A stretch of DNA of 56,592 bases from Frankia sp. AgB32 (GTDB taxonomy: Bacteria > Actinomycetota > Actinomycetes > Frankiales > Frankiaceae): NCBI RefSeq assembly GCF_023243045.1, contig NZ_JALKFX010000037.1:1-56592 (forward strand), in the 5' to 3' direction. Below, piece after piece: positions 1-56,592 of the stretch (position 1 is the stretch's first letter; each line of letters starts with the position of its first letter). Under the pieces are notes generated by a model, which worked only from the letters and a program-made list of their open reading frames with translations, had not been told where the DNA came from and made no database searches. A program made the translations under genes and the position numbers.

Positions 1-43
1 ATGCAGAGCGGGGGAGTGGGCTCGGAGATGTGAATAAGAGACC
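1..43. other. Nextera/Tn5 sequencing-adapter remnant at contig end
   Basis: Bases 16-42 match the Illumina Nextera read-2 adapter plus Tn5 mosaic end at 26 of 27 positions: gggctcggagatgtg at 18-32, one mismatch at 33, then ataagagac at 34-42. This is known library-preparation sequence, not genomic DNA. Bases 1-15 are probably index or adapter too, but do not match a part I can recite exactly. The in-frame reading of the neighbouring subtilase through these bases is therefore artefactual. Confidence 0.85.
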
Positions 44-1197
44 GGGCCGGACGCCCCCGCCGGGCCGGCGGCGTCCGCGCTCGCCCCGGCCGGCGGCTGG
101 CCGGGCGCCCCCCACCGGCTCGGCACGGCCAGCAGCGGGTTGCGGGTGACCACCGGCACGGGCCGGGTGAGGGCCGCGACCGGGTCGACGATCCCGAAGC
201 CGAACTCGACGTCACGTCCGGGCGGGCCCGCGTCCCGGGCGGTGGCGAGCAGCCGTTCGATCACGTTGGGTGCGTCCAGCTCGGGTCGGGCCGACCGGAT
301 GAGCGCGACCACCCCGGAGACGATCGCCGCCGAGTTCGAGGTGCCGGAGCCGGTGTCCAGACCGTCCGGCGAGACCCTCGTCGGCACCGGCGCGCGGACA
401 CCCGGCGCCGGCGCGGCGATGACGGCCTGGGCACCCCGGACGGAGCCGTGCCAGAAATCACCGTGGGCCGTCGATCCGGTGACCGCGACGACGCCCGGGA
501 TGTTCGCCGGCGAGTTGATGTCGGTGTCGCCGGTGTCGATGTCGCCGGTGTCGGTGTCGCCGGTGTCGATGTTGCCGGCCGAGGCGACGACCACGACGTC
601 GTGGGCGAGGGCGTAGCCCACGGCTTCCCGTTCGTCCGCGGTGGCCGCGCCGGCGGAGCCGAGGGACAGGTTGATGACGTCCGCGCCGAGGTCGATGGCG
701 CGGTGGATGGCGACGGCGACCTCCGTGGAGTCGGCCTCGGCGCCGGTCGAGACAGGCAGGATCCGCGCGTCCGGCGCGATGCCGCGGACCTCGGGCGCGT
801 CGGCGGTGGCGCGGCCCGCGATGATGCCCGCCATCGCCGTGCCGTGGCCGTCGGGATCGTCGTCGCGCCAGCCGTCGGGGGCGGCGTCCGGCGCCGCCGC
901 GGCGCCGCGGACGAGCTGGCCGCGCAGCTGGGGGCTGGTCGCGTCGACCCCGCCATCGATGACGGCGACGACGGTGCCCGCACCTCGGCTGATCCGTTGG
1001 GCCGCGGCCAGTCCGAGCACGGCCTGGTACCACTGCGCCGCTGGCGCTGGCGCTGGCGTGGCGGGCTGAGCACCTGGGCCGGTCGGGGCGACGGCGCCCG
1101 CGGGTGCGGGCAGCGCGAGCAGGACGACGAGCACGCCCACGAACAGCGGCGCCCACCGGGCGGGTGCGGCCCCTCGAGGCCTGGCGGCGTGCTGCAT
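44..1197 (-). CDS. Mycosin-like S8 subtilisin-family serine protease, 3' end missing
   Basis: This encodes a secreted serine peptidase. Residues 1-36 form a signal peptide (basic start, LFVGVLVVLLALP core, then AGAVA). The catalytic triad is complete: Asp81 in VAVIDGGVD, His118 in DGHGTAMAG and Ser287 in GSGTSNSAA, with oxyanion-hole Asn209 in VVASAGN. The domain layout resembles the mycosins (MycP) of type VII secretion systems, but no ESX gene is present to confirm that. Mycosins end in a transmembrane helix, which is not reached: the real sequence stops at the adapter near base 44. An Asp-Thr-Gly repeat of about 19 residues sits directly after Asn209. The start ATG at 1197 is chosen because it precedes the signal peptide. 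Confidence 0.88.
514..570 (-). repeat. In-frame 9-bp tandem repeat inside the subtilase gene
   Basis: On the coding strand, GACACCGGC-like units repeat about six times and encode residues 210-228 as Asp-Thr-Gly-Asp-Thr/Ile units. The repeat lies just after the oxyanion-hole Asn209, where most subtilases have a short loop. A repeat of this kind can change length by replication slippage without breaking the frame. Confidence 0.8.
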
Positions 1198-1753
1198 GTG
1201 GACAGACCTGTCTGAGGGCGGAGCCAGCCGATGCCGGAGCGGTGGACGGCCGAATGTCCGGATTGATGGGCAACGGGGTGGCTCGGGTGGCGAGGGGTGG
1301 GGGTTGCGGCTGATGGTCGACAAAGGCGTGCGGGAGTCGCGACGGTCGGGTCGTGTGAATGGAGTTTTCCATATGTCCGGGGCTGTCTCAGTGCGTGTCA
1401 GCAAATGGATAGATCTCGACCGATTGATCGAATGTTGTGTATCCGTCGGCCATCCAGCCCTGTTTGGCGGAGCTCTCGGCCGGTGAGTCCGCCCAGCTCA
1501 GCGGCGTGATCGCGCGGCGGCCGCGGTTCTGCGCATCGGCGTTCGCCGGAGGTTCGGTCGCGGTCGCGGGTGAGAGTCGCGGGCCGGGCGGGAGGGGTGA
1601 AGGGGCGTTTCGCGGGTTTCGGCGACGTTTCGCGTCCTCATCGCACCTCTCGGCCGGTCCGAACGTTCGGTTCGAACCAACTCTCACGTGAGGGTAGAGT
1701 TTGGGCGGTCGGGTGCGGGTGCCGGAACGGGTGACTCCGAAAGGGGCCACAGG
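1198..1753. other. Intergenic region, divergent promoters of subtilase and fkbH-like gene
   Basis: This 556-base gap separates two divergently read genes. Open frames crossing it have no family resemblance and look like antisense shadows. It is less GC-rich around 1360-1450 and contains a cluster of three palindromes close to the fkbH-like gene, described separately. Confidence 0.6.
1659..1692. promoter_or_regulatory. Cluster of three perfect palindromes upstream of the polysaccharide locus
   Basis: CCGAACGTTCGG (1659-1670), GGTTCGAACC (1669-1678, sharing two bases) and CTCACGTGAG (1683-1692) are perfect palindromes. They lie 62-95 bases before the ATG at 1754. Their density suggests operator sites for a dimeric regulator of the first operon, but the regulator is unknown. 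Confidence 0.5.
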
Positions 1754-3883
1754 ATGATCGAAACGGGGGATGCCGCGGTGGGGGTACGTCCGGGCACGAT
1801 CGAGCGGATCCGGGGCGCTGACGCCGCCGAACCGGCGGCCGGGATCGAGCGGGTCGCCGTGGCGCGGGCCGCCGTCGCCGAGCTGACCGGGCGCGCCGCC
1901 AGGAGCGAGCTGCCGAGCGCGAAGCTCTGCCGCGATCTCGCCATCGCGCACGAGCGCGCCGGAGATCCGGCCGGAGCCGTCCGGTGGTCCCTCGCCCTCA
2001 CCGACACCGACGCCGACCTCGGCGCCTGGTCGGCGGCCGCCGGGGTGTTGCGGCGCTGCCTGCCGCGGACCGCGGCGCTGCCGCGAGCCGCCCGGGTCGC
2101 CGTCCTCGGCAGCTACACGACCTCCCAGTTCACCGCGCTGCTCCCGCTGGCCGCCGCGCGGGCCGGGGTCGCCGTGGAGACCTACGAGTGCGGCTACGGG
2201 CAGTACCGCCAGGAGATCCTCGACCCGGGCAGCGAGCTCTACCGCTTCGCGCCGGACGTCGTCGTGCTCGCGGTGCACGCGGGCGATGCCGTCCTGCCGG
2301 CGGTCAGTGAACGGCCGGACGCCGCCGTCGCGGCCGAGGTGCACCGCTGGACCTCGCTGTGGGAGACCCTGCGCGCCCGCTGCGGCGCGCGGATCGTGCA
2401 GCACGCGTTCGCCCTGCCCGCCGAGGTAGCGCTCGGCCACCTGGCGCTGCGTACCGCCGGCTCGCGCCCCACCCTGCTCACCCGGGTCAACGCCGAGCTC
2501 GGTCGGGCCGCCGGAGACGGGGTCGCGCTCGTCGACTGCGACCGGCTGGCCGCCGACGTCGGGCGACGAGCCTGGTTCGATCCGCGCTACTGGAACCGCG
2601 CCAAGCAGGCGGTGGCGTTGGACCAGGTGCCGCTGCTTGCCCGGCACACCGCCGCCGTGATCGGTGCCCAGCTCGGGGCCAGCCGCAAGTGCCTCGTCCT
2701 CGACCTCGACAACACCCTGTGGGGCGGGGTGCTCGGGGAGGAGGGCCTCGCCGGGATCGCGCTCGGCGACGGCCCGCTCGGCGAGGCGTTCGCCGCCGTG
2801 CAGGACTACGCGGTGGAGCTGAAGGAACGCGGGGTCGTGCTCGCCGTGTGCTCGAAGAACAACGACGCCGACGCTCGCGAGGCGTTCGAGCGCCATCCCG
2901 GCATGCGCCTGCGGCTCGACGACATCGCCATGTTCAGCGCCTGCTGGGACGACAAGCCGACCCAGCTGCGCCGCATCGCCGCCACGCTCGGTCTCGGTCT
3001 CGACGCCCTCGTCCTCGTCGACGACAACCCGGCGGAGCGCGAGGCCGTCCGCCAGCTCGTCCCCGAGGTCGACGTCATCGCTCTGCCCGCCGACCCGCAC
3101 GGCTACGTCCGCGCGCTGGCCGACTACCCGTTCTTCGAGACGACCGCGCTGACCGCGGAGGACGCGGCCCGCACCGCCACCTACCGGGCCCGCGCGGAGT
3201 TCGCCGCCGCCGAGGCCGCCGCGACGTCGCTGGAGGACTTCCACCGCGGACTGGACATGACGGCGACCGTCGTGGCCCTCGACGAGCTGACGCTGCCGCG
3301 GGTCGCCCAGCTTGTCGGCAAGACCAACCAGTTCAACCTGACCGGCCGCCGCCGCAGCGCGGAGGAGATCGCCCGGCTGGCCGCGGAGTCCGGCACGGCC
3401 GTGCTCTGTCTCCGCCTCGCCGACCGGTTCGCCGACCACGGGCTCGTCGCCGTCGCGATCGGGGTGACCGAGGGTGACGCCCTGGTGGTGGACACCTGGC
3501 TGATGAGCTGCCGGGTCATCGGCCGCACGCTGGAGGACGAGGTCGCCGGACTGCTGCTCGCCGAGGCCCGTCGGCGAGGGCTGGCCCGGGTCACCGGCCA
3601 CCACCGGCCCTCACCGAAGAACGCCCTGGTTGCCGGCCTGTACCCGCGGCTCGGCTTCCATCGCCTGGAGGTACCGGACGACCCTGCCGCGCCGGGAACG
3701 ACCCACTGGGCCCGGTCGGTGGAGGAGCCCTACGCGTCCCCGGGGCTGCTGCGGGTCGTCCTCCCGCCCGTCGACACCCGGGCGGCGACCGCGGGCGGCC
3801 AGCCGGCCGTGCCGAGCGCGCCGTCCCGCCAGATCTTCGCGCAGCCTCGTCCGCAGAGCACACGAGAAGAGGTGTCCAGGTAA
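1754..3883 (+). CDS. FkbH-like HAD-IIIC family protein
   Basis: The 709-residue protein has an N-terminal substrate-binding-like region (about 1-300), a HAD phosphatase core with nucleophile motif DLDNTLWGG at about 317-325 and downstream LVDDNPAER, and a C-terminal acetyltransferase-like domain (about 480-650). FkbH proteins of polyketide pathways dephosphorylate 1,3-bisphosphoglycerate and load the glyceryl group on an acyl carrier protein. Here the ACP gene begins at the base after the stop codon, which strongly supports an ACP-loading role. No polyketide synthase is present, so the acyl group probably ends up on a sugar. The ATG at 1754 is preferred to GTG 1688 because AAGGGG/AGG motifs precede it and the domain homology starts later. 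Pro/Gln-rich residues close the protein. Confidence 0.88.
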   Translation: MIETGDAAVGVRPGTIERIRGADAAEPAAGIERVAVARAAVAELTGRAARSELPSAKLCRDLAIAHERAGDPAGAVRWSLALTDTDADLGAWSAAAGVLRRCLPRTAALPRAARVAVLGSYTTSQFTALLPLAAARAGVAVETYECGYGQYRQEILDPGSELYRFAPDVVVLAVHAGDAVLPAVSERPDAAVAAEVHRWTSLWETLRARCGARIVQHAFALPAEVALGHLALRTAGSRPTLLTRVNAELGRAAGDGVALVDCDRLAADVGRRAWFDPRYWNRAKQAVALDQVPLLARHTAAVIGAQLGASRKCLVLDLDNTLWGGVLGEEGLAGIALGDGPLGEAFAAVQDYAVELKERGVVLAVCSKNNDADAREAFERHPGMRLRLDDIAMFSACWDDKPTQLRRIAATLGLGLDALVLVDDNPAEREAVRQLVPEVDVIALPADPHGYVRALADYPFFETTALTAEDAARTATYRARAEFAAAEAAATSLEDFHRGLDMTATVVALDELTLPRVAQLVGKTNQFNLTGRRRSAEEIARLAAESGTAVLCLRLADRFADHGLVAVAIGVTEGDALVVDTWLMSCRVIGRTLEDEVAGLLLAEARRRGLARVTGHHRPSPKNALVAGLYPRLGFHRLEVPDDPAAPGTTHWARSVEEPYASPGLLRVVLPPVDTRAATAGGQPAVPSAPSRQIFAQPRPQSTREEVSR

Positions 3884-4120
3884 ATGGTCCAGAACCGACT
3901 CCAGCAGATCTTCCGGGAGATCTTCGCTGACGATGATCTCGTCGTCAGCGACGCGATGACCGCAGACGACGTGCCCGGATGGGACTCTCTCGCGCACATC
4001 AACCTGATCTACGCCGTCGAGCGGGAGTTCGCGATCCAGATCGCCGATGACAGGCTTGCCAGCTTCGCCACCGTGGGTGACATGCGCGAACACATCGAGG
4101 AGCTCAGTGGTGTCCACTGA
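3884..4120 (+). CDS. Stand-alone acyl carrier protein
   Basis: This small acidic 78-residue protein has the four-helix ACP shape. The phosphopantetheine site is Ser35 in GWDSLAHINL, followed by helix III (VEREFAIQI) and the closing VGDMREHIEEL helix. It starts immediately after the TAA of the FkbH-like gene and its end overlaps the next gene, so the three are translated together. The family carries acyl or glyceryl groups as thioesters on a 4'-phosphopantetheine arm. In this setting it probably holds the group loaded by the FkbH-like protein and delivers it to the following acyltransferase. Type II PKS or NRPS carrier is a less likely alternative because no such genes are nearby. Confidence 0.93.
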   Translation: MVQNRLQQIFREIFADDDLVVSDAMTADDVPGWDSLAHINLIYAVEREFAIQIADDRLASFATVGDMREHIEELSGVH

Positions 4121-4775
4121 GACCGGCCATGCCCGCAACGGCACCACGCCCGACCACGATCCACGACCCGTGACCACCCCCGTGCCGAACACCTTCGGCG
4201 ACACCCCCGCCGAGGCCGCGACGCACCAGCCGGCCGATCCGCGTGACGCCTCCGAACTGGGCCTGCGCGAGATCCTCAAGGAGGACCTCCGCCGGCACTA
4301 CGGCTCGCTCGCCCACCCTGGCTTCCACGTGCTCGCCGTGTACCGCATCGGCCAGTGGCGGCTGGGCCTGCGCGGCCCGCTGCGCTCCGCGGTGACCGTC
4401 TTCTACAAGGTGGTGAACAACCTCATCATCCGTAACCTGTACGGAGTCGAGCTTTCCGAGCAGGCGCGGATCGGCCGCCGCGTGCACATCGGCCACACCC
4501 AGACGATCCTGATCCCGCCCCACTGCGAGATCGGCGACGACTGCACGCTGCGCCACAACCTGACCATCGGCTACGCCGGCGGCTCGGCGCAGCCCGAGGA
4601 CGTGGCGAAGGTCGGCGCCCGGGTGGAGCTCGCCCCCGGCGTGCACCTCATCGGCCGCATCACGATCGGCGACGACGCGAAGATCGGTCCCGGCTCGATC
4701 GTCATGACCGACGTCCCCCCCGGCTCGACCGTCTTCGCCGCCCCCGCCCGCGTCATGAAGCCTGCCCCCCGCTGA
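4110..4775 (+). CDS. Serine O-acetyltransferase-like hexapeptide (left-handed beta-helix) acyltransferase
   Basis: The 221-residue protein has a disordered N-terminus (1-50), a helical CysE-type segment (LREILKEDLRRHYG), and hexapeptide repeats from about 120 onward (GVELSEQARIGRRVHIGH, CEIGDDCTLRHNLTIG, ITIGDDAKIGPGSIV). These repeats build a left-handed beta-helix trimer that transfers acyl groups, usually acetyl, to hydroxyls or amines. Position after an ACP suggests that the donor may be the acyl-ACP rather than acetyl-CoA; that is inference. Starts GTG 4107 and GTG 4110 are both possible; 4110 gives better spacing from GAGGAG at 4096-4101. The gene overlaps the ACP stop by 11 bases, a sign of translational coupling. 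Confidence 0.85.
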   Translation: MSTETGHARNGTTPDHDPRPVTTPVPNTFGDTPAEAATHQPADPRDASELGLREILKEDLRRHYGSLAHPGFHVLAVYRIGQWRLGLRGPLRSAVTVFYKVVNNLIIRNLYGVELSEQARIGRRVHIGHTQTILIPPHCEIGDDCTLRHNLTIGYAGGSAQPEDVAKVGARVELAPGVHLIGRITIGDDAKIGPGSIVMTDVPPGSTVFAAPARVMKPAPR

Positions 4776-4966
4776 TCACGGAGTTCCGGCAGGATGTTGT
4801 TCCAACAGACCGCCCGACTCCGCGCAATACCCACTCGTAAGGAGAAGCGGGGAGGCGAGTAGGTAGATTGCCTGCCGGTCACGTTTAGTGAGTCTGGGTG
4901 ACGTCGGCAGACAACCCCGATCATGGTGGAGTGTCGGGTGGCATACTCTCAGGCTATGTGGGGGGC

Positions 4967-7900
4967 ATGGCCGTATTCGGTCCGGTTCGTGTCGTGACCG
5001 GTGAGTCGTTGCCGACGCCGCGACGATACCTCGGCGTGATGGTCTCAAGTACCTTCCGGGATCTGCGGGACCATCGTGACGCGGTGATCCAGGCGATCCT
5101 GGGTAATGGGCTGCACCCCATCGCGATGGAGCATGACTCGGCGCTGCCCGATGTCACTGTGGTGGAGTCCTCCTTGCAGAAGGTCCAGGACGCCGCAGCT
5201 TACATCGGCATCGTCGGGTACAGCTACGGGCAGGTTCGCAGTGCCGCCGAAAATCCGCAGGGATGGTCGTTGACGGAGCTGGAGTTCCGGGAGGCGCGCC
5301 GCCTCGGTCGGCCAACACTGATCTTTATCATGAGTGGAAAACACCCGGTGCCGCTGGCCGCGGTGGAGGCGGGCCCGGAGGAATTTGGAAAGCTGGCGCT
5401 GTTCCGCGAGGAGGTCAAGCGCGCGAGCAACGACTCGTCCGTGGAGCGGGTGTACCGGGAGTTCGACAGCCTGCAGGAGTTCAAGGAAGCGGTCATCCAT
5501 TCGGTTGCCGAGCTTCGCCCTCTCCTCGACGCGCGTGCCGCCGAAGAGACTGCCCAGAGGAACTGGGCCGGCCGCGACGAAACGCGCGGTATTCCGACCC
5601 CGCCGGAGCCCTGTGCTGACCCCCCCTACATCGGTGGGCAATGTTTCGTCGGGCGGGCGGACCAGCTGGGAATACTCGGCGACTGGGCCGCGCCGGCAGA
5701 CCACGCCCCGGTGCTGCTGTTCGACGCGATCGGCGGCACCGGAAAAAGCGCGCTGACCTGGGAATGGTTCTCCCATCGCGCCACGGATGTTCGCGGGGAC
5801 TGGGCGGGGCGGTTCTGGTACTCCTTCTACGAGAAGGGGGCGGTGATGACCGATTTCTGCCGCCGGGCCCTGGCCTACATCACTGGCCGGCCGCTGGACG
5901 ACTTCGCGAAGGTGAAACAGGCCGACCTCACCGACCAGCTGCTCTGGCAGCTCCGGCGCCGCCCATGGCTGTTGGTCCTTGATGGCCTCGAACGTGTTCT
6001 CGTCGCTTACCACCGCCACGATGCGGCCCAGCTCAGCGACGAGGAGGTTGGCACCAGAGACATCATCGCCGCCCGTGACCCTCGAGCGGCGATCCGTCCC
6101 CTCGATGAGGAACTGCTGCGCAGGCTCGCGGCTGCCGGGCCGTCGAAAATCCTGATCACCTCGCGGTTGGTGCCGCAGGCGCTGCTCGGCCCCGCCGGCC
6201 GGCCGATCCCCGGCGTGCGCTGCGAGACGTTGCCCGGCCTCCAGCCGGTCGACGCGGAAGCCCTGCTGCGGTCGTACGACGTCGACGGCGACTCGGGCAC
6301 CATCCGCGGCTATCTGCACCGGCACTGTGACTGCCACCCACTCGTGACGGGCGTCATCGCCGGCCTGGTCCTGAACTATCCACGCGCGCACGGCCAGTTC
6401 GACCGGTGGGCTGCGGACCCCGCCTACGGCGGCGGCCTCGACATCGGCGGCCTCAATCTCGTCGGCAAGCGCAACCACATCCTGCACGCGGCCATCGACG
6501 CGCTCCCCGAGCCGGATCGACGACTGCTGTCCATGCTCGCCCTGCTGTCCGAGGCAACGGACTACGACACCATCGAGGCGCTCAACCCCCACCTGCCCGC
6601 CGAACCCGACTCCGTCCCCGCGCCGGAAGAACCAGAGGACGATCCTGGCTGGGCGGACATGGCAGCGGGGGATCGCGTCGCCGCGCGTGCGGGGTACGAG
6701 ATTCAGGCAAGGGCACACCATGCGTACCTGGAGGCCCGCCGTGCGTGGGAGCGATCTGTGGATCGGGCCTCGGCAGCACAGCGACTTGATGACACGGTGG
6801 GGGAACTGGAGAAGAGGGGTCTGCTGCAGATAGATCGGCGCAACAGTCGGTATGACCTGCACCCGGTCGTGCGTTCTGTCGCCGCCGGGCTTCCCACCGG
6901 CGACCGTGACCTCCTCGGCCAGCGGGTTATCGACCATTTCTCGTCCCGGCCCCAGAACCCCTACACGGCCGCCGAAACCATCGACGATCTACGGAACCCC
7001 CTGACCGTCATCCGCACCCTCCTACGCCTGGGCCGGTTTCCCGAAGCATCCCTTGCCTACACGGGTGAATTCGCGGATGCCCTCTTCGGCGGGCTGGAGG
7101 CGTACGCTGAGATGCTCGCCCTGCTGCGCCCCTTCTTTACCCACGACTGGACCACTCCGTCCCCCGAGCTGGACGCGAATCACCAGAGCCGGCTGGTCAA
7201 CGACGCTGGTCTCGCGCTCGGTAACCTCGGGGAGCACGGTACCGCGCTCGCCGCCAAAGGTGCAGGGCTGAAGATCGACCTCACCGAGCGGAATTGGAGA
7301 TATGCACGTGTTGGGCTTAGCAACTGCGCGGGGGAACTTGCTCACCAGAATCATCTCGCCTCTGCTGGACGCCTCCGCGTTCTCGCTCTTGGACTAGCTG
7401 AACACATCGGTGGCGGTGATTCGTTCTACCCGCGACTGGACATGTGTGACGCGTATGTAGTTTCTGGGCGGATGGATGACGCCGAACGGACGTGGGCAGA
7501 GTTCAGTCTGAAATTCCGAGACTTGTCCGAGCGGTCTGTACAAGCCGGGGCCGCCGTTTTTTCGCATGCCTGCTACCTGTTCGAGCGAGGTACTCTCACC
7601 GGCGAGGACCTGAGCCAAGCGGTGGGGATCGCAGCGGCCCGCGGTGCTCGTAGATATCTCCGTGGGCTGCAGCTGCTTCGCGGCTGGTGGTTGGTGGATC
7701 GGGGCCAGTGGGCGGACGCGGCAGACAGTCTCGAGACGGCCGTGCGCATGGCTCGCGAGGTTGAGGTCACCGATGCTGAGGCCGAAACCCTGCTCGCCCT
7801 GGCCCGCCACCACCTCGGCCGGCTGGCCGACCCCCGTACCGAAGCCGAGCGTCTTGCCGCGCTGCGCGAGCCGGCGCACCTGCACCTCGCGCATCTCTGG

Positions 7901-8155
7901 CAGGCCATCGGCGACACCGAACAAGCGATCTGCCAAGCCCGCGCCGCCTATCGATATGCCTGGGCGGACGGCGAGCCGCACGTCCGCCGCCACGACCTGA
8001 ACCGGGCCACGGCGCTGCTGCACTCCCTCGGCGTCGAGATCCCCCGCCTTCCCGCCTACGACCCGGCAACCGACCCACCTCCCGACTGGGAGGAACACGC
8101 CACAGCACTTGTCCACGACCTGCTTCGCAGCGAAGACGCACAGTCCGAATCGTGA
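4967..8155 (+). CDS. DUF4062 - STAND NTPase with TPR-like C-terminus, probable defence protein
   Basis: The 1062-residue protein begins with a DUF4062 domain (about 18-115; RYLGVMVSSTFRDLRDHRD and YIGIVGYSYG are typical). A STAND-class NTPase follows, with P-loop GGTGKS at 256-261, Walker B WLLVLDGLERV ending near residue 343, and the LITSR sensor motif near 395. A winged-helix-like stretch (QIDRRNSRYDLHPVV) leads into Ala/Leu-rich helical repeats resembling TPRs (about 640-1000). DUF4062-STAND proteins occur among bacterial antiviral and signalling NTPases, where the repeats sense a trigger and the N-terminal domain acts. It sits alone between sugar genes, with more A/T-ending codons than its neighbours, suggesting insertion. 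GTG 4898 and GTG 4958 are alternative starts; ATG 4967 follows GGGGG. Confidence 0.82.
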   Translation: MAVFGPVRVVTGESLPTPRRYLGVMVSSTFRDLRDHRDAVIQAILGNGLHPIAMEHDSALPDVTVVESSLQKVQDAAAYIGIVGYSYGQVRSAAENPQGWSLTELEFREARRLGRPTLIFIMSGKHPVPLAAVEAGPEEFGKLALFREEVKRASNDSSVERVYREFDSLQEFKEAVIHSVAELRPLLDARAAEETAQRNWAGRDETRGIPTPPEPCADPPYIGGQCFVGRADQLGILGDWAAPADHAPVLLFDAIGGTGKSALTWEWFSHRATDVRGDWAGRFWYSFYEKGAVMTDFCRRALAYITGRPLDDFAKVKQADLTDQLLWQLRRRPWLLVLDGLERVLVAYHRHDAAQLSDEEVGTRDIIAARDPRAAIRPLDEELLRRLAAAGPSKILITSRLVPQALLGPAGRPIPGVRCETLPGLQPVDAEALLRSYDVDGDSGTIRGYLHRHCDCHPLVTGVIAGLVLNYPRAHGQFDRWAADPAYGGGLDIGGLNLVGKRNHILHAAIDALPEPDRRLLSMLALLSEATDYDTIEALNPHLPAEPDSVPAPEEPEDDPGWADMAAGDRVAARAGYEIQARAHHAYLEARRAWERSVDRASAAQRLDDTVGELEKRGLLQIDRRNSRYDLHPVVRSVAAGLPTGDRDLLGQRVIDHFSSRPQNPYTAAETIDDLRNPLTVIRTLLRLGRFPEASLAYTGEFADALFGGLEAYAEMLALLRPFFTHDWTTPSPELDANHQSRLVNDAGLALGNLGEHGTALAAKGAGLKIDLTERNWRYARVGLSNCAGELAHQNHLASAGRLRVLALGLAEHIGGGDSFYPRLDMCDAYVVSGRMDDAERTWAEFSLKFRDLSERSVQAGAAVFSHACYLFERGTLTGEDLSQAVGIAAARGARRYLRGLQLLRGWWLVDRGQWADAADSLETAVRMAREVEVTDAEAETLLALARHHLGRLADPRTEAERLAALREPAHLHLAHLWQAIGDTEQAICQARAAYRYAWADGEPHVRRHDLNRATALLHSLGVEIPRLPAYDPATDPPPDWEEHATALVHDLLRSEDAQSES

Positions 8156-8339
8156 GACACGCCAGGTGGGCGAGCCCGAGATCGGTGCTGGGTAGTAGCG
8201 GGGCGTGGGCAATGCCGCACGGACAGTGGTAGATGCGCCGCGGGTCGTCACCCGTCGAATCGGCAGGGTCCGTCCAGGTTGGCGGGAAGACGGCGGCGGC
8301 CCGCAGGCGGGATCCACTCGGTACCGTTTGGGGCCGGAG

Positions 8340-8363
8340 CGGGTAGCCCGGTCGGGCTACCCG
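8340..8363. promoter_or_regulatory. Perfect 11-bp inverted repeat in leader of epimerase gene
   Basis: CGGGTAGCCCG (8340-8350) and CGGGCTACCCG (8353-8363) flank a two-base spacer, 33 bases before the ATG at 8397. No T-tract follows. It could be an operator or a leader hairpin affecting expression of the sugar genes. Confidence 0.55.
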
Positions 8364-8396
8364 GCGCCGTGCTGCCGAGATGGGGAGGACTCGCGG

Positions 8397-9425
8397 ATGA
8401 AGGTGCTCGTGACCGGCACGGAGGGGTACCTGGGGTGCCTGCTCGCGCCGGAGCTGATGCGTGATGGCCATGAGGTCATCGGTGTCGACACCGGCTACTA
8501 CAAGTACGGCTGGCTCTACCGGGGGACGGACCGCACCGCGCAGACCCTCGACAAGGACCTGCGCCACCTCACGGTCGAGGACCTCGCCGGAGTCGACGCC
8601 GTCGTGCACATGGCCGAGCTGTCCAACGACCCGCTCGGCGCGCTCGCCCCGGACGTCACCTACAAGGTCAACCACCTCGGCTCGGTGCGGCTGGCGAACC
8701 TCGCCAAGCAGGCCGGCGTCCAGCGGTTCGTCTACATGTCGTCGTGCAGCGTCTACGGCGTGGCGACCGGCGAGGACGTCACCGAGACGTCCCCGGTCGA
8801 CCCGCAGACCCCGTACGCCGAGTGCAAGGTGTACGTCGAGCGGGACGTCGCGCCGCTGGCCGACGACTCGTTCTCGCCGACCTTCCTGCGCAACGCCACC
8901 GCCTACGGCGCGTCCCCGCGGCAGCGGTTCGACATCGTGCTCAACAACCTCGCCGGGGTCGCCTGGACCACCGGCGAGATCGCGATGACCTCGGACGGCA
9001 CGCCGTGGCGCCCGCTGGTGCACGGCCTCGACATCGCCAAGGCGATCCGGCTGGCGCTGGCCGCGCCGCGCGACGTCATCCACAACCAGATCTTCAACGT
9101 GGGCGACAGCGAGCAGAACTACCAGGTGAAGGAGATCGCCGACGCCGTCGCGTCGGTGTTCACCGGCTGCAAGCTGAGCTTCGGCGACAACGGCGGCGAC
9201 AACCGCAGCTACCGGGTGAACTTCGACAAGATCGCCAGCACGCTGCCCGGGTTCTCCTGCGACTGGAACGCGCTGCGCGGCGCCCAGCAGCTGCACGAGG
9301 TGTTCACCGCTATCCAGCTCGACGCGGAGACCTTCACCGGCCGCGGCCACACCCGCCTCAAGCAGCTTGAGTACCTGATCGGCACCCACCAGCTCGACGC
9401 CGACCTGTTCTGGACCACTCCGTGA
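8397..9425 (+). CDS. NAD-dependent nucleotide-sugar epimerase/dehydratase (extended SDR)
   Basis: The 342-residue protein has the Rossmann motif VTGTEGYLG at residues 5-13 and the catalytic pair Tyr140 and Lys144 in TPYAECKVY, with an upstream SSCSVYG serine motif. It is an extended short-chain dehydrogenase of the type that epimerises, dehydrates or reduces NDP-sugars. It is followed with a four-base overlap by an RmlC-like 3,5-epimerase and then a C-methyltransferase, so it likely works on a 4-keto-6-deoxyhexose linked to CDP or dTDP. The exact reaction (4-ketoreductase, 4,6-dehydratase or epimerase) cannot be told from sequence alone. The ATG at 8397 follows GGGGAGG at 8382-8388; the longer reading frame upstream lacks family similarity. 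Confidence 0.87.
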
Positions 9426-10003
9426 TCATCGCGCCGACGGCGATCGCCGGGGTGTGGACCGTCGACGCCGAGCCGTTCGCCGACGAGCGCGGGCTGTTCG
9501 CCCGGATGTTCTGCGCCGAGGAGTTCGCCGCCGCCGGTCTCACCGTCGAGGTCGCCCAGTGCAGCGTCGCGTACAACGCGCACGCCGGCACGATCCGCGG
9601 CATGCACTGGGCGGCCGAGCCGGTCCGCGAGACCAAGCTGGTCCGCTGCACCCGCGGCGCGCTGCTCGACGTGATCGTCGACCCGCGCCCGGACTCGCCC
9701 AGCTACCTGCGCCACGTCGCGGTCGAACTGACCGCGGACAACCACCGGGCGCTGTTCATCGACGCCGGCCTCGCGCACGGATACCAGACGCTGGTCGACG
9801 CCACCGAGGCGACGTACCAGATGAACGTCCCCTTCACCCCGGGACACGACCGTGGGCTGCGGTTCGACGACCCGCGTCTCGCGATTGCCTGGCCGCTGCC
9901 GGTCTCGGTCGTCTCCGCCAAGGACCGGGCCTGGGAGCTCCTCCCGCCCGAGCCGGCCGGCGTCGGGTCCGCGCCGGCGGGCGTCGCCGGCGCGGGCGCC
10001 TGA
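9422..10003 (+). CDS. dTDP-4-dehydrorhamnose 3,5-epimerase family protein (RmlC-like)
   Basis: This 193-residue cupin matches the RmlC family from beginning to end: [10 protein letters not shown] near residue 21, the catalytic His in TIRGMHWA (about residue 62), [18 protein letters not shown], and GLAHGYQTL. Classical RmlC inverts C3 and C5 of dTDP-4-keto-6-deoxyglucose, whereas relatives act on one carbon only or on CDP-sugars. Its GTG start overlaps the preceding epimerase gene by four bases, so the two are surely co-translated. The C-terminal 20 residues are an Ala/Gly/Pro-rich tail not needed for the fold. No rmlA, rmlB or rmlD is present here, which argues against ordinary rhamnose synthesis. 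Confidence 0.88.
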
Positions 10004-10311
10004 CCGCCGCGCCCCACCCTTCCGCCTCCCGCTCACCTGCCACCTGCCATCCGCCACCTGCCATCCGCTGGCCGTCGGCCCGGGGACGCCGTGTTGACGG
10101 CGTTGTCGCCGCCATCGGCCCCCGTTGTCCCGCGGTTCGGCCGCCCTGCGAAAATCGGGTGCGGATGGTGCTCGAGGCCGTCACATCGCCGCGATGTGCG
10201 GTCCACCGGTCGGGCCGTCGGGGCCGACCGGCATACCCGTACCAGCCGCCGAAAGGCGTGGCCGTGCTGGTCGCGGGCGTATCGATGTCGACATCTCACC
10301 AAGGGGAACGC
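10004..10311. other. Intergenic region before the C-methyltransferase gene
   Basis: No gene is apparent in these 308 bases. Short direct repeats of ccacctgccatccg occur around 10035-10072, and a 17-base inverted repeat lies at 10182-10198. Confidence 0.6.
10182..10198. promoter_or_regulatory. Operator-like inverted repeat CACATCGC-c-GCGATGTG
   Basis: Perfect 8-base arms surround a single C, 114 bases upstream of the methyltransferase ATG. The size and tight symmetry are typical of dimeric repressor sites. No matching copy was noticed elsewhere in the window. Confidence 0.5.
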
Positions 10312-11619
10312 ATGTCATCCGGAACCCGGGCCGAGGGCGGCGCAGCCGCCGCGAACCAGCAGCCGGCCGCCGCCGGCGGGATCGCCACGCCCGTCACCTC
10401 CTGCCGGTCCTGCGCGGGGCCGGCCCCGCGGCTGTTCCTCTCGCTGGGGTCCACGCCGATCGCGAACCGCCTGGTCCGCGCCGACGCCCTCGACGCCACC
10501 GACCCGTCGTTCCCGCTCGAGGTCGGGTTCTGCGAGTCCTGCGCGCTGGTGCAGCTCACCCACGAGCTGCCGGCCTCGGAGATCTTCGACGAGGACTACC
10601 CGTACTTCTCCTCGTTCTCCGACATGCTCGTCCGGCACTCCGAGAAGCACGTCATCGACCTGATCGCCAGCCGCGACCTCGGCCCGGACAGCCTCGTCGT
10701 CGAGGTGGCCAGCAACGACGGCTACCTGCTCAAGGCGTTCGTCGAGCGCGGCATCCCGGTGCTCGGCATCGAGCCGACGCCGGGTCCGGCCGCCGCCGCC
10801 CGCGAGGCCGGTGTGCCCACCCGCGAGGAGTTCTTCGGCGCGGACCTCGCCCGCCAGCTTGTCGCCGAGGGCCTGAAGGCGGACGTGATCATCGCGAACA
10901 ACGTGATGGCGCACGTGCCCGACCTCAACAGCTTCGTCGAGGGCTTCTCGATCCTGCTCAAGGAGGACGGGCTGGTCGACGTGGAGAACCCCGGCGTCGG
11001 CGCGCTGCTGGCCCACACCGAGTTCGACACCGTCTACCACGAGCACTTCTGCTACTTCTCCACGATCGCCGTGGAGGCGCTGATGCGCCGCAACGGCCTC
11101 GCGGTCGTCGGCGTCCAGGAGTTCGCCGACCTGCACGGCGGGACGCTGCGCTGGAGCATGGGGCACGCCGGCACCGCCGAGCCGGCCGAGTCGGTCGCGG
11201 CCCAGCTCGGCGCCGCGCGCGAGGCGGGCCTGGACTCCTTCGACCGGTACGCGAGTTTCGGTGACGCCGTCCGCACGGTCCAGGACGAGCTGGTCGAGCT
11301 GCTGCGCGGGCTGCGGGCCGAGGGGAGGACGGTCGCCGCCTACGGCGCGGCGGCCAAGGGCGCGACGTTGCTGAACTCCAGCGGCATCACGACCGACCTC
11401 CTCGACTTCGTGGTCGACCGCAACATCCACAAGCAGGGCCGCTACGTCCCCGGGGCGCGCCTGCCGATCCTCGACCCGGCCGTGCTGCTGGAGCGTCAGC
11501 CCGACTACCTGCTGTTGTTGGCGTGGAACGTGAAAAAGGAGATCATCGCCCAGCAGGGCGAATACGCCGCCCGCGGTGGCCGGTTCATCGTGCCGGTACC
11601 CCGCCCGGTTGTGCTTTAG
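10312..11619 (+). CDS. NDP-sugar C-methyltransferase (TylCIII/EvaC-like, class I SAM)
   Basis: The 435-residue protein has the three-part build of sugar C-methyltransferases. An N-terminal zinc-binding region has CRSC (about residues 27-30) and CESC (about 73-76). A central SAM-binding domain has VVEVASNDGYLLKAF and VIIANNVMAHVPDL, with the typical DTVYHEHFCYFS segment. A C-terminal Rossmann-like domain carries AYGAAAKGATLLN. The family adds a methyl to C3 of a 4-keto-deoxysugar, giving branched sugars such as mycarose or virenose precursors. With the epimerase and RmlC-like genes just upstream it suggests a 3-C-methyl-6-deoxyhexose in the polymer. AAGGGGA precedes the ATG at 10312; ATG 10285 is an in-frame alternative. 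Confidence 0.9.
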   Translation: MSSGTRAEGGAAAANQQPAAAGGIATPVTSCRSCAGPAPRLFLSLGSTPIANRLVRADALDATDPSFPLEVGFCESCALVQLTHELPASEIFDEDYPYFSSFSDMLVRHSEKHVIDLIASRDLGPDSLVVEVASNDGYLLKAFVERGIPVLGIEPTPGPAAAAREAGVPTREEFFGADLARQLVAEGLKADVIIANNVMAHVPDLNSFVEGFSILLKEDGLVDVENPGVGALLAHTEFDTVYHEHFCYFSTIAVEALMRRNGLAVVGVQEFADLHGGTLRWSMGHAGTAEPAESVAAQLGAAREAGLDSFDRYASFGDAVRTVQDELVELLRGLRAEGRTVAAYGAAAKGATLLNSSGITTDLLDFVVDRNIHKQGRYVPGARLPILDPAVLLERQPDYLLLLAWNVKKEIIAQQGEYAARGGRFIVPVPRPVVL

Positions 11620-11719
11620 GCGGTTCCTGGATGGTAATGGAGTCGGGTCGTCGTGATGTCCGCCCGCGGCCGGCCGGGCCGCGGGCGCCGGGCCGGCATC
11701 GCCGGTCGGGAGAGTGCGT

Positions 11720-14700
11720 ATGACGAATATCGACGTGGACCTGCGGTCCTCCGGTTGGGCGGAGGATCCGCCGCCCAACCGGTCGGCCGAACCCGTCGAG
11801 AGGCACCACCCCGACTCCCCGCTCGACGGCCCGGTTCCCACCGGCCAGCCTGACCCCGCCGCCGGCGCCCCCGGCCGGCCATCCGCCACCTCCGACCGGC
11901 GCTACCTGGGCTTCGAGGTCTCGTCGCCGACCCCGCCGGACGGCTCGGCCGTGCGCATGAACGGTCCCGCACCCCCCGGCCGGGCGGCGCCGGAGCGCAA
12001 CGGCCAACACCCCGACCGGCCGCCGCCCGGGTCCTGGAACGGCGTCCCCCACCCCGCCCCGGCCCCGGGCGCGGTCCCGCCTCCGGCGGCGGGGTCGGGA
12101 CCGGCCGTGGAGCGATGGCAGTCTCAGCCCGCCGCGGAGCAGCGGCAGTCCAGGCCCGTTCCGGAGTACTGGCAGTCCGGGGGCGCCGCGGAGCAAGGGC
12201 AGTCCAGGCCCGTTCCGGAGTACTGGCAGTCCGGGGGCGCCGCGGAGCAAGGGCAGTCCAGGCCCGCTCCAGAGAACTGGCAGTCTCAGCCCGCCGCGGA
12301 GCAGCGGCAGTCCAGGCCCGCTCCGGAGAACTGGCAGTCCAGGCCGGCCGCGGAGCCATGGCAGCGCGGGCCGGCCGCCGAGCAACGGCCGTCCGCGTCC
12401 GCCGCCCGGCCCGCGACCCCGCCCTCCGCGCCGTCCGGACCTGGGGCATCTGGCCCGGCCGCGCCGCCCGGCGGGCGGCGGATGGGACGGATTCCCGCTG
12501 TGGGCCGGCCGATCACGGGGCCGCGCGGCTTCCCCCCGCCTCCGCAGGTTCTCGCCAATGGCGCGTCGCCCGGCCCGCCCCCACCCGCCGCGGCGCGGCA
12601 GGCGCCGCCCGCGCAGCCGCCGGCACCTGCTGACGGTTGGCAGAACCCCGTGTCGGGCGGCCGGCAGCCGGGCCCACCTTCCCCTGCCGGCGCGAATGGC
12701 CATCTGCCGACCTCGGGCCCCGGAGCGCGTGGCTATCAGGCCGGATGGGTTCCCGCGGCGGATGGGCCCGCACCAGGCCAGGTTCCTGGTGCGGGAGTTC
12801 ACCCGTCCGGTCAGGCAACGCACGGAGGCGGGGCGCCGCGAAGCCCGGTGAGTCGTCCGATGGGGAGGCTTCCGGCCGTCAGCCGACCCGCGGCGCCGCC
12901 GAACCTTCCCCCAGGCTCGGCCGGGACCGCCGGCCGGCCACCCACGTCGCCCACGACCGCCTACCCGGCGAACGGCGCGACCGGAGCGCGGGCCTGGCCG
13001 CCCGGCGCGCCCGGCCGGCCGGCCAGCCCCCAGGGCCGTGGCGCACCGGCCGCGAGCCCCGGCGGGGGTGAGCACCTGAGCCCACCGCCCGCCCAGGCAG
13101 TGGCGCCAACCCGGGCACCCGGCCCTTCCGCGGCGCGTCCAGCCGGACCCGTTGCCAGCCCAGGCTGGGAAGTCGGCACCGCGTCGCCGCCCTCCGCCCA
13201 GCCGCCCCAACCCCAGCCGCCCGGGCACCAGCCTCAGCCTCAACGGGACCAGCGGGTGCCGCGTGGTCGGCCGTCGGAGGTGTTGCTGCCCCATGCCCTG
13301 ACCTCGACCATCGATCTCAGCGCGCTGCAGGCCCGCCTGCGGGCGGAGCACACCGCGGTCATCGCCCGGGTCCGGGAACCGGTGTCCCGGCGCGGCGGCG
13401 CCGGGAGGGCGGATCCGGAGTCGACCCAGGTGGTGTCACGCGGCCTGGTCGCCGGGGGAGTACGGGAGAGCGCGGGGCGTGGCCGACACCGGGGAGCTAC
13501 CGGCCCCCGGGCCCGCATCGGGGACGACGACCTCGCCGCCGTCCGGTATGGCGCAGACCCCGAGCTCGACGACGTCGATGCCGACGGTGACGCCGACGGC
13601 GGACCGGCGCAGGACGGCGGCACCCGGTCGAAGGCATTGTGGACGATGGCCGACCAGGCCGTGTCCAGCGCGACCAACGCGGCGATCTCGTTCCTCATCG
13701 CGCATCAGGTCACCGATGTCGAGTACGGCGCCTTCGGGGTCTCGTACACCCTGTTCGCCCTCGTGATCGGCCTGTCCCGGGGCGCGACCTGCATGCCGCT
13801 GAGCATGTTCTACTCCGGCAGGTCGAAGTCGCAGTTCCGGGCGGCCGCGTCCGCCACCACCGGCTCGTCGCTGGTGTTCGGCATCGCCGTGGGGGCGGTG
13901 TTCGTTCTCGCCGGCCTCGGCATCGGGGGGTCGGTCGGGTCGGCCCTGCTGGCGATGGGTGCCGTGCTGCCCGGTCTGCTGCTACAGGACGCGTGGCGGT
14001 TCGTGTTCTTCGCGATGGGCCGGCCGGTCGGCGCGCTCATCAACGACCTCGTGTGGGCGGCCGTCCAGGTTCTCGGGATCTGGCTGCTGGTCCATCGGGG
14101 GGTGACCCAGTCGTCGCCGCTTGTGCTGGCCTGGGGGGCGTCGGCGATGGTCGCCGCGTTCGTCGGCGTCGTCCAGGCGGGGTTCTGGCCGGCGCCGGGG
14201 GCGACGAGGAGGTGGCTGGCGGAGAACCGCACGGATGCCGGCTATCTCGCGGCGGAGTTCCTCACGGTGCAGGGGGCCCTGCAGACGTCGATGCTCGCGA
14301 TCGGCGCGGTGGGGTCGCTCTCGACGATCGGTGCTCTGCAGGGAGCCCGCACCCTGCTCGGGCCGACCACGGTGGTCGGGGTCGGGGTGGTGAGCTTCGC
14401 GCTGCCGGAGTTCTCCAAGCGCACCTCGATGGACCGGCGGGCGCGGGAACGGGCCGCCTGGGCGCTGTCCGGGGTGGTGGTCGGCGTCGGCGCCGCCTGG
14501 AGCCTGATCTTCTACCTGCTCCCCGAGCGGTACGGCCACGCGCTGCTGGGGGACAGCTGGGACGGCGTCAAGGCGATCCTCGGCCTGTCGATCCTGCACT
14601 ACCTCGCCGCGGGAGCGCCGGTCGGACCGGCCTGCATGATCTACGCGCTGGGCAAGACCAAGACTACTTTCCGGATCAACGCGGCCTTCGCGCCGGTGCT

Positions 14701-15268
14701 GCTGGCCTTCCCGGTCATCGGCGCGGTGGTCGGCGAGGCCCGCGGGGCGGTCATCGGGTTCAACATCGCCTTCTGGGCGCTGGTCCCCGTGTGGTTCGTG
14801 CTGCTGCGCCGGCTGGCACAGCAGCACGATGAGGAGCAGGCCGCGCTGCGGCAGCCGGCACCGGTGGCCTCGCGGCCGGCGGGGAGGCGGCCCCGGCGGG
14901 CGGACAATCCTGCTCCCCGCGAGGTCGCCTGGCCTGACGATCCGGCGGGCACCGGTGGGTGGCCCGTCGGTGCGGACGGTTCACAGCGTGGTGCCAGGTC
15001 CAGCCCAAAACGATGGGATGCAATTAGCTCGACAAAAGTCAGGAAGGCTGACGTGCCGGAAGAGTTGCGACGTGACGCGCCTCGGACGCAGCATCTGCGG
15101 ATGGAGCGTGGTGCCAACATGTCACGGTTGAGGGTAGGCGATTCGGAGCGCGGTATCGCCGGCATGGATGATGGGTCTGGTAGAGCCCGTGCCCGGCCCG
15201 ATCGCCGGGGCGCGGACGAGCAGTGGGGCCGCGCCACGGGCCCGCGACATGGCAGGCGCGACTCCTGA
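11720..15268 (+). CDS. Wzx/MurJ-type lipid-linked oligosaccharide flippase with giant Pro-rich N-terminal domain
   Basis: The 1182-residue protein falls into three parts. Residues 1 to about 630 are low-complexity, Pro/Ala/Gly/Gln-rich and almost surely disordered, with five 18-residue tandem repeats (130-219). Residues about 639-1030 are a polytopic membrane domain with some 12 helices, starting at MADQAVSSATNAAISFL, typical of the MATE/polysaccharide-export superfamily that flips undecaprenyl-linked repeat units. The last 150 residues are again charged and disordered. Location between nucleotide-sugar genes and the Wzz-like gene fits the role of flippase. ATG 11720 follows GGGAG with 7-base spacing. 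The very long N-terminus is unusual for Wzx; a start further downstream cannot be excluded, though the frame is continuously open. Confidence 0.78.
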   Translation: MTNIDVDLRSSGWAEDPPPNRSAEPVERHHPDSPLDGPVPTGQPDPAAGAPGRPSATSDRRYLGFEVSSPTPPDGSAVRMNGPAPPGRAAPERNGQHPDRPPPGSWNGVPHPAPAPGAVPPPAAGSGPAVERWQSQPAAEQRQSRPVPEYWQSGGAAEQGQSRPVPEYWQSGGAAEQGQSRPAPENWQSQPAAEQRQSRPAPENWQSRPAAEPWQRGPAAEQRPSASAARPATPPSAPSGPGASGPAAPPGGRRMGRIPAVGRPITGPRGFPPPPQVLANGASPGPPPPAAARQAPPAQPPAPADGWQNPVSGGRQPGPPSPAGANGHLPTSGPGARGYQAGWVPAADGPAPGQVPGAGVHPSGQATHGGGAPRSPVSRPMGRLPAVSRPAAPPNLPPGSAGTAGRPPTSPTTAYPANGATGARAWPPGAPGRPASPQGRGAPAASPGGGEHLSPPPAQAVAPTRAPGPSAARPAGPVASPGWEVGTASPPSAQPPQPQPPGHQPQPQRDQRVPRGRPSEVLLPHALTSTIDLSALQARLRAEHTAVIARVREPVSRRGGAGRADPESTQVVSRGLVAGGVRESAGRGRHRGATGPRARIGDDDLAAVRYGADPELDDVDADGDADGGPAQDGGTRSKALWTMADQAVSSATNAAISFLIAHQVTDVEYGAFGVSYTLFALVIGLSRGATCMPLSMFYSGRSKSQFRAAASATTGSSLVFGIAVGAVFVLAGLGIGGSVGSALLAMGAVLPGLLLQDAWRFVFFAMGRPVGALINDLVWAAVQVLGIWLLVHRGVTQSSPLVLAWGASAMVAAFVGVVQAGFWPAPGATRRWLAENRTDAGYLAAEFLTVQGALQTSMLAIGAVGSLSTIGALQGARTLLGPTTVVGVGVVSFALPEFSKRTSMDRRARERAAWALSGVVVGVGAAWSLIFYLLPERYGHALLGDSWDGVKAILGLSILHYLAAGAPVGPACMIYALGKTKTTFRINAAFAPVLLAFPVIGAVVGEARGAVIGFNIAFWALVPVWFVLLRRLAQQHDEEQAALRQPAPVASRPAGRRPRRADNPAPREVAWPDDPAGTGGWPVGADGSQRGARSSPKRWDAISSTKVRKADVPEELRRDAPRTQHLRMERGANMSRLRVGDSERGIAGMDDGSGRARARPDRRGADEQWGRATGPRHGRRDS
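12107..12376 (+). repeat. Five tandem 54-bp repeats encoding an 18-residue Gln/Trp/Pro unit
   Basis: Units start at 12107, 12161, 12215, 12269 and 12323. The protein consensus is PExWQSxPAAEQxQSRPx, with a conserved Trp and paired Gln-Ser. Copies two and three are nearly identical at DNA level, suggesting recent duplication. They lie in the disordered N-terminal domain of the flippase. Confidence 0.93.
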
Positions 15269-15503
15269 CTGCCATCGCTGCGCCAGTCATAGCTATGACC
15301 GTTTACTTTCCGCTATCGGCTATGCTCGCAAATCGGTTCGTCAGATCTAGACCGTGGATCCGGCAATCGCGCCGGATGCTCCTGTGGGGGGCTACATTGA
15401 GTCCGCTTCACGTCCTGTTGGAGGTGCCGGTGCGTCGTTCCGCCGGATCTCCTATCCGTGTGCGGGCCGGGTCCGCCTGGTCCGAAGCCGGGACGGAGGC
15501 GTC
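15269..15503. promoter_or_regulatory. Promoter region of Wzz-like gene with 14-bp perfect palindrome
   Basis: This gap is markedly A/T-richer than its surroundings. It contains the perfect palindrome GTCATAGCTATGAC at 15286-15299, followed by a run with little G/C (gtttactttccgctatcg) that could hold a promoter. The Wzz-like gene starts at 15504. The palindrome is the most striking operator candidate in the window. Confidence 0.55.
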
Positions 15504-17063
15504 ATGAGCCGCACATCACAGCCCGCCGGCGAGACGAGCCGGGCACCGTCCGCGCCCTCGCTGCTGCGCATCCTGCAGCCGCGCCTGCTGATCATCGTCA
15601 TCGTCGTGGTGATCTTCGCAGCGCTCGCGGCGATCTACTCGAAAGCCCAGTCGGCGACCTACACCGCCAGCGCCCGGGTCTTCCTGTCGACGGACTCCCA
15701 GATAATCGGCGGGTCCACGGTCGACGTGACGCGTTACGTCCAGACGCAGGCGCAGTTCGCGCAGTCCTCGGCGGCCGTCGCCGACATTGCCAAGAACCTG
15801 AAGCTGACGGACGGCGAGGTCACGGACCGGCTCACCGTCACGCCGTCGGACTCGGGCTACTACTTCGTCGTCAAGGGCAAGGGGTCGACCCAGGACGCGG
15901 CCATCTCGCTGGTCAAGGCGGCCGAGTCGTCCTACAGCACGCTGCTGACGAGCTATGGCGCCAACAGTCAGGCGTCGGTGGACGCGCTGACCAAGCTGCG
16001 TGACCAGCTGGTGGCCCAGAACGCCACGACTCAGACGGCTGGCGGAGCGAACGACGTCACGGTCCGAAACGCCCAGATCACCGATCTGAACAATCGGATC
16101 GCCACGGCACAGACCGCAGTGGTGCTCGGCAGCGCCGCGATCAAGCTGGCCGAGCCGCCGGTCGCCGGCGGCCAGTCGGGGCCGGTCCTGCTGCGCAACA
16201 CGCTCGTCGCGGCGCTGGTGGGTCTGCTCGGGTCGATCGCCGCTATCTGGATCATGTACCAGCGGCGGCCGACGATTCTCGACCCGCACAACCCGTCCGA
16301 CGCGCTCGGCGTTCCGCTGATCGCCGCGCTGGAGCCGGGCCGCACGACCGCGAGCGCGGCCGAGACCCTCGTCTCGGCGATGTCGGCGGTGATGTCGCCG
16401 ACCAGCAAGGTCGTGGCGTTCACCCCGGCGTCGCGCGGTGACCTCTCCCCGGACCTCGTCGCCTCGGTCGCCGCCGCCTGGTCGGACGACCAGGGTGTGG
16501 TCCTGATCCTCGACACGTCCCCGTCGTCGGAGGTGCGGGCCTCGCTGGAGGGGCTGCCCCGGCCGACCTCAGGGGAGCTGCCCCGCTGGGCGCACGAGCC
16601 GACCTGCCTGGCCCGCTCGTCGGGCACCGGGCGCGGGCACATCCTCTACAACCGGGTGTCGCCGGCGCGGGCCGCCCGTCCGGGCGGTCTCGCCCCGATC
16701 CTCGCCGACCGCGCGCCCGTCGTCGACCTGGTCATCCTGGTCACCTCGGCGCTCGCCGAACTGCCGATGACCGCTGCCTCGGCCATCCAGGCCGACGCCG
16801 TCGTCGTCATCACCTCCTCCGAGACGCACCTCAAGGAGTTGGAGCAGGTGCCGCGGGACTGGCCGGCGCTCGCCGAGCGGGTCGTCGGCGTCGTCCACGA
16901 CGGGCGCACCGGCATCCGTCGGGCCGTCGGCACCACCCCGGAGCGGCGCTCCTCGGTGGAGCCGATCACGTCGAGCTCCACGGTCGGTGACAACGGAGCC
17001 CCGCCCAAGCGCGGCGGCGCCGACGCGGAACCCACCGACCGCTACGCCCGCCCGGCCCGCTAG
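15504..17063 (+). CDS. Wzz-like polysaccharide co-polymerase with degenerate BY-kinase domain
   Basis: The 519-residue protein has two transmembrane helices (about 29-47, LLIIVIVVVIFAALAAIYS; about 232-252, VAALVGLLGSIAAIWIMY) bracketing an extracytoplasmic domain with coiled-coil propensity, the classic Wzz topology that governs chain length and export. The cytoplasmic part resembles a bacterial tyrosine kinase (BY-kinase) fold, but the Walker A lysine motif is lost: the stretch VVAFTPASRGDLSPDLVAS replaces GxGKT/S, and VVLILDTSPSSE stands where Walker A' normally reads LLIDADxR. A kinase-dead regulator is inferred. The C-terminus is disordered and lacks a Tyr cluster. Start ATG 15504 follows GGACGGAGG. 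Confidence 0.85.
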   Translation: MSRTSQPAGETSRAPSAPSLLRILQPRLLIIVIVVVIFAALAAIYSKAQSATYTASARVFLSTDSQIIGGSTVDVTRYVQTQAQFAQSSAAVADIAKNLKLTDGEVTDRLTVTPSDSGYYFVVKGKGSTQDAAISLVKAAESSYSTLLTSYGANSQASVDALTKLRDQLVAQNATTQTAGGANDVTVRNAQITDLNNRIATAQTAVVLGSAAIKLAEPPVAGGQSGPVLLRNTLVAALVGLLGSIAAIWIMYQRRPTILDPHNPSDALGVPLIAALEPGRTTASAAETLVSAMSAVMSPTSKVVAFTPASRGDLSPDLVASVAAAWSDDQGVVLILDTSPSSEVRASLEGLPRPTSGELPRWAHEPTCLARSSGTGRGHILYNRVSPARAARPGGLAPILADRAPVVDLVILVTSALAELPMTAASAIQADAVVVITSSETHLKELEQVPRDWPALAERVVGVVHDGRTGIRRAVGTTPERRSSVEPITSSSTVGDNGAPPKRGGADAEPTDRYARPAR

Positions 17064-17101
17064 ACCGACCCGGGGCCCGCTCAGGCCCGGCACGCGAACA
17101 A

Positions 17102-17146
17102 GACCCGGCCCCGCTCACCGCCAGCTGCGGTGAGCGGGGCCGGGTC
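17102..17146 (+). terminator. Strong hairpin terminator after Wzz-like gene
   Basis: A perfect 20-bp stem (17102-17121 with 17127-17146) encloses the five-base loop CAGCT, 38 bases after the Wzz-like stop codon. No U-tract follows, which is common for actinobacterial terminators. It separates the plus-strand operon from the convergent minus-strand genes. Confidence 0.8.
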
Positions 17147-17404
17147 CGTTCCAGCGGCTGCTGGTCCGCTGCCCGCGGACGCGCACGGACCGTTGCCGGG
17201 CGGCCACGATGACCGGGCGTGGTCGACGCGGGCTTGGGCGATCATGCCTGCGGGTCGCCGTGGTCCCTCTGTACGGACAAAACAGATGGAAGACCGTGCA
17301 GAAGGACCACCGTCGCCCCTCGGATACCCGAAATCCGACAAAACGGGCAGGCGGAACGGTTGCGTTTGGTGACCGTGACCTGAACGGGATCGCGGTCAGC
17401 GTGG
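17147..17404. other. Intergenic stretch between terminator and methyltransferase remnant
   Basis: This section is comparatively A/T-rich in 17260-17400 and shows no credible gene on either strand. It is the convergent junction between the plus-strand export genes and the minus-strand polymerase unit. Confidence 0.5.
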
Positions 17405-17803
17405 CTACCTGACGAGGGCGAGCAGAAAACCGTCCCAGCCCTTGGCACGGACCATCTGGATGGCCGTCGCGCTCAGGCGGGGCTCGTCGTGGACGAGGCT
17501 GAGCAGGTCGCGGGTGCCGCGGGCGCGGTCGTCGGAGTCATCGTCCTCGGCAGCGGCGAGTGCGCCGCCGCGCACCAGGCTGTCGAGGATGATCACGCTG
17601 CCGGGATGGGTCAGGTCCAGCGCGGCGCGCAGGTAGCGGGCGTTGTTCTGCTTGTCCGCGTCGAGGAGGACCAGGTCGAACGGCTCGGTGCCGGCGGCGA
17701 CCAGACCGTCGAGGGAATCGGCCGCGGGGCCGAGGATGATCTCGACGTTGTCACCGAGGCCGGCCCGCTCCAGGTTCGCCTGGGCGACCTGGGCGTGCTC
17801 GCC
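17405..17803 (-). pseudogene. 5'-truncated class I SAM O-methyltransferase (COG4122 type)
   Basis: The minus-strand frame encodes the C-terminal two thirds of a Methyltransf_3-type O-methyltransferase: GEHAQVAQANLERAGL, FDLVLLDADKQNNARYL (the typical acidic DADK motif), then HPGSVIILDSLVRGG and a GWDGFLLALV ending with TAG at 17405. The N-terminal part with the SAM-binding glycine motif (usually VELGTxxGYST) is missing. Upstream of 17803 the frame becomes unrelated Arg/Pro-rich sequence without a start codon. Break point and loss of the cofactor site make it a non-functional remnant. A shorter product from the internal ATG at 17596 would also lack the active site. Confidence 0.8.
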
Positions 17804-17884
17804 TTTACCGCACCTTTCGACAGGTCCCGCGCGGCGGCCGGGTGGACGGCACCTGGTCCCCGGCCGGGCAGGGCGGCCGAGGGG

Positions 17885-19240
17885 TCAGACGGCCGCGAAG
17901 GAACCGCGCTGCACGGAGGAGGAGCCGGCCGACGGTGCCGGCCGGAGATCGCTGGCTGCCTCGCGTTCGTCCTGGGGGGTCACCGTGAACCAGGCGACGA
18001 GCAGCAGCCCGAGTCCCGTGACGACCGGCGCCAACAGGCCGCCGGACAGCACAGTGTAGAAGATCAACACCGACCCGGACAGCACGAACGACTGCGAGCC
18101 GCGGACGAACATCGTCACGATGAACGCGAGGAACATGATGGTGCCCAGAACGCCGTACTCAAGGACGAGTTTCGGCACCAGGGCGTAGTTCAGCGGCAGG
18201 CCGGTGCGCTGGAAGAAGGCGCTCGCGTCCCGGTCGGCGTAGCCGGGGCCGTTGCCGAACACGACCGTGGCCGGATCCTTGCCGAGCGAGTCCCAGGTCC
18301 GCTGGTAGGGCTGGACGAACCGCAGGCTGCCGCTCGAGGTCGACGAGGACGTCTCCGTCGCGCGGGCGGCGAAGATGCTCGACGCCGGGGTGAAGCTGAT
18401 GACCAGCGCGATGAGGCTGACCCCGAGCAGCGCGGTCAGCGCGAACCGGGCGCCCTTGTGCACCGCCAGCAGCACGCCCGCGAAGGCCAGCAGCAGCAGG
18501 CCGGTGCCGGAGACGGTGGAGAGGATGGCCAGCACGAACATCGGCAGCCGCCACCAGCTCCCGCCGCGCAGCACGCAGACCACGATCCCGAAGCCAAGGA
18601 ACTGCGAGCAGAACGAGGCCTCGAGGCAGACGAAGCCGTTCGACTTGAAGATCGACGACCCGTACTGGACCGGATAGGAGGTGTTGAACCCGTGCATCAG
18701 CAGGTTCGACGGGACGATGTCCTTCACGACGTCCGTGTACGGCACGCCCACGAGCTGGCTGCCGAACTGGAACAGCGCGAGCCCGGCCAGCACCGTGATC
18801 ATGATGAGGAAGCGGTCGAGTATCCGGGGGAGCAGGGCGCGGGCGTCCGCGGGCCGCAGGCCGTAGAGGAACGGGACGTACGTCGCCAGCAACAGCAGCA
18901 GCGAGGTGATGGACGTGTCGTCGTTCTGCCGCAGGAACGCCGTGAGCGCGGACAGGGCGCAGGCCGTCATCGCCACGAAGTAGCCGGTGGTCCGGCCGGA
19001 GTTCCGCGACAGGCCGCCGCGCCACAGCATGATCGCCAGGCAGACGTAGGTGATCGGCAGGATGATCTGGACCTGGGAGCCACCGGCCGGCAGCGCGATC
19101 CGCTGCAGGAAGATCTCGCAGAACATCAGGATGGTCAGCACGCGCAGGGTGGCGTCGTTGGCCGTGCGGCCGCTTTCCGCTTCCTGGGTCGGGATCACCC
19201 ACGACCGCGGAATCCTGGTCGTGAGGGTGGTGGTGACCAC
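17885..19240 (-). CDS. Wzy-like O-antigen polymerase/ligase membrane protein
   Basis: The 451-residue product has about 10-12 hydrophobic helices and, between them, a large extracytoplasmic loop (TATETSSSTSS-like region up to GNGPGYADRDASAFF), which is the usual look of Wzy polymerases and WaaL ligases. These proteins show little conservation, so assignment rests on topology and on the context with Wzx- and Wzz-like genes. It would link flipped repeat units in the outer leaflet of the membrane. The start is uncertain: GTG 19240 follows a purine-rich GGGGGACGGG, while a GTG-type start at 19342 would add 34 residues without membrane features. Both ends of the protein are hydrophilic. Confidence 0.8.
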   Translation of the reverse strand: MVTTTLTTRIPRSWVIPTQEAESGRTANDATLRVLTILMFCEIFLQRIALPAGGSQVQIILPITYVCLAIMLWRGGLSRNSGRTTGYFVAMTACALSALTAFLRQNDDTSITSLLLLLATYVPFLYGLRPADARALLPRILDRFLIMITVLAGLALFQFGSQLVGVPYTDVVKDIVPSNLLMHGFNTSYPVQYGSSIFKSNGFVCLEASFCSQFLGFGIVVCVLRGGSWWRLPMFVLAILSTVSGTGLLLLAFAGVLLAVHKGARFALTALLGVSLIALVISFTPASSIFAARATETSSSTSSGSLRFVQPYQRTWDSLGKDPATVVFGNGPGYADRDASAFFQRTGLPLNYALVPKLVLEYGVLGTIMFLAFIVTMFVRGSQSFVLSGSVLIFYTVLSGGLLAPVVTGLGLLLVAWFTVTPQDEREAASDLRPAPSAGSSSVQRGSFAAV

Positions 19241-19576
19241 TGGTATCCCGTCCCCCGTTCCTGGCTGGCGGGTGCGGGCGGCGCGGCTCGCCGCCTGAGG
19301 CGGAGTGGCGGACTGGTGCAATCCGGCTCCCCGGGACCGCAAGGGCGGTCCGGCGCGTCGCGTGCGATCGCACCGCGGACGATTCTAACGGCGCCTCCGG
19401 GCGCGTCGGCACCCAGCCCGGCGAGCGCCGTGCTAACCACGGCCCGCGAGGCGAGTGGCGGCGGAAGGTAGCCGCGTGTTGTCGCTGCGCGTGCCCTCCG
19501 TGCAAGACGGACCGGTCGGTGAATAATTGCGCTGCGTGTGTGGTCGCCGGTCCGCCAGGTCTGTGGAGGTGTCATT
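19241..19576. promoter_or_regulatory. Divergent promoter region of wzy-like and GH26-like genes
   Basis: No gene is seen in these 336 bases. On the minus strand, TAGAAT (RC of 19382-19387) could serve as a -10 box for the polymerase gene. On the plus strand, aataat at 19522-19527 after the palindrome GACCGGTC is a -10-like candidate for the hydrolase gene. Matching -35 boxes are not evident. Confidence 0.35.
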
Positions 19577-20845
19577 GTGACAGCGGGCGGTGATGGCCCC
19601 GCCGGGTCCGGCGCGGGCGCCGACACCGGCACCATGCCGCCGGCCGTCCGGATGAGGCCGCCGGGCGATCCGGCCGCGGGGTCCGTGGACTCTGGCGCGT
19701 CCACGGACCTCGAGCCGGCACCGGGGATCTCGGCCTGGCTCGGCGGCCCGCCGCCGCGTCGGGGGCGACCGCGCTCACGGCGCGGGCGGGTGTTCGCGGT
19801 CTGCGGGGCCGCCGCGGTCCTGGCCGCCATCGCCGCCGCCGTGCTGCTCGGCGGCGGTGTGCTCGGCGGCGGTGTGCTCGGCCGGCACGACGGCGGCGCG
19901 GTCGAGCGCCACCCCGGCCCGGGCGTGACCCCCGCACCCGCCGCCTCGGCGGCCGGGCCGGCCGCCGGTGGCGTGAGCTGGCCATCGGGCGCGAACGCGA
20001 ACCCGCCGCGCGACCTGGCCGGCTGGGAACGCTGGACGGGCCGGCCGACCGACGTCGCCGTCGTCTTCACCGCCCGCGGCAGCTGGCAGAAGATCGTCGC
20101 CGACGACTGGCCGCTGTCCGGGCTGCGGCCGGACACCTATCCAGGCCGGGTGTCCATCGCCCAGCCGCTGTTCCCCGCAAGCGGGAACGAGGCGGCCTGC
20201 GCCCGCGGGGACTACGACGCGAACTGGGCGACGTTCGGGCGGACCCTGGTCCGCAACGGCCGCCCCGATGCCTACGTCCGGCTCGGCTGGGAGTTCAACG
20301 GCAACTGGTTCTGGTGGTACCCGCGGGACACCGCCACCTGGCGGACCTGCTACCAGCGTGCGGTGAGCGCCATCCGGTCGACGGATCCGGCGGTCCGCAT
20401 CGACTGGAACGTCTCGGCCCACCGGGACACGATGCCCAACGGCGACGGCGTGTGGGCCGCCTACCCCGGCGACCAGTACGTCGATATCGTCAGCGTCGAC
20501 GCCTACGACTCCTACCCGCCGTCGCTCGACCAGGCGACCTTCGACCGCCAGTGCGCCCAGCCCTCGGGCGCCTGTACCGTCGCCCGGTTCGCCCACGAGC
20601 ACGGGAAGCGGTTCGCGGTGCCGGAGTGGGGCGTCGTCCGGTCGGCCGGCGGCGGCGGGGACAACCCGTTCTTCGTCCAGGCGATGTACGCGTTCTTCTC
20701 GGCGAACCGGGCCAACCTCGCCTACGAGGCGTACTTCACCGCGACCGACGCCGGCAACGTCCAGTCCGCGCTGATCGACCCGCCCAGCAACCCCCGCGCC
20801 GCCGAGCGCTACCGGCAGCTCTTCGGCGCCCAGCCGGCTGGCTGA
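19577..20845 (+). CDS. Membrane-anchored GH26-like glycosyl hydrolase (beta-mannanase family)
   Basis: The 422-residue protein has a disordered Pro-rich head (1-65), one transmembrane helix (about 72-95) after an RRGR cluster, and an outside (beta/alpha)8-barrel domain. The GH26 hallmarks are present: LGWEFNGNWFWW with acid/base Glu239, and FAVPEWGVV with nucleophile Glu350; also DIVSVDAYDSYPPS. GH26 enzymes cut beta-mannans or related glycans, and family members inside polysaccharide loci can trim or release the polymer. A second, longer copy lies at 26734-29583. GTG 19577 is preferred because TGGAGGTG stands seven bases ahead. The gene converges with the SDR gene, leaving nine bases between. 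Confidence 0.87.
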   Translation: MTAGGDGPAGSGAGADTGTMPPAVRMRPPGDPAAGSVDSGASTDLEPAPGISAWLGGPPPRRGRPRSRRGRVFAVCGAAAVLAAIAAAVLLGGGVLGGGVLGRHDGGAVERHPGPGVTPAPAASAAGPAAGGVSWPSGANANPPRDLAGWERWTGRPTDVAVVFTARGSWQKIVADDWPLSGLRPDTYPGRVSIAQPLFPASGNEAACARGDYDANWATFGRTLVRNGRPDAYVRLGWEFNGNWFWWYPRDTATWRTCYQRAVSAIRSTDPAVRIDWNVSAHRDTMPNGDGVWAAYPGDQYVDIVSVDAYDSYPPSLDQATFDRQCAQPSGACTVARFAHEHGKRFAVPEWGVVRSAGGGGDNPFFVQAMYAFFSANRANLAYEAYFTATDAGNVQSALIDPPSNPRAAERYRQLFGAQPAG

Positions 20846-20854
20846 GGGGCCCTG

Positions 20855-21622
20855 TCAGTAGGACTTCTTCGCCGGCCGGAGGTGGAGTTCGGTGATCTCC
20901 GCGCTGGGCGGCAGGCCGATGAGGTAGGCGACGAGGTCGGCCACGTCGGTGGGCTGCACGAGCAGGGACGGTGTGTACTGGCGGCCCTCCCGCGCGTAGA
21001 TCGTTTCCTGGCGGGGGGTCGCCGTGCGGCCGAGGTGGATCGTCGTGACCCGCACGCCGTCGGCGTTGATCTCCTGGCGGAGACTGTCGGCGAAGGCCCG
21101 CATGGCGTGCTGGGTGGCGGCGAACTGGCTGGTGCCGGCGCCCGCGCGGATGCCCTGGGTCGAGTTGACGACGATGATGTCCGCTCCGGTGTCCGCGCCG
21201 GCGACCCGCAGCGCGGGCAGCAGGCGCTGGGTCAGGGCGTAGGGGGCACGCACGTTCGCCGCGTACTGGGCGTCCAGGTCGGCGAGCGTGGCGGCGTCCA
21301 CCCGGGCGCTGGTGTAGGCCCCGGCGCTGTGCACCAGGTGGTCGACCCGGCCGTGCTGCGCGGTGATGTCGGCGACGAGCTCGCCGACGGCGCTGTCGTC
21401 GGTGAGGTCGAGGCGGACCGGCAGCAGCGTGCCGGGGCCGGCACTCTCCTTGCCCAGGCTGTCGAGCCGCTCCTGGTCGCGGCCGATGGCGAGCACGGTG
21501 GCGCCGTCGGCGGCCAGGCGCAGCGCGGTGGCCCGGCCGATGCCGCTGGAGGCGCCCGTCACGACGGCGACGTGGCCGGCGAGCGGCACGCCGTCCGCAG
21601 TGACGGCCGGGGGCGCCGTCAT
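20855..21622 (-). CDS. Short-chain dehydrogenase/reductase with altered catalytic Tyr and Lys
   Basis: The 255-residue protein is a classical SDR with the cofactor motif VVTGASSGIGRATA (about 20-33) and HSAGAY in place of NNAG. The catalytic serine region is retained (VVNSTQGIRAG), but the expected YxxxK reads F-A-A-T-Q in SQFAATQHAM: TTC and CAG codons replace Tyr and Lys. This would abolish normal oxidoreductase chemistry unless other residues stand in. It is the last gene of a four-gene minus-strand operon; its ATG overlaps the stop of the PhyH-like gene (ATGA). SDR plus IspD-like pairs are known in ribitol-phosphate pathways (TarJ/TarI analogues), which is one possible reading. Confidence 0.88.
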   Translation of the reverse strand: MTAPPAVTADGVPLAGHVAVVTGASSGIGRATALRLAADGATVLAIGRDQERLDSLGKESAGPGTLLPVRLDLTDDSAVGELVADITAQHGRVDHLVHSAGAYTSARVDAATLADLDAQYAANVRAPYALTQRLLPALRVAGADTGADIIVVNSTQGIRAGAGTSQFAATQHAMRAFADSLRQEINADGVRVTTIHLGRTATPRQETIYAREGRQYTPSLLVQPTDVADLVAYLIGLPPSAEITELHLRPAKKSY

Positions 21623-22545
21623 GCCTGGGCCGTGTGCGAGAAGACCAGCACGGCGTCCTCGCGGGGCGGGGCGGTGTCGTAGGTCAGGCAGACGTCCTCG
21701 TCGATCCGGCTGAGGTCGGTGCCGCGCAGGTAGTCCCGCATGGTGGTGCCGGTGCAGTCCGAGTCGACGTTGGGCGCGCCGACGTGGCCGAGGACGTCGT
21801 CGAGGTGCACGGTGCGGAAGTCCATGCTGAACCGGGTGCGCCCGGTGTTGTTCGGCACCGACGAGTGCAGCTGGGCGCCGGAGAAGATGAGCATGCCGCC
21901 GGACGGGGCGACCACCCGCGTCTGCGGGAAGATCTCCACCTCCTCCTCCGGCTTCGGCTGCTTACGGGTGTCCGACCTGATGTGCTTCGCGGCGCTCGCC
22001 CGGTTCTTCGCGTTCCACTCGTAGTAGTCGTACTCGGCCGAACCGTTGCGGACGGCCTGCGAGAAGTACCGCGGGTGGAAGGCCAGGCCGTTGTCCGCCT
22101 CGATGTCGAAGATCGGCATCCACCAGTTGAGCTGGCAGAACGGCGCGGAGTACCAGGTGTCCCGGTGCGGGTGGAAGGCGTACGCGATACCGGAGGTCAG
22201 GTAGTCGTCCGACGTGGAGGTCCGCAGCCGCGGCACGTCGAAATAGGTCTTCGTCGTGTCGGCGCCGTGCTCGGCGAGGATCGCCGGCAGCAGCTCCTTG
22301 CAGGTCGGGTGGTGGATGAACCGCGGCTTGAGCTCGGCGAGCAGCGCGGCGTAGTCCTCCACCGGCATGTGGTGCTGCGCCGTCTCCGGGTCGAGGTCGC
22401 CGAACGCCTCGCGGATCAGCGCCCGGGCGAACTCGACGAACTCGCGGGTCGCCGGCTTCGGCGCGTAGACGAACAGGTCGCCCTGGTAGAGCTTGGCCCG
22501 CCGCTCGTCATCGGAGAGCGTGGACTCGACCTGAACCGTACTCAT
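21619..22545 (-). CDS. Phytanoyl-CoA dioxygenase-like Fe(II)/2-oxoglutarate enzyme
   Basis: The 308-residue protein carries the HxD...H facial triad expected of PhyH-type oxygenases: HPHRDTWYS gives His and Asp, and AQLHSSVPNNTGRTRFSMD gives the distal His and the 2-oxoglutarate-binding Arg. WWMPIFDIEADNGLAFHP is also typical of the fold. Such enzymes hydroxylate or otherwise oxidise small molecules, including sugar derivatives. It lies between an IspD-like gene, whose end overlaps its start by 38 bases, and the SDR, whose start overlaps its stop. ATG 22545 is chosen because GAAGGGGA lies ahead at suitable distance. The substrate is unknown; membership in a polysaccharide operon points to a sugar or polyol. 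Confidence 0.82.
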   Translation of the reverse strand: MSTVQVESTLSDDERRAKLYQGDLFVYAPKPATREFVEFARALIREAFGDLDPETAQHHMPVEDYAALLAELKPRFIHHPTCKELLPAILAEHGADTTKTYFDVPRLRTSTSDDYLTSGIAYAFHPHRDTWYSAPFCQLNWWMPIFDIEADNGLAFHPRYFSQAVRNGSAEYDYYEWNAKNRASAAKHIRSDTRKQPKPEEEVEIFPQTRVVAPSGGMLIFSGAQLHSSVPNNTGRTRFSMDFRTVHLDDVLGHVGAPNVDSDCTGTTMRDYLRGTDLSRIDEDVCLTYDTAPPREDAVLVFSHTAQA

Positions 22546-23317
22546 CGGGTTCCCCTTCGGACCGTACGTGGGTGAGCAGAAGCCGGGCCATCGCGAGTTC
22601 GTCCGGCGTCGTGACATGGATGTTGGCGGGTTCGCCGGGGACGACCACGATCGTCCCGCCGGCGTCGGCGACCATCTGCGAGTCCTCGACCGCCTCGGGG
22701 GCGCCGGCGTGCACGGCCCGCAGCAGCTCGGCCCGGAAGGCGTGCGGGGTCTGCACCAGCCGGTGGGTCTCCCGGGCCAGCGACGCCCCGGCGATCAGCC
22801 GCGCCGGGCGGGCTGCCCCGGCGGTCGGTCCCGCCGGTCGGACCTGCTGGACGACCACCTCTTCGACGGCCACTTCCTTGACGGCCACTTCCTTGACGAC
22901 CTCGGTCAGCGGCAGCCCCGGCACGGCCGCGTCGGCGCCGGCCCGGACCTCGTCGACGACCCGCCGGTACAGCGCGGCGGTCGCCAGCGGGTGGGCGGCG
23001 TCGGTGATGACGATGATCTCCGCGTCCGCGGGGACGGCGGCGAGCCCCGCCCGGACGGACTCGGCCCGGGTCGCCCCGCCGACGGCCACCGTGACGCCGG
23101 CCGGGGGAGTCCAGCCACCGGGCTCGGCGGGCAGGACGGCGACGACGCCGTGGCCCGCCGCGGTCGCCGCGGCGACCGGGTGCGCGACGAGCGGCTCGCC
23201 GCCGAGGTCGAAGAACTGCTTGCGACCGCCGAAGCGGGTGCCGCCGCCGGCGGCGAGCACGATCGTCCAGACCGCGCCGGGCGCGGTCCGGGACGAGCCG
23301 GCGTCGGGATCAGCCAC
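22508..23317 (-). CDS. IspD/TarI-like cytidylyltransferase
   Basis: The 269-residue protein has the nucleotidyl-transfer motif LAAGGGTRFGGRKQF (about 21-35), ITDAAHPLAT in place of the usual VHDAARP, VEDSQMV and NIHVTTPDELAMA, so it belongs to the IspD family that uses CTP. True IspD has NIKVT; here Lys is His. It may act on a polyol phosphate such as ribitol-5-phosphate rather than methylerythritol phosphate, because it sits in a glycan operon next to an SDR. A short repeated insert with units KEVAV, KEVAV, EEVVV occurs around residues 135-157. The GTG start overlaps the DUF4910 gene by eight bases and its end runs 38 bases into the dioxygenase gene. Confidence 0.83.
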   Translation of the reverse strand: MADPDAGSSRTAPGAVWTIVLAAGGGTRFGGRKQFFDLGGEPLVAHPVAAATAAGHGVVAVLPAEPGGWTPPAGVTVAVGGATRAESVRAGLAAVPADAEIIVITDAAHPLATAALYRRVVDEVRAGADAAVPGLPLTEVVKEVAVKEVAVEEVVVQQVRPAGPTAGAARPARLIAGASLARETHRLVQTPHAFRAELLRAVHAGAPEAVEDSQMVADAGGTIVVVPGEPANIHVTTPDELAMARLLLTHVRSEGEPDEYGSGRVHALR

Positions 23318-24656
23318 TGCCTGCTCCGGCCGGCTCGCCGGCGGTGTCGACGAGCAGGTCGACCCCCGCGAGGGCGGCCGCGGCCTCGGCGACGGTGTCG
23401 AACGGCAGGTCCGCCCGCTCGGCGATGTCGAGCAGGCTGCGGGTGCCGTCCGCGAGGTTGAGCACCCACAGCAGCGCCATCTCGACGGCCTGGCGGTTCA
23501 TCGTCGCGCCGATCGCCCGGTACAGCCCGCGCCGGCCGAGCTGCGGCTCGCCGTATGGCGCGGTGTTGCGCCAGACGCGGTCGGCCTCGCAGATCTCGAC
23601 GATCCGCCGCAGGATGGCGAACGAGTCCGCGAGTGACGCCGGCGTCACGAAGTCCAGGTCGTCGGCGCTGGTGTGGTACTGCGGGTACTCGCCGTGCTGG
23701 CCGCGGCCGAAGCGGCCGACGGGCAGGTCGAAGCCCGGCGAGCAGAACTGCCGCTCGTCGTAGCCGTAGGGCGAGAAGTCGACGACCCGGTGCGGCCGGC
23801 CGGTCTGCGCGAGTGCCGTGGCGGCGGCCCGGTCGACCGTCGCGCCGCCCTGCCGGCTGCGCTTGTAGGTCGGGTCGGTGCGGTCGCCGAGGCCGGTCAG
23901 CACCAGCCCGTGGCGGACCCGGCCGACGGTGTCGCGGTTGCGGGCGAGCCAGGTGATCGACCCGATCGTGCCCGGGATGAACAGCAGGCGGAACGTGTGC
24001 CGGCGCGGCGCCGCGGCGAGCGTGCGGGCGAGCAGCGCCGCTACGGCGATGCCCGAGCAGTTGTCGTTCGCCATCGCCGGGTGGCAGGTGTGCGTGGTGA
24101 TCAGGAACTCGTCGTCCGTGGCACCGGGCAGCACGATCTCGCCGTAGGTGAGGGAACCATCGGTGAGCGCGGTGTCGATCTCGACCTCGTACTCGCCGTC
24201 GGGCAGCGTGGCGAGCTGCCGGTCGGTCAGGCAGAAGCCCCAGTTCTCGTTGTAGTACGACGTCCGGTAGGGCACCCAGTCCGGCCGGTCGGGCATCGAG
24301 AACAGGTGCGGGCGCAGCTCGTCGAGACTCAGCCGGGTTCGCAGCGGCGTGCTGTAGCCCAGCAGGTGCAGCGGGTTGTCGGCCGCGTCGACGACGGTCT
24401 TGCCGTCCGGGCCGATCAGTCTCGCCGAGGCGACGTTCCACTCGCGGGGCACCGTCCAGTCCAGCACCGGCGTCCCGCTGGGCACCTCGTGCACGGTGAG
24501 CGGAAGCTCCGGGCCGAGCGCCCGGGCCACGGTGTGCAGCGTGGCCCGGACGCCCTCGCCGGTGATGCTGCGCATCGGCGGCAGCAGGTCGGCGATCAGG
24601 TCGTGCAACCAGCGGCCCGGGTCGTCGGTGCCGGCCGGTTCGGGAGAGGCGGTCAT
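23310..24656 (-). CDS. DUF4910 family protein, M28-aminopeptidase-like with C-terminal winged helix
   Basis: The 448-residue protein shows the zinc-peptidase-like core of the DUF4910 (DUF2172) family: TTHTCHPAMANDNCSGIA near residue 190 supplies His and Asp ligands, and DFSPYGYDERQFCSPGFD and EYPQYHTSADDLDF supply further metal-binding candidates. The last 80 residues, DGTRSLLDIAERADLPF and on, form a winged-helix-like domain as in other family members. These proteins recur in surface-glycan and secondary-metabolite clusters, where they probably cleave an amide or transfer an acyl-amino group; the true reaction is unknown. It is first in the four-gene overlapping operon at 20855-24656. Its start is 43 bases from the rfbF stop, so rfbF may be in the same transcript. 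Confidence 0.82.
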   Translation of the reverse strand: MTASPEPAGTDDPGRWLHDLIADLLPPMRSITGEGVRATLHTVARALGPELPLTVHEVPSGTPVLDWTVPREWNVASARLIGPDGKTVVDAADNPLHLLGYSTPLRTRLSLDELRPHLFSMPDRPDWVPYRTSYYNENWGFCLTDRQLATLPDGEYEVEIDTALTDGSLTYGEIVLPGATDDEFLITTHTCHPAMANDNCSGIAVAALLARTLAAAPRRHTFRLLFIPGTIGSITWLARNRDTVGRVRHGLVLTGLGDRTDPTYKRSRQGGATVDRAAATALAQTGRPHRVVDFSPYGYDERQFCSPGFDLPVGRFGRGQHGEYPQYHTSADDLDFVTPASLADSFAILRRIVEICEADRVWRNTAPYGEPQLGRRGLYRAIGATMNRQAVEMALLWVLNLADGTRSLLDIAERADLPFDTVAEAAAALAGVDLLVDTAGEPAGAGSG

Positions 24657-24699
24657 CGGTGTGTGTCCGTCCGCAGCAGCAGCCGTCGACGACCGGCGG

Positions 24700-25554
24700 T
24701 CAGTCGGCCCACACGCGCCACGGCGCGTTGCCGGAGTCCCAGAGCTGGTTCAGCTCGGTCCAGTCGCGGAACGTGTCCATGCCCATCCAGAAGTCCTCGT
24801 GGGTGTGCAGGGTGAGTCCGCCGTCGCGGGCGAGGGACTGCAACGGGGAACGCTCCAGCAGCAGCGACGGGTCGTCGTCGAGGTACTTGTCGATGAACTC
24901 GCGCTCGAAGACGAAGTACCCGCCGCTCACCCAGCCGGTCTGCGGCGGCTTCTCGGCGAACAGGGTGACCTTCCCGTCCGCGGTCTCCAGCTCGCCGTAA
25001 CGGCTGGACGGCCGCACGCCGGTCACGGTGCCGATGCGACCGCCGGCCAGGTGGTCGTCGAGCACGGCCCGCACGTTGATGGCGCCGACGCCGTCACCGT
25101 AGGTGAGCATGAAGCGAGGCCCGGTCAGGTACTGCGCGACCCGGCGCAGGCGGGCGCCGGTTCCGGTGAGCAGGCCGGTCTCCGCGAAGGTGACCTCCCA
25201 CTTCTCATCGCCCACGGAGTTGTGGAACTCGGGGGTGTGGTCGTCCGAGAGCGTAAGAGTGAAGTCGGCGACCTGCTCCCGGTAGGCCAGGAAGTAGTTC
25301 TTGATCAGGTCGCTCTTGTAGCCGAGGCAGAGCACGAACTTGCGGAAGCCGAAGTGCTCGTAGGTCTTCATGATGTGCCACAGCACCGGCTTGCCGCCGA
25401 TGTCCACCAGCGGCTTGGGCAGCTTCTCGCTGGCCTCCCGGAGCCGGGTGCCCATGCCTCCGCAGAGGATGACGACGGGAATGTCGGCGGGGTCGACGGT
25501 CTCGGTGCTCTGCGCGCTGTCGGTGCTCAAGGCTGTTGCGTCTCCCGTGCTCAT
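24700..25554 (-). CDS. rfbF: Glucose-1-phosphate cytidylyltransferase
   Basis: The enzyme makes CDP-glucose from glucose 1-phosphate and CTP, the first step to CDP-linked deoxysugars. Motifs are clear: VVILCGGMGTRLREAS with the nucleotide-binding Arg, KLPKPLVDIGGKPVLWHIMK, MLTYGDGVGAIN for the metal-binding Asp, and SGGYFVFERE. The length, 284 residues, is about 25 more than usual because of a polar N-terminal tail before PADIPVVIL. ATG 25554 is the first sensible start, though the enzyme core starts near residue 25. A CDP-glucose 4,6-dehydratase (RfbG) is not recognisable in the window; the epimerase at 8397 or a gene elsewhere could fill that step. Confidence 0.92.
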   Translation of the reverse strand: MSTGDATALSTDSAQSTETVDPADIPVVILCGGMGTRLREASEKLPKPLVDIGGKPVLWHIMKTYEHFGFRKFVLCLGYKSDLIKNYFLAYREQVADFTLTLSDDHTPEFHNSVGDEKWEVTFAETGLLTGTGARLRRVAQYLTGPRFMLTYGDGVGAINVRAVLDDHLAGGRIGTVTGVRPSSRYGELETADGKVTLFAEKPPQTGWVSGGYFVFEREFIDKYLDDDPSLLLERSPLQSLARDGGLTLHTHEDFWMGMDTFRDWTELNQLWDSGNAPWRVWAD

Positions 25555-26733
25555 GCCCCGGTCGGGCCGCGGCGGGGCGGATGGGCGCTGATGAGGTTGG
25601 TCCCGGCGGGACCACGGCTTGGCCGGGCATCTGCCTCGGCCCGCCGCCACTCGCCGACCGATGCCTGGGACCCGGGTCGGCGGGGTCAGCCGCCGATCGC
25701 TTGCTGGCGGGCCGGCAGACACGCTCCCGCACCCGAGGACGTCGCTGTCCCGGCCGCGTTCAGGCGGTCGCGACCGCGTTCCCCCTCTGCCGCTGCTCCT
25801 GTCATGCTGGGCTTTCGTCCGTGCCGGTGATCGACCGCGCCGGTGACGGACCGCCACCCTCGGTGCCCCCCCGGCACTGCCGTCGCAACGGTACCGTACG
25901 GCCCCCGGCCTGCCCGCGGACTCCCTCCATCCCGCCACTCTCGACCCGATATCGGACCGGACATCGCCGTCCGACCGGACATCAGGATCAGACGGCCGTC
26001 GCGCGTGACCGACAGGCGTGGACGTCGGATTTCCGCGGGGCCGCCTCGGCGCGGCGTAGTCTCCTCGTGGCCGTGTGCTGTCGGGCCTTGACCTGTTCAC
26101 GGTGGGGTCGGCCACACAGCCGGTCGCCCCCGCGAGATTCCCGCCACGCCTGCGCCGAGTTCGCCGTCCCCGGCCGCTGACGGTGGCGGCGCGCCAGCCC
26201 GGTCAAGAAGCTCTTTGCCCAGCTCAGAGGCGTTGATGAGCGGCCGTGAGGCGGGCCTTGCCGGCCCGGTGGCCGGTCGGTCGGCGGCCCGCGGCGCGCC
26301 ACCCGGACGACCGGGCAAGGGCACTGCGCGGCCCACCTTCGTGGCGAACAGCCGATAGATAGTGCCAGATCTTCGCTGGGCCGACAACTCACCCGACGGA
26401 TACCGCGTCCTTTCAGGTGGATCCCGCAATGGCGCGGGTCCGGTGTGCCGGCGTCGCCGGCTGGTTCCCCACGGAGCGGAAGGGGTTTGGTGCCGATGCG
26501 GATGACCGTTGCTGTCCGTGATAGGCCGAGGCCGCCGACATCGCTCTTCGTGCGTTGTTGTTACGGTTCGTCCGTCACTACTGGATTGGTGAGAGAGCCC
26601 CGGCTCACGGCGTCCCTGACGTCGGCGAAGTGCGCAGCGGGCCCCCTGGGCCGAGGATTCGTCACCCTGGGTGAAAGTCGCGCGCCAAATACGCCGAGCA
26701 GTGCCGTTGGCCAGGAGAGCACGATCTGGGGTG
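25555..26733. other. Long intergenic region between divergent rfbF and GH26-like genes
   Basis: No convincing gene is visible in 1.18 kb; open frames are Arg/Pro-rich and lack known motifs. Noted elements are the perfect palindrome CCGATATCGG (25946-25955) and two copies of gaccggacatc (25955-25965 and 25973-25983) spaced by 18 bases. The section 26330-26700 is A/T-richer and probably holds the promoter of the plus-strand gene. A short regulatory RNA cannot be excluded. Confidence 0.55.
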
Positions 26734-29583
26734 ATGCGGGTGCGCGAGCGCTCCTGGCCGGATGAGCCCCCGGTCGGGGACCGGGCGCCGGTCGCACCCA
26801 GTTCGTCGGCGCAACGACGCCGACCGCCGCGCGCGCCTCGGCCCGAACGGCCGCGTGCGTCAGATCATCATTTCGCCGCTGAGCGTGACGAACTCGACGA
26901 TTCTTCAGTCGACGCCCCCATCCCCGGCCGACGCGGTGGAGACCACGAGGCAGCCCCGGTGACGTCGCGCCGTCCGGACGAGCCCAGGGAGCCCCGCCGC
27001 CCGGCCGGGGCCACCGGCTACGACGACTGGTCGGCGCCGGGCGAGCCGCCGCCGGGCGAGGATCACGACGGACGTGCTGCCAGGCGGGCCGCGCGCCCCC
27101 ACCGCAAGCCCCCCGCCGTCCTGCTGCCGCCGACGGCGATCCGGCGGGCCGGCCGGGGCGCGGGCGGTGAGGAGCCCCCGCCGGCCCACGGGCCGGCCGG
27201 CCCCCGGGCCGCCGGCGATCACGGCCGCTCCGGCTCCCGGCGCCCGGCGGTCTCCTGGCCGGAGTCCAGCGGATGGGACCGTGAGGACACCCGGGACCGT
27301 GAGGACACCCGGGACCGCGGCACCGACGATCACTGGGATGCGCAGGCATACCAGGACGCCGGTGGCCGCGGAGATGCTGGCGACGACCGGCGGACGTCGG
27401 ACGGGGAGGCCCGGCTGCCGGGCACCGGCGCCCGGCTGCCGGGATTCCAACCCGGTGACCTGTGGGTGAACGAGCCCGGCGCGGGCGGTGCCGGGGCGGT
27501 CTCGGTGTCGCCGGCGGCCGAGGACTCGGCGTCGCCCGCCGGGAGCCCTGATCCGGACTGGCTGAACGAGGGCACGGGGCTGTTCCAGATCCGCCGGGTC
27601 GGCCCCCGGCGTGACGGCGCCGCCGGGGCTCCCGCGGCGAGGCCGCCGTTCCCGCCGCCGCCCCCTCCGGTGCCGCCGCCCTCGGAGGCGTCGCCGCCCG
27701 CGTTCCCCCCGGAGGACACCGCCCCGCCGGCGCGCCAGCCCTCGGGCCCGCGGCGGGCGCCGTCCCCGTCGGCCGGTCCGCCCTCGTGCGAGGACACCGG
27801 CGTGCTGCGCTGGTCCGAGCTCGGGCCACCGCCCTGGGAGACGGGTCGGCGCGGCGCCGACCCGCGGCGCGGCGCGGAACCGGACGACGCCGGACTGACC
27901 CGGCAGATAGCGCGTGTGCCGGCGCCCGACCTCGGCCGCCCGCCGTCCGGCCGGGACGCATGGCGGTCCGCCGACCCGACGGCCGGACGACGCCCGGTCA
28001 CCTCGGAGCCGGGTCACGACCCGCGTCCCGGCCGTGCTGATGACGGCACGCGGACGTCGGCGGCCCGGGACGTCGAGCCGGGCCGGGCCGGCGGACGCGG
28101 CGAGACCGCCCGCACCCGGGCGGAGCGGGCCGACGCCGACCGACGGTTCGCCACCCCGCGACCCGGCGCAGCGCACGCGGACGGGTCGCGCTACGGCGCC
28201 GCTGGCGCGACCGGGCCCAGGCCCGGTGCGGCCGGATCCGGGGCCGCCCGTCCGGTCGCGGGGCGTGCCGGTACGAGGACGGCCGGCGCCCGGACCGGCC
28301 CGCGGGGCGGCAGCGCCGACCGGGTGCCCACCCCGGCCCGGGCCGACGACCATGGCCGTCGCCATGCCCGGGAGGTCGCCCCGGAGCGCCGGATCGCGTC
28401 GTCGGCGGACCAGGGCGGCGGTTCCGGGCGGTCCCGGGCGGCGGCCTGGATCCTCGACCACTGGGGCGGAGCGAGTCGGGTCCCGCATCTGCCGATCGTC
28501 GCCGTCGCGGTCGCCGTGGTGCTCACCCTCGTCGCGGTCACGGCGCTGCTGCTGGTGCCCTCCGGTGGTGGCGGCAGCGCGGGCGCTGTGGCGACCGGTC
28601 CGGCGCCCGCGGGACCCGTGGGCGCCGCCCAGCAGGGCGGCCAGCCGGCGGTGCCGGCCTCGACCGTCCCGCGGGTCGCCCGGGCGGCGACGACCGGCCC
28701 GTTCCCGACCGGCGTGGCCGCGCACACCCTTGCCCAGGCGAACACCTTCGCGACCTTCCGCGGGCGGCCCAACGACGTCGTCGTGATGTACACCGACCGC
28801 AGTAGCTGGAACGACCTGACCAGCCCGTGGATGGGCCGCAGCACGTCGACCTTCGCCGGGTACGCCGGCACCTGGGTGATCTCCCAGCCGCTGTTCCCGG
28901 ACTCAGGCCCGGAGAAGGGCAACCTCACCGACTGCGCGGCGGGCAACTACGACGCCCACTGGAAGCAGTTCGGCAGCTGGCTGGTCAACAGGGGCCGCGG
29001 CGACTCGTTCGTCCGGCTCGGCTGGGAGTTCAACGGCCTGTGGTTCGCCTGGGCCGCGACCGACCCGCAGGCGTGGATCCAGTGCTTCCAGCACGCCTCC
29101 GCGGCGATCAAGTCGACCAGCCCGTCGGTCCGCATCGACTGGAACCTCAACGCCCACGGGTCCACCACACCCGTCGACGCGTTCGACCTGTACCCGGGCG
29201 ACCAGTACGTGGACGTCATCGGGATCGACAGCTACGACCAGTACCCGCCGAGCCCGACGTACGCCGCGTTCGACCAGCAGTGCAACGGCGACGGCGGACT
29301 CTGCCAGGTGATCACGTTCGCCCGCACCCACAACAAGCTGTTCTCGGTGCCGGAGTGGGGCGTCGTCAGCCAGCAGGGCACCAAGGCGGGCCGGGCCGGG
29401 GCCGCGGGCGGGGACAACCCCGTCTACATGGAGAAGATGTACGAGACCTTCAGCCACAACGCGGACATCCTCGCCTACGAGGCGTACTTCCCGGACTCGG
29501 AACCGGACAACGTCCGGTCATCCCTGGTGAACCCCGACCTCAACCCGCAGGCGGCCGCCGTCTACCAGCGGCTCTGGGGCTGA
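26734..29583 (+). CDS. GH26-like glycosyl hydrolase with ~580-residue disordered cytoplasmic domain
   Basis: The 949-residue protein has an extremely long charged, Arg/Pro/Gly-rich N-terminal region (1 to about 580) with duplicated DREDTRD units, one transmembrane helix (about 586-608, PIVAVAVAVVLTLVAVTALL) and an outer GH26-like domain. Acid/base Glu765 lies in LGWEFNGLWFAW and nucleophile Glu874 in FSVPEWGVV. It is a paralogue of the protein at 19577-20845; both share the order DVVVMYTDRSSW / DVAVVFTARGSW, SQPLFP, WEFNG, WEFNG-to-EWGVV spacing and ...YEAYF. ATG 26734 follows GGGGTG closely; GTG 26671 would add 21 basic residues. The long inner domain could tether the enzyme to a cytoplasmic partner. 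Confidence 0.83.
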   Translation: MRVRERSWPDEPPVGDRAPVAPSSSAQRRRPPRAPRPERPRASDHHFAAERDELDDSSVDAPIPGRRGGDHEAAPVTSRRPDEPREPRRPAGATGYDDWSAPGEPPPGEDHDGRAARRAARPHRKPPAVLLPPTAIRRAGRGAGGEEPPPAHGPAGPRAAGDHGRSGSRRPAVSWPESSGWDREDTRDREDTRDRGTDDHWDAQAYQDAGGRGDAGDDRRTSDGEARLPGTGARLPGFQPGDLWVNEPGAGGAGAVSVSPAAEDSASPAGSPDPDWLNEGTGLFQIRRVGPRRDGAAGAPAARPPFPPPPPPVPPPSEASPPAFPPEDTAPPARQPSGPRRAPSPSAGPPSCEDTGVLRWSELGPPPWETGRRGADPRRGAEPDDAGLTRQIARVPAPDLGRPPSGRDAWRSADPTAGRRPVTSEPGHDPRPGRADDGTRTSAARDVEPGRAGGRGETARTRAERADADRRFATPRPGAAHADGSRYGAAGATGPRPGAAGSGAARPVAGRAGTRTAGARTGPRGGSADRVPTPARADDHGRRHAREVAPERRIASSADQGGGSGRSRAAAWILDHWGGASRVPHLPIVAVAVAVVLTLVAVTALLLVPSGGGGSAGAVATGPAPAGPVGAAQQGGQPAVPASTVPRVARAATTGPFPTGVAAHTLAQANTFATFRGRPNDVVVMYTDRSSWNDLTSPWMGRSTSTFAGYAGTWVISQPLFPDSGPEKGNLTDCAAGNYDAHWKQFGSWLVNRGRGDSFVRLGWEFNGLWFAWAATDPQAWIQCFQHASAAIKSTSPSVRIDWNLNAHGSTTPVDAFDLYPGDQYVDVIGIDSYDQYPPSPTYAAFDQQCNGDGGLCQVITFARTHNKLFSVPEWGVVSQQGTKAGRAGAAGGDNPVYMEKMYETFSHNADILAYEAYFPDSEPDNVRSSLVNPDLNPQAAAVYQRLWG

Positions 29584-29621
29584 TCGCCCGCACGGAGCCG
29601 GACTGCCGGCAGCAGCGTCGC

Positions 29622-29665
29622 CCGACGCCCCGCCTGCCCCCTCACCGGGGCGCGCGGGGCGTCGG
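29622..29665. terminator. Bidirectional terminator hairpin between convergent genes
   Basis: CCGACGCCCCGC (29622-29633) pairs perfectly with GCGGGGCGTCGG (29654-29665). The 20-base loop has an inner CCCC/GGGG pairing. It lies 38 bases after the GH26-like stop and 22 bases beyond the merR stop, so it can serve both strands. Confidence 0.75.
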
Positions 29666-29687
29666 CGGGTCAGGGCGCGATGCTGGG

Positions 29688-30128
29688 TCAGCCGGCTCCG
29701 CTTCGGTCCGCGTCATCGTGCAGGCCGCCGACGAACGCCTCGGCCACGCTGACCTGCTCTCGCAGCGAGGACAGCTTCTCCTCGGCAAGCAGCACCCAGG
29801 TTCCCAGCCGTTCCCGCAGCAGCGCCCGGGCCTCCACCGCGAGCTCGGGCTCCGCCAGCTCGTCGCGCAGCGTCAACAGCGCGCGCATCTCCTCGAGGCT
29901 GAAACCGAGCGGCTTCATCTTCCGGATCAGCAGCAGCCGCTCGATCGCGTCGTCGTCGTAGAGCCGGAAACCGCCCACGGTCCGGCTGACCGGCCGCAAC
30001 AGGCCGGCCTCCTCGTAGTAGCGAACGGTGCGCAGGGAGAGACCGACCCGCTCGGCGACATCCCCGATCTGATGGACATCGCGGCGGTCGGTGTCCGATC
30101 CAGAGACGTCGCGGCGCGTGGTGGACAA
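29688..30128 (-). CDS. MerR-family transcriptional regulator
   Basis: The 146-residue protein has the MerR helix-turn-helix near the N-terminus: IGDVAERVGLSLRTVRYYEE followed by GLLRPVSRTVGGFRLYD, then the linker LLIRKMKPLGFSLEEMRALL and a long dimerisation helix (LLRERLGTWVLLAEEKLSSL). No cysteine is present, so metal or redox sensing of the MerR/SoxR type is unlikely. No ATG or GTG precedes the domain in frame; TTG at 30128, with GAGGACAGGG ahead, is the most plausible start. It is the lone gene between the GH26-like gene and mfd. MerR proteins bind between promoter elements and activate by DNA distortion; the target is probably its own promoter region. Confidence 0.85.
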   Translation of the reverse strand: MSTTRRDVSGSDTDRRDVHQIGDVAERVGLSLRTVRYYEEAGLLRPVSRTVGGFRLYDDDAIERLLLIRKMKPLGFSLEEMRALLTLRDELAEPELAVEARALLRERLGTWVLLAEEKLSSLREQVSVAEAFVGGLHDDADRSGAG

Positions 30129-30608
30129 CTCGACCCTGTCCTCAGCGTAGGCACTGGGCGACCGGTACTGGACGCCAGGCAGTCGACTGTACGTCGATCT
30201 GCCCCCTGGCGCGCCCGCGCGGCGGGCTCCAGCCGGCGGGCTCCAGCCGACGGGCCCCACATGACGGGCCCCACATGACGGGCCCCACATGACGGGCCAC
30301 AGCCGGCGGGCCACGCACGGCGAACGCGGATCGCCGGACCGCGGCCGGCGGCGCGGGGCCGCGGTGGCCGGTCGTCCTGTCGTAGGCTGGTCATATTGTC
30401 TGTGCCGACGGGGTCGGGCGCCGGCTTGGCTGGCCTTGTCGGCCGACCGGTCCGGGATCCCATCCGGGCGCGGGCCGGGCCGTCGGTCGAAGCGGGTCCG
30501 GGCCGTGGTGGGCCCCGTTTCGCCATGTCGTCGTGTTCCGCGGTCGCGATCCGCGTCTCGCGGTGTTCTGCTTCTTCCACTCGTTCCGAGAGGCACAGGG
30601 ACACACCC
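30129..30608. other. Intergenic region between merR and mfd
   Basis: These 480 bases hold the 14-bp array and the presumed promoters of both divergent genes. Frames open upstream of mfd ATG 30609 add no conserved sequence and are disregarded. Confidence 0.6.
30217..30314. repeat. Seven tandem copies of a 14-bp unit
   Basis: Consecutive units start at 30217, 30231, 30245, 30259, 30273, 30287 and 30301. Two versions alternate in blocks: AGCCGGCGGGCTCC and ACATGACGGGCCCC. The core CGGGC is present in every copy. The array lies between merR (minus) and mfd (plus), in the shared upstream region. Confidence 0.9.
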
Positions 30609-34208
<3,600 letters not shown>

Positions 34209-34292
34209 GCGGCCGGCTGAGCGGCCGGCGACATGACAGAAGCCGGTATGGAGGTGTGCTCCGCCACACCTGACGGGATAGCGTGTGGTGGT

Positions 34293-35060
34293 GTGAAACT
34301 CTCCCGTCTCCTCGCCGGCGTAGGGATGCTCGTGGTCGTCCTGGCCGCCGGGACAGCCTGCACGACGCACGCGGGGGCCGCCGGCCAGGTCGGATCGCAC
34401 ACGATCGAGACGTCCCAGCTGCGTGACATCGTCAGCCGAGGTCTCGCCGCGTCGGCCGCCGCGCCGAAGGCGCAGACCAGCCAGGCCGCGCCGGGCGCGC
34501 TCGAACCGCCCGCTGTGCAGCAGCGGACGCTCAGCTCGCTCGTCCAGCTACAGCTGCTGTCGGACGAGGCACGCCGACGGGGAATCACCGTGAGCGACGG
34601 TGACGTCGCGGCGTACACCCAGGCGTTCGCGGTCCTGCAGTACGGCAGCCCGCGCGCCTTCCAGCAGCAGCTCGCCGCCGCCGCGGTCGCCCCGGCCGAC
34701 ATCGACGTGATCATGCGTGCCGGTGCGCTGGAATCCGCCATCAGCGACCAGGTCTCCCCGAAGCTGCTGGCCACCGAGGCCGAGACCCGCCAGGCATACA
34801 ACCAGTCGCAGGGCATGTTCGGCCGCCTCCCGCTCACCTACGCGCAGGCCAAGCCCTACCTGGCCCGGCTGATCGTCGCCACCGAGCGCGCCGACGCCCT
34901 GCGGCCCGTGTTCGCCCAGGCGGAGAAGGCGAACCCGGTCTCGGTCAACCCGCGCTTCGGCCGCTGGGACTCCGGCCAGTTCGCCGTCGTCGCCGCCGAC
35001 GGGTCGATCGCCAGCCGCCCCGGGCCCACCCCCGCCGTCGACCTGAGCGTCCAGTCCTGA
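34293..35060 (+). CDS. SurA N-terminal-domain lipoprotein-like protein
   Basis: The 255-residue protein has an N-terminal hydrophobic segment, LLAGVGMLVVVLAAGTAC, that ends in a Cys and could be lipidated, although Gly at -3 makes the lipobox weak. The mature part resembles the SurA N-terminal chaperone domain (VGSHTIETSQLRDIVSRGL, LSSLVQLQLLSDEARRRGI, VSDGDVAAYTQAF) and has no parvulin domain. Such proteins commonly lie between mfd and mazG in actinobacteria, as here. It would act at the outer face of the membrane on folding or secreted proteins. GTG 34293 is selected because the signal segment then starts at residue 2; ATG 34233 and ATG 34248 are alternatives. Confidence 0.8.
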   Translation: MKLSRLLAGVGMLVVVLAAGTACTTHAGAAGQVGSHTIETSQLRDIVSRGLAASAAAPKAQTSQAAPGALEPPAVQQRTLSSLVQLQLLSDEARRRGITVSDGDVAAYTQAFAVLQYGSPRAFQQQLAAAAVAPADIDVIMRAGALESAISDQVSPKLLATEAETRQAYNQSQGMFGRLPLTYAQAKPYLARLIVATERADALRPVFAQAEKANPVSVNPRFGRWDSGQFAVVAADGSIASRPGPTPAVDLSVQS

Positions 35061-35080
35061 GCCGGGAAGCGAGGCCCGCC

Positions 35081-36433
35081 ATGCCGCTGCGGATCACGGT
35101 GGTGCGGGTCAGCCCGCGCGTCGCCCCGGGCGTGCTGACGGCGCCCGCGTGGGATCTCCTGCGCCGGGTGCCCGTCCTCACCGGCGCCCCGACCCATCCG
35201 CACCTCGACGCGCTGCGGGCGGCCGGCGCCGCCGTCACCGTCGTGGACGCCGGGGCGGTGACCGGACTCGACGGTTCCGCACCACCGGCCGGCCCCGCCC
35301 GGTGGCCCGGCCGGGCGCCCGGGGGCGCGCAGGCCCGCCGCCCGCGGGCCACCCTGCCCGACCAGGCGGTCGACGAGATCGCCTGGCTGCCGGACCCGGC
35401 CGCGCCGACCCCTCTCGACCAGGTCCTCAACCGTCTCGCCGACGCCGACGCCGACGCCGACGCCTCGGCCGCGGACTCGTCTGTCCACCGGGGCGACCCG
35501 GACACGGGCGACCTCGCCGTCGGCGCCCTCGTCGCCACCGTGGAGCTGCCGGGATCGGCGCTGCTCGACGCCGTCGCCGTGATGGACCGGCTGCGGTCCC
35601 CGGGCGGGTGCCCGTGGGACGCCGAGCAGACGCACGAGTCCCTCGCCCCGTACCTGATCGAGGAGACCTACGAGGCATACCAGGCGATCGAGGACGGCGA
35701 CGTCGCCGAGCTGCGCGAGGAGCTCGGCGACGTGCTCATGCAGGTGCTCTTCCACGCCCGGGTCGCCGCCGAGCGCCCGGACGACGGCTGGGACGTCGAC
35801 GACGTCGCGGCGGGGCTGTCCGCCAAGCTGATCCGCCGCCATCCGCACGTGTTCGCCGACGTGGTCGTCGCCGGATCGGCGGACGTCGTCACCAACTGGG
35901 ACGCGATCAAGTCCACAGAGAAGGCGCGGACCTCGGTGACCGACGGCGTGCCGCTGTCCCAGCCGGCGCTGTCCCTCGCCGCGAAGCTGCTCAAGCGCGC
36001 CGGCGGCGTCGGCGTGCCGGTCGACCTCGCGTTCGCCGCCCCGGCGCCGCCCGCCACGAGCCCGGCCGGCGAGGGCGAGCCGGGCGCGCGGAGGGGGGAG
36101 GGGGCGGGGTCGGACGGTGGTGTCGCCGCGGCGGCCGCGCGGCTCGCCGCGTTCGCCGCCGAGGCCGACGAGGCGTTGCGCGAACCGGCCGCCCGGGGCG
36201 AGGACGTGCTCGGGGAGCTGCTGCTCGCCGCCGTCGCGCTGGCCCGCGCCGCGCGGGTCGATCCCGAACAGGCGCTGCGGGCCGCCGCGCGCCGGTTCCG
36301 TGAGCGACTCGCGGCCGCCGAGCGGGCGGCCCAGCCGGCCGGCGCGCCCCCCGCGACGCTGCCCGCCGCACGCTGGCGGGAACTCTGGGTTGCCGCCACC
36401 CGTCCGGGAGGCGCCGTGACCGCGGATCGGTGA
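35081..36433 (+). CDS. mazG: Nucleoside triphosphate pyrophosphohydrolase MazG
   Basis: MazG hydrolyses (d)NTPs to monophosphates and pyrophosphate and helps clean the nucleotide pool. The 450 residues hold an N-terminal region remotely like the tetrapyrrole methylase-associated part of long actinobacterial forms (1-150), and then the catalytic core: MDRLRSPGGCPWDAEQTHE, LIEETYEAYQAIED and LREELGDVLMQVLFHAR, which supply the metal-binding Glu and Asp residues, and KLIRRHPHVFAD. A Gly/Ala-rich insertion (about 325-350) separates the second, weaker half. It lies 20 bases after the SurA-like gene, so mfd, surA-like and mazG probably form one transcript. Confidence 0.93.
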   Translation: MPLRITVVRVSPRVAPGVLTAPAWDLLRRVPVLTGAPTHPHLDALRAAGAAVTVVDAGAVTGLDGSAPPAGPARWPGRAPGGAQARRPRATLPDQAVDEIAWLPDPAAPTPLDQVLNRLADADADADASAADSSVHRGDPDTGDLAVGALVATVELPGSALLDAVAVMDRLRSPGGCPWDAEQTHESLAPYLIEETYEAYQAIEDGDVAELREELGDVLMQVLFHARVAAERPDDGWDVDDVAAGLSAKLIRRHPHVFADVVVAGSADVVTNWDAIKSTEKARTSVTDGVPLSQPALSLAAKLLKRAGGVGVPVDLAFAAPAPPATSPAGEGEPGARRGEGAGSDGGVAAAAARLAAFAAEADEALREPAARGEDVLGELLLAAVALARAARVDPEQALRAAARRFRERLAAAERAAQPAGAPPATLPAARWRELWVAATRPGGAVTADR

Positions 36434-36499
36434 CCAGCCGGCGACCGCGAGGTGGCCCGGCCGGAGAACCCTGGGAGCCGGCGGTACTAGCCTCTGAGC

Positions 36500-38566
36500 A
36501 TGGCTGCCATCCCACGTAAGGCGCTGGCCGACGTCCGCCAGATCGCAGCTCGCCGGACGGCCCCGGTCGTCCTCGAACTCGATCTGACGGCCGACCCGTT
36601 GGAAGGTGTCCCCAGCGACCCGCTGACCCTCGCGCTCGCGCACCGCCGCACCACCCTGCGCGACGTCGTCGAGGGCCTGCGGTACGCCGCGGCGGACCCG
36701 CGGGTCCCCGTCGTCGTCGCGCACATCGCCGCCTGCGGGATGCCGCTGGCCCGCATCCAGGAGATCCGCACCGCGATCGCCGCCTTCCGCGCCGCCGGGG
36801 GCACCGCCATCGCCTACGCCGACACGTTCGGCGAGTTCGGCGGGGGCACCGGGCCGTACTACCTGGCCTGCGCGTTCGACGAGATCTGGCTGGCGCCGTC
36901 CGGGGACTGCGGCCTGACCGGCCTGGGCATGGAGACGCCGTTCCTGCGCGGGGCGCTCGACCGGCTCGGGGTGGCCGTGGAGATCGGGCAGCGCTACGAG
37001 TACAAGAACGCGGTGAACACCCTCGTCGAGCGGGACTTCACCCCGGCGCACCTGGAGGCGGTCAGCCGGATCATCGAGTCCTCCTCCGAGCAGGTCGTCG
37101 CGGGCATCGCCGAGGGTCGCTCGATGTCGCCGGACCGGGTCCGGCGACTGATCGACCTCGGCCCGCTCGCCGGGTCCGTCGCCCTGGACACGGGGCTGAT
37201 CGACCGGCTCGGCTACCGCGACGAGGTGTACGACGCGGCCCGCCGGCGGGTGCGCCACCCGGGCGGCGACGCGGCGGCCGACGGCGCCGCCACCCCCGCG
37301 CGGGACCCCGGCCCACGGCCGGACGGTGACGCCGCCGACGCGGACGCGGCCGAGCCGGTGCTGATGTACGCCTCGGCCTACCGGCGTCTCGCCGCGCGGC
37401 GGGAGAAGTCCCCGGTCCGCAGGGTGACGACGCTCGCCGCGCGCGGGCCCGGCGCGTTCTTCCTGCGCGAGACGAACCCGGAGCCCGACGGCGGCGCGGG
37501 TGCGCCGCGCAACCAGCCGGCGGCGACCGAGGGCACCCCGCTCGCGCCGTCCGTCACCCCGCCGCACGGCGACCCGCGTCGGTCCGTCGTCGCGCTCATC
37601 CACGGCACCGGCCCGGTCGTTCTCGGGGCGGGCGCCTCGGGTCCGTTCTCCGGTCCGGTGCTCGCCGCCGAGGCGACCGCCGCCGCGTTCCGCGCCGCCG
37701 CCCGGGACGACGACGTGGCCGCCGCGGTGTTCCGGGTGAGCAGCCCGGGCGGGTCCTACGTCGCCTCGGACCTGGTCCGCCGGGAGGCCGAGCTGTTCCG
37801 CGCGAGCGGGCGCCCGCTGATCGTGTCGATGGGCGACGTGGCCGCTTCCGGCGGGTATTTCGTCTCCCTCGCCGCGGATGTCATCGTCGCGAGTCCCGGC
37901 ACGCTGACCGGGTCGATCGGGGTGTTCGCCGGCAAGCAGGTCGTCCGCGAACTGCTGGAGAAGGTCGGTGTGGGCTTCGGTGCCGTCGCCGAGGGCGAGC
38001 ACGCGCTGATGATGTCGCCGCGCCGCCCGTTCACCGCCGGGGAGCGGGAGAAGCTGGAGGAGTTCCTCGACCGGGTCTACGCCGACTTCGTCGACAAGGT
38101 CGCGGCCTCCCGGCGGCTGACCCGCGAGCAGGTGCACGAGCTGGCCCGCGGCCGGGTGTGGACGGGCGCCGACGCCCAGGCGCACGGCCTGGTCGACGAG
38201 CTCGGCGGCCTCGCGGACGCCCTTCGCCTGGCCTGGTCCCGGGCCGGGCTGCCCGGCGAGGACACGCCGCGGGTGCGCCTCGCGCCGAAGCCGTCGGTGC
38301 TGGAACGGGGCCGGGCGCCGAAGTCCAGCGAGGACCGCTCCGCCGCCGGGGTGTGCGGGACGCGGGCGCCCGCCGGCACCTGGGCCCGCCTCGCCGCCGC
38401 GCTGGCCCCCGACGTGCTCGGCCCGGCCGCGGCGGCGGTCGGGCTCGGCGCCGCGCCGGCCGGCGGGTTCGTCGCCGGCTGGGGTGCCTGGGCGCCGCTG
38501 GCGGCGCGCCTCGGCCTGCCCGCCGCCGGCCCGCTGATGATGCCGCCGCTGGGCCGCATCGGCTGA
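36500..38566 (+). CDS. sppA: Signal peptide peptidase SppA, 67K tandem type, without membrane anchor
   Basis: This S49 serine protease degrades leftover signal peptides. The 688-residue protein has two tandem S49 domains. The general base is Lys169 in QRYEYKNAVN in the first domain and the nucleophile is Ser450 in GDVAASGGYFVS in the second; PGTLTGSIGVFAGK and QVHELARGRVWTGADA are also typical. Unlike E. coli SppA, it begins MAAIPRKALADVRQ without a transmembrane anchor, so it may be cytoplasmic or peripheral. A Pro/Gly-rich linker lies around 255-375. The C-terminus has a hydrophobic Ala/Gly stretch (about 630-680) that might bind membrane. It follows mazG by 66 bases. Confidence 0.9.
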   Translation: MAAIPRKALADVRQIAARRTAPVVLELDLTADPLEGVPSDPLTLALAHRRTTLRDVVEGLRYAAADPRVPVVVAHIAACGMPLARIQEIRTAIAAFRAAGGTAIAYADTFGEFGGGTGPYYLACAFDEIWLAPSGDCGLTGLGMETPFLRGALDRLGVAVEIGQRYEYKNAVNTLVERDFTPAHLEAVSRIIESSSEQVVAGIAEGRSMSPDRVRRLIDLGPLAGSVALDTGLIDRLGYRDEVYDAARRRVRHPGGDAAADGAATPARDPGPRPDGDAADADAAEPVLMYASAYRRLAARREKSPVRRVTTLAARGPGAFFLRETNPEPDGGAGAPRNQPAATEGTPLAPSVTPPHGDPRRSVVALIHGTGPVVLGAGASGPFSGPVLAAEATAAAFRAAARDDDVAAAVFRVSSPGGSYVASDLVRREAELFRASGRPLIVSMGDVAASGGYFVSLAADVIVASPGTLTGSIGVFAGKQVVRELLEKVGVGFGAVAEGEHALMMSPRRPFTAGEREKLEEFLDRVYADFVDKVAASRRLTREQVHELARGRVWTGADAQAHGLVDELGGLADALRLAWSRAGLPGEDTPRVRLAPKPSVLERGRAPKSSEDRSAAGVCGTRAPAGTWARLAAALAPDVLGPAAAAVGLGAAPAGGFVAGWGAWAPLAARLGLPAAGPLMMPPLGRIG

Positions 38567-40253
<1,687 letters not shown>

Positions 40254-40257
40254 GCCC

Positions 40258-40632
40258 ATGCCGGCGCCGCGCTCCGCGTTGACCACGAGGGCGACCCTGC
40301 TCGCCGTCGTGATCTGCGTGCTGGTCCTGACCCTCGCCTATCCGCTGCGGCTGTACCTGCGGCAGCAGAACAAGCTCTCGCAGCTCGCCCAGACGAACGC
40401 GCAGACCCAGTCCCAGGTGGACCAGCTGCGCGGGGCGGTCGCGCGCTACGGCGACCAGGCCTGGGTCGAGGACGAGGCACGGCGCCGGCTGCACTACATC
40501 AAACCGGGGGAGAGGGCCTACCTGATGCCCGCTCCGCCGACCGCCGGTCCAGCGGACCCGGCCGCCGGCGGCGGTTCAGGCGGCGGCTCGGCCTGGTACG
40601 GCCGGCTGTGGGCGCAGATCGCCACACCGTGA
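40258..40632 (+). CDS. FtsB/DivIC-family septum formation initiator
   Basis: This small divisome protein has one transmembrane helix (about 13-33, LLAVVICVLVLTLAYPLRLYL) and a coiled coil (QQNKLSQLAQTNAQTQSQVDQLR) followed by the family motif YGDQAWVEDEARRRLHYIKPGE. It would form a complex with FtsL-like and FtsQ proteins at the division septum. The 124-residue length is ordinary, ending in a Gly/Pro-rich tail. It starts four bases after eno, indicating joint transcription, and stands in its usual actinobacterial place ahead of DUF501 and ppx. Confidence 0.92.
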   Translation: MPAPRSALTTRATLLAVVICVLVLTLAYPLRLYLRQQNKLSQLAQTNAQTQSQVDQLRGAVARYGDQAWVEDEARRRLHYIKPGERAYLMPAPPTAGPADPAAGGGSGGGSAWYGRLWAQIATP

Positions 40633-40678
40633 CGGACAGAACCACGAGCGGCCTCGCGCGGGGTCGGGAGGAGTCGGC

Positions 40679-41347
40679 ATGTCGTCGACGTCGGTGACGG
40701 CCGCGCAGGCCGAGATCGTGCACAGGCAGCTCGGCCGCACGCCGCGCGGGCTGCTGGGGGTCGCGCACGAGTGCTCCTGCGGCCTGCCCGACGTGGTGGA
40801 GACCGCCCCCCGGCTGCCGGACGGCTCCCCGTTCCCGACGCTGTACTACCTGACCTGCCCGCGGGCGGCCAGCGCGGTCTCCCGGCTGGAGGCCGCCGGG
40901 GTGATGCGGGAGATGACCGAGCGGCTCGCCCGGGATCCCGACCTCGCCGCCGCGTACGACGCCGCGCTGCGCGACTACCTCGCCCGGCGCGACGCCCACG
41001 AGGTGCTCCCCGGCTCGCCGAGCGCCGGCGGGATGCCGGAGCGGGTGAAATGCCTGCACGTGCTGGTGGCGCACAGCCTCGCGGCCGGGCCGGGCGTGAA
41101 CCCGTTCGGTGACGAGGCCATCGCGGCGATCGAGGACTGGGGCCGGCGCGGCCCCTGCGTGCCGGCCGACGTCGCCGGGGAAGCCGACGTCGCCGGGGAA
41201 GCCGACATCGCGGGGCCGGCCGGCATCCCCGAGGAACGCCTGACGGGCGGCGCCGGATCGGCGAATACTGGCACCGTCGGTGCCGCGCCCCAGGCCGCTG
41301 TCCCGGCCAACGTGGCGGGCAGGACGGACGGGAAGGGGCGCGCGTGA
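40679..41347 (+). CDS. DUF501 domain protein
   Basis: The 222-residue protein belongs to DUF501, a family of unknown function always found beside eno, ftsB-like and ppx in actinobacteria. The domain covers about 1-165 with conserved HECSCGLPDVVETAPRL, FPTLYYLTCPRA, and VKCLHVLVAHSLAAGPGVNPFG, including invariant Cys and His residues that may bind metal. The last 60 residues are a disordered tail with AGEADVAGEAD repeats. The stop overlaps the ppx start by four bases (GTGA), implying coupled translation. Confidence 0.93.
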   Translation: MSSTSVTAAQAEIVHRQLGRTPRGLLGVAHECSCGLPDVVETAPRLPDGSPFPTLYYLTCPRAASAVSRLEAAGVMREMTERLARDPDLAAAYDAALRDYLARRDAHEVLPGSPSAGGMPERVKCLHVLVAHSLAAGPGVNPFGDEAIAAIEDWGRRGPCVPADVAGEADVAGEADIAGPAGIPEERLTGGAGSANTGTVGAAPQAAVPANVAGRTDGKGRA

Positions 41348-42543
41348 CCCGGGTAGCCGCGATCGACTGCGGAACCAACTCGATCCGTCTGCTGGTCGCG
41401 GACGTCGACGGCGCCGGCCTGCACGAGCTGACCCGGCGGATGGAGATCGTGCGCCGGGGCGCCGGCGTCGACCGCACCGGCGAGCTCGCTCCGGAGGCGC
41501 TGGCTCGCACGTTCGCGGCGCTGCGCGACTACGCGGCCGAGATCGACCGGCTGGGCGCGACGCGGGTGCGGATGGTCGCCACGAGCGCGACCCGCGACGC
41601 GCGCAACCGGGACGAGCTGGTCGCCGGCGTGCGCGCGATCCTCGGGGTCGACCCCGAGGTGATCAGTGGTGACGAGGAGGCGGCGCTGTCGTTCTCCGGG
41701 GCCATCGGGGACCTCGTCGGCGGCGCTGCGGGCGGTGCCGCCGGATCGGCTCGGGCCGCAGCGCCGTGGGTGTCGGCGACGCCGGCGCAGTCAGGCGCGT
41801 CGGATCGGGCGAACCAGCCCGATCGGCCCGGACCGACCGGGCTGTTCGCCCCGTACGCGCAGGACGGATCGCCTGGCGCCGCGGCCACAGCCGGACAGCT
41901 CGGCCGGGTGGGCCTCACCGGCACGCCCGACGCCGCGTCGGTGGTGGCCACCCCGATCCTGCTCGCCGACATCGGCGGCGGCTCGACGGAACTGGTCCTC
42001 GGCGACGCCCGCGGGGTGCGCGCGGCCCGATCGGTGAACGTCGGCTGTGTCCGGCTCGCCGAGCGGCACCTGCGGGACGACCCGCCCACGGCGGCGCAGG
42101 TCGCGGCGATCGTCGCCGACGCGCACGCCGCGTTCGACCTCGCCGCGGCCACCGTGCCGATCACCGAGGCGGCGACCCTGGTCGGCGTCGCCGGCACCGT
42201 GACCACCGTGGCCGCCCTCGCCGCCGGCCTGCCGGGCTACGACGCGGTCCGGCTCCATCTGTCCGTGACCACCGCCGAGCAGGTCGCCGAGGTCACCGAC
42301 CGGCTGCTCGGCATGACCCACGACGAGCGCGCGGCGCTGCCGGTGATGCATCCCGGCCGGGTCGACGTCATCGCCTCCGGCGCCCTGGTGCTGCGCACGC
42401 TGGTGGAGCGGACCGGCGCGGCCGCGATCGTCGCCAGCGAACGCGACATCCTCGACGGGATCGCGCTCGCGCTGGCCGACGCCGGCGCACCGGCGGCGCC
42501 CGGCCCGGCCGTCCCCACGATGACCGGCCCCGCCGCCGGATGA
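41344..42543 (+). CDS. Ppx/GppA exopolyphosphatase family protein
   Basis: Ppx/GppA enzymes cleave terminal phosphate from polyphosphate or from pppGpp. The 399 residues carry the ASKHA-type motifs: AAIDCGTNSIRLLVAD at the start, VATSATRDARN, ISGDEEAALSFSGA, ADIGGGSTELVLG and VGVAGTVTTVAAL. The protein is longer than the usual ~310 residues because of a Gly/Ala/Pro-rich insertion of about 80 residues (118-200) between the two core lobes. The start overlaps DUF501 and the end overlaps the uracil-DNA glycosylase, so it is central to an operon. Whether it prefers polyphosphate or pppGpp cannot be judged. Confidence 0.93.
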   Translation: MTRVAAIDCGTNSIRLLVADVDGAGLHELTRRMEIVRRGAGVDRTGELAPEALARTFAALRDYAAEIDRLGATRVRMVATSATRDARNRDELVAGVRAILGVDPEVISGDEEAALSFSGAIGDLVGGAAGGAAGSARAAAPWVSATPAQSGASDRANQPDRPGPTGLFAPYAQDGSPGAAATAGQLGRVGLTGTPDAASVVATPILLADIGGGSTELVLGDARGVRAARSVNVGCVRLAERHLRDDPPTAAQVAAIVADAHAAFDLAAATVPITEAATLVGVAGTVTTVAALAAGLPGYDAVRLHLSVTTAEQVAEVTDRLLGMTHDERAALPVMHPGRVDVIASGALVLRTLVERTGAAAIVASERDILDGIALALADAGAPAAPGPAVPTMTGPAAG

Positions 42544-43370
42544 TGCCCGACCGCGGCCGGGCTGACCCCGCGTCGCGGCGCGGTCCGGCGCCGCCGGGTG
42601 CCGGCTGGCCGGGGGACCTCGCTGACGCGAGCACGCCGGTGGCGGCCGCCCCGGCCGCCGCGCGGGTGCTGGCCGCCTCCGCCGTCGACTGCGGCGCCCT
42701 CGACGCCCGGATATCGGTGTGCCGGGCGTGTCCGCGGCTGGTCTCCTGGCGGGAGGAGGTCGCGGTCCTGCGCCGGGCGTCGTTCGCGGACCAGCCGTAC
42801 TGGGGTCGCCCGGTGCCCTCCTTCGGCCCGGCCGACGCCCGGATCCTGGTCGTCGGGCTGGCGCCGGCCGCCCACGGGGGCAACCGGACGGGGCGGATCT
42901 TCACCGGCGACCGCAGCGGCGACTGGCTGTTCGCCTCGCTGCACCGGGTGGGGCTGGCGGCGCTGGCGACCTCGGTCGCCGCCGGGGACGGCCAGTGGCT
43001 GCGGGCCACCCGGATCGCCGCCGCAGTGCGCTGCGCGCCGCCGGTGAACCGACCGACGACGCGGGAGCGGGACACCTGTCGGCCCTGGCTGGTCAGGGAA
43101 CTGGCGCTGGTGCGGCCGTCGCTGCGGGTCGTGGTCGTGCTCGGCGGGTTCGCCTGGACGGCGCTGTGGCCGGCGCTGGGCGAGGCCGGCTACGCCGGGC
43201 CGCCGCGGAGGGTCCCCTTCGGCCACGACGTCCAGGTCAAGCTCCCCGGTGGGATGACGGTCATCGGGTGTTATCACCCGAGCCAGCAGAACACCTTCAC
43301 CGGTCGGCTCACCGAGGTGATGCTGGACACGGTTTTCGGGTCGGCGGCGTCGCTTGCCGAAGTAGGTTGA
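42543..43370 (+). CDS. Family 5 (UdgB-type) uracil-DNA glycosylase
   Basis: The 275-residue enzyme would remove uracil and deaminated bases from DNA. It shows the iron-sulphur-type family 5 features: CRACPRL, then GLAPAAHGGNRTGRIFTGD (active-site motif, with Ala where family 1 has Asp), RCAPPVN, DTCRPW and YHPSQQNTFTGRLT. Four Cys residues (two in CRAC, one in RCAPP, one in DTC) can ligate a 4Fe-4S cluster. The N-terminal 50 residues are a disordered Ala/Pro tail. ATG 42543 shares one base with the ppx stop; ATG 42540 is equally possible. A strong hairpin follows, so it is the last gene of the eno operon. Confidence 0.9.
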   Translation: MPDRGRADPASRRGPAPPGAGWPGDLADASTPVAAAPAAARVLAASAVDCGALDARISVCRACPRLVSWREEVAVLRRASFADQPYWGRPVPSFGPADARILVVGLAPAAHGGNRTGRIFTGDRSGDWLFASLHRVGLAALATSVAAGDGQWLRATRIAAAVRCAPPVNRPTTRERDTCRPWLVRELALVRPSLRVVVVLGGFAWTALWPALGEAGYAGPPRRVPFGHDVQVKLPGGMTVIGCYHPSQQNTFTGRLTEVMLDTVFGSAASLAEVG

Positions 43371-43389
43371 GCGCGCTTCCCGGCTATCC

Positions 43390-43437
43390 GGCGCCCGGCG
43401 GGCGCCAACACAGCGGGTGAGTGACGGCACTCACCCG
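43390..43437 (+). terminator. Two consecutive hairpins after the glycosylase gene
   Basis: GGCGCCC (43390-43396) pairs with GGGCGCC (43400-43406), and CGGGTGAGTG (43414-43423) pairs with CACTCACCCG (43428-43437) around a four-base loop. They lie 20-67 bases beyond the glycosylase stop and before the NADH dehydrogenase gene at 43549. Confidence 0.7.
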
Positions 43438-43548
43438 GTGGACGGGCCTGCCGAAAGTTGTCCGTATTGGTGTCGTGCGTCACGGAAAATTGCCCGCCGA
43501 TCGTCCGGTGCCAGGGTGTAAGGGCAGGCCTGCGGGTACGGTTTTTGC

Positions 43549-44946
43549 ATGGGCTATGGGCGCGCACCGCACATCCTCATCGTCGGCGGTGGATACGTCG
43601 GCATGTACACCGCCCTGCGGCTTGCGCGCAGGCTGCGCAAGGGCGAGGCGACCATCACGGTGGTCGAGCCGAACTCCTACATGACCTATCAGCCGTTTCT
43701 TCCGGAGGCGGCGGCCGGGAACCTTGAGCCACGACATGTGGTTGTTCCGCTACGCAAAGTGCTCAAGAGCTGCCGTGTCGTCAGTGGCTCCGTGTTTTCC
43801 GTGAGTCATGAGCGACGGACCGCCGTCGTCCAGCCGCCCCTCGGCGACAGCTTCGATCTCGCCTACGACATCCTGGTGATGTGCCCGGGCTCCGTCGCCC
43901 GTACCCTGCCGATTCCCGGACTCGCCGAGCAGGGCATCGGATTCAAGAGCGCGGCCGAGGCCATCTATCTTCGGAACCAGGTCATCAGTCGACTCGACGC
44001 GGCGGCGTCGGCGGTTGATCCGGCGGTTCGCCGCCGCGCGCTTACCTTTCTTTTCATTGGCGGCGGATATGCCGGCATCGAGGCGCTGGCCGAACTCGAG
44101 GACATGGCCCGCGACGCGTGCTCCTTTTACCCGGACCTGAATCCCGCGGAAATGCGCTGGGTTCTCGTCGAGGCGACCGGACGTATATTGCCGGAAGTCT
44201 CGCTGGCAATGGGGCTGTACACGGTGAAGCAGCTGGAGCACCGCGGTATAGCGGTGAAGCTGAACACCCGGGTGGAAAGCCTGGTGGACGGCCGGGTCGT
44301 GCTGGACAGCGGGGAGCGCTTCGACGCCGGCACCGTGGTGTGGACGGCGGGGGTGAAGCCCAACCCGGTGCTCACCCGCACCGACCTGCCGCTCGACGAG
44401 CGCGGCCGGCTGCGGGCCACCGCCTTCCTCCAGGTCGACGGCGTGGCCGATGCCTGGACCGCCGGTGACTGCGCGGCCGTACCCGATCTCACCAAGGGCG
44501 ATGGAGCGACCACCGGCCCGTCCGCCCAGCACGCTGTCCGGCAGGCCGGCCGGCTGGCCGAGAACATCCTCGCCGAGCTGCGCCACCAGCCCATCCGGCC
44601 ATACGAGCACAGCTACGCCGGGTCCGTGGCCTCCCTCGGCCTGCACAAGGGCGTGGCCGAGATCTACGGGATCAGGCTCCGTGGCTGGCCGGCCTGGCTG
44701 ATGCACCGCAGCTACCACCTCAGCCGGGTGCCGACCCTCAACCGCAAGGCCCGCGTGGTCGCGGACTGGACGCTGGCCCTGTTCTTCCGCCGTGAGATCG
44801 TCTCCCTGGGCTCCTTCGCCGACCCCCGCGCGGAGTTCCGCCGGGCGGCCACCGGGTCACCGGACGCCGTCGGGGCGCCCACCGCCACCGCGCCGGTGGC
44901 CGGCGTCGTCAGTGCCGACTCCGAGGCCGCGGCGCACCGGAGCTGA
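43549..44946 (+). CDS. Type II NADH dehydrogenase (NDH-2)
   Basis: This single-subunit flavoenzyme passes electrons from NADH to menaquinone without pumping protons. The 465 residues carry two dinucleotide-binding motifs, ILIVGGGYVGMYTA near residue 10 for FAD and FIGGGYAGIEAL near 170 for NADH, plus the NDH-2 marker stretches NSYMTYQPFLPEAAAG, VVWTAGVKPNPV and AWTAGDCAAVPD with the Asp that holds FAD, and AQHAVRQAGRLAENI near the quinone site. The C-terminal amphipathic region (about 375-430) should attach to the membrane. An Ala/Thr-rich tail closes the protein. It appears to be monocistronic, set apart by hairpins upstream. Confidence 0.93.
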   Translation: MGYGRAPHILIVGGGYVGMYTALRLARRLRKGEATITVVEPNSYMTYQPFLPEAAAGNLEPRHVVVPLRKVLKSCRVVSGSVFSVSHERRTAVVQPPLGDSFDLAYDILVMCPGSVARTLPIPGLAEQGIGFKSAAEAIYLRNQVISRLDAAASAVDPAVRRRALTFLFIGGGYAGIEALAELEDMARDACSFYPDLNPAEMRWVLVEATGRILPEVSLAMGLYTVKQLEHRGIAVKLNTRVESLVDGRVVLDSGERFDAGTVVWTAGVKPNPVLTRTDLPLDERGRLRATAFLQVDGVADAWTAGDCAAVPDLTKGDGATTGPSAQHAVRQAGRLAENILAELRHQPIRPYEHSYAGSVASLGLHKGVAEIYGIRLRGWPAWLMHRSYHLSRVPTLNRKARVVADWTLALFFRREIVSLGSFADPRAEFRRAATGSPDAVGAPTATAPVAGVVSADSEAAAHRS

Positions 44947-45270
44947 CGATCGCCGGCCTTGCGCACCGGGCCCGACCGGCGCCGGTGAATCCCCCCGGCG
45001 GCAGAGCTTCGGACGGCTGTCAGGGGTACTTAGCGGCACCTCGGTGTGCCTGTATTCGACTGTGCCGAGTGCGGCTGCTAACCGGGCCCGCGAGCTCCGG
45101 GCTATTCGGTCCGGCGGTCCGCGCCTTGATCGGAACTCATGTCGAAACGGCGGCATCCCCGTCACGATGCGTCACGCTTTCGGCGGGCTCGCCAGCCCCG
45201 GACCACTTTTCCCGGATGTGTTATTCCCAGAACCTACGTAGCATGGTAGAAACAGCAGCGATGTAGACGA
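44947..45270. other. Intergenic region upstream of the tRNA
   Basis: No gene is supported here. The 40 bases before the tRNA are comparatively A/T-rich (gtgttattcccagaacctacgtagcatgg) and presumably hold its promoter; TACGTA at 45236-45241 is the closest -10-like element. Confidence 0.45.
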
Positions 45271-45345
45271 GCCGGTGTATCCCAACTGGTAGAGGAGGCT
45301 GTCCTAAAAACAGCTCGAGTGTCGGTTCGACTCCGACCACCGGCA
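45271..45345 (+). tRNA. Type I tRNA with UAA anticodon and C33 (atypical, specificity uncertain)
   Basis: A cloverleaf can be folded: acceptor GCCGGTG/CACCGGC (7 bp), short D-stem TCC/GGA with an 11-base loop containing GG, anticodon stem GCTGT/ACAGC with loop CCTAAAA, a six-base variable region TCGAGT, and T-arm GTCGG-TTCGACT-CCGAC. The anticodon positions read UAA, which pairs with the Leu codon UUA. However, bacterial Leu tRNAs have a long variable arm and this one does not; in addition position 33 is C where U is nearly universal. The terminal CCA is not encoded (A, then CAA). It may be a noncanonical or inactive tRNA. Confidence 0.75.
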
Positions 45346-45563
45346 CAATCTTTGTCGAGGCGCCCGCGACGTTCATGAACGCCGCGGGCGTCCGGCATGC
45401 GAGCGCGGCGCGGCCCGGATCCGCCGGCCCGACCGCCCCGCCGGTGGTGTCGAGCACCGGACAGCGGGAACCCGCAGGTCCATGGGATCGTTTCCGCGGT
45501 AGACGTCTGCACCAACAGCTGACCGTGGCTTCCGCCCGGCGGCAACCGAGAGGAGCCGGCTGC

Positions 45564-46319
45564 ATGGCCGACCTTCGTTCCTCGAACCCCGTGCTGCGCC
45601 GCGGCGGCTTCGCTCCCCCGCCGACGCCGAGCCCCGAGGAGCTCGCCAGCCACTACCGGCAGCCGACCACCCTCACGGTGGACGACGTGGTCGTCCACAC
45701 CCTCGGGCTGTTCGCGCTGCTGGGCGTCGGCGCCGGCGTCGGCTGGGTGGTCGGGCGGGACGCGCCGGGCATCGCGCTCGGCGCCGGGCTCGTCGCGCTG
45801 GTCCTCAGCCTCGTCGCGATGCGCGGCCGGGTGCGCCCGGCGCTGGTGGTCGCCTTCGCGCTGATCGAGGGCGTGGCGGTCGGCGCGATCTCCGGCTTCT
45901 ACGAGGACGCCTTCGGCGGCATCGTGCCGCAGGCCCTGCTCGGTACCGGGCTGATCTTCGTCGCGATGCTGCTCGCCTACCGCAGCCGCCGGCTGCGGGC
46001 CACCCCGCGGATGGCCCGCATCGTCACCGGCGTGCTGTTCGGCGTGATCCTGCTGAGCCTGGCCGACCTGGCGATCAGGGCGGTCAGCGGCAGCCACCTG
46101 CCGATCATCAACGACGCGTCACCGCTGGGCATCCTGTTCAGCGTCGTGGTGCTCATCGTCGCCAGCCTGCAGTTCATCCTCGACTTCGACTACATCGAGC
46201 GGGCGATCAACTCCGGTGCCCCCCGGTCCGAGGCGTGGCGGGCGGCGTTCGCCCTGCTGATCGGCTTCGTCTGGGTGTATCTGGAGACGCTGCGCCTGCT
46301 GTCCAAGCTGCGCCAGTAG
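45564..46319 (+). CDS. Bax inhibitor-1/YccA-family integral membrane protein
   Basis: The 251-residue protein has a polar N-terminal segment (1-45) and seven hydrophobic helices, such as VVVHTLGLFALLGVGAGVGW and FGVILLSLADLAIRAV, with the family features EGVAVGAISGFYE and FILDFDYIERAINSGAP, which contains the paired Asp residues of the pH-sensing calcium leak pathway known in BsYetJ. YccA/BI-1 proteins of bacteria influence membrane protease FtsH or ion homeostasis; the precise role here is open. ATG 45564 follows GAGAGGAG at proper spacing. It stands alone between the tRNA and a convergent gene. Confidence 0.92.
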   Translation: MADLRSSNPVLRRGGFAPPPTPSPEELASHYRQPTTLTVDDVVVHTLGLFALLGVGAGVGWVVGRDAPGIALGAGLVALVLSLVAMRGRVRPALVVAFALIEGVAVGAISGFYEDAFGGIVPQALLGTGLIFVAMLLAYRSRRLRATPRMARIVTGVLFGVILLSLADLAIRAVSGSHLPIINDASPLGILFSVVVLIVASLQFILDFDYIERAINSGAPRSEAWRAAFALLIGFVWVYLETLRLLSKLRQ

Positions 46320-46358
46320 CGCCCCGCGGCGCCGAGACCGGGCCCGCGGCGGGAAAGA

Positions 46359-46769
46359 TCAGCCGGAGCGGTCCGGTCCGGCGGCGGTGGGCGTGATCCG
46401 CATGATGCAGCGCTGGTCGCGCTCCATCGCCGCCCGGTAGTCGTCCCAGTCGGGATGCTCGCCGGACAGCTCGCGGTAGTACTCCACGAGCAGTTCCATC
46501 GCCGCCGGTAGTCGGATGATCTCCGCCGTGCCGGTGATCTGCAGCCACGGCCCGAAGAACTCGTCGGGCAGAACGCACAGCCGGACGACCGGCTCGCGCT
46601 GGACATGGCTGACCTTGAACGCGGTCAGCCGCGTGCTGACCCGCAGCCGCCCGCCGGGATCGACACCGACCGTCACGGGCGACATCTGCGGGGTGCCGTC
46701 CCGGCGGGTGGTACACAACACCGCCCGGTGATGCTCGCGGACGAAGTCGATGGCTGCGTCGAGTTCCAT
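46359..46769 (-). CDS. PPOX-class (pyridoxamine 5'-phosphate oxidase-like) F420/flavin-binding protein
   Basis: The 136-residue split-barrel protein starts with FVREHHRAVLCTTRRDGTPQ and contains VTVGVDPGGRLRVST and KVSHVQREPVVRLCV, which is the usual arrangement of actinobacterial PPOX proteins that bind F420, FMN or heme products. These enzymes reduce small substrates or act as flavin carriers. Length is complete for the family. It is oriented against the BI-1 gene with a 39-base gap, and 35 bases separate it from the small DUF4287-like gene upstream, which might share its transcript. Confidence 0.88.
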   Translation of the reverse strand: MELDAAIDFVREHHRAVLCTTRRDGTPQMSPVTVGVDPGGRLRVSTRLTAFKVSHVQREPVVRLCVLPDEFFGPWLQITGTAEIIRLPAAMELLVEYYRELSGEHPDWDDYRAAMERDQRCIMRITPTAAGPDRSG

Positions 46770-46804
46770 CCGGCCATTGTGGCCGGTGGGCTCGAGCGGC
46801 GTCG

Positions 46805-47032
46805 TCAGGCCCGGATGGCCCGCCGGCGCAGGTCCGACTCGTGCACGAGTGCCGACGCGTAGCTGTGCGGCAGGTTGTGTTCGGCACGCAGCCAGTTCAC
46901 CCGCTCGGTGAACCGCAGCAGGCCCGGACCCTCGTCCAGCCGGCTGAGCCAGGTACTGACCTCATGACCGGTCACCCTGGGGATCCGTTCGATGAGGATC
47001 TGATGGGTCTGCGGGGAACGGTTCAGTGACAT
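46805..47032 (-). CDS. Small DUF4287-like protein
   Basis: The 75-residue protein matches the outline of DUF4287: a start with HQILIERIPRVTGHEVSTW, a middle LLRFTERVNWLRAEHNLP and the ending SYASALVHESDL. The family is all-helical and occurs alone or fused to a DUF5655 domain, with no known activity. It begins at ATG 47032. It is followed by the PPOX gene on the same strand and faces a divergent gene at 47152. Confidence 0.75.
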   Translation of the reverse strand: MSLNRSPQTHQILIERIPRVTGHEVSTWLSRLDEGPGLLRFTERVNWLRAEHNLPHSYASALVHESDLRRRAIRA

Positions 47033-47151
47033 GCGCGCCTCCAGACGTAAAACCCGACGTCAACGGCTCATGTCGTAAGCGTGCCCCAGGTCACACGCGA
47101 GGGCAAGGCCCACCCGCGGGCGCGTGTCGACCTGTGCGGTACTGTGCCCGG

Positions 47152-47577
47152 ATGTCCGACGAGGTCGGCCACCTCGGCCGCGAGGTCGGGCTGCTCATCC
47201 GGCGCCTGCGCAGCTGGGCCGGCTCCTCCTGGGACGTGCCGGTCGAGTCCGGCCTGACCCGGGCGGACCGGACCCGGCGGCTGCTCGACGAACTGGCCGC
47301 CCTCGGCGAGCGGATCGGAGCTGGCGCGCCTGCCGGCGCCCGGCCACCGCGGCTCGCCCCCCACGCCCTGCCCGACCAGCTCGCGGTCCTCGCCGAGGAC
47401 GTGCTCGCCGCGATCGCCGCCGCCGGGCCGGGCCAGCCGCCGACCGAGCAGCCGCCGGATCGGGAGACCCTGGCCCGGGCGGCGCTGGCCCAGGCGACCC
47501 TGGCCGACGCCCTCGCCGCGGTGAGCGGAACCCGCGCGGATCTCGAGGGCGGGGGTTTCGGCTTCCGCGTGCGCTGA
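47152..47577 (+). CDS. Hypothetical helical protein
   Basis: I do not recognise a family. The 141-residue product is rich in Ala, Leu and Arg and predicted largely helical, with a conserved-looking start (SDEVGHLGREVGLLIRRLRSW) and a second helical half (LPDQLAVLAEDVLAAIAAAG, LARAALAQATLADALAAV). It has no signal peptide or membrane segment. ATG 47152 is the natural start, and the coding frame has the strong G/C third-position bias of its neighbours. It is convergent with the SGNH gene at 47604. Confidence 0.7.
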   Translation: MSDEVGHLGREVGLLIRRLRSWAGSSWDVPVESGLTRADRTRRLLDELAALGERIGAGAPAGARPPRLAPHALPDQLAVLAEDVLAAIAAAGPGQPPTEQPPDRETLARAALAQATLADALAAVSGTRADLEGGGFGFRVR

Positions 47578-47603
47578 GCGGGGTCGTTCCGGCCGCGGCC
47601 GCC

Positions 47604-48713
47604 TCAGGGGCGCAGAGCCCCCGGGGGCCAGACGCCCCGGAGGGTGTCGAGCACGTGGGTCGCGGCGATGCGGGCGCCGTCCAGGGTCAGGTGCACCCCG
47701 TCCCGTGACCGTGCCAGCACGGTGCGGCCGTCGGCGGTGCTCAGGTAGTCGCTGTAGGCACCGCCGCGGGACAGCCACGGGGTCAGGTCGAGGTAGGTGG
47801 CGCCGGGGACCCCGGTGGCCGCGGCGGCGGCCGCGGTGTTCAGCTGGTGGAAATACCCGTCCAGGCGGTGCGAGCGGGCCGGCGGCAGGCCGAGCCAGAG
47901 TACCCGCCGCTGTCCCGAGCCGGTCCAGATCCGCATCACGACGTCGGCCCGCCGCTGGTACTCGGCCGCCCACGCCGGCGTGCCGGCCGGCAGGACCGTG
48001 CCGTCCGGGCGGGTGATGCCCTGGCCGTCGTTGCCGCCCATCGCGACGATGACCAGCTCCGGGTGCTGCTCGCCGAGCTGGGCGCGCGCCCGCGACGCCC
48101 AGTCGAAGAAGTCCGGCCGCGCGAGGCCCGTGCCGTATCTGGTCTCGGTCCGCACGCGCACGGTGCCCGGGACCGCGTTCGTGATGGCCGGGCCGAGCGT
48201 CTCGGTCAGCGAGTCGCCGGTGACCAGCACCCGCAGCGGATCGGCGGCGGTCGGCCGGCGCGGCGGCGCCACGATGGCGGCGGGCGCCGGCCCGCCGGCC
48301 GGCCCCGAGGCCCCGTGGGGCGCCGCGGCTGGGTTCGCGGTGGCCTGGCTCGCCGCGGTGGCCAGCTCGGAGGCGACCCCGGACGAGCCGGGCCGGTGCC
48401 CGAAGGCACGCGCCAGCCCGCGGTCGGGCGCGTCCAGCCGCAGCGGATGGGTCACCCGGGCAAGGGGACGGGCCACCCCGAGGACGAGCGCGCGGGTGGT
48501 TCCCGGGCGCATGCCCTCCCCGGCATGCACCATCGCCGGTGCGCGCAGCACCGCCAGCAGGACGAGCACCGCGGCCACGGTGACCACGACCCGCCGGGCC
48601 GGCATCGCATCCACCACGTCGGCCTCCGGCGCCGGAGCGGCCTCGGACGCCGCGGCCAGGCGGGTGGCCGCCCTTTCCGGCCCGGACGGCGGGGCCGGCG
48701 AGCAAGTTGTCAC
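47604..48713 (-). CDS. Membrane-anchored SGNH-hydrolase-like protein (DUF459 type)
   Basis: The 369-residue protein has one N-terminal membrane helix (about 40-58) and an exported SGNH domain. The four blocks are visible: Ser167 in VTGDSLTETLG, Gly in the YGTG region, Asn227 in AMGGNDGQ, and Asp337/His340 in RDGVHLT. DUF459 proteins resemble AlgJ/AlgX and act with MBOAT proteins to O-acetylate exported polysaccharides. An MBOAT gene lies 1.75 kb upstream on the same strand (52131-50467), supporting that role, though foreign-looking genes lie between. The N-terminal stalk (60-155) is Ala/Pro-rich and probably disordered. Confidence 0.88.
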   Translation of the reverse strand: MTTCSPAPPSGPERAATRLAAASEAAPAPEADVVDAMPARRVVVTVAAVLVLLAVLRAPAMVHAGEGMRPGTTRALVLGVARPLARVTHPLRLDAPDRGLARAFGHRPGSSGVASELATAASQATANPAAAPHGASGPAGGPAPAAIVAPPRRPTAADPLRVLVTGDSLTETLGPAITNAVPGTVRVRTETRYGTGLARPDFFDWASRARAQLGEQHPELVIVAMGGNDGQGITRPDGTVLPAGTPAWAAEYQRRADVVMRIWTGSGQRRVLWLGLPPARSHRLDGYFHQLNTAAAAAATGVPGATYLDLTPWLSRGGAYSDYLSTADGRTVLARSRDGVHLTLDGARIAATHVLDTLRGVWPPGALRP

Positions 48714-49029
48714 GTTACGTGTACCTCATGTCGGCTTTCCTGTGCGGCATCATCGGCTGTTGTCGCCGGTCGCTACCCATCGTCATCAGCCCAGGCTGGA
48801 AAGTGTAGCGATCAGTGACACCCGGCAGGTGTCACTGGCGCCGGCCGGCGCTCACGTGTCCACGAACTCTCCATGGCTGCCGGTGGGCACCCTCCAGAGA
48901 GGAACGGGGCGTGCCGGATCGTTTATTAGCCGTAATCGCGCTCAGACCGCGGCGGCGCGGCCGCAAGCTCCTCCACCGCCGGCGAGCCCGGAGTCAGGTC
49001 GGGCCCTGGCGGCGCTCCTCCCGAGAAGG
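48714..49029. other. Intergenic region at the boundary of the presumed island
   Basis: No credible gene is found. The A/T-richer start (gttacgtgtac) likely contains the promoter of the SGNH gene; a hairpin sits at 48813-48837. Confidence 0.5.
48813..48837. terminator. Perfect 10-bp hairpin, terminator or operator
   Basis: CAGTGACACC (48813-48822) and GGTGTCACTG (48828-48837) enclose CGGCA. It lies beyond the end of the small minus-strand genes and before the SGNH gene, so it may end the former transcript or control the latter. Confidence 0.55.
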
Positions 49030-49311
49030 TCAGACCGGCCCGTCAGGTCGCGTCTCCCAAGCCGACTCGTCCGGCGGCTCAGCACCCGGCCCGAACCCCG
49101 CCGCCCACACCTCCGGCAGGTGCGTGCACCCCGTCACCGCAGGCTGCAACGTCAAACCCGGCAGCCCGGACACCGCGGCAGCGCCCGGCCGGCGTAGGCG
49201 CGCCGCCCGCTCCCGCCGGCACCTGTTGCACGACGGGAACAGGGCGCGCACCTCAGGCTCCGGCCCGGTCGGCCCATCCTCCGGGGCGTCGCCCCGCCCG
49301 TCCACGGTCAC
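49030..49311 (-). CDS. Small hypothetical protein with Cys-x2-Cys
   Basis: The 93-residue frame is coupled to the zinc-ribbon gene by a four-base overlap (GTGA at 49308-49311). It contains FPSCNRCRRERAARL, a possible half zinc site, and the Pro/Gly-rich remainder has no family I recognise. Operon position is the main argument that it is real. Such short genes are common on actinobacterial integrative elements. Confidence 0.5.
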   Translation of the reverse strand: MTVDGRGDAPEDGPTGPEPEVRALFPSCNRCRRERAARLRRPGAAAVSGLPGLTLQPAVTGCTHLPEVWAAGFGPGAEPPDESAWETRPDGPV

Positions 49312-49604
49312 TTCTTCTTCACCTGCCCGGTACCGCCGCAGCGCGGGCAGTCGATCTGACTCGCACCATCGAACACGCCGCCCCCGTCAGCCTCGGCGGC
49401 CGGGGCGCCAACCTTCGTCGATCCGCTGCACTTGGGGCAGGTCATGAGCCCCCGGTCGACGGCGTCGGCCGGGTCGCCCGTCTGGCCGGAACCGCCCCGC
49501 TTCTGCCCGCTGCGGCCGGTCGAGGAACCGCCGCCGGTGTTGCCCCGCTTGTCGGTGTTCCGCGTATCCGTCTTCTTCGGTTTGCCCCAGCCCATGATCG
49601 CCAT
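49308..49604 (-). CDS. Small DnaJ-like zinc-ribbon protein
   Basis: The 98-residue protein has a basic, Gly/Ser/Thr-rich N-terminus (GWGKPKKTDTRNTDKRGN) and a C-terminal zinc ribbon, CPKCSGSTKVG and CPRCGGTGQVKKK, in the style of DnaJ CxxCxGxG repeats. Zn binding by the four Cys is highly likely; the function is unknown. Short proteins with this ending recur next to replication or transfer genes of actinomycete plasmids and integrative elements, which supports a mobile origin. ATG 49604 and ATG 49595 are both possible starts. Confidence 0.72.
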   Translation of the reverse strand: MAIMGWGKPKKTDTRNTDKRGNTGGGSSTGRSGQKRGGSGQTGDPADAVDRGLMTCPKCSGSTKVGAPAAEADGGGVFDGASQIDCPRCGGTGQVKKK

Positions 49605-49706
49605 CCGATCCACGTCCGACGCCGCTGCCGGGACGCACCCGGGCACGGTAACGGCAGGACGGACCAGAGGGGAACGGGACGTGGCGGATCCGTGACCGTC
49701 GAGGGT

Positions 49707-50051
49707 TCAGACGGCAACGACTTGGCGGCCCAGCTCGGCGACCAGGCCCTCAAGCTGCAGGGGCACGAGCTGCTGGTGCAACTGCCGGACCCGCGTCGTG
49801 ATGGTCTCGTTCGGCACCGCGGCCACGGTGTCGAACGAGACGAGGCCGGCCTGTGCCGCCGCTTTCGGGCTCGGCCGGTCGCCGTCGAGGTGGCCGCGGC
49901 CGATGAGGATGTGCGCGATGGCGACACCCACCAGATCGTGCACCGCGGTCTCGGCGGCCAGCTCGCCATGGCAGATCGCGGTCCGGCCCTCCCCTGGAGT
50001 GTGGGCCGCCCACTCGGCGATCCCGAGATGCTCCTCGGCGTCGGCCCACAT
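49707..50051 (-). CDS. Hypothetical protein of the presumed island
   Basis: I do not recognise a family. The 114 residues have a soluble helical look: AEEHLGIAEWAAHTPGEG, AVHDLVGVAIAHILIGRGH and VRQLHQQLVPLQLEGLVAEL. ATG 50051 follows CTCGGGG. It is less G/C-biased than neighbouring chromosomal genes. On the other strand, the flavoprotein fragment begins within 70 bases of its start, so the two were probably divergent genes of one element. Confidence 0.55.
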   Translation of the reverse strand: MWADAEEHLGIAEWAAHTPGEGRTAICHGELAAETAVHDLVGVAIAHILIGRGHLDGDRPSPKAAAQAGLVSFDTVAAVPNETITTRVRQLHQQLVPLQLEGLVAELGRQVVAV

Positions 50052-50116
50052 CCCCGAGCCAACGCGGGCCCCTTGCTCCGTTTCAGGATTTCGAGGGCTT
50101 CGGCGGCGGCACCTCC

Positions 50117-50419
50117 TACAAACTGCCCGGAGATGCCGACGTCCTGCCCGCACCCGACGCGATCCTCGTAGCCCCAGCCGCCAGTAACACGATCAACAAA
50201 TGGGCAGGCGGGATCAGCGACACCCTCGCCCTCGACCTCATCACCGAAGCCATGGGGAAGCGGCTACCGATCGCAGCTCTGCCGTACCTGAACAAGGCCC
50301 AGGCCGCGCATCCGGCATTCCCTCGCAGCGTCGACGTGCTGGCTGACGCTGGAGTGGACGTGCTGCTTGGCGACGCCGGATACGAAGCCCACGGCCCGGG
50401 CCGGTCCAGACCGGACTGA
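50117..50419 (+). pseudogene. 5'-truncated flavoprotein (LanD/PPC decarboxylase-like domain)
   Basis: The plus-strand frame from 50117 to the TGA at 50417-50419 reads as the C-terminal half of an actinobacterial flavoprotein: YKLPGDADVLPAPDAILV, APAASNTINKWAGGISDTLA, LPIAALPYLNKAQAAHPAFP and GVDVLLGDAGYEAHGPG. The APAxxNTINKW stretch is the flavin-binding signature. There is no start codon of the right kind, and the N-terminal beta-strands with the FMN phosphate loop are absent, so it is a fragment. Upstream, the same frame (QDFEGFGGGTS) has no similarity, marking the break near 50115. Confidence 0.8.
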
Positions 50420-50466
50420 TTTCCCTGGGATCGTGGACTCGACGCACTGGCCGTCGTGATCGTCGG

Positions 50467-52131
50467 TCAGAACCGGAAGTAGATGAACGGGGAGACCTGC
50501 CCGGGTCCGGCGACCGCATAGATGATCATGATGCTGAGGGTGAGCAGTGGGATCTGCGCGGCGGTGGGCAACCGTGCCAGGCGCACCCGCGTCGCGGTCC
50601 ACCACGAGCGGGGAACGGCGGCCGTCGCCAGCCCGGCCGCGATGGCGGCCAGCACGGGTGCGGTGACCAGCGGCGCCGGCCCGGGCGCCGTCAGCAGCCG
50701 GGAGAGCAGCCGCCCGGCCGTCGCCAGATCGGGCGCACGGAAGAACACCCAGGTCACGCAGACGAAGTGGAACACGGCCAGCCGGGCGAGCCAGGCCCGC
50801 GCGCCGCCGCCCCCACCGGCCACCGCCGCCCGGTGCCGGTGGAGTGCGCCGCGGCGCACCGCGGGGTGCGGGGATGCGAGCCGGGCGAGGGCCGGCGGGG
50901 GGGGGAGCACCGTGGCCGGCCGGGCTGGTGCGTCACCGGGCACGGCGATCGCGACGGCGACCGGCACCGCTGCTGGCACGACGGCCGGCACCGCGGCCGG
51001 GGATCGCGGCCGTGGCACCTCGACCGGCGCCGGGACCTCGACCGGCGCCGGGACCTCGACCGGCGCCGGGGAGTCGTCCGGCCGCGCGCGCCAGGTCCGG
51101 ACCTGGCGTTCGACCACCAGGGCGCCGCCGTGCAGCGCGCCCCACACGACGAAGTTCCACGAGGCCCCGTGCCACAGTCCGCCGAGCGTCATCGTGATCA
51201 GCAGGTTGGCGTGGGTGCGGCGTCGTCCCCGCCGGTTTCCGCCGAGCGGCAGGTACACATGGTCGCGCAGCCAGCGGGACAGCGTCATGTGCCAGCGGCG
51301 CCAGAACTCCTGCAGGCTGCGTGCGGCGTAGGGGCGGTCGAAGTTGTCGGGGAAGCGGAACCCGAGCAGCAGGGCAAGGCCGATCGCGATGTCGGAGTAG
51401 GCGGAGAAGTCGCAGTAGATCTGCACGGCGTAGCCGTAGACGGCGGCGGCGATCTCGCCGGAGGAGCGCTGGCCCGGCGCGTCGAACACCGGGTCGACCA
51501 GGCGCACGGCGATGACGTCGGCGAGCACCACCTTCTTGGCCAGCCCGCCGAGGATCAGCAGCGCGGCCCGGGCGACGGGGACGCGGGTCGGGTCGCGGGG
51601 GGAGGTCAGCTGCGGCAGGAACTCGCTGGCCCGCACGATCGGCCCGGCGACCAGATGGGGAAAGAACGCCTCGTAGACGGCGAAGTCGAGCAGGGGCGCC
51701 GGCGCCGTGCCCCCGCGGTACACGTCGACGACGTAGCTGATCGCCTGGAACGTGAAGAAGGAGATCCCGACCGGCAGCGCGACCTGGAGCAGCGGCAGCG
51801 GCGCCGGCAGCCCGACGTCGGCCAGGGCGCGGTCGACGGACAGCGCGAAGAAGCCGTAGTACTTGAACCAGCCGAGCAGGCCGAGGTCGCAGGCGACGGC
51901 GGCGGCGAGCAGGCGGCGGTCCCGGTACCGGTGGACGGCCCGGGCGGCGGCCTGGTTGAGCAGCGTCGAGGCGACGATGAGCAGGACGAACCGGGCGTCC
52001 GCGTAGCCGTAGAAGAAGTACGAGGCGCCGAGGACGAACGGCTTCCACAGCCGCGGCCTGGGCATCAGCAGCCAGGACAGCGCCAGCGTCACGGCGAAGA
52101 ACGCCGCGAACTCGATCGTCGGAAAGATCAC
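50467..52131 (-). CDS. MBOAT-family O-acyltransferase (AlgI-like)
   Basis: The 554-residue polytopic membrane protein contains the MBOAT hallmark: FWRRWHMTLSRWLRDHVYLP followed by GGLWHGASWNFVVWG with catalytic His near residue 321; also FFPHLVAGPIVRASEFLPQL and YCDFSAYSDIAIGLALLLGF, all typical of AlgI/PatA relatives. These carry acetyl groups across the membrane for polysaccharide or peptidoglycan O-acetylation. An insertion of about 100 residues (343-440), with PVEVPA repeats and Ala/Pro-rich sequence, splits the late helices. The last helices follow (FHFVCVTWVFFRAPDLATA). GTG 52131 gives the canonical start and has AAGGGCGG ahead; GTG 52152 is possible. The partner is likely the SGNH protein at 47604. 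Confidence 0.92.
   Translation of the reverse strand: MIFPTIEFAAFFAVTLALSWLLMPRPRLWKPFVLGASYFFYGYADARFVLLIVASTLLNQAAARAVHRYRDRRLLAAAVACDLGLLGWFKYYGFFALSVDRALADVGLPAPLPLLQVALPVGISFFTFQAISYVVDVYRGGTAPAPLLDFAVYEAFFPHLVAGPIVRASEFLPQLTSPRDPTRVPVARAALLILGGLAKKVVLADVIAVRLVDPVFDAPGQRSSGEIAAAVYGYAVQIYCDFSAYSDIAIGLALLLGFRFPDNFDRPYAARSLQEFWRRWHMTLSRWLRDHVYLPLGGNRRGRRRTHANLLITMTLGGLWHGASWNFVVWGALHGGALVVERQVRTWRARPDDSPAPVEVPAPVEVPAPVEVPRPRSPAAVPAVVPAAVPVAVAIAVPGDAPARPATVLPPPPALARLASPHPAVRRGALHRHRAAVAGGGGGARAWLARLAVFHFVCVTWVFFRAPDLATAGRLLSRLLTAPGPAPLVTAPVLAAIAAGLATAAVPRSWWTATRVRLARLPTAAQIPLLTLSIMIIYAVAGPGQVSPFIYFRF
51016..51069 (-). repeat. Three 18-bp tandem repeats in MBOAT gene
   Basis: Units at 51016-51033, 51034-51051 and 51052-51069 encode Pro-Val-Glu-Val-Pro-Ala. 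They are in frame and lie inside the non-conserved insertion of the acyltransferase. Confidence 0.9.
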
Positions 52132-52194
52132 CGTGTCCGCCCTTGTGGTCACCGCGACGGGGTGCCGCGTGCTGGGGATCGCCAACCTCAGTAC

Positions 52195-52232
52195 CACTAC
52201 TCTAAGGAGTGAAGGAGGCACATTAAGTAGTG
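52195..52232. promoter_or_regulatory. Inverted repeat in divergent promoter region
   Basis: CACTACT (52195-52201) and AGTAGTG (52226-52232) flank a purine-rich, comparatively A/T-rich stretch with an inner ACTC/GAGT symmetry. It lies between the MBOAT gene (minus) and the hydrolase gene (plus) and may bind a regulator. Confidence 0.4.
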
Positions 52233-52357
52233 AATCGCGGGTGACGGGCAGGCTGTCGCTGGTGCGTCGGCTGGCCGGGTCGAACCGAGAGAGGTGGTAT
52301 CCCGCTGCGGTGTCGAGAAGGGGTGCGCGTGCGCCACAGGATGGCTACCGTCCGGAC

Positions 52358-53257
52358 ATGAGCATCGTCACGGTGAACGGCCTCGAGCTGACCTACGAGG
52401 TCCACGGGGGCGACGATGGCCTGCCGCTGCTGATGATCGGCGGGCTCGGTCAGCAGCTCGCCGGCTGGCATCCCGACCTGATCGCGGCGCTGGTCCGCCG
52501 CGGCTACCGGGTAGTCGTTTTTGACAACCGGGATGTGGGCCGGTCAACCCATCTCGACCAGCTCGGCCCGCCCGACCTCGGCGCGATCCTCGCCGGCCGG
52601 TTCGAGCTCACGCCGTACCAGCTCAGCGACCTGGCCACCGACGCGCTCGGCCTGCTCACCGCGCTCGGCATCGACTCGGCCCACCTGCTCGGCCAGTCGA
52701 TGGGCGGGATGATCGCCCAGATCGCCGCGCTGCGCAGCCCGGAGCGGGTCCGCAGCCTCACCTCGATGATGTCGCATCCGGGTGACCACCGCGTCCAGCC
52801 GACCCCGGAGGCACTGGCCCTGTTCCTCCGTCCGGCCCCGCGGGATCTCGCCGAGGCCATCCTCGCCGCACGGGAGTCGCAGCGGGTCCTTGGCTCACTG
52901 GAGTTCCCGGTCGACGAGGCGTGGCTGCGCCGGCGGACCGAGGTCTACTGGGAGCGCCGCGGCGGCCCGGACGGTGTGCTGCGCCAGTGTGCCGCCCTGC
53001 TGGCCGCCCCGGACCGCACCGCCGAGCTGGCCGGGCTGACGACGCCGGCCCTCGTCGTGCACGGCGGGGCCGACCCGCTGGTCCCGGTCATCGGCGGCCG
53101 GCTCACGGCTGCCGCGATCCCGGCCGCGGAACTGCTGGAGATCGACGGGATGGGCCACGAGCTGCCGAGGCCGGTGTGGGAGCGGGTGCTGGACAAGCTG
53201 GAGGACGTCGTCGACCGCGGGGAGGCCGGTCGGGCGACGCTGGCGGCGGCGAGCTGA
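52358..53257 (+). CDS. Alpha/beta hydrolase
   Basis: The 299-residue enzyme has the nucleophile elbow Ser114 in LLGQSMGGMIA, the oxyanion region MIGGLGQQLAGW, FDNRDVGRSTH, the acid in VVHGGADPLVP and the His in EIDGMGHELP, which together complete the triad. It resembles esterases or lactonases of the aclacinomycin methylesterase (RdmC) type, and the substrate is unknown. ATG 52358 begins directly at the domain. It appears to stand alone, followed by a convergent membrane-protein gene 12 bases later. Confidence 0.92.
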   Translation: MSIVTVNGLELTYEVHGGDDGLPLLMIGGLGQQLAGWHPDLIAALVRRGYRVVVFDNRDVGRSTHLDQLGPPDLGAILAGRFELTPYQLSDLATDALGLLTALGIDSAHLLGQSMGGMIAQIAALRSPERVRSLTSMMSHPGDHRVQPTPEALALFLRPAPRDLAEAILAARESQRVLGSLEFPVDEAWLRRRTEVYWERRGGPDGVLRQCAALLAAPDRTAELAGLTTPALVVHGGADPLVPVIGGRLTAAAIPAAELLEIDGMGHELPRPVWERVLDKLEDVVDRGEAGRATLAAAS

Positions 53258-53269
53258 CGGCGGCCGGGC

Positions 53270-53731
53270 TCAGCCGCCCGGCTTGATCACCATCAGGGCC
53301 ACGACGACCAGCCAGCAGGCTGAGCCGAGTGCCGCCCCGGCGGTGATGGTGGTGATCCGGCGGCGCGGGTCGCCGCCCGCGTCGATCTCGGCGATCGCGT
53401 GCGAAAGCCCGGGGGCGACCACCGCCAGGAAACTGCCCGCTCCCAGCACCCACAGGACCAGCGAGCCGGCGAGCCACTCGTCGCCGAACGACCGAACGCT
53501 CCCGAACGACCCCTGGTGCACCAGCCCGACGCCGGTCAGCGCGATGAGCAGGGTGGCGACCGCGAAGACCCGCACCAGGCGCGCGGCCAACCGCATCACC
53601 GGCAGCGCGCCCGCGCCGGTCCGCAGCAACAGCGGGACCGCCGCCCCGACCAGGGTCAGCGGACCGATGATGAACACGGCGAGCGCGACGTGCAGGGTCA
53701 GGAGAAGTCCGAAGGCACCCGGATGCGGCAT
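53270..53731 (-). CDS. DUF2269-family membrane protein
   Basis: The 153-residue protein has four hydrophobic helices: FGLLLTLHVALAVFIIGPL, VRVFAVATLLIALTGVGLV, LAGSLVLWVLGAGSFLAVV and LGSACWLVVVALMVIK. A His in the first helix and the general plan fit DUF2269, predicted integral membrane proteins of unknown role. It begins at ATG 53731. No cofactor or catalytic motif is obvious. Confidence 0.8.
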   Translation of the reverse strand: MPHPGAFGLLLTLHVALAVFIIGPLTLVGAAVPLLLRTGAGALPVMRLAARLVRVFAVATLLIALTGVGLVHQGSFGSVRSFGDEWLAGSLVLWVLGAGSFLAVVAPGLSHAIAEIDAGGDPRRRITTITAGAALGSACWLVVVALMVIKPGG

Positions 53732-53831
53732 GCGCAGACGCTATCGATCGCCCCCGCCGCGCGACGCACCGGCTGATCCGCAACCGTCGTGGGGCCTCGG
53801 AGGAACGCTGGTCAGCGGCCGGCGGGCCCGG

Positions 53832-55004
53832 TCAAAGACCACTGGACTGGTAGTACAGCAGCCGGACCGTGTCGCCGAAACGCGTACCGAACAGCCGGTC
53901 GGTGGAACCGGAGTAGGCATAGCTGATCACTCCGTCGATCCACCCGTGCCCGGGACCGAGCCGGCCGAGTCCCGCGATGAGCGGGCCGCCGCTGGAGCCC
54001 GCCGTCATCCGGCAGCTCACGCCGATCGACGGCCCGCCGTAGGAGTCGGCCGCGCCCGGGCCGGCGCAGTAGATCAGCGTGGAGCCGTCGAAGGGGCGCA
54101 GCCGCGGGTAGCCGAAGCTGTACTGCTGGTAGGACACCGGCAGGTCGAACGCGATCCCCTGGGCGCCGACGACGTCCTGGATGTGCCGGCCGTGCTGGGT
54201 GTTCATCAGCGCGAAGCCGGTGTCGACGTCGAAGTTGGAGCCGCCCGCCCACCCTGGCGTGACCGTGAGGTGGCGGGCGGTCCAGATGCCGAGAGGTGTC
54301 GCGCCGTTGGCGTAGTCGGGCACGAACGCGACGTTGGTGGCGAACCCGGAGCCCGCGCCGCCGTGCAGGCAGTGCCCGGCGGTCACGACGAGGTCCCGGC
54401 CGCGGCTGGTGACCACGCTCGCCGAACAGGCGAAGTCGGAGCCGCCGATCGAGCTGAACAGCCGCCCGGTGGTCGCCGTGACGAGGCCGCCGGAGGTGTA
54501 CGGCGTGCCGTCGCTCGGCGGTGGCGGCGGTGGCGGCGGTGCGGCGGCCGGGCCGCTGCCCGGGTCGTCGCCGGACGGCGTGGACAGGGGCGACGCGGTA
54601 CCGACGGCGTCCTGGCGGGCTGCGGAGTGGGAGCCGAAGGCGCGGTCTCGCCGCTCGGCCGTCCAGTACTCGGTGACCTGCTGCTGCTCGGCGGCGGAGA
54701 CCGCGCCCGAGGCGGACGGCGGCGCGGGTTGGCGGCGGGTGATGGCGGCGTCCGGGTCGCCGGCGAATTCGCCGGTCGTCGGGCCGCCGCCGGCGATCAC
54801 CTCGGGCGGGTTCGGCGGGGTGGCCGACTCCGGCGCCGCCAGCGCGGCGGGGGTGGCCGGCGTCGCGGCCGGTACCAGGCCGACGGCCGTCGCGAGCAGG
54901 GTGGCAGCGATCAGTCGGGTGGGTCCCGGCCGTCGTCGCCGCGACGGAGGACGCGCCGGATCGACCTGGCTCCCCCACTCGAGATGCGCCCTCCGTGACC
55001 TCAC
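53832..55004 (-). CDS. Secreted trypsin-like serine protease
   Basis: The 390-residue protein has an N-terminal export signal (basic RSRRAHLEW and RRRRPGPTR, then LIAATLLATAVGLVPAA), a Pro-rich pro-region with a run of eight prolines, and an S1 protease domain (about 170-390). The triad is His211 in VVTAGHCLHG, Asp261 in DVDTGFAL and Ser338 in MTAGSSGGPL. Cys pairs are present (FACSAS, GHC, IYCAG, VSCRMTAG). It resembles V8/glutamyl endopeptidase-like trypsins of actinomycetes and acts outside the cell. GTG 55004 is the most sensible start, since no closer ATG precedes the signal; the ribosome-binding site is weak. Confidence 0.88.
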   Translation of the reverse strand: MRSRRAHLEWGSQVDPARPPSRRRRPGPTRLIAATLLATAVGLVPAATPATPAALAAPESATPPNPPEVIAGGGPTTGEFAGDPDAAITRRQPAPPSASGAVSAAEQQQVTEYWTAERRDRAFGSHSAARQDAVGTASPLSTPSGDDPGSGPAAAPPPPPPPPSDGTPYTSGGLVTATTGRLFSSIGGSDFACSASVVTSRGRDLVVTAGHCLHGGAGSGFATNVAFVPDYANGATPLGIWTARHLTVTPGWAGGSNFDVDTGFALMNTQHGRHIQDVVGAQGIAFDLPVSYQQYSFGYPRLRPFDGSTLIYCAGPGAADSYGGPSIGVSCRMTAGSSGGPLIAGLGRLGPGHGWIDGVISYAYSGSTDRLFGTRFGDTVRLLYYQSSGL

Positions 55005-55171
55005 GATCGCGCACGGTAGCAGAGTTTCGGGTGCCGCTGACGGGGCGCGACGGGGGTGGCGCGGGTTCGCCGCGTTCACCCGGCCCGGGTGACCGGGGCC
55101 GTGCTCAGGTCCGATCGACCTCGGCGGCCAGCCGCTCGTGGGCCGTCTCGCACCCCGGACGCTGCCTAGCC

Positions 55172-55202
55172 CTGTCTTCCGCACGTGCGTGCAGTGAGAC
55201 AG
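55172..55202. promoter_or_regulatory. Hairpin upstream of transposase, possible IS left end
   Basis: CTGTCT (55172-55177) and AGACAG (55197-55202) are inverted and enclose the palindrome GCACGTGC (55181-55188). This is 87 bases before the transposase ATG and could be part of the left terminal repeat, but the right end is outside the window. Confidence 0.4.
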
Positions 55203-55288
55203 TTACTCGATCTCATGTTCGGATTGCGTCGGGATGATCGTGATCCGTAGTGGCGGGTCTGGGACGGTTCGTTGCTGTGTCGGTTGCT

Positions 55289-56592
55289 ATGGATTACGGG
55301 CCGCCGAGCGTCGAGAAGCCGCTTGGTGCGCTCCCCGTCGCGCGTGACTACCTGGGCCGCCTTGATGTGGCGGCCACGATCGACCGGCTCGCCCCGATAC
55401 GTGACAAGGTCAGCCGGGTCAGCCACGGTCAGGTCATCGCCGCGCTGGTCGCGAACCGGTTGACGTCGCCGACTCCGCTGCTGCATGTCGAGCGGTGGGC
55501 GCGTGACTGGGCGGTCGAGGAGATGTTCGACATTCCGGCGGACGCGTTGAACGACGACCGGGTCGGCCGGGCGCTCGACGCGCTCGCGCCGGTCTGCGAG
55601 GAGGTCGTCGGTTCGGTCGGCGCCGCGGCGATCGCCGCGTTCGGTCTCGAGGTCTCCCGCATGCACTGGGACATGACCTCGATCTCGCTGCAGGGCGCCT
55701 ACCCCGAGGCCGACAGCGACTACGCCACCCCGCGCTACGGCCATCCCAAAGATCGCCGGCCCGACCTCAAACAGGTCCAGACCGGCCTGGCCACGACCGC
55801 CGACGGCGGGATCCCGCTGGTCCACCGGGCCTTCGACGGCGGCGCAGGGGAAGTCTCCCAGGTCGTCGGGGCGATGCGCGCCCTGACCGAGCTCGCCGGC
55901 CCACGGCCGTTCCTGCTCGTCGGGGACACCAAACTCGTCTCCTACACGAACCTGACCGCGCTGACCTCGACGCCCGGGGTCACCTTCCTCGCCCCGGCAC
56001 CGAAAGCGGTGGTACCCGCCGACGTCCTGGCCAGCCAGGACTGGGCCACCGCCACCATCATCGACCATGTCGCGGCCCGTGACCGCACCAAGCTCGCCCA
56101 CCAGCGGGCCTCCTACCGTGCCCGGGAAGGCGTGACCACCCTGCGCGGGCCCCGTAAGAAGGACCCGCCGGTCACCGTGCGCACCGTGTTCGTCTGGTCG
56201 TCGGTGAACGCCCAGGCCGCGGCATCCGCCCGGACACTCAAACTCGGCCGCGCCCGCGAGGCTCTCGACACCCTCACCCGCGCGGCGGGCAGCCACCATC
56301 TCTACCGCACCGAGGCCGCGGTGAAAGCCCGCCTGTCCCTCCTCGCCACGAAGTACCGCGTCTCCCGCTACCTCGTCGCCGAGACCAGCACCGACCCGGA
56401 CACCAGGAAACCAGCTTTGACCTGGCACTTCGACCAGACCATCCTGAACGCCGAGGCCGCCACCGACGGCTGGTACGCCCTGCTCACGAACCTGCCCGAC
56501 ACCATCAGCCCCGCCGAGGTCCTCGCCCGCTACAAAGGCCAGGAAGTCTCCGAACGCCGCTACGGCGCGTTCAAAGGCCCCCTCGCGGTCGC
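55289..56592 (+). CDS. IS1634/IS4-type DDE transposase, 3' end missing
   Basis: The frame opens at ATG 55289 and stays open for 434 codons to the window edge. The protein has an N-terminal helical region (VARDYLGRLDVAATIDRL, HGQVIAALVANRLTSPTP), the first catalytic Asp in MHWDMTSISLQG, the characteristic ATPRYGHPKDRRPDLKQV, the second Asp in FLLVGDTKLVS, and the Tyr/Arg/Glu region near the end (KGQEVSERRYGAFKGPLA) expected to supply the Glu. These mark an IS4-superfamily transposase of IS1634 type. No frameshift is seen, so it may be active. Missing residues number perhaps 100. Confidence 0.92.
   Translation, partial: MDYGPPSVEKPLGALPVARDYLGRLDVAATIDRLAPIRDKVSRVSHGQVIAALVANRLTSPTPLLHVERWARDWAVEEMFDIPADALNDDRVGRALDALAPVCEEVVGSVGAAAIAAFGLEVSRMHWDMTSISLQGAYPEADSDYATPRYGHPKDRRPDLKQVQTGLATTADGGIPLVHRAFDGGAGEVSQVVGAMRALTELAGPRPFLLVGDTKLVSYTNLTALTSTPGVTFLAPAPKAVVPADVLASQDWATATIIDHVAARDRTKLAHQRASYRAREGVTTLRGPRKKDPPVTVRTVFVWSSVNAQAAASARTLKLGRAREALDTLTRAAGSHHLYRTEAAVKARLSLLATKYRVSRYLVAETSTDPDTRKPALTWHFDQTILNAEAATDGWYALLTNLPDTISPAEVLARYKGQEVSERRYGAFKGPLAV

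What the first reader, a model, noticed from the sequence alone, without database searches (positions are those of the whole stretch)
1754..4775. FkbH-ACP-acyltransferase cassette in a polysaccharide locus with no polyketide synthase
FkbH proteins are known for loading glyceryl units on ACPs for polyketide extender units. Here the ACP is followed by a beta-helix acyltransferase, with tight coupling (0-base gap and 11-base overlap). The plausible role is ACP-dependent glycerylation or acylation of a surface glycan, which is not a standard pathway.
Basis: partly seen in the sequence, partly recalled or inferred. Interest (0 to 1): 0.78.

Follow-up and report, generated by a model that had tools for sequence, protein, structure and literature searches.

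The report
Portable three-gene acyl-carrier cassette in Frankia
Three adjacent genes in the soil bacterium Frankia look like a self-contained kit that loads a small three-carbon acid onto a carrier protein and hands it to a sugar-modifying enzyme, borrowing a tool known mainly from antibiotic assembly lines; the chemistry itself has not yet been tested.

Summary
In detail: FkbH (1754-3883), a discrete ACP (3884-4120) and a beta-helix acyltransferase, AT (4110-4775), are translationally coupled at the edge of a surface-polysaccharide locus with no PKS marker in the 56.6-kb window. It is more than chance: 27 distinct trio loci (Frankiaceae, Nitrospira, one acidobacterial MAG) in several gene orders; in 35 Frankiaceae genomes trio-type FkbH and AT are both present in 24, both absent in 11, never split. 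None of the 27 has a ketosynthase, KAS-III or E2 gene in the flank held; 15 of 20 other Frankiaceae FkbH loci do (tetronate-type). In Parafrankia and most Pseudofrankia the trio stands away from a syntenic polysaccharide locus that lacks it, so it is portable, not an obligate part of that locus. The AT is not a serine acetyltransferase; distant relatives sit beside an ACP and an AMP ligase instead of FkbH. Best reading: FkbH charges the ACP with a glyceryl-type group and the AT acylates a sugar of a surface glycan (confidence 0.5). Donor, acyl group and acceptor are inferred. A new variant of a known kind; interest 0.55.

The parts
1754..3883 (+). FkbH-like protein, 709 aa: helical N-terminus (27-105), FkbH_N alpha/beta domain, HAD domain with DLDNT (D317, D319), GNAT-fold C-terminus with invariant S585-C586-R587
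   Evidence: TIGR01686 263.8 bits, PF21211 48.9 bits; model pLDDT 86.6; Foldseek 3slr (BF1531) E 1.7e-29, GNATs next; invariant residues
3884..4120 (+). discrete acyl carrier protein, 78 aa, GWDSL phosphopantetheine serine
   Evidence: PF00550 23.7 bits; best solved relative 2lml, E 4.3e-12; WDS in 27 of 27 trio loci
4110..4775 (+). left-handed-beta-helix acyltransferase of the glycan/WcaB-like side of the CysE superfamily, 221 aa; lacks the CysE RHP motif and the Asp of the CysE Asp-His pair
   Evidence: PF00132 47.5 bits; EpsC 88.3, CysE 81.4 and WcaB 70.4 bits, all below cut-off; residues; tree
4898..8155 (+). DUF4062 / NTPase-type protein between AT and epimerase; present at this place in 2 of 11 Frankia loci (window, L028): an insertion, not part of the cassette
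   Evidence: PF13271 64.6 bits; no PADLOC match
8397..9425 (+). NAD-dependent sugar epimerase/dehydratase
   Evidence: PF01370 E 4.2e-45
9422..10003 (+). RmlC-like sugar 3,5-epimerase
   Evidence: PF00908 E 7.1e-55
10387..11619 (+). sugar C-methyltransferase
   Evidence: PF08421, PF13489, PF08484
11714..15268 (+). multi-pass membrane protein, flippase-like (label provisional), with a long repetitive Pro/Gln-rich N-terminus
   Evidence: synteny and hydrophobic segments; no Pfam or PDB support; 27-base repeat
15354..17063 (+). Wzz-type chain-length protein
   Evidence: PF02706 33.8 bits against 25.5
17885..19342 (-). Wzy-like polymerase/ligase (label provisional)
   Evidence: 9 hydrophobic segments; PF04932 Wzy_C in 6 of 11 family members scanned, not in this one
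20855..21622 (-). short-chain dehydrogenase
   Evidence: PF00106 E 6.5e-39
21619..22551 (-). PhyH-type dioxygenase
   Evidence: PF05721 22.1 bits against 22
22508..23317 (-). IspD-family cytidylyltransferase
   Evidence: PF01128 E 2.4e-30
23310..24656 (-). DUF4910/DUF2172 aminopeptidase-like polysaccharide-locus protein
   Evidence: PF16254 351.3 bits; PDB 3k9t E 1.4e-121; PF16254 in 30 of 35 Frankiaceae, 6 of them without the trio
24703..25551 (-). glucose-1-phosphate cytidylyltransferase-like
   Evidence: TIGR02623 277.3 bits, just under its cut-off 300.25

Best explanation
The trio is a self-contained, portable acyl-transfer module. Step 1 (inferred from family chemistry): FkbH takes a three-carbon acyl group, most likely D-glyceryl from 1,3-bisphosphoglycerate, removes the phosphate with its HAD domain and loads the acyl on the phosphopantetheine of the ACP encoded next to it. 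Step 2 (inferred): the beta-helix AT takes the group from the ACP and puts it on a hydroxyl or amino group of a sugar nucleotide or lipid-linked sugar of a surface glycan. The logic is that of the Dlt system (charging enzyme, carrier protein, transferase) with FkbH as the charger. Shown here: the genes, their coupling, the co-inheritance of FkbH and AT, the lack of a polyketide partner in the flanks held, and the intact motifs. Not shown: loading, the nature of the acyl group, donor use by the AT, the acceptor.
For: Co-occurrence: trio-type FkbH (60-100% identity by segment) and trio-type AT (55-100%; other AT homologues in these genomes are at 40% or less) are both present in 24 and both absent in 11 of 35 Frankiaceae, none discordant; within one genus (g243) 5 of 8 have both and 3 neither (for the figures). 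Coupling survives reordering: F-C-A 18, A-F-C 7, C-A-F 1, C-A divergent from F 1, of 27 distinct loci, with 4-base overlaps AT-FkbH in L023, L026, L027 and L030. No KS, KAS-III or E2 in 27 of 27, within the flanks held. In the FkbH tree the 26 AT-linked rows (window and L001 are the same sequence) sit in one starred clade of 29 rows with L033, L035 and L036, apart from the tetronate clade (99/96). DLDNT and Ser-Cys-Arg are intact and WDS is in 27 of 27 ACPs. Glycan links recur at different sites: upstream of the epimerase in Frankia; between Wzz and Wzy in L024; in Nitrospira L030 with an ABC-transporter ATPase and a glycosyltransferase. In MAG G445 the FkbH-ACP pair has no AT in the 6.8 kb held (L033), while one of its two ATs lies with C-methyltransferase, IspD, RmlC, epimerase and PhyH homologues on another contig (L130). 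Four plasmid loci have GT61-AT-AMP ligase-ACP-PLP enzyme: distant relatives of this AT beside an ACP and another charger.
Against: Ten of 27 trio loci have no strong glycan marker near (weak AsnB-like or ABC hits in L025 and L098); 9 of these were scanned by Pfam (74 of 77 neighbour ORFs), and the 25 of 61 families shown hold no glycosyltransferase or ketosynthase, but do hold AMP-binding enzymes (3 ORFs), SDR (4), WS/DGAT acyltransferases (2) and AidB-type acyl-CoA dehydrogenases (2), so other partners for the ACP are not excluded. The polysaccharide locus does not need the trio: flippase-like and DUF4910 genes are present in 30 of 35 genomes, 6 of them without the trio. Relatives of the AT in glycan loci can lack an ACP beside them (L127, L160), and WcaB (35-39% identity) is by recall an acetyl-CoA enzyme, so ACP use is not required by the fold. 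In the AT tree the Frankiaceae and the Nitrospira/acidobacterial FkbH-linked ATs are not one clade (2 changes), so the pairing may have arisen twice or been lost. In L027 a MaoC-SDR gene lies between FkbH and ACP. The putative catalytic His is Asn in L031. The AT model is poor (pLDDT 63.8; no Foldseek hit with E under 0.001). Nothing in sequence fixes glyceryl against lactyl or another acyl group.
Confidence: 0.5

Rival explanations
1. The AT is an ordinary acetyl-CoA-dependent sugar O-acetyltransferase (WcaB/EpsC-like); FkbH-ACP make a glyceryl group for another acceptor, and the three are neighbours because they decorate the same molecule.
For: Nearest described relatives are acetyltransferases: WcaB at 35-39% identity, CysE/EpsC profiles. 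Two related ATs in annotated glycan loci have no ACP beside them.
Against: Trio-type AT is never found without trio-type FkbH in 35 Frankiaceae. In stand-alone loci no transferase family recurs widely (WS/DGAT in 2 of 74 neighbour ORFs; only 25 of 61 families seen). Relatives of the AT are tied to an ACP with another charger.
Confidence: 0.22
2. The trio feeds a polyketide or peptide pathway encoded elsewhere: glyceryl-ACP is delivered in trans to one of the genome's PKSs.
For: The genome has 45 ketoacyl-synthase matches; FkbH is best known from PKS extender units and tetronates (PMC7489565, PMC3625739, passages read). One trio locus (L099) has a weak NRPS-type hit, 41 bits, 8.9 kb away.
Against: 0 of 27 trio loci have KS, KAS-III or E2 in the flank held; 15 of 20 class-B FkbH loci in the same family do. 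14 of the 24 genomes with the trio carry a class-B FkbH too, so the PKS job has its own FkbH there (not in this genome). Separate clades.
Confidence: 0.13
3. The AT O-acetylates the glyceryl group while it is on the ACP (CysE-like chemistry on a serine analogue), giving an acetylglyceryl- or, after elimination, enolpyruvyl-type ACP that another enzyme uses.
For: Glycerate differs from serine only at C2, and CysE acetylates the C3 hydroxyl (family knowledge); in tetronate operons an acetyltransferase is proposed to act on the glyceryl-derived hydroxyl (PMC7489565, passages read).
Against: The CysE substrate motif (RHP) and the Asp of the Asp-His pair are missing in the 11 FkbH-linked ATs displayed; no eliminating enzyme was seen to recur in the stand-alone loci (25 of 61 families).
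Confidence: 0.08

Closest known systems
FkbH/ACP glyceryl loading in methoxymalonyl and tetronate pathways (Tmn16, AbyA2/AbyA3, Mad7/Mad8, Mad14/Mad12)
   Same: FkbH family with intact HAD motif, next to a discrete ACP; glyceryl transfer from 1,3-bisphosphoglycerate to ACPs is reported in vitro for Tmn16 (as told in PMC3625739, passages read).
   Different: No KAS-III, E2 or PKS partner within the flanks held; separate FkbH clade; a beta-helix acyltransferase belongs to the set.
D-alanylation (Dlt) system
   Same: Charging enzyme, small carrier protein, transferase that acylates a cell-surface polymer (logic only; Dlt roles recalled).
   Different: FkbH instead of DltA; soluble beta-helix AT instead of the membrane MBOAT DltB. 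A DltB-like MBOAT lies 46 kb away in the window (50470-52221), unlinked.
WfpD (ACP) and WfpG (PglD-like acyltransferase) of Flavobacterium psychrophilum O-polysaccharide
   Same: O-antigen-specific ACP predicted to hand its acyl group to an acyltransferase that modifies a sugar nucleotide (PMC6519341, passages read).
   Different: Acyl group predicted to be built by FAS-like enzymes, not FkbH; PglD-like transferase.
Campylobacter jejuni flagellin dimethylglyceroyl-pseudaminic acid
   Same: Glyceroyl-type group on a surface sugar. Strain 12664 has cj1302 (fkbH domain) as a pseudogene and lacks the modification; strain 12661 lacks it too and misses cj1301 (PMC7099621, passages read; the link is mine and a correlation only). 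Cj1295, associated with the modification, belongs to an aminopeptidase-like family said to include Frankia proteins (PMC3068675, passages read); that the window's DUF4910 protein is of that family was not tested.
   Different: Different sugar; whether an AT of the trio type is there was not examined. In Frankiaceae the DUF4910 gene does not follow the trio.
Exosortase-A-type ligase/ACP/PLP sets in EPS loci (Paracoccus, Neorhizobium plasmids)
   Same: Distant relative of the AT beside an ACP and its charger in a glycan setting.
   Different: Charger is an AMP ligase (TIGR03098 about 504 bits in the two scanned, L128 and L161, under its cut-off of 592); ACP not found by the trio ACP profile.

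Membership tests
FkbH-like glyceryl transferase/phosphatase | TIGR01686 above curated cut-off | tested here: met
   263.8 bits against 146.65
FkbH-like glyceryl transferase/phosphatase | HAD catalytic DxD motif, Lys and DD pair | tested here: met
   D317, D319, K401, D423, D424 invariant in A4, 20 rows
FkbH-like glyceryl transferase/phosphatase | conserved Cys of the Ser-Cys-Arg motif (acyl-holding role is my guess) | tested here: met
   Cys in all 74 rows aligned; C586 here
FkbH-like glyceryl transferase/phosphatase | loads glyceryl from 1,3-bisphosphoglycerate on the ACP | not testable with these tools
   needs in vitro loading and mass spectrometry
Discrete acyl carrier protein | PP-binding domain and phosphopantetheine serine | tested here: met
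   23.7 bits against 20.8; WDS in 27 of 27
Fatty-acid-synthesis ACP | acyl carrier protein equivalog models above cut-off | tested here: not met
   best 41 bits against 92
Serine O-acetyltransferase (CysE/EpsC) | curated model above cut-off | tested here: not met
   EpsC 88.3 against 150; CysE 81.4 against 210.65
Serine O-acetyltransferase (CysE/EpsC) | Arg-His-Pro substrate motif and Asp-His pair | tested here: not met
   RHP absent, Asp replaced by Gly in the window AT; apart from the CysE-side rows in the tree
WcaB colanic acid acetyltransferase | TIGR04016 above cut-off | tested here: not met
   70.4 against 194.65
Tetronate glycerate-utilisation operon | KAS-III, E2-type acyltransferase and PKS next to FkbH-ACP | tested here: not met
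   none in the window, none in 27 trio loci within the flanks held
Methoxymalonyl-ACP operon | two dehydrogenases and an O-methyltransferase with FkbH-ACP | tested here: inconclusive
   the genes downstream of the trio read by Pfam are none of these; no scan with FkbG/I/K models; two AidB-type acyl-CoA dehydrogenases among 74 neighbours of stand-alone trios
Dlt system | DltA-type ligase with DltC and DltB in one operon | tested here: not met
   no such set at the trio; only a DltB-like MBOAT 46 kb away
Wzx/Wzy-dependent polysaccharide locus (host locus) | Wzx, Wzy and Wzz with sugar-nucleotide genes and glycosyltransferases | tested here: inconclusive
   Wzz and sugar genes met; Wzy_C in 6 of 11 family members; Wzx unsupported; GT1 and two GT2 genes upstream in L015, outside this window

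The most novel reading that the evidence does not exclude
FkbH-ACP-AT is a transferable Dlt-like cassette that diverts a glycolytic acyl phosphate into surface-glycan acylation: a dedicated glyceroyl-transfer pathway with no polyketide synthase, whose charger (FkbH or AMP ligase) and transferase (beta-helix AT, MBOAT, WcbI type) are swapped between lineages while a carrier protein stays. It would supply candidate enzymes for glyceroyl groups on bacterial glycans whose genes are unassigned.
Probability: 0.4. Interest if true: 0.72.

Novelty: new variant of a known kind. Interest (0 to 1): 0.55.

Why it matters
Glyceroyl-type groups occur on bacterial glycans, and for the Tannerella forsythia glycan the candidate gene 'remains elusive' (PMC6120980, passages read). 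A compact trio that keeps its partners when it moves gives a minimal set to test in vitro. It would also show that FkbH, read mainly as a polyketide marker, can mark a glycan-modifying module, which matters for cluster-mining tools that take an FkbH as a PKS clue.

Tried and rejected
Rejected: (1) 'Trio bound to the polysaccharide locus': in Parafrankia and most Pseudofrankia it lies elsewhere. (2) 'Trio presence predicts the flippase or DUF4910': both are also in 6 genomes without the trio, although all 24 trio genomes have DUF4910 (Fisher p 0.0014, not corrected for kinship). (3) 'AT is a second CysE': motifs and tree say no, and the genome has another CysE-side gene at C77:36240. (4) 'The trio is a stray PKS piece': no PKS partner in the flanks held. 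(5) The DUF4062/NTPase gene as part of the cassette: absent between AT and epimerase in 9 of 11 Frankia loci. (6) That gene as a known defence gene: no PADLOC match.

Led nowhere: the AT model was too poor to read. Profile searches of the flippase-like and Wzy-like proteins against the PDB found nothing. In the held papers no description of FkbH-ACP charging in a glycan pathway turned up (searches; those of 33 and 92 list only the first 25 and 12 of thousands of papers); most subscription papers are not held, so this is weak evidence of novelty.

Rows dropped: trio table, 13 duplicate loci left out, 27 left (the trio of G419 was not fetched); FkbH tree, 74 of 85 rows, the rest on a skip list of re-fetched or overlapping loci; AT tree, 64 rows after such a list; neighbour Pfam scan, 74 of 77 ORFs, three short ones left out, from 9 of 10 stand-alone loci (L021 not), and the gene caller skipped ORFs with N or under 270 bases; class-B loci, 20 fetched of 22 places. 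Plasmid FkbH hits: 7 of 59 records opened: 2 with MBOAT, 1 with a WcbI-type gene, 1 with pseB/NeuB-type sugar genes, 1 PKS (tetronate-like), 1 with neither, 1 unannotated. Plasmid AT hits: 10 of 48 records opened. In one search five of 73 FkbH rows were not confirmed for the DxDNT pattern (L069, L076, L081, L086, L091, all PKS-labelled) and L070 had no full hit; none is in the trio clade.


Full report
WHAT IS THERE. The window is one contig stretch of a 6.68-Mb genome whose nearest named relatives in the FkbH search are Frankia. FkbH (1754-3883) is followed without a gap by an ACP (3884-4120), whose last 11 bases overlap the GTG start of an acyltransferase, AT (4110-4775). Family models confirm all three: FkbH domain 263.8 bits against 146.65; PP-binding 23.7 against 20.8; hexapeptide repeats 47.5 against 27. 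The predicted FkbH structure is good (pLDDT 86.6): helices 27-105, an alpha/beta domain, a HAD domain and a C-terminal GNAT fold; the first half matches BF1531 (3slr, E 1.7e-29). The best solved relative of the ACP is 2lml (E 4.3e-12); by recall this is a Geobacter ACP proposed for lipopolysaccharide synthesis, a paper that is not held.

THE HOST LOCUS. Downstream come an inserted DUF4062/NTPase gene, a sugar epimerase, an RmlC-like epimerase, a C-methyltransferase, a flippase-like membrane protein, Wzz and, on the other strand, a Wzy-like protein, SDR, PhyH, IspD-like, DUF4910 and glucose-1-phosphate cytidylyltransferase-like genes. In L015 one GT1 and two GT2 genes lie upstream. The flippase label is provisional; Wzy_C is found in 6 of 11 family members but not in the window's own. 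No KS, KAS-III, E2 or NRPS marker hits the window, though the genome has 45 ketoacyl-synthase matches.

THE TRIO IS A UNIT. After removal of duplicates there are 27 distinct trio loci: 18 in order F-C-A, 7 in A-F-C (in L027 with a MaoC-SDR gene before the ACP), 1 in C-A-F, and 1 with C-A divergent from F; the ACP has WDS in 27 of 27. They come from Frankia (12), Parafrankia (7), Pseudofrankia-type genomes (5), two Nitrospira MAGs and one acidobacterial MAG. In 35 Frankiaceae genomes trio-type FkbH and trio-type AT are both present in 24 and both absent in 11, with no split case (the chance figure of 2.4e-9 ignores kinship; within g243 alone, 5 against 3, it is 0.018). The ACP was checked only in the loci fetched. 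FkbH is rare beyond: 13 of 396 Actinomycetota genomes.

IT DOES NOT LOOK LIKE A POLYKETIDE PIECE. None of the 27 loci has KS, KAS-III or E2 in the flank held; one has a weak NRPS-type AMP-binding hit (41 bits, 8.9 kb off, L099), AMP-binding genes lie some kilobases from other Pseudofrankia trios (L023, L026), and some contigs are short (L014, L031, and one side of L017 and L020). A second FkbH class in the same family (34-38% identity; 20 of 22 places fetched) has at least one of KS, KAS-III or E2 in 15 of 20; many look like tetronate operons, as reported for Frankia alni (PMC3625739, passages read). 14 of the 24 trio genomes carry both classes; this genome has only the trio FkbH. In the FkbH tree (74 rows) the 26 AT-linked rows lie in a starred clade of 29 rows (96/83) with L033, L035 and L036, and 23 class-B and related rows form another (99/96). 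PKS-labelled rows also occur outside the second clade (L036, L061 and four near the root), so FkbH clades do not map one-to-one on function. L036 (Streptomyces) is on a long branch and has KS-like hits near.

IT IS PORTABLE. In 11 of 11 Frankia loci with enough flank the trio lies just upstream of epimerase-RmlC-C-methyltransferase, twice with the DUF4062 gene between (window, L028). In 7 of the 10 Parafrankia and Pseudofrankia genomes with a stand-alone trio I fetched the syntenic polysaccharide locus (L096, L097, L108, L109, L110, L114, L115): it has no trio, which lies elsewhere. L024 has it between Wzz and Wzy of that locus. Of 27 loci 15 have a glycan marker near (in L027 only an ABC-transporter ATPase, in L102 only a broken flippase-like gene), 10 have no strong one and 2 are on contigs too short to say. 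For 9 stand-alone loci, 74 of 77 neighbour ORFs scanned against Pfam gave SDR, PLP enzymes, flavin reductases, AMP-binding, WS/DGAT, AidB-type dehydrogenases, regulators and the like; 25 of 61 families are shown, none a glycosyltransferase or ketosynthase. Flippase-like and DUF4910 genes are in 30 of 35 genomes, 6 without the trio: the polysaccharide locus does not need the trio.

WHAT THE AT IS. It scores below the cut-offs of CysE, EpsC and WcaB. Against serine acetyltransferases it keeps the His of the active site but lacks the preceding Asp and the Arg-His-Pro motif (roles of these residues recalled). In the AT tree (64 rows) the 24 Frankiaceae trio ATs form one clade (98/96), the Nitrospira and acidobacterial ATs group with glycan-locus ATs without a detected ACP (86/92, not starred), and 27 CysE-side rows, including this genome's own second copy, lie apart. 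Four plasmid loci (L128, L161, L162, L164) have GT61-AT-AMP ligase-ACP-PLP enzyme; for L128 and L161 the records are annotated so, for the other two it rests on my marker search. In the MAG G445 one of two ATs lies with C-methyltransferase, IspD, RmlC, epimerase and PhyH homologues (L130), the FkbH-ACP pair on another contig (L033). Together these favour an acyl-ACP donor and a sugar acceptor but prove neither. L031 has Asn for the His, so that His may not be needed in all.

MECHANISM. FkbH charging of an ACP with glyceryl from 1,3-bisphosphoglycerate is reported in vitro for Tmn16 (as told in PMC3625739). The trio FkbH keeps the HAD residues and an invariant Cys. Stand-alone loci suggest that the three genes suffice. 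I therefore think that FkbH charges, the ACP carries and the AT transfers, like Dlt in logic. Precedents: WfpD/WfpG in F. psychrophilum (predicted, PMC6519341) and the Campylobacter dimethylglyceroyl sugar with the fkbH-domain gene cj1302 in its locus (PMC7099621, PMC3068675; correlation only, drawn by me). For Tannerella the glyceroyl gene is unassigned (PMC6120980). All these papers were seen as passages, not read whole.

BROADER PATTERN. FkbH also sits beside MBOAT (L116, L117, L037, L038), WcbI type (L119) and MaoC-SDR genes (L027, L034, L036, L039) (MBOAT of L037 and MaoC-SDR of L027 confirmed by Pfam, that of L038, L034, L036 and L039 by my markers only). Most of this rests on single loci.

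VERDICT. A real, conserved and portable module; its chemistry is untested. New variant of a known kind.

Noticed in passing
window 1-45: The first bases read, on the minus strand, like a transposase-adapter remnant (SLIHISEPT in one frame; recognition recalled), i.e. probable assembly contamination at the contig edge.
   Followed up: partly
window about 60-1230, minus strand: Open frame with subtilisin-type serine protease motifs (DGGVD, GHGT, GTSNSAA) runs off the contig start; read by eye, no family search.
   Followed up: no
window 4898-8155: DUF4062/NTPase-type gene inserted between AT and epimerase in 2 of 11 Frankia loci (window, L028); no PADLOC match.
   Followed up: partly
window 12104-12405: 27-base tandem repeat, about 11 copies, in the long Pro/Gln-rich N-terminus of the flippase-like protein.
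   Followed up: partly
window 50470-52221, minus strand: DltB-like MBOAT (158 bits, under the DltB cut-off 375), the only MBOAT match in the genome.
   Followed up: partly
window 19538-20845 and 26671-29583: Two GH26-like proteins flank the polysaccharide genes; the first keeps its place beside the Wzy-like gene in relatives.
   Followed up: no
L102 3306-8722: Second trio in a Parafrankia genome, order C-A-F, next to a flippase-like gene and an SDR gene that each match in two frames; the FkbH match is listed with two TGA inside although its frame is open over 5891-7786.
   Followed up: partly
L076-L095: Tetronate-type FkbH operons are common in Frankiaceae: 15 of 20 loci have KS, KAS-III or E2 nearby.
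   Followed up: partly
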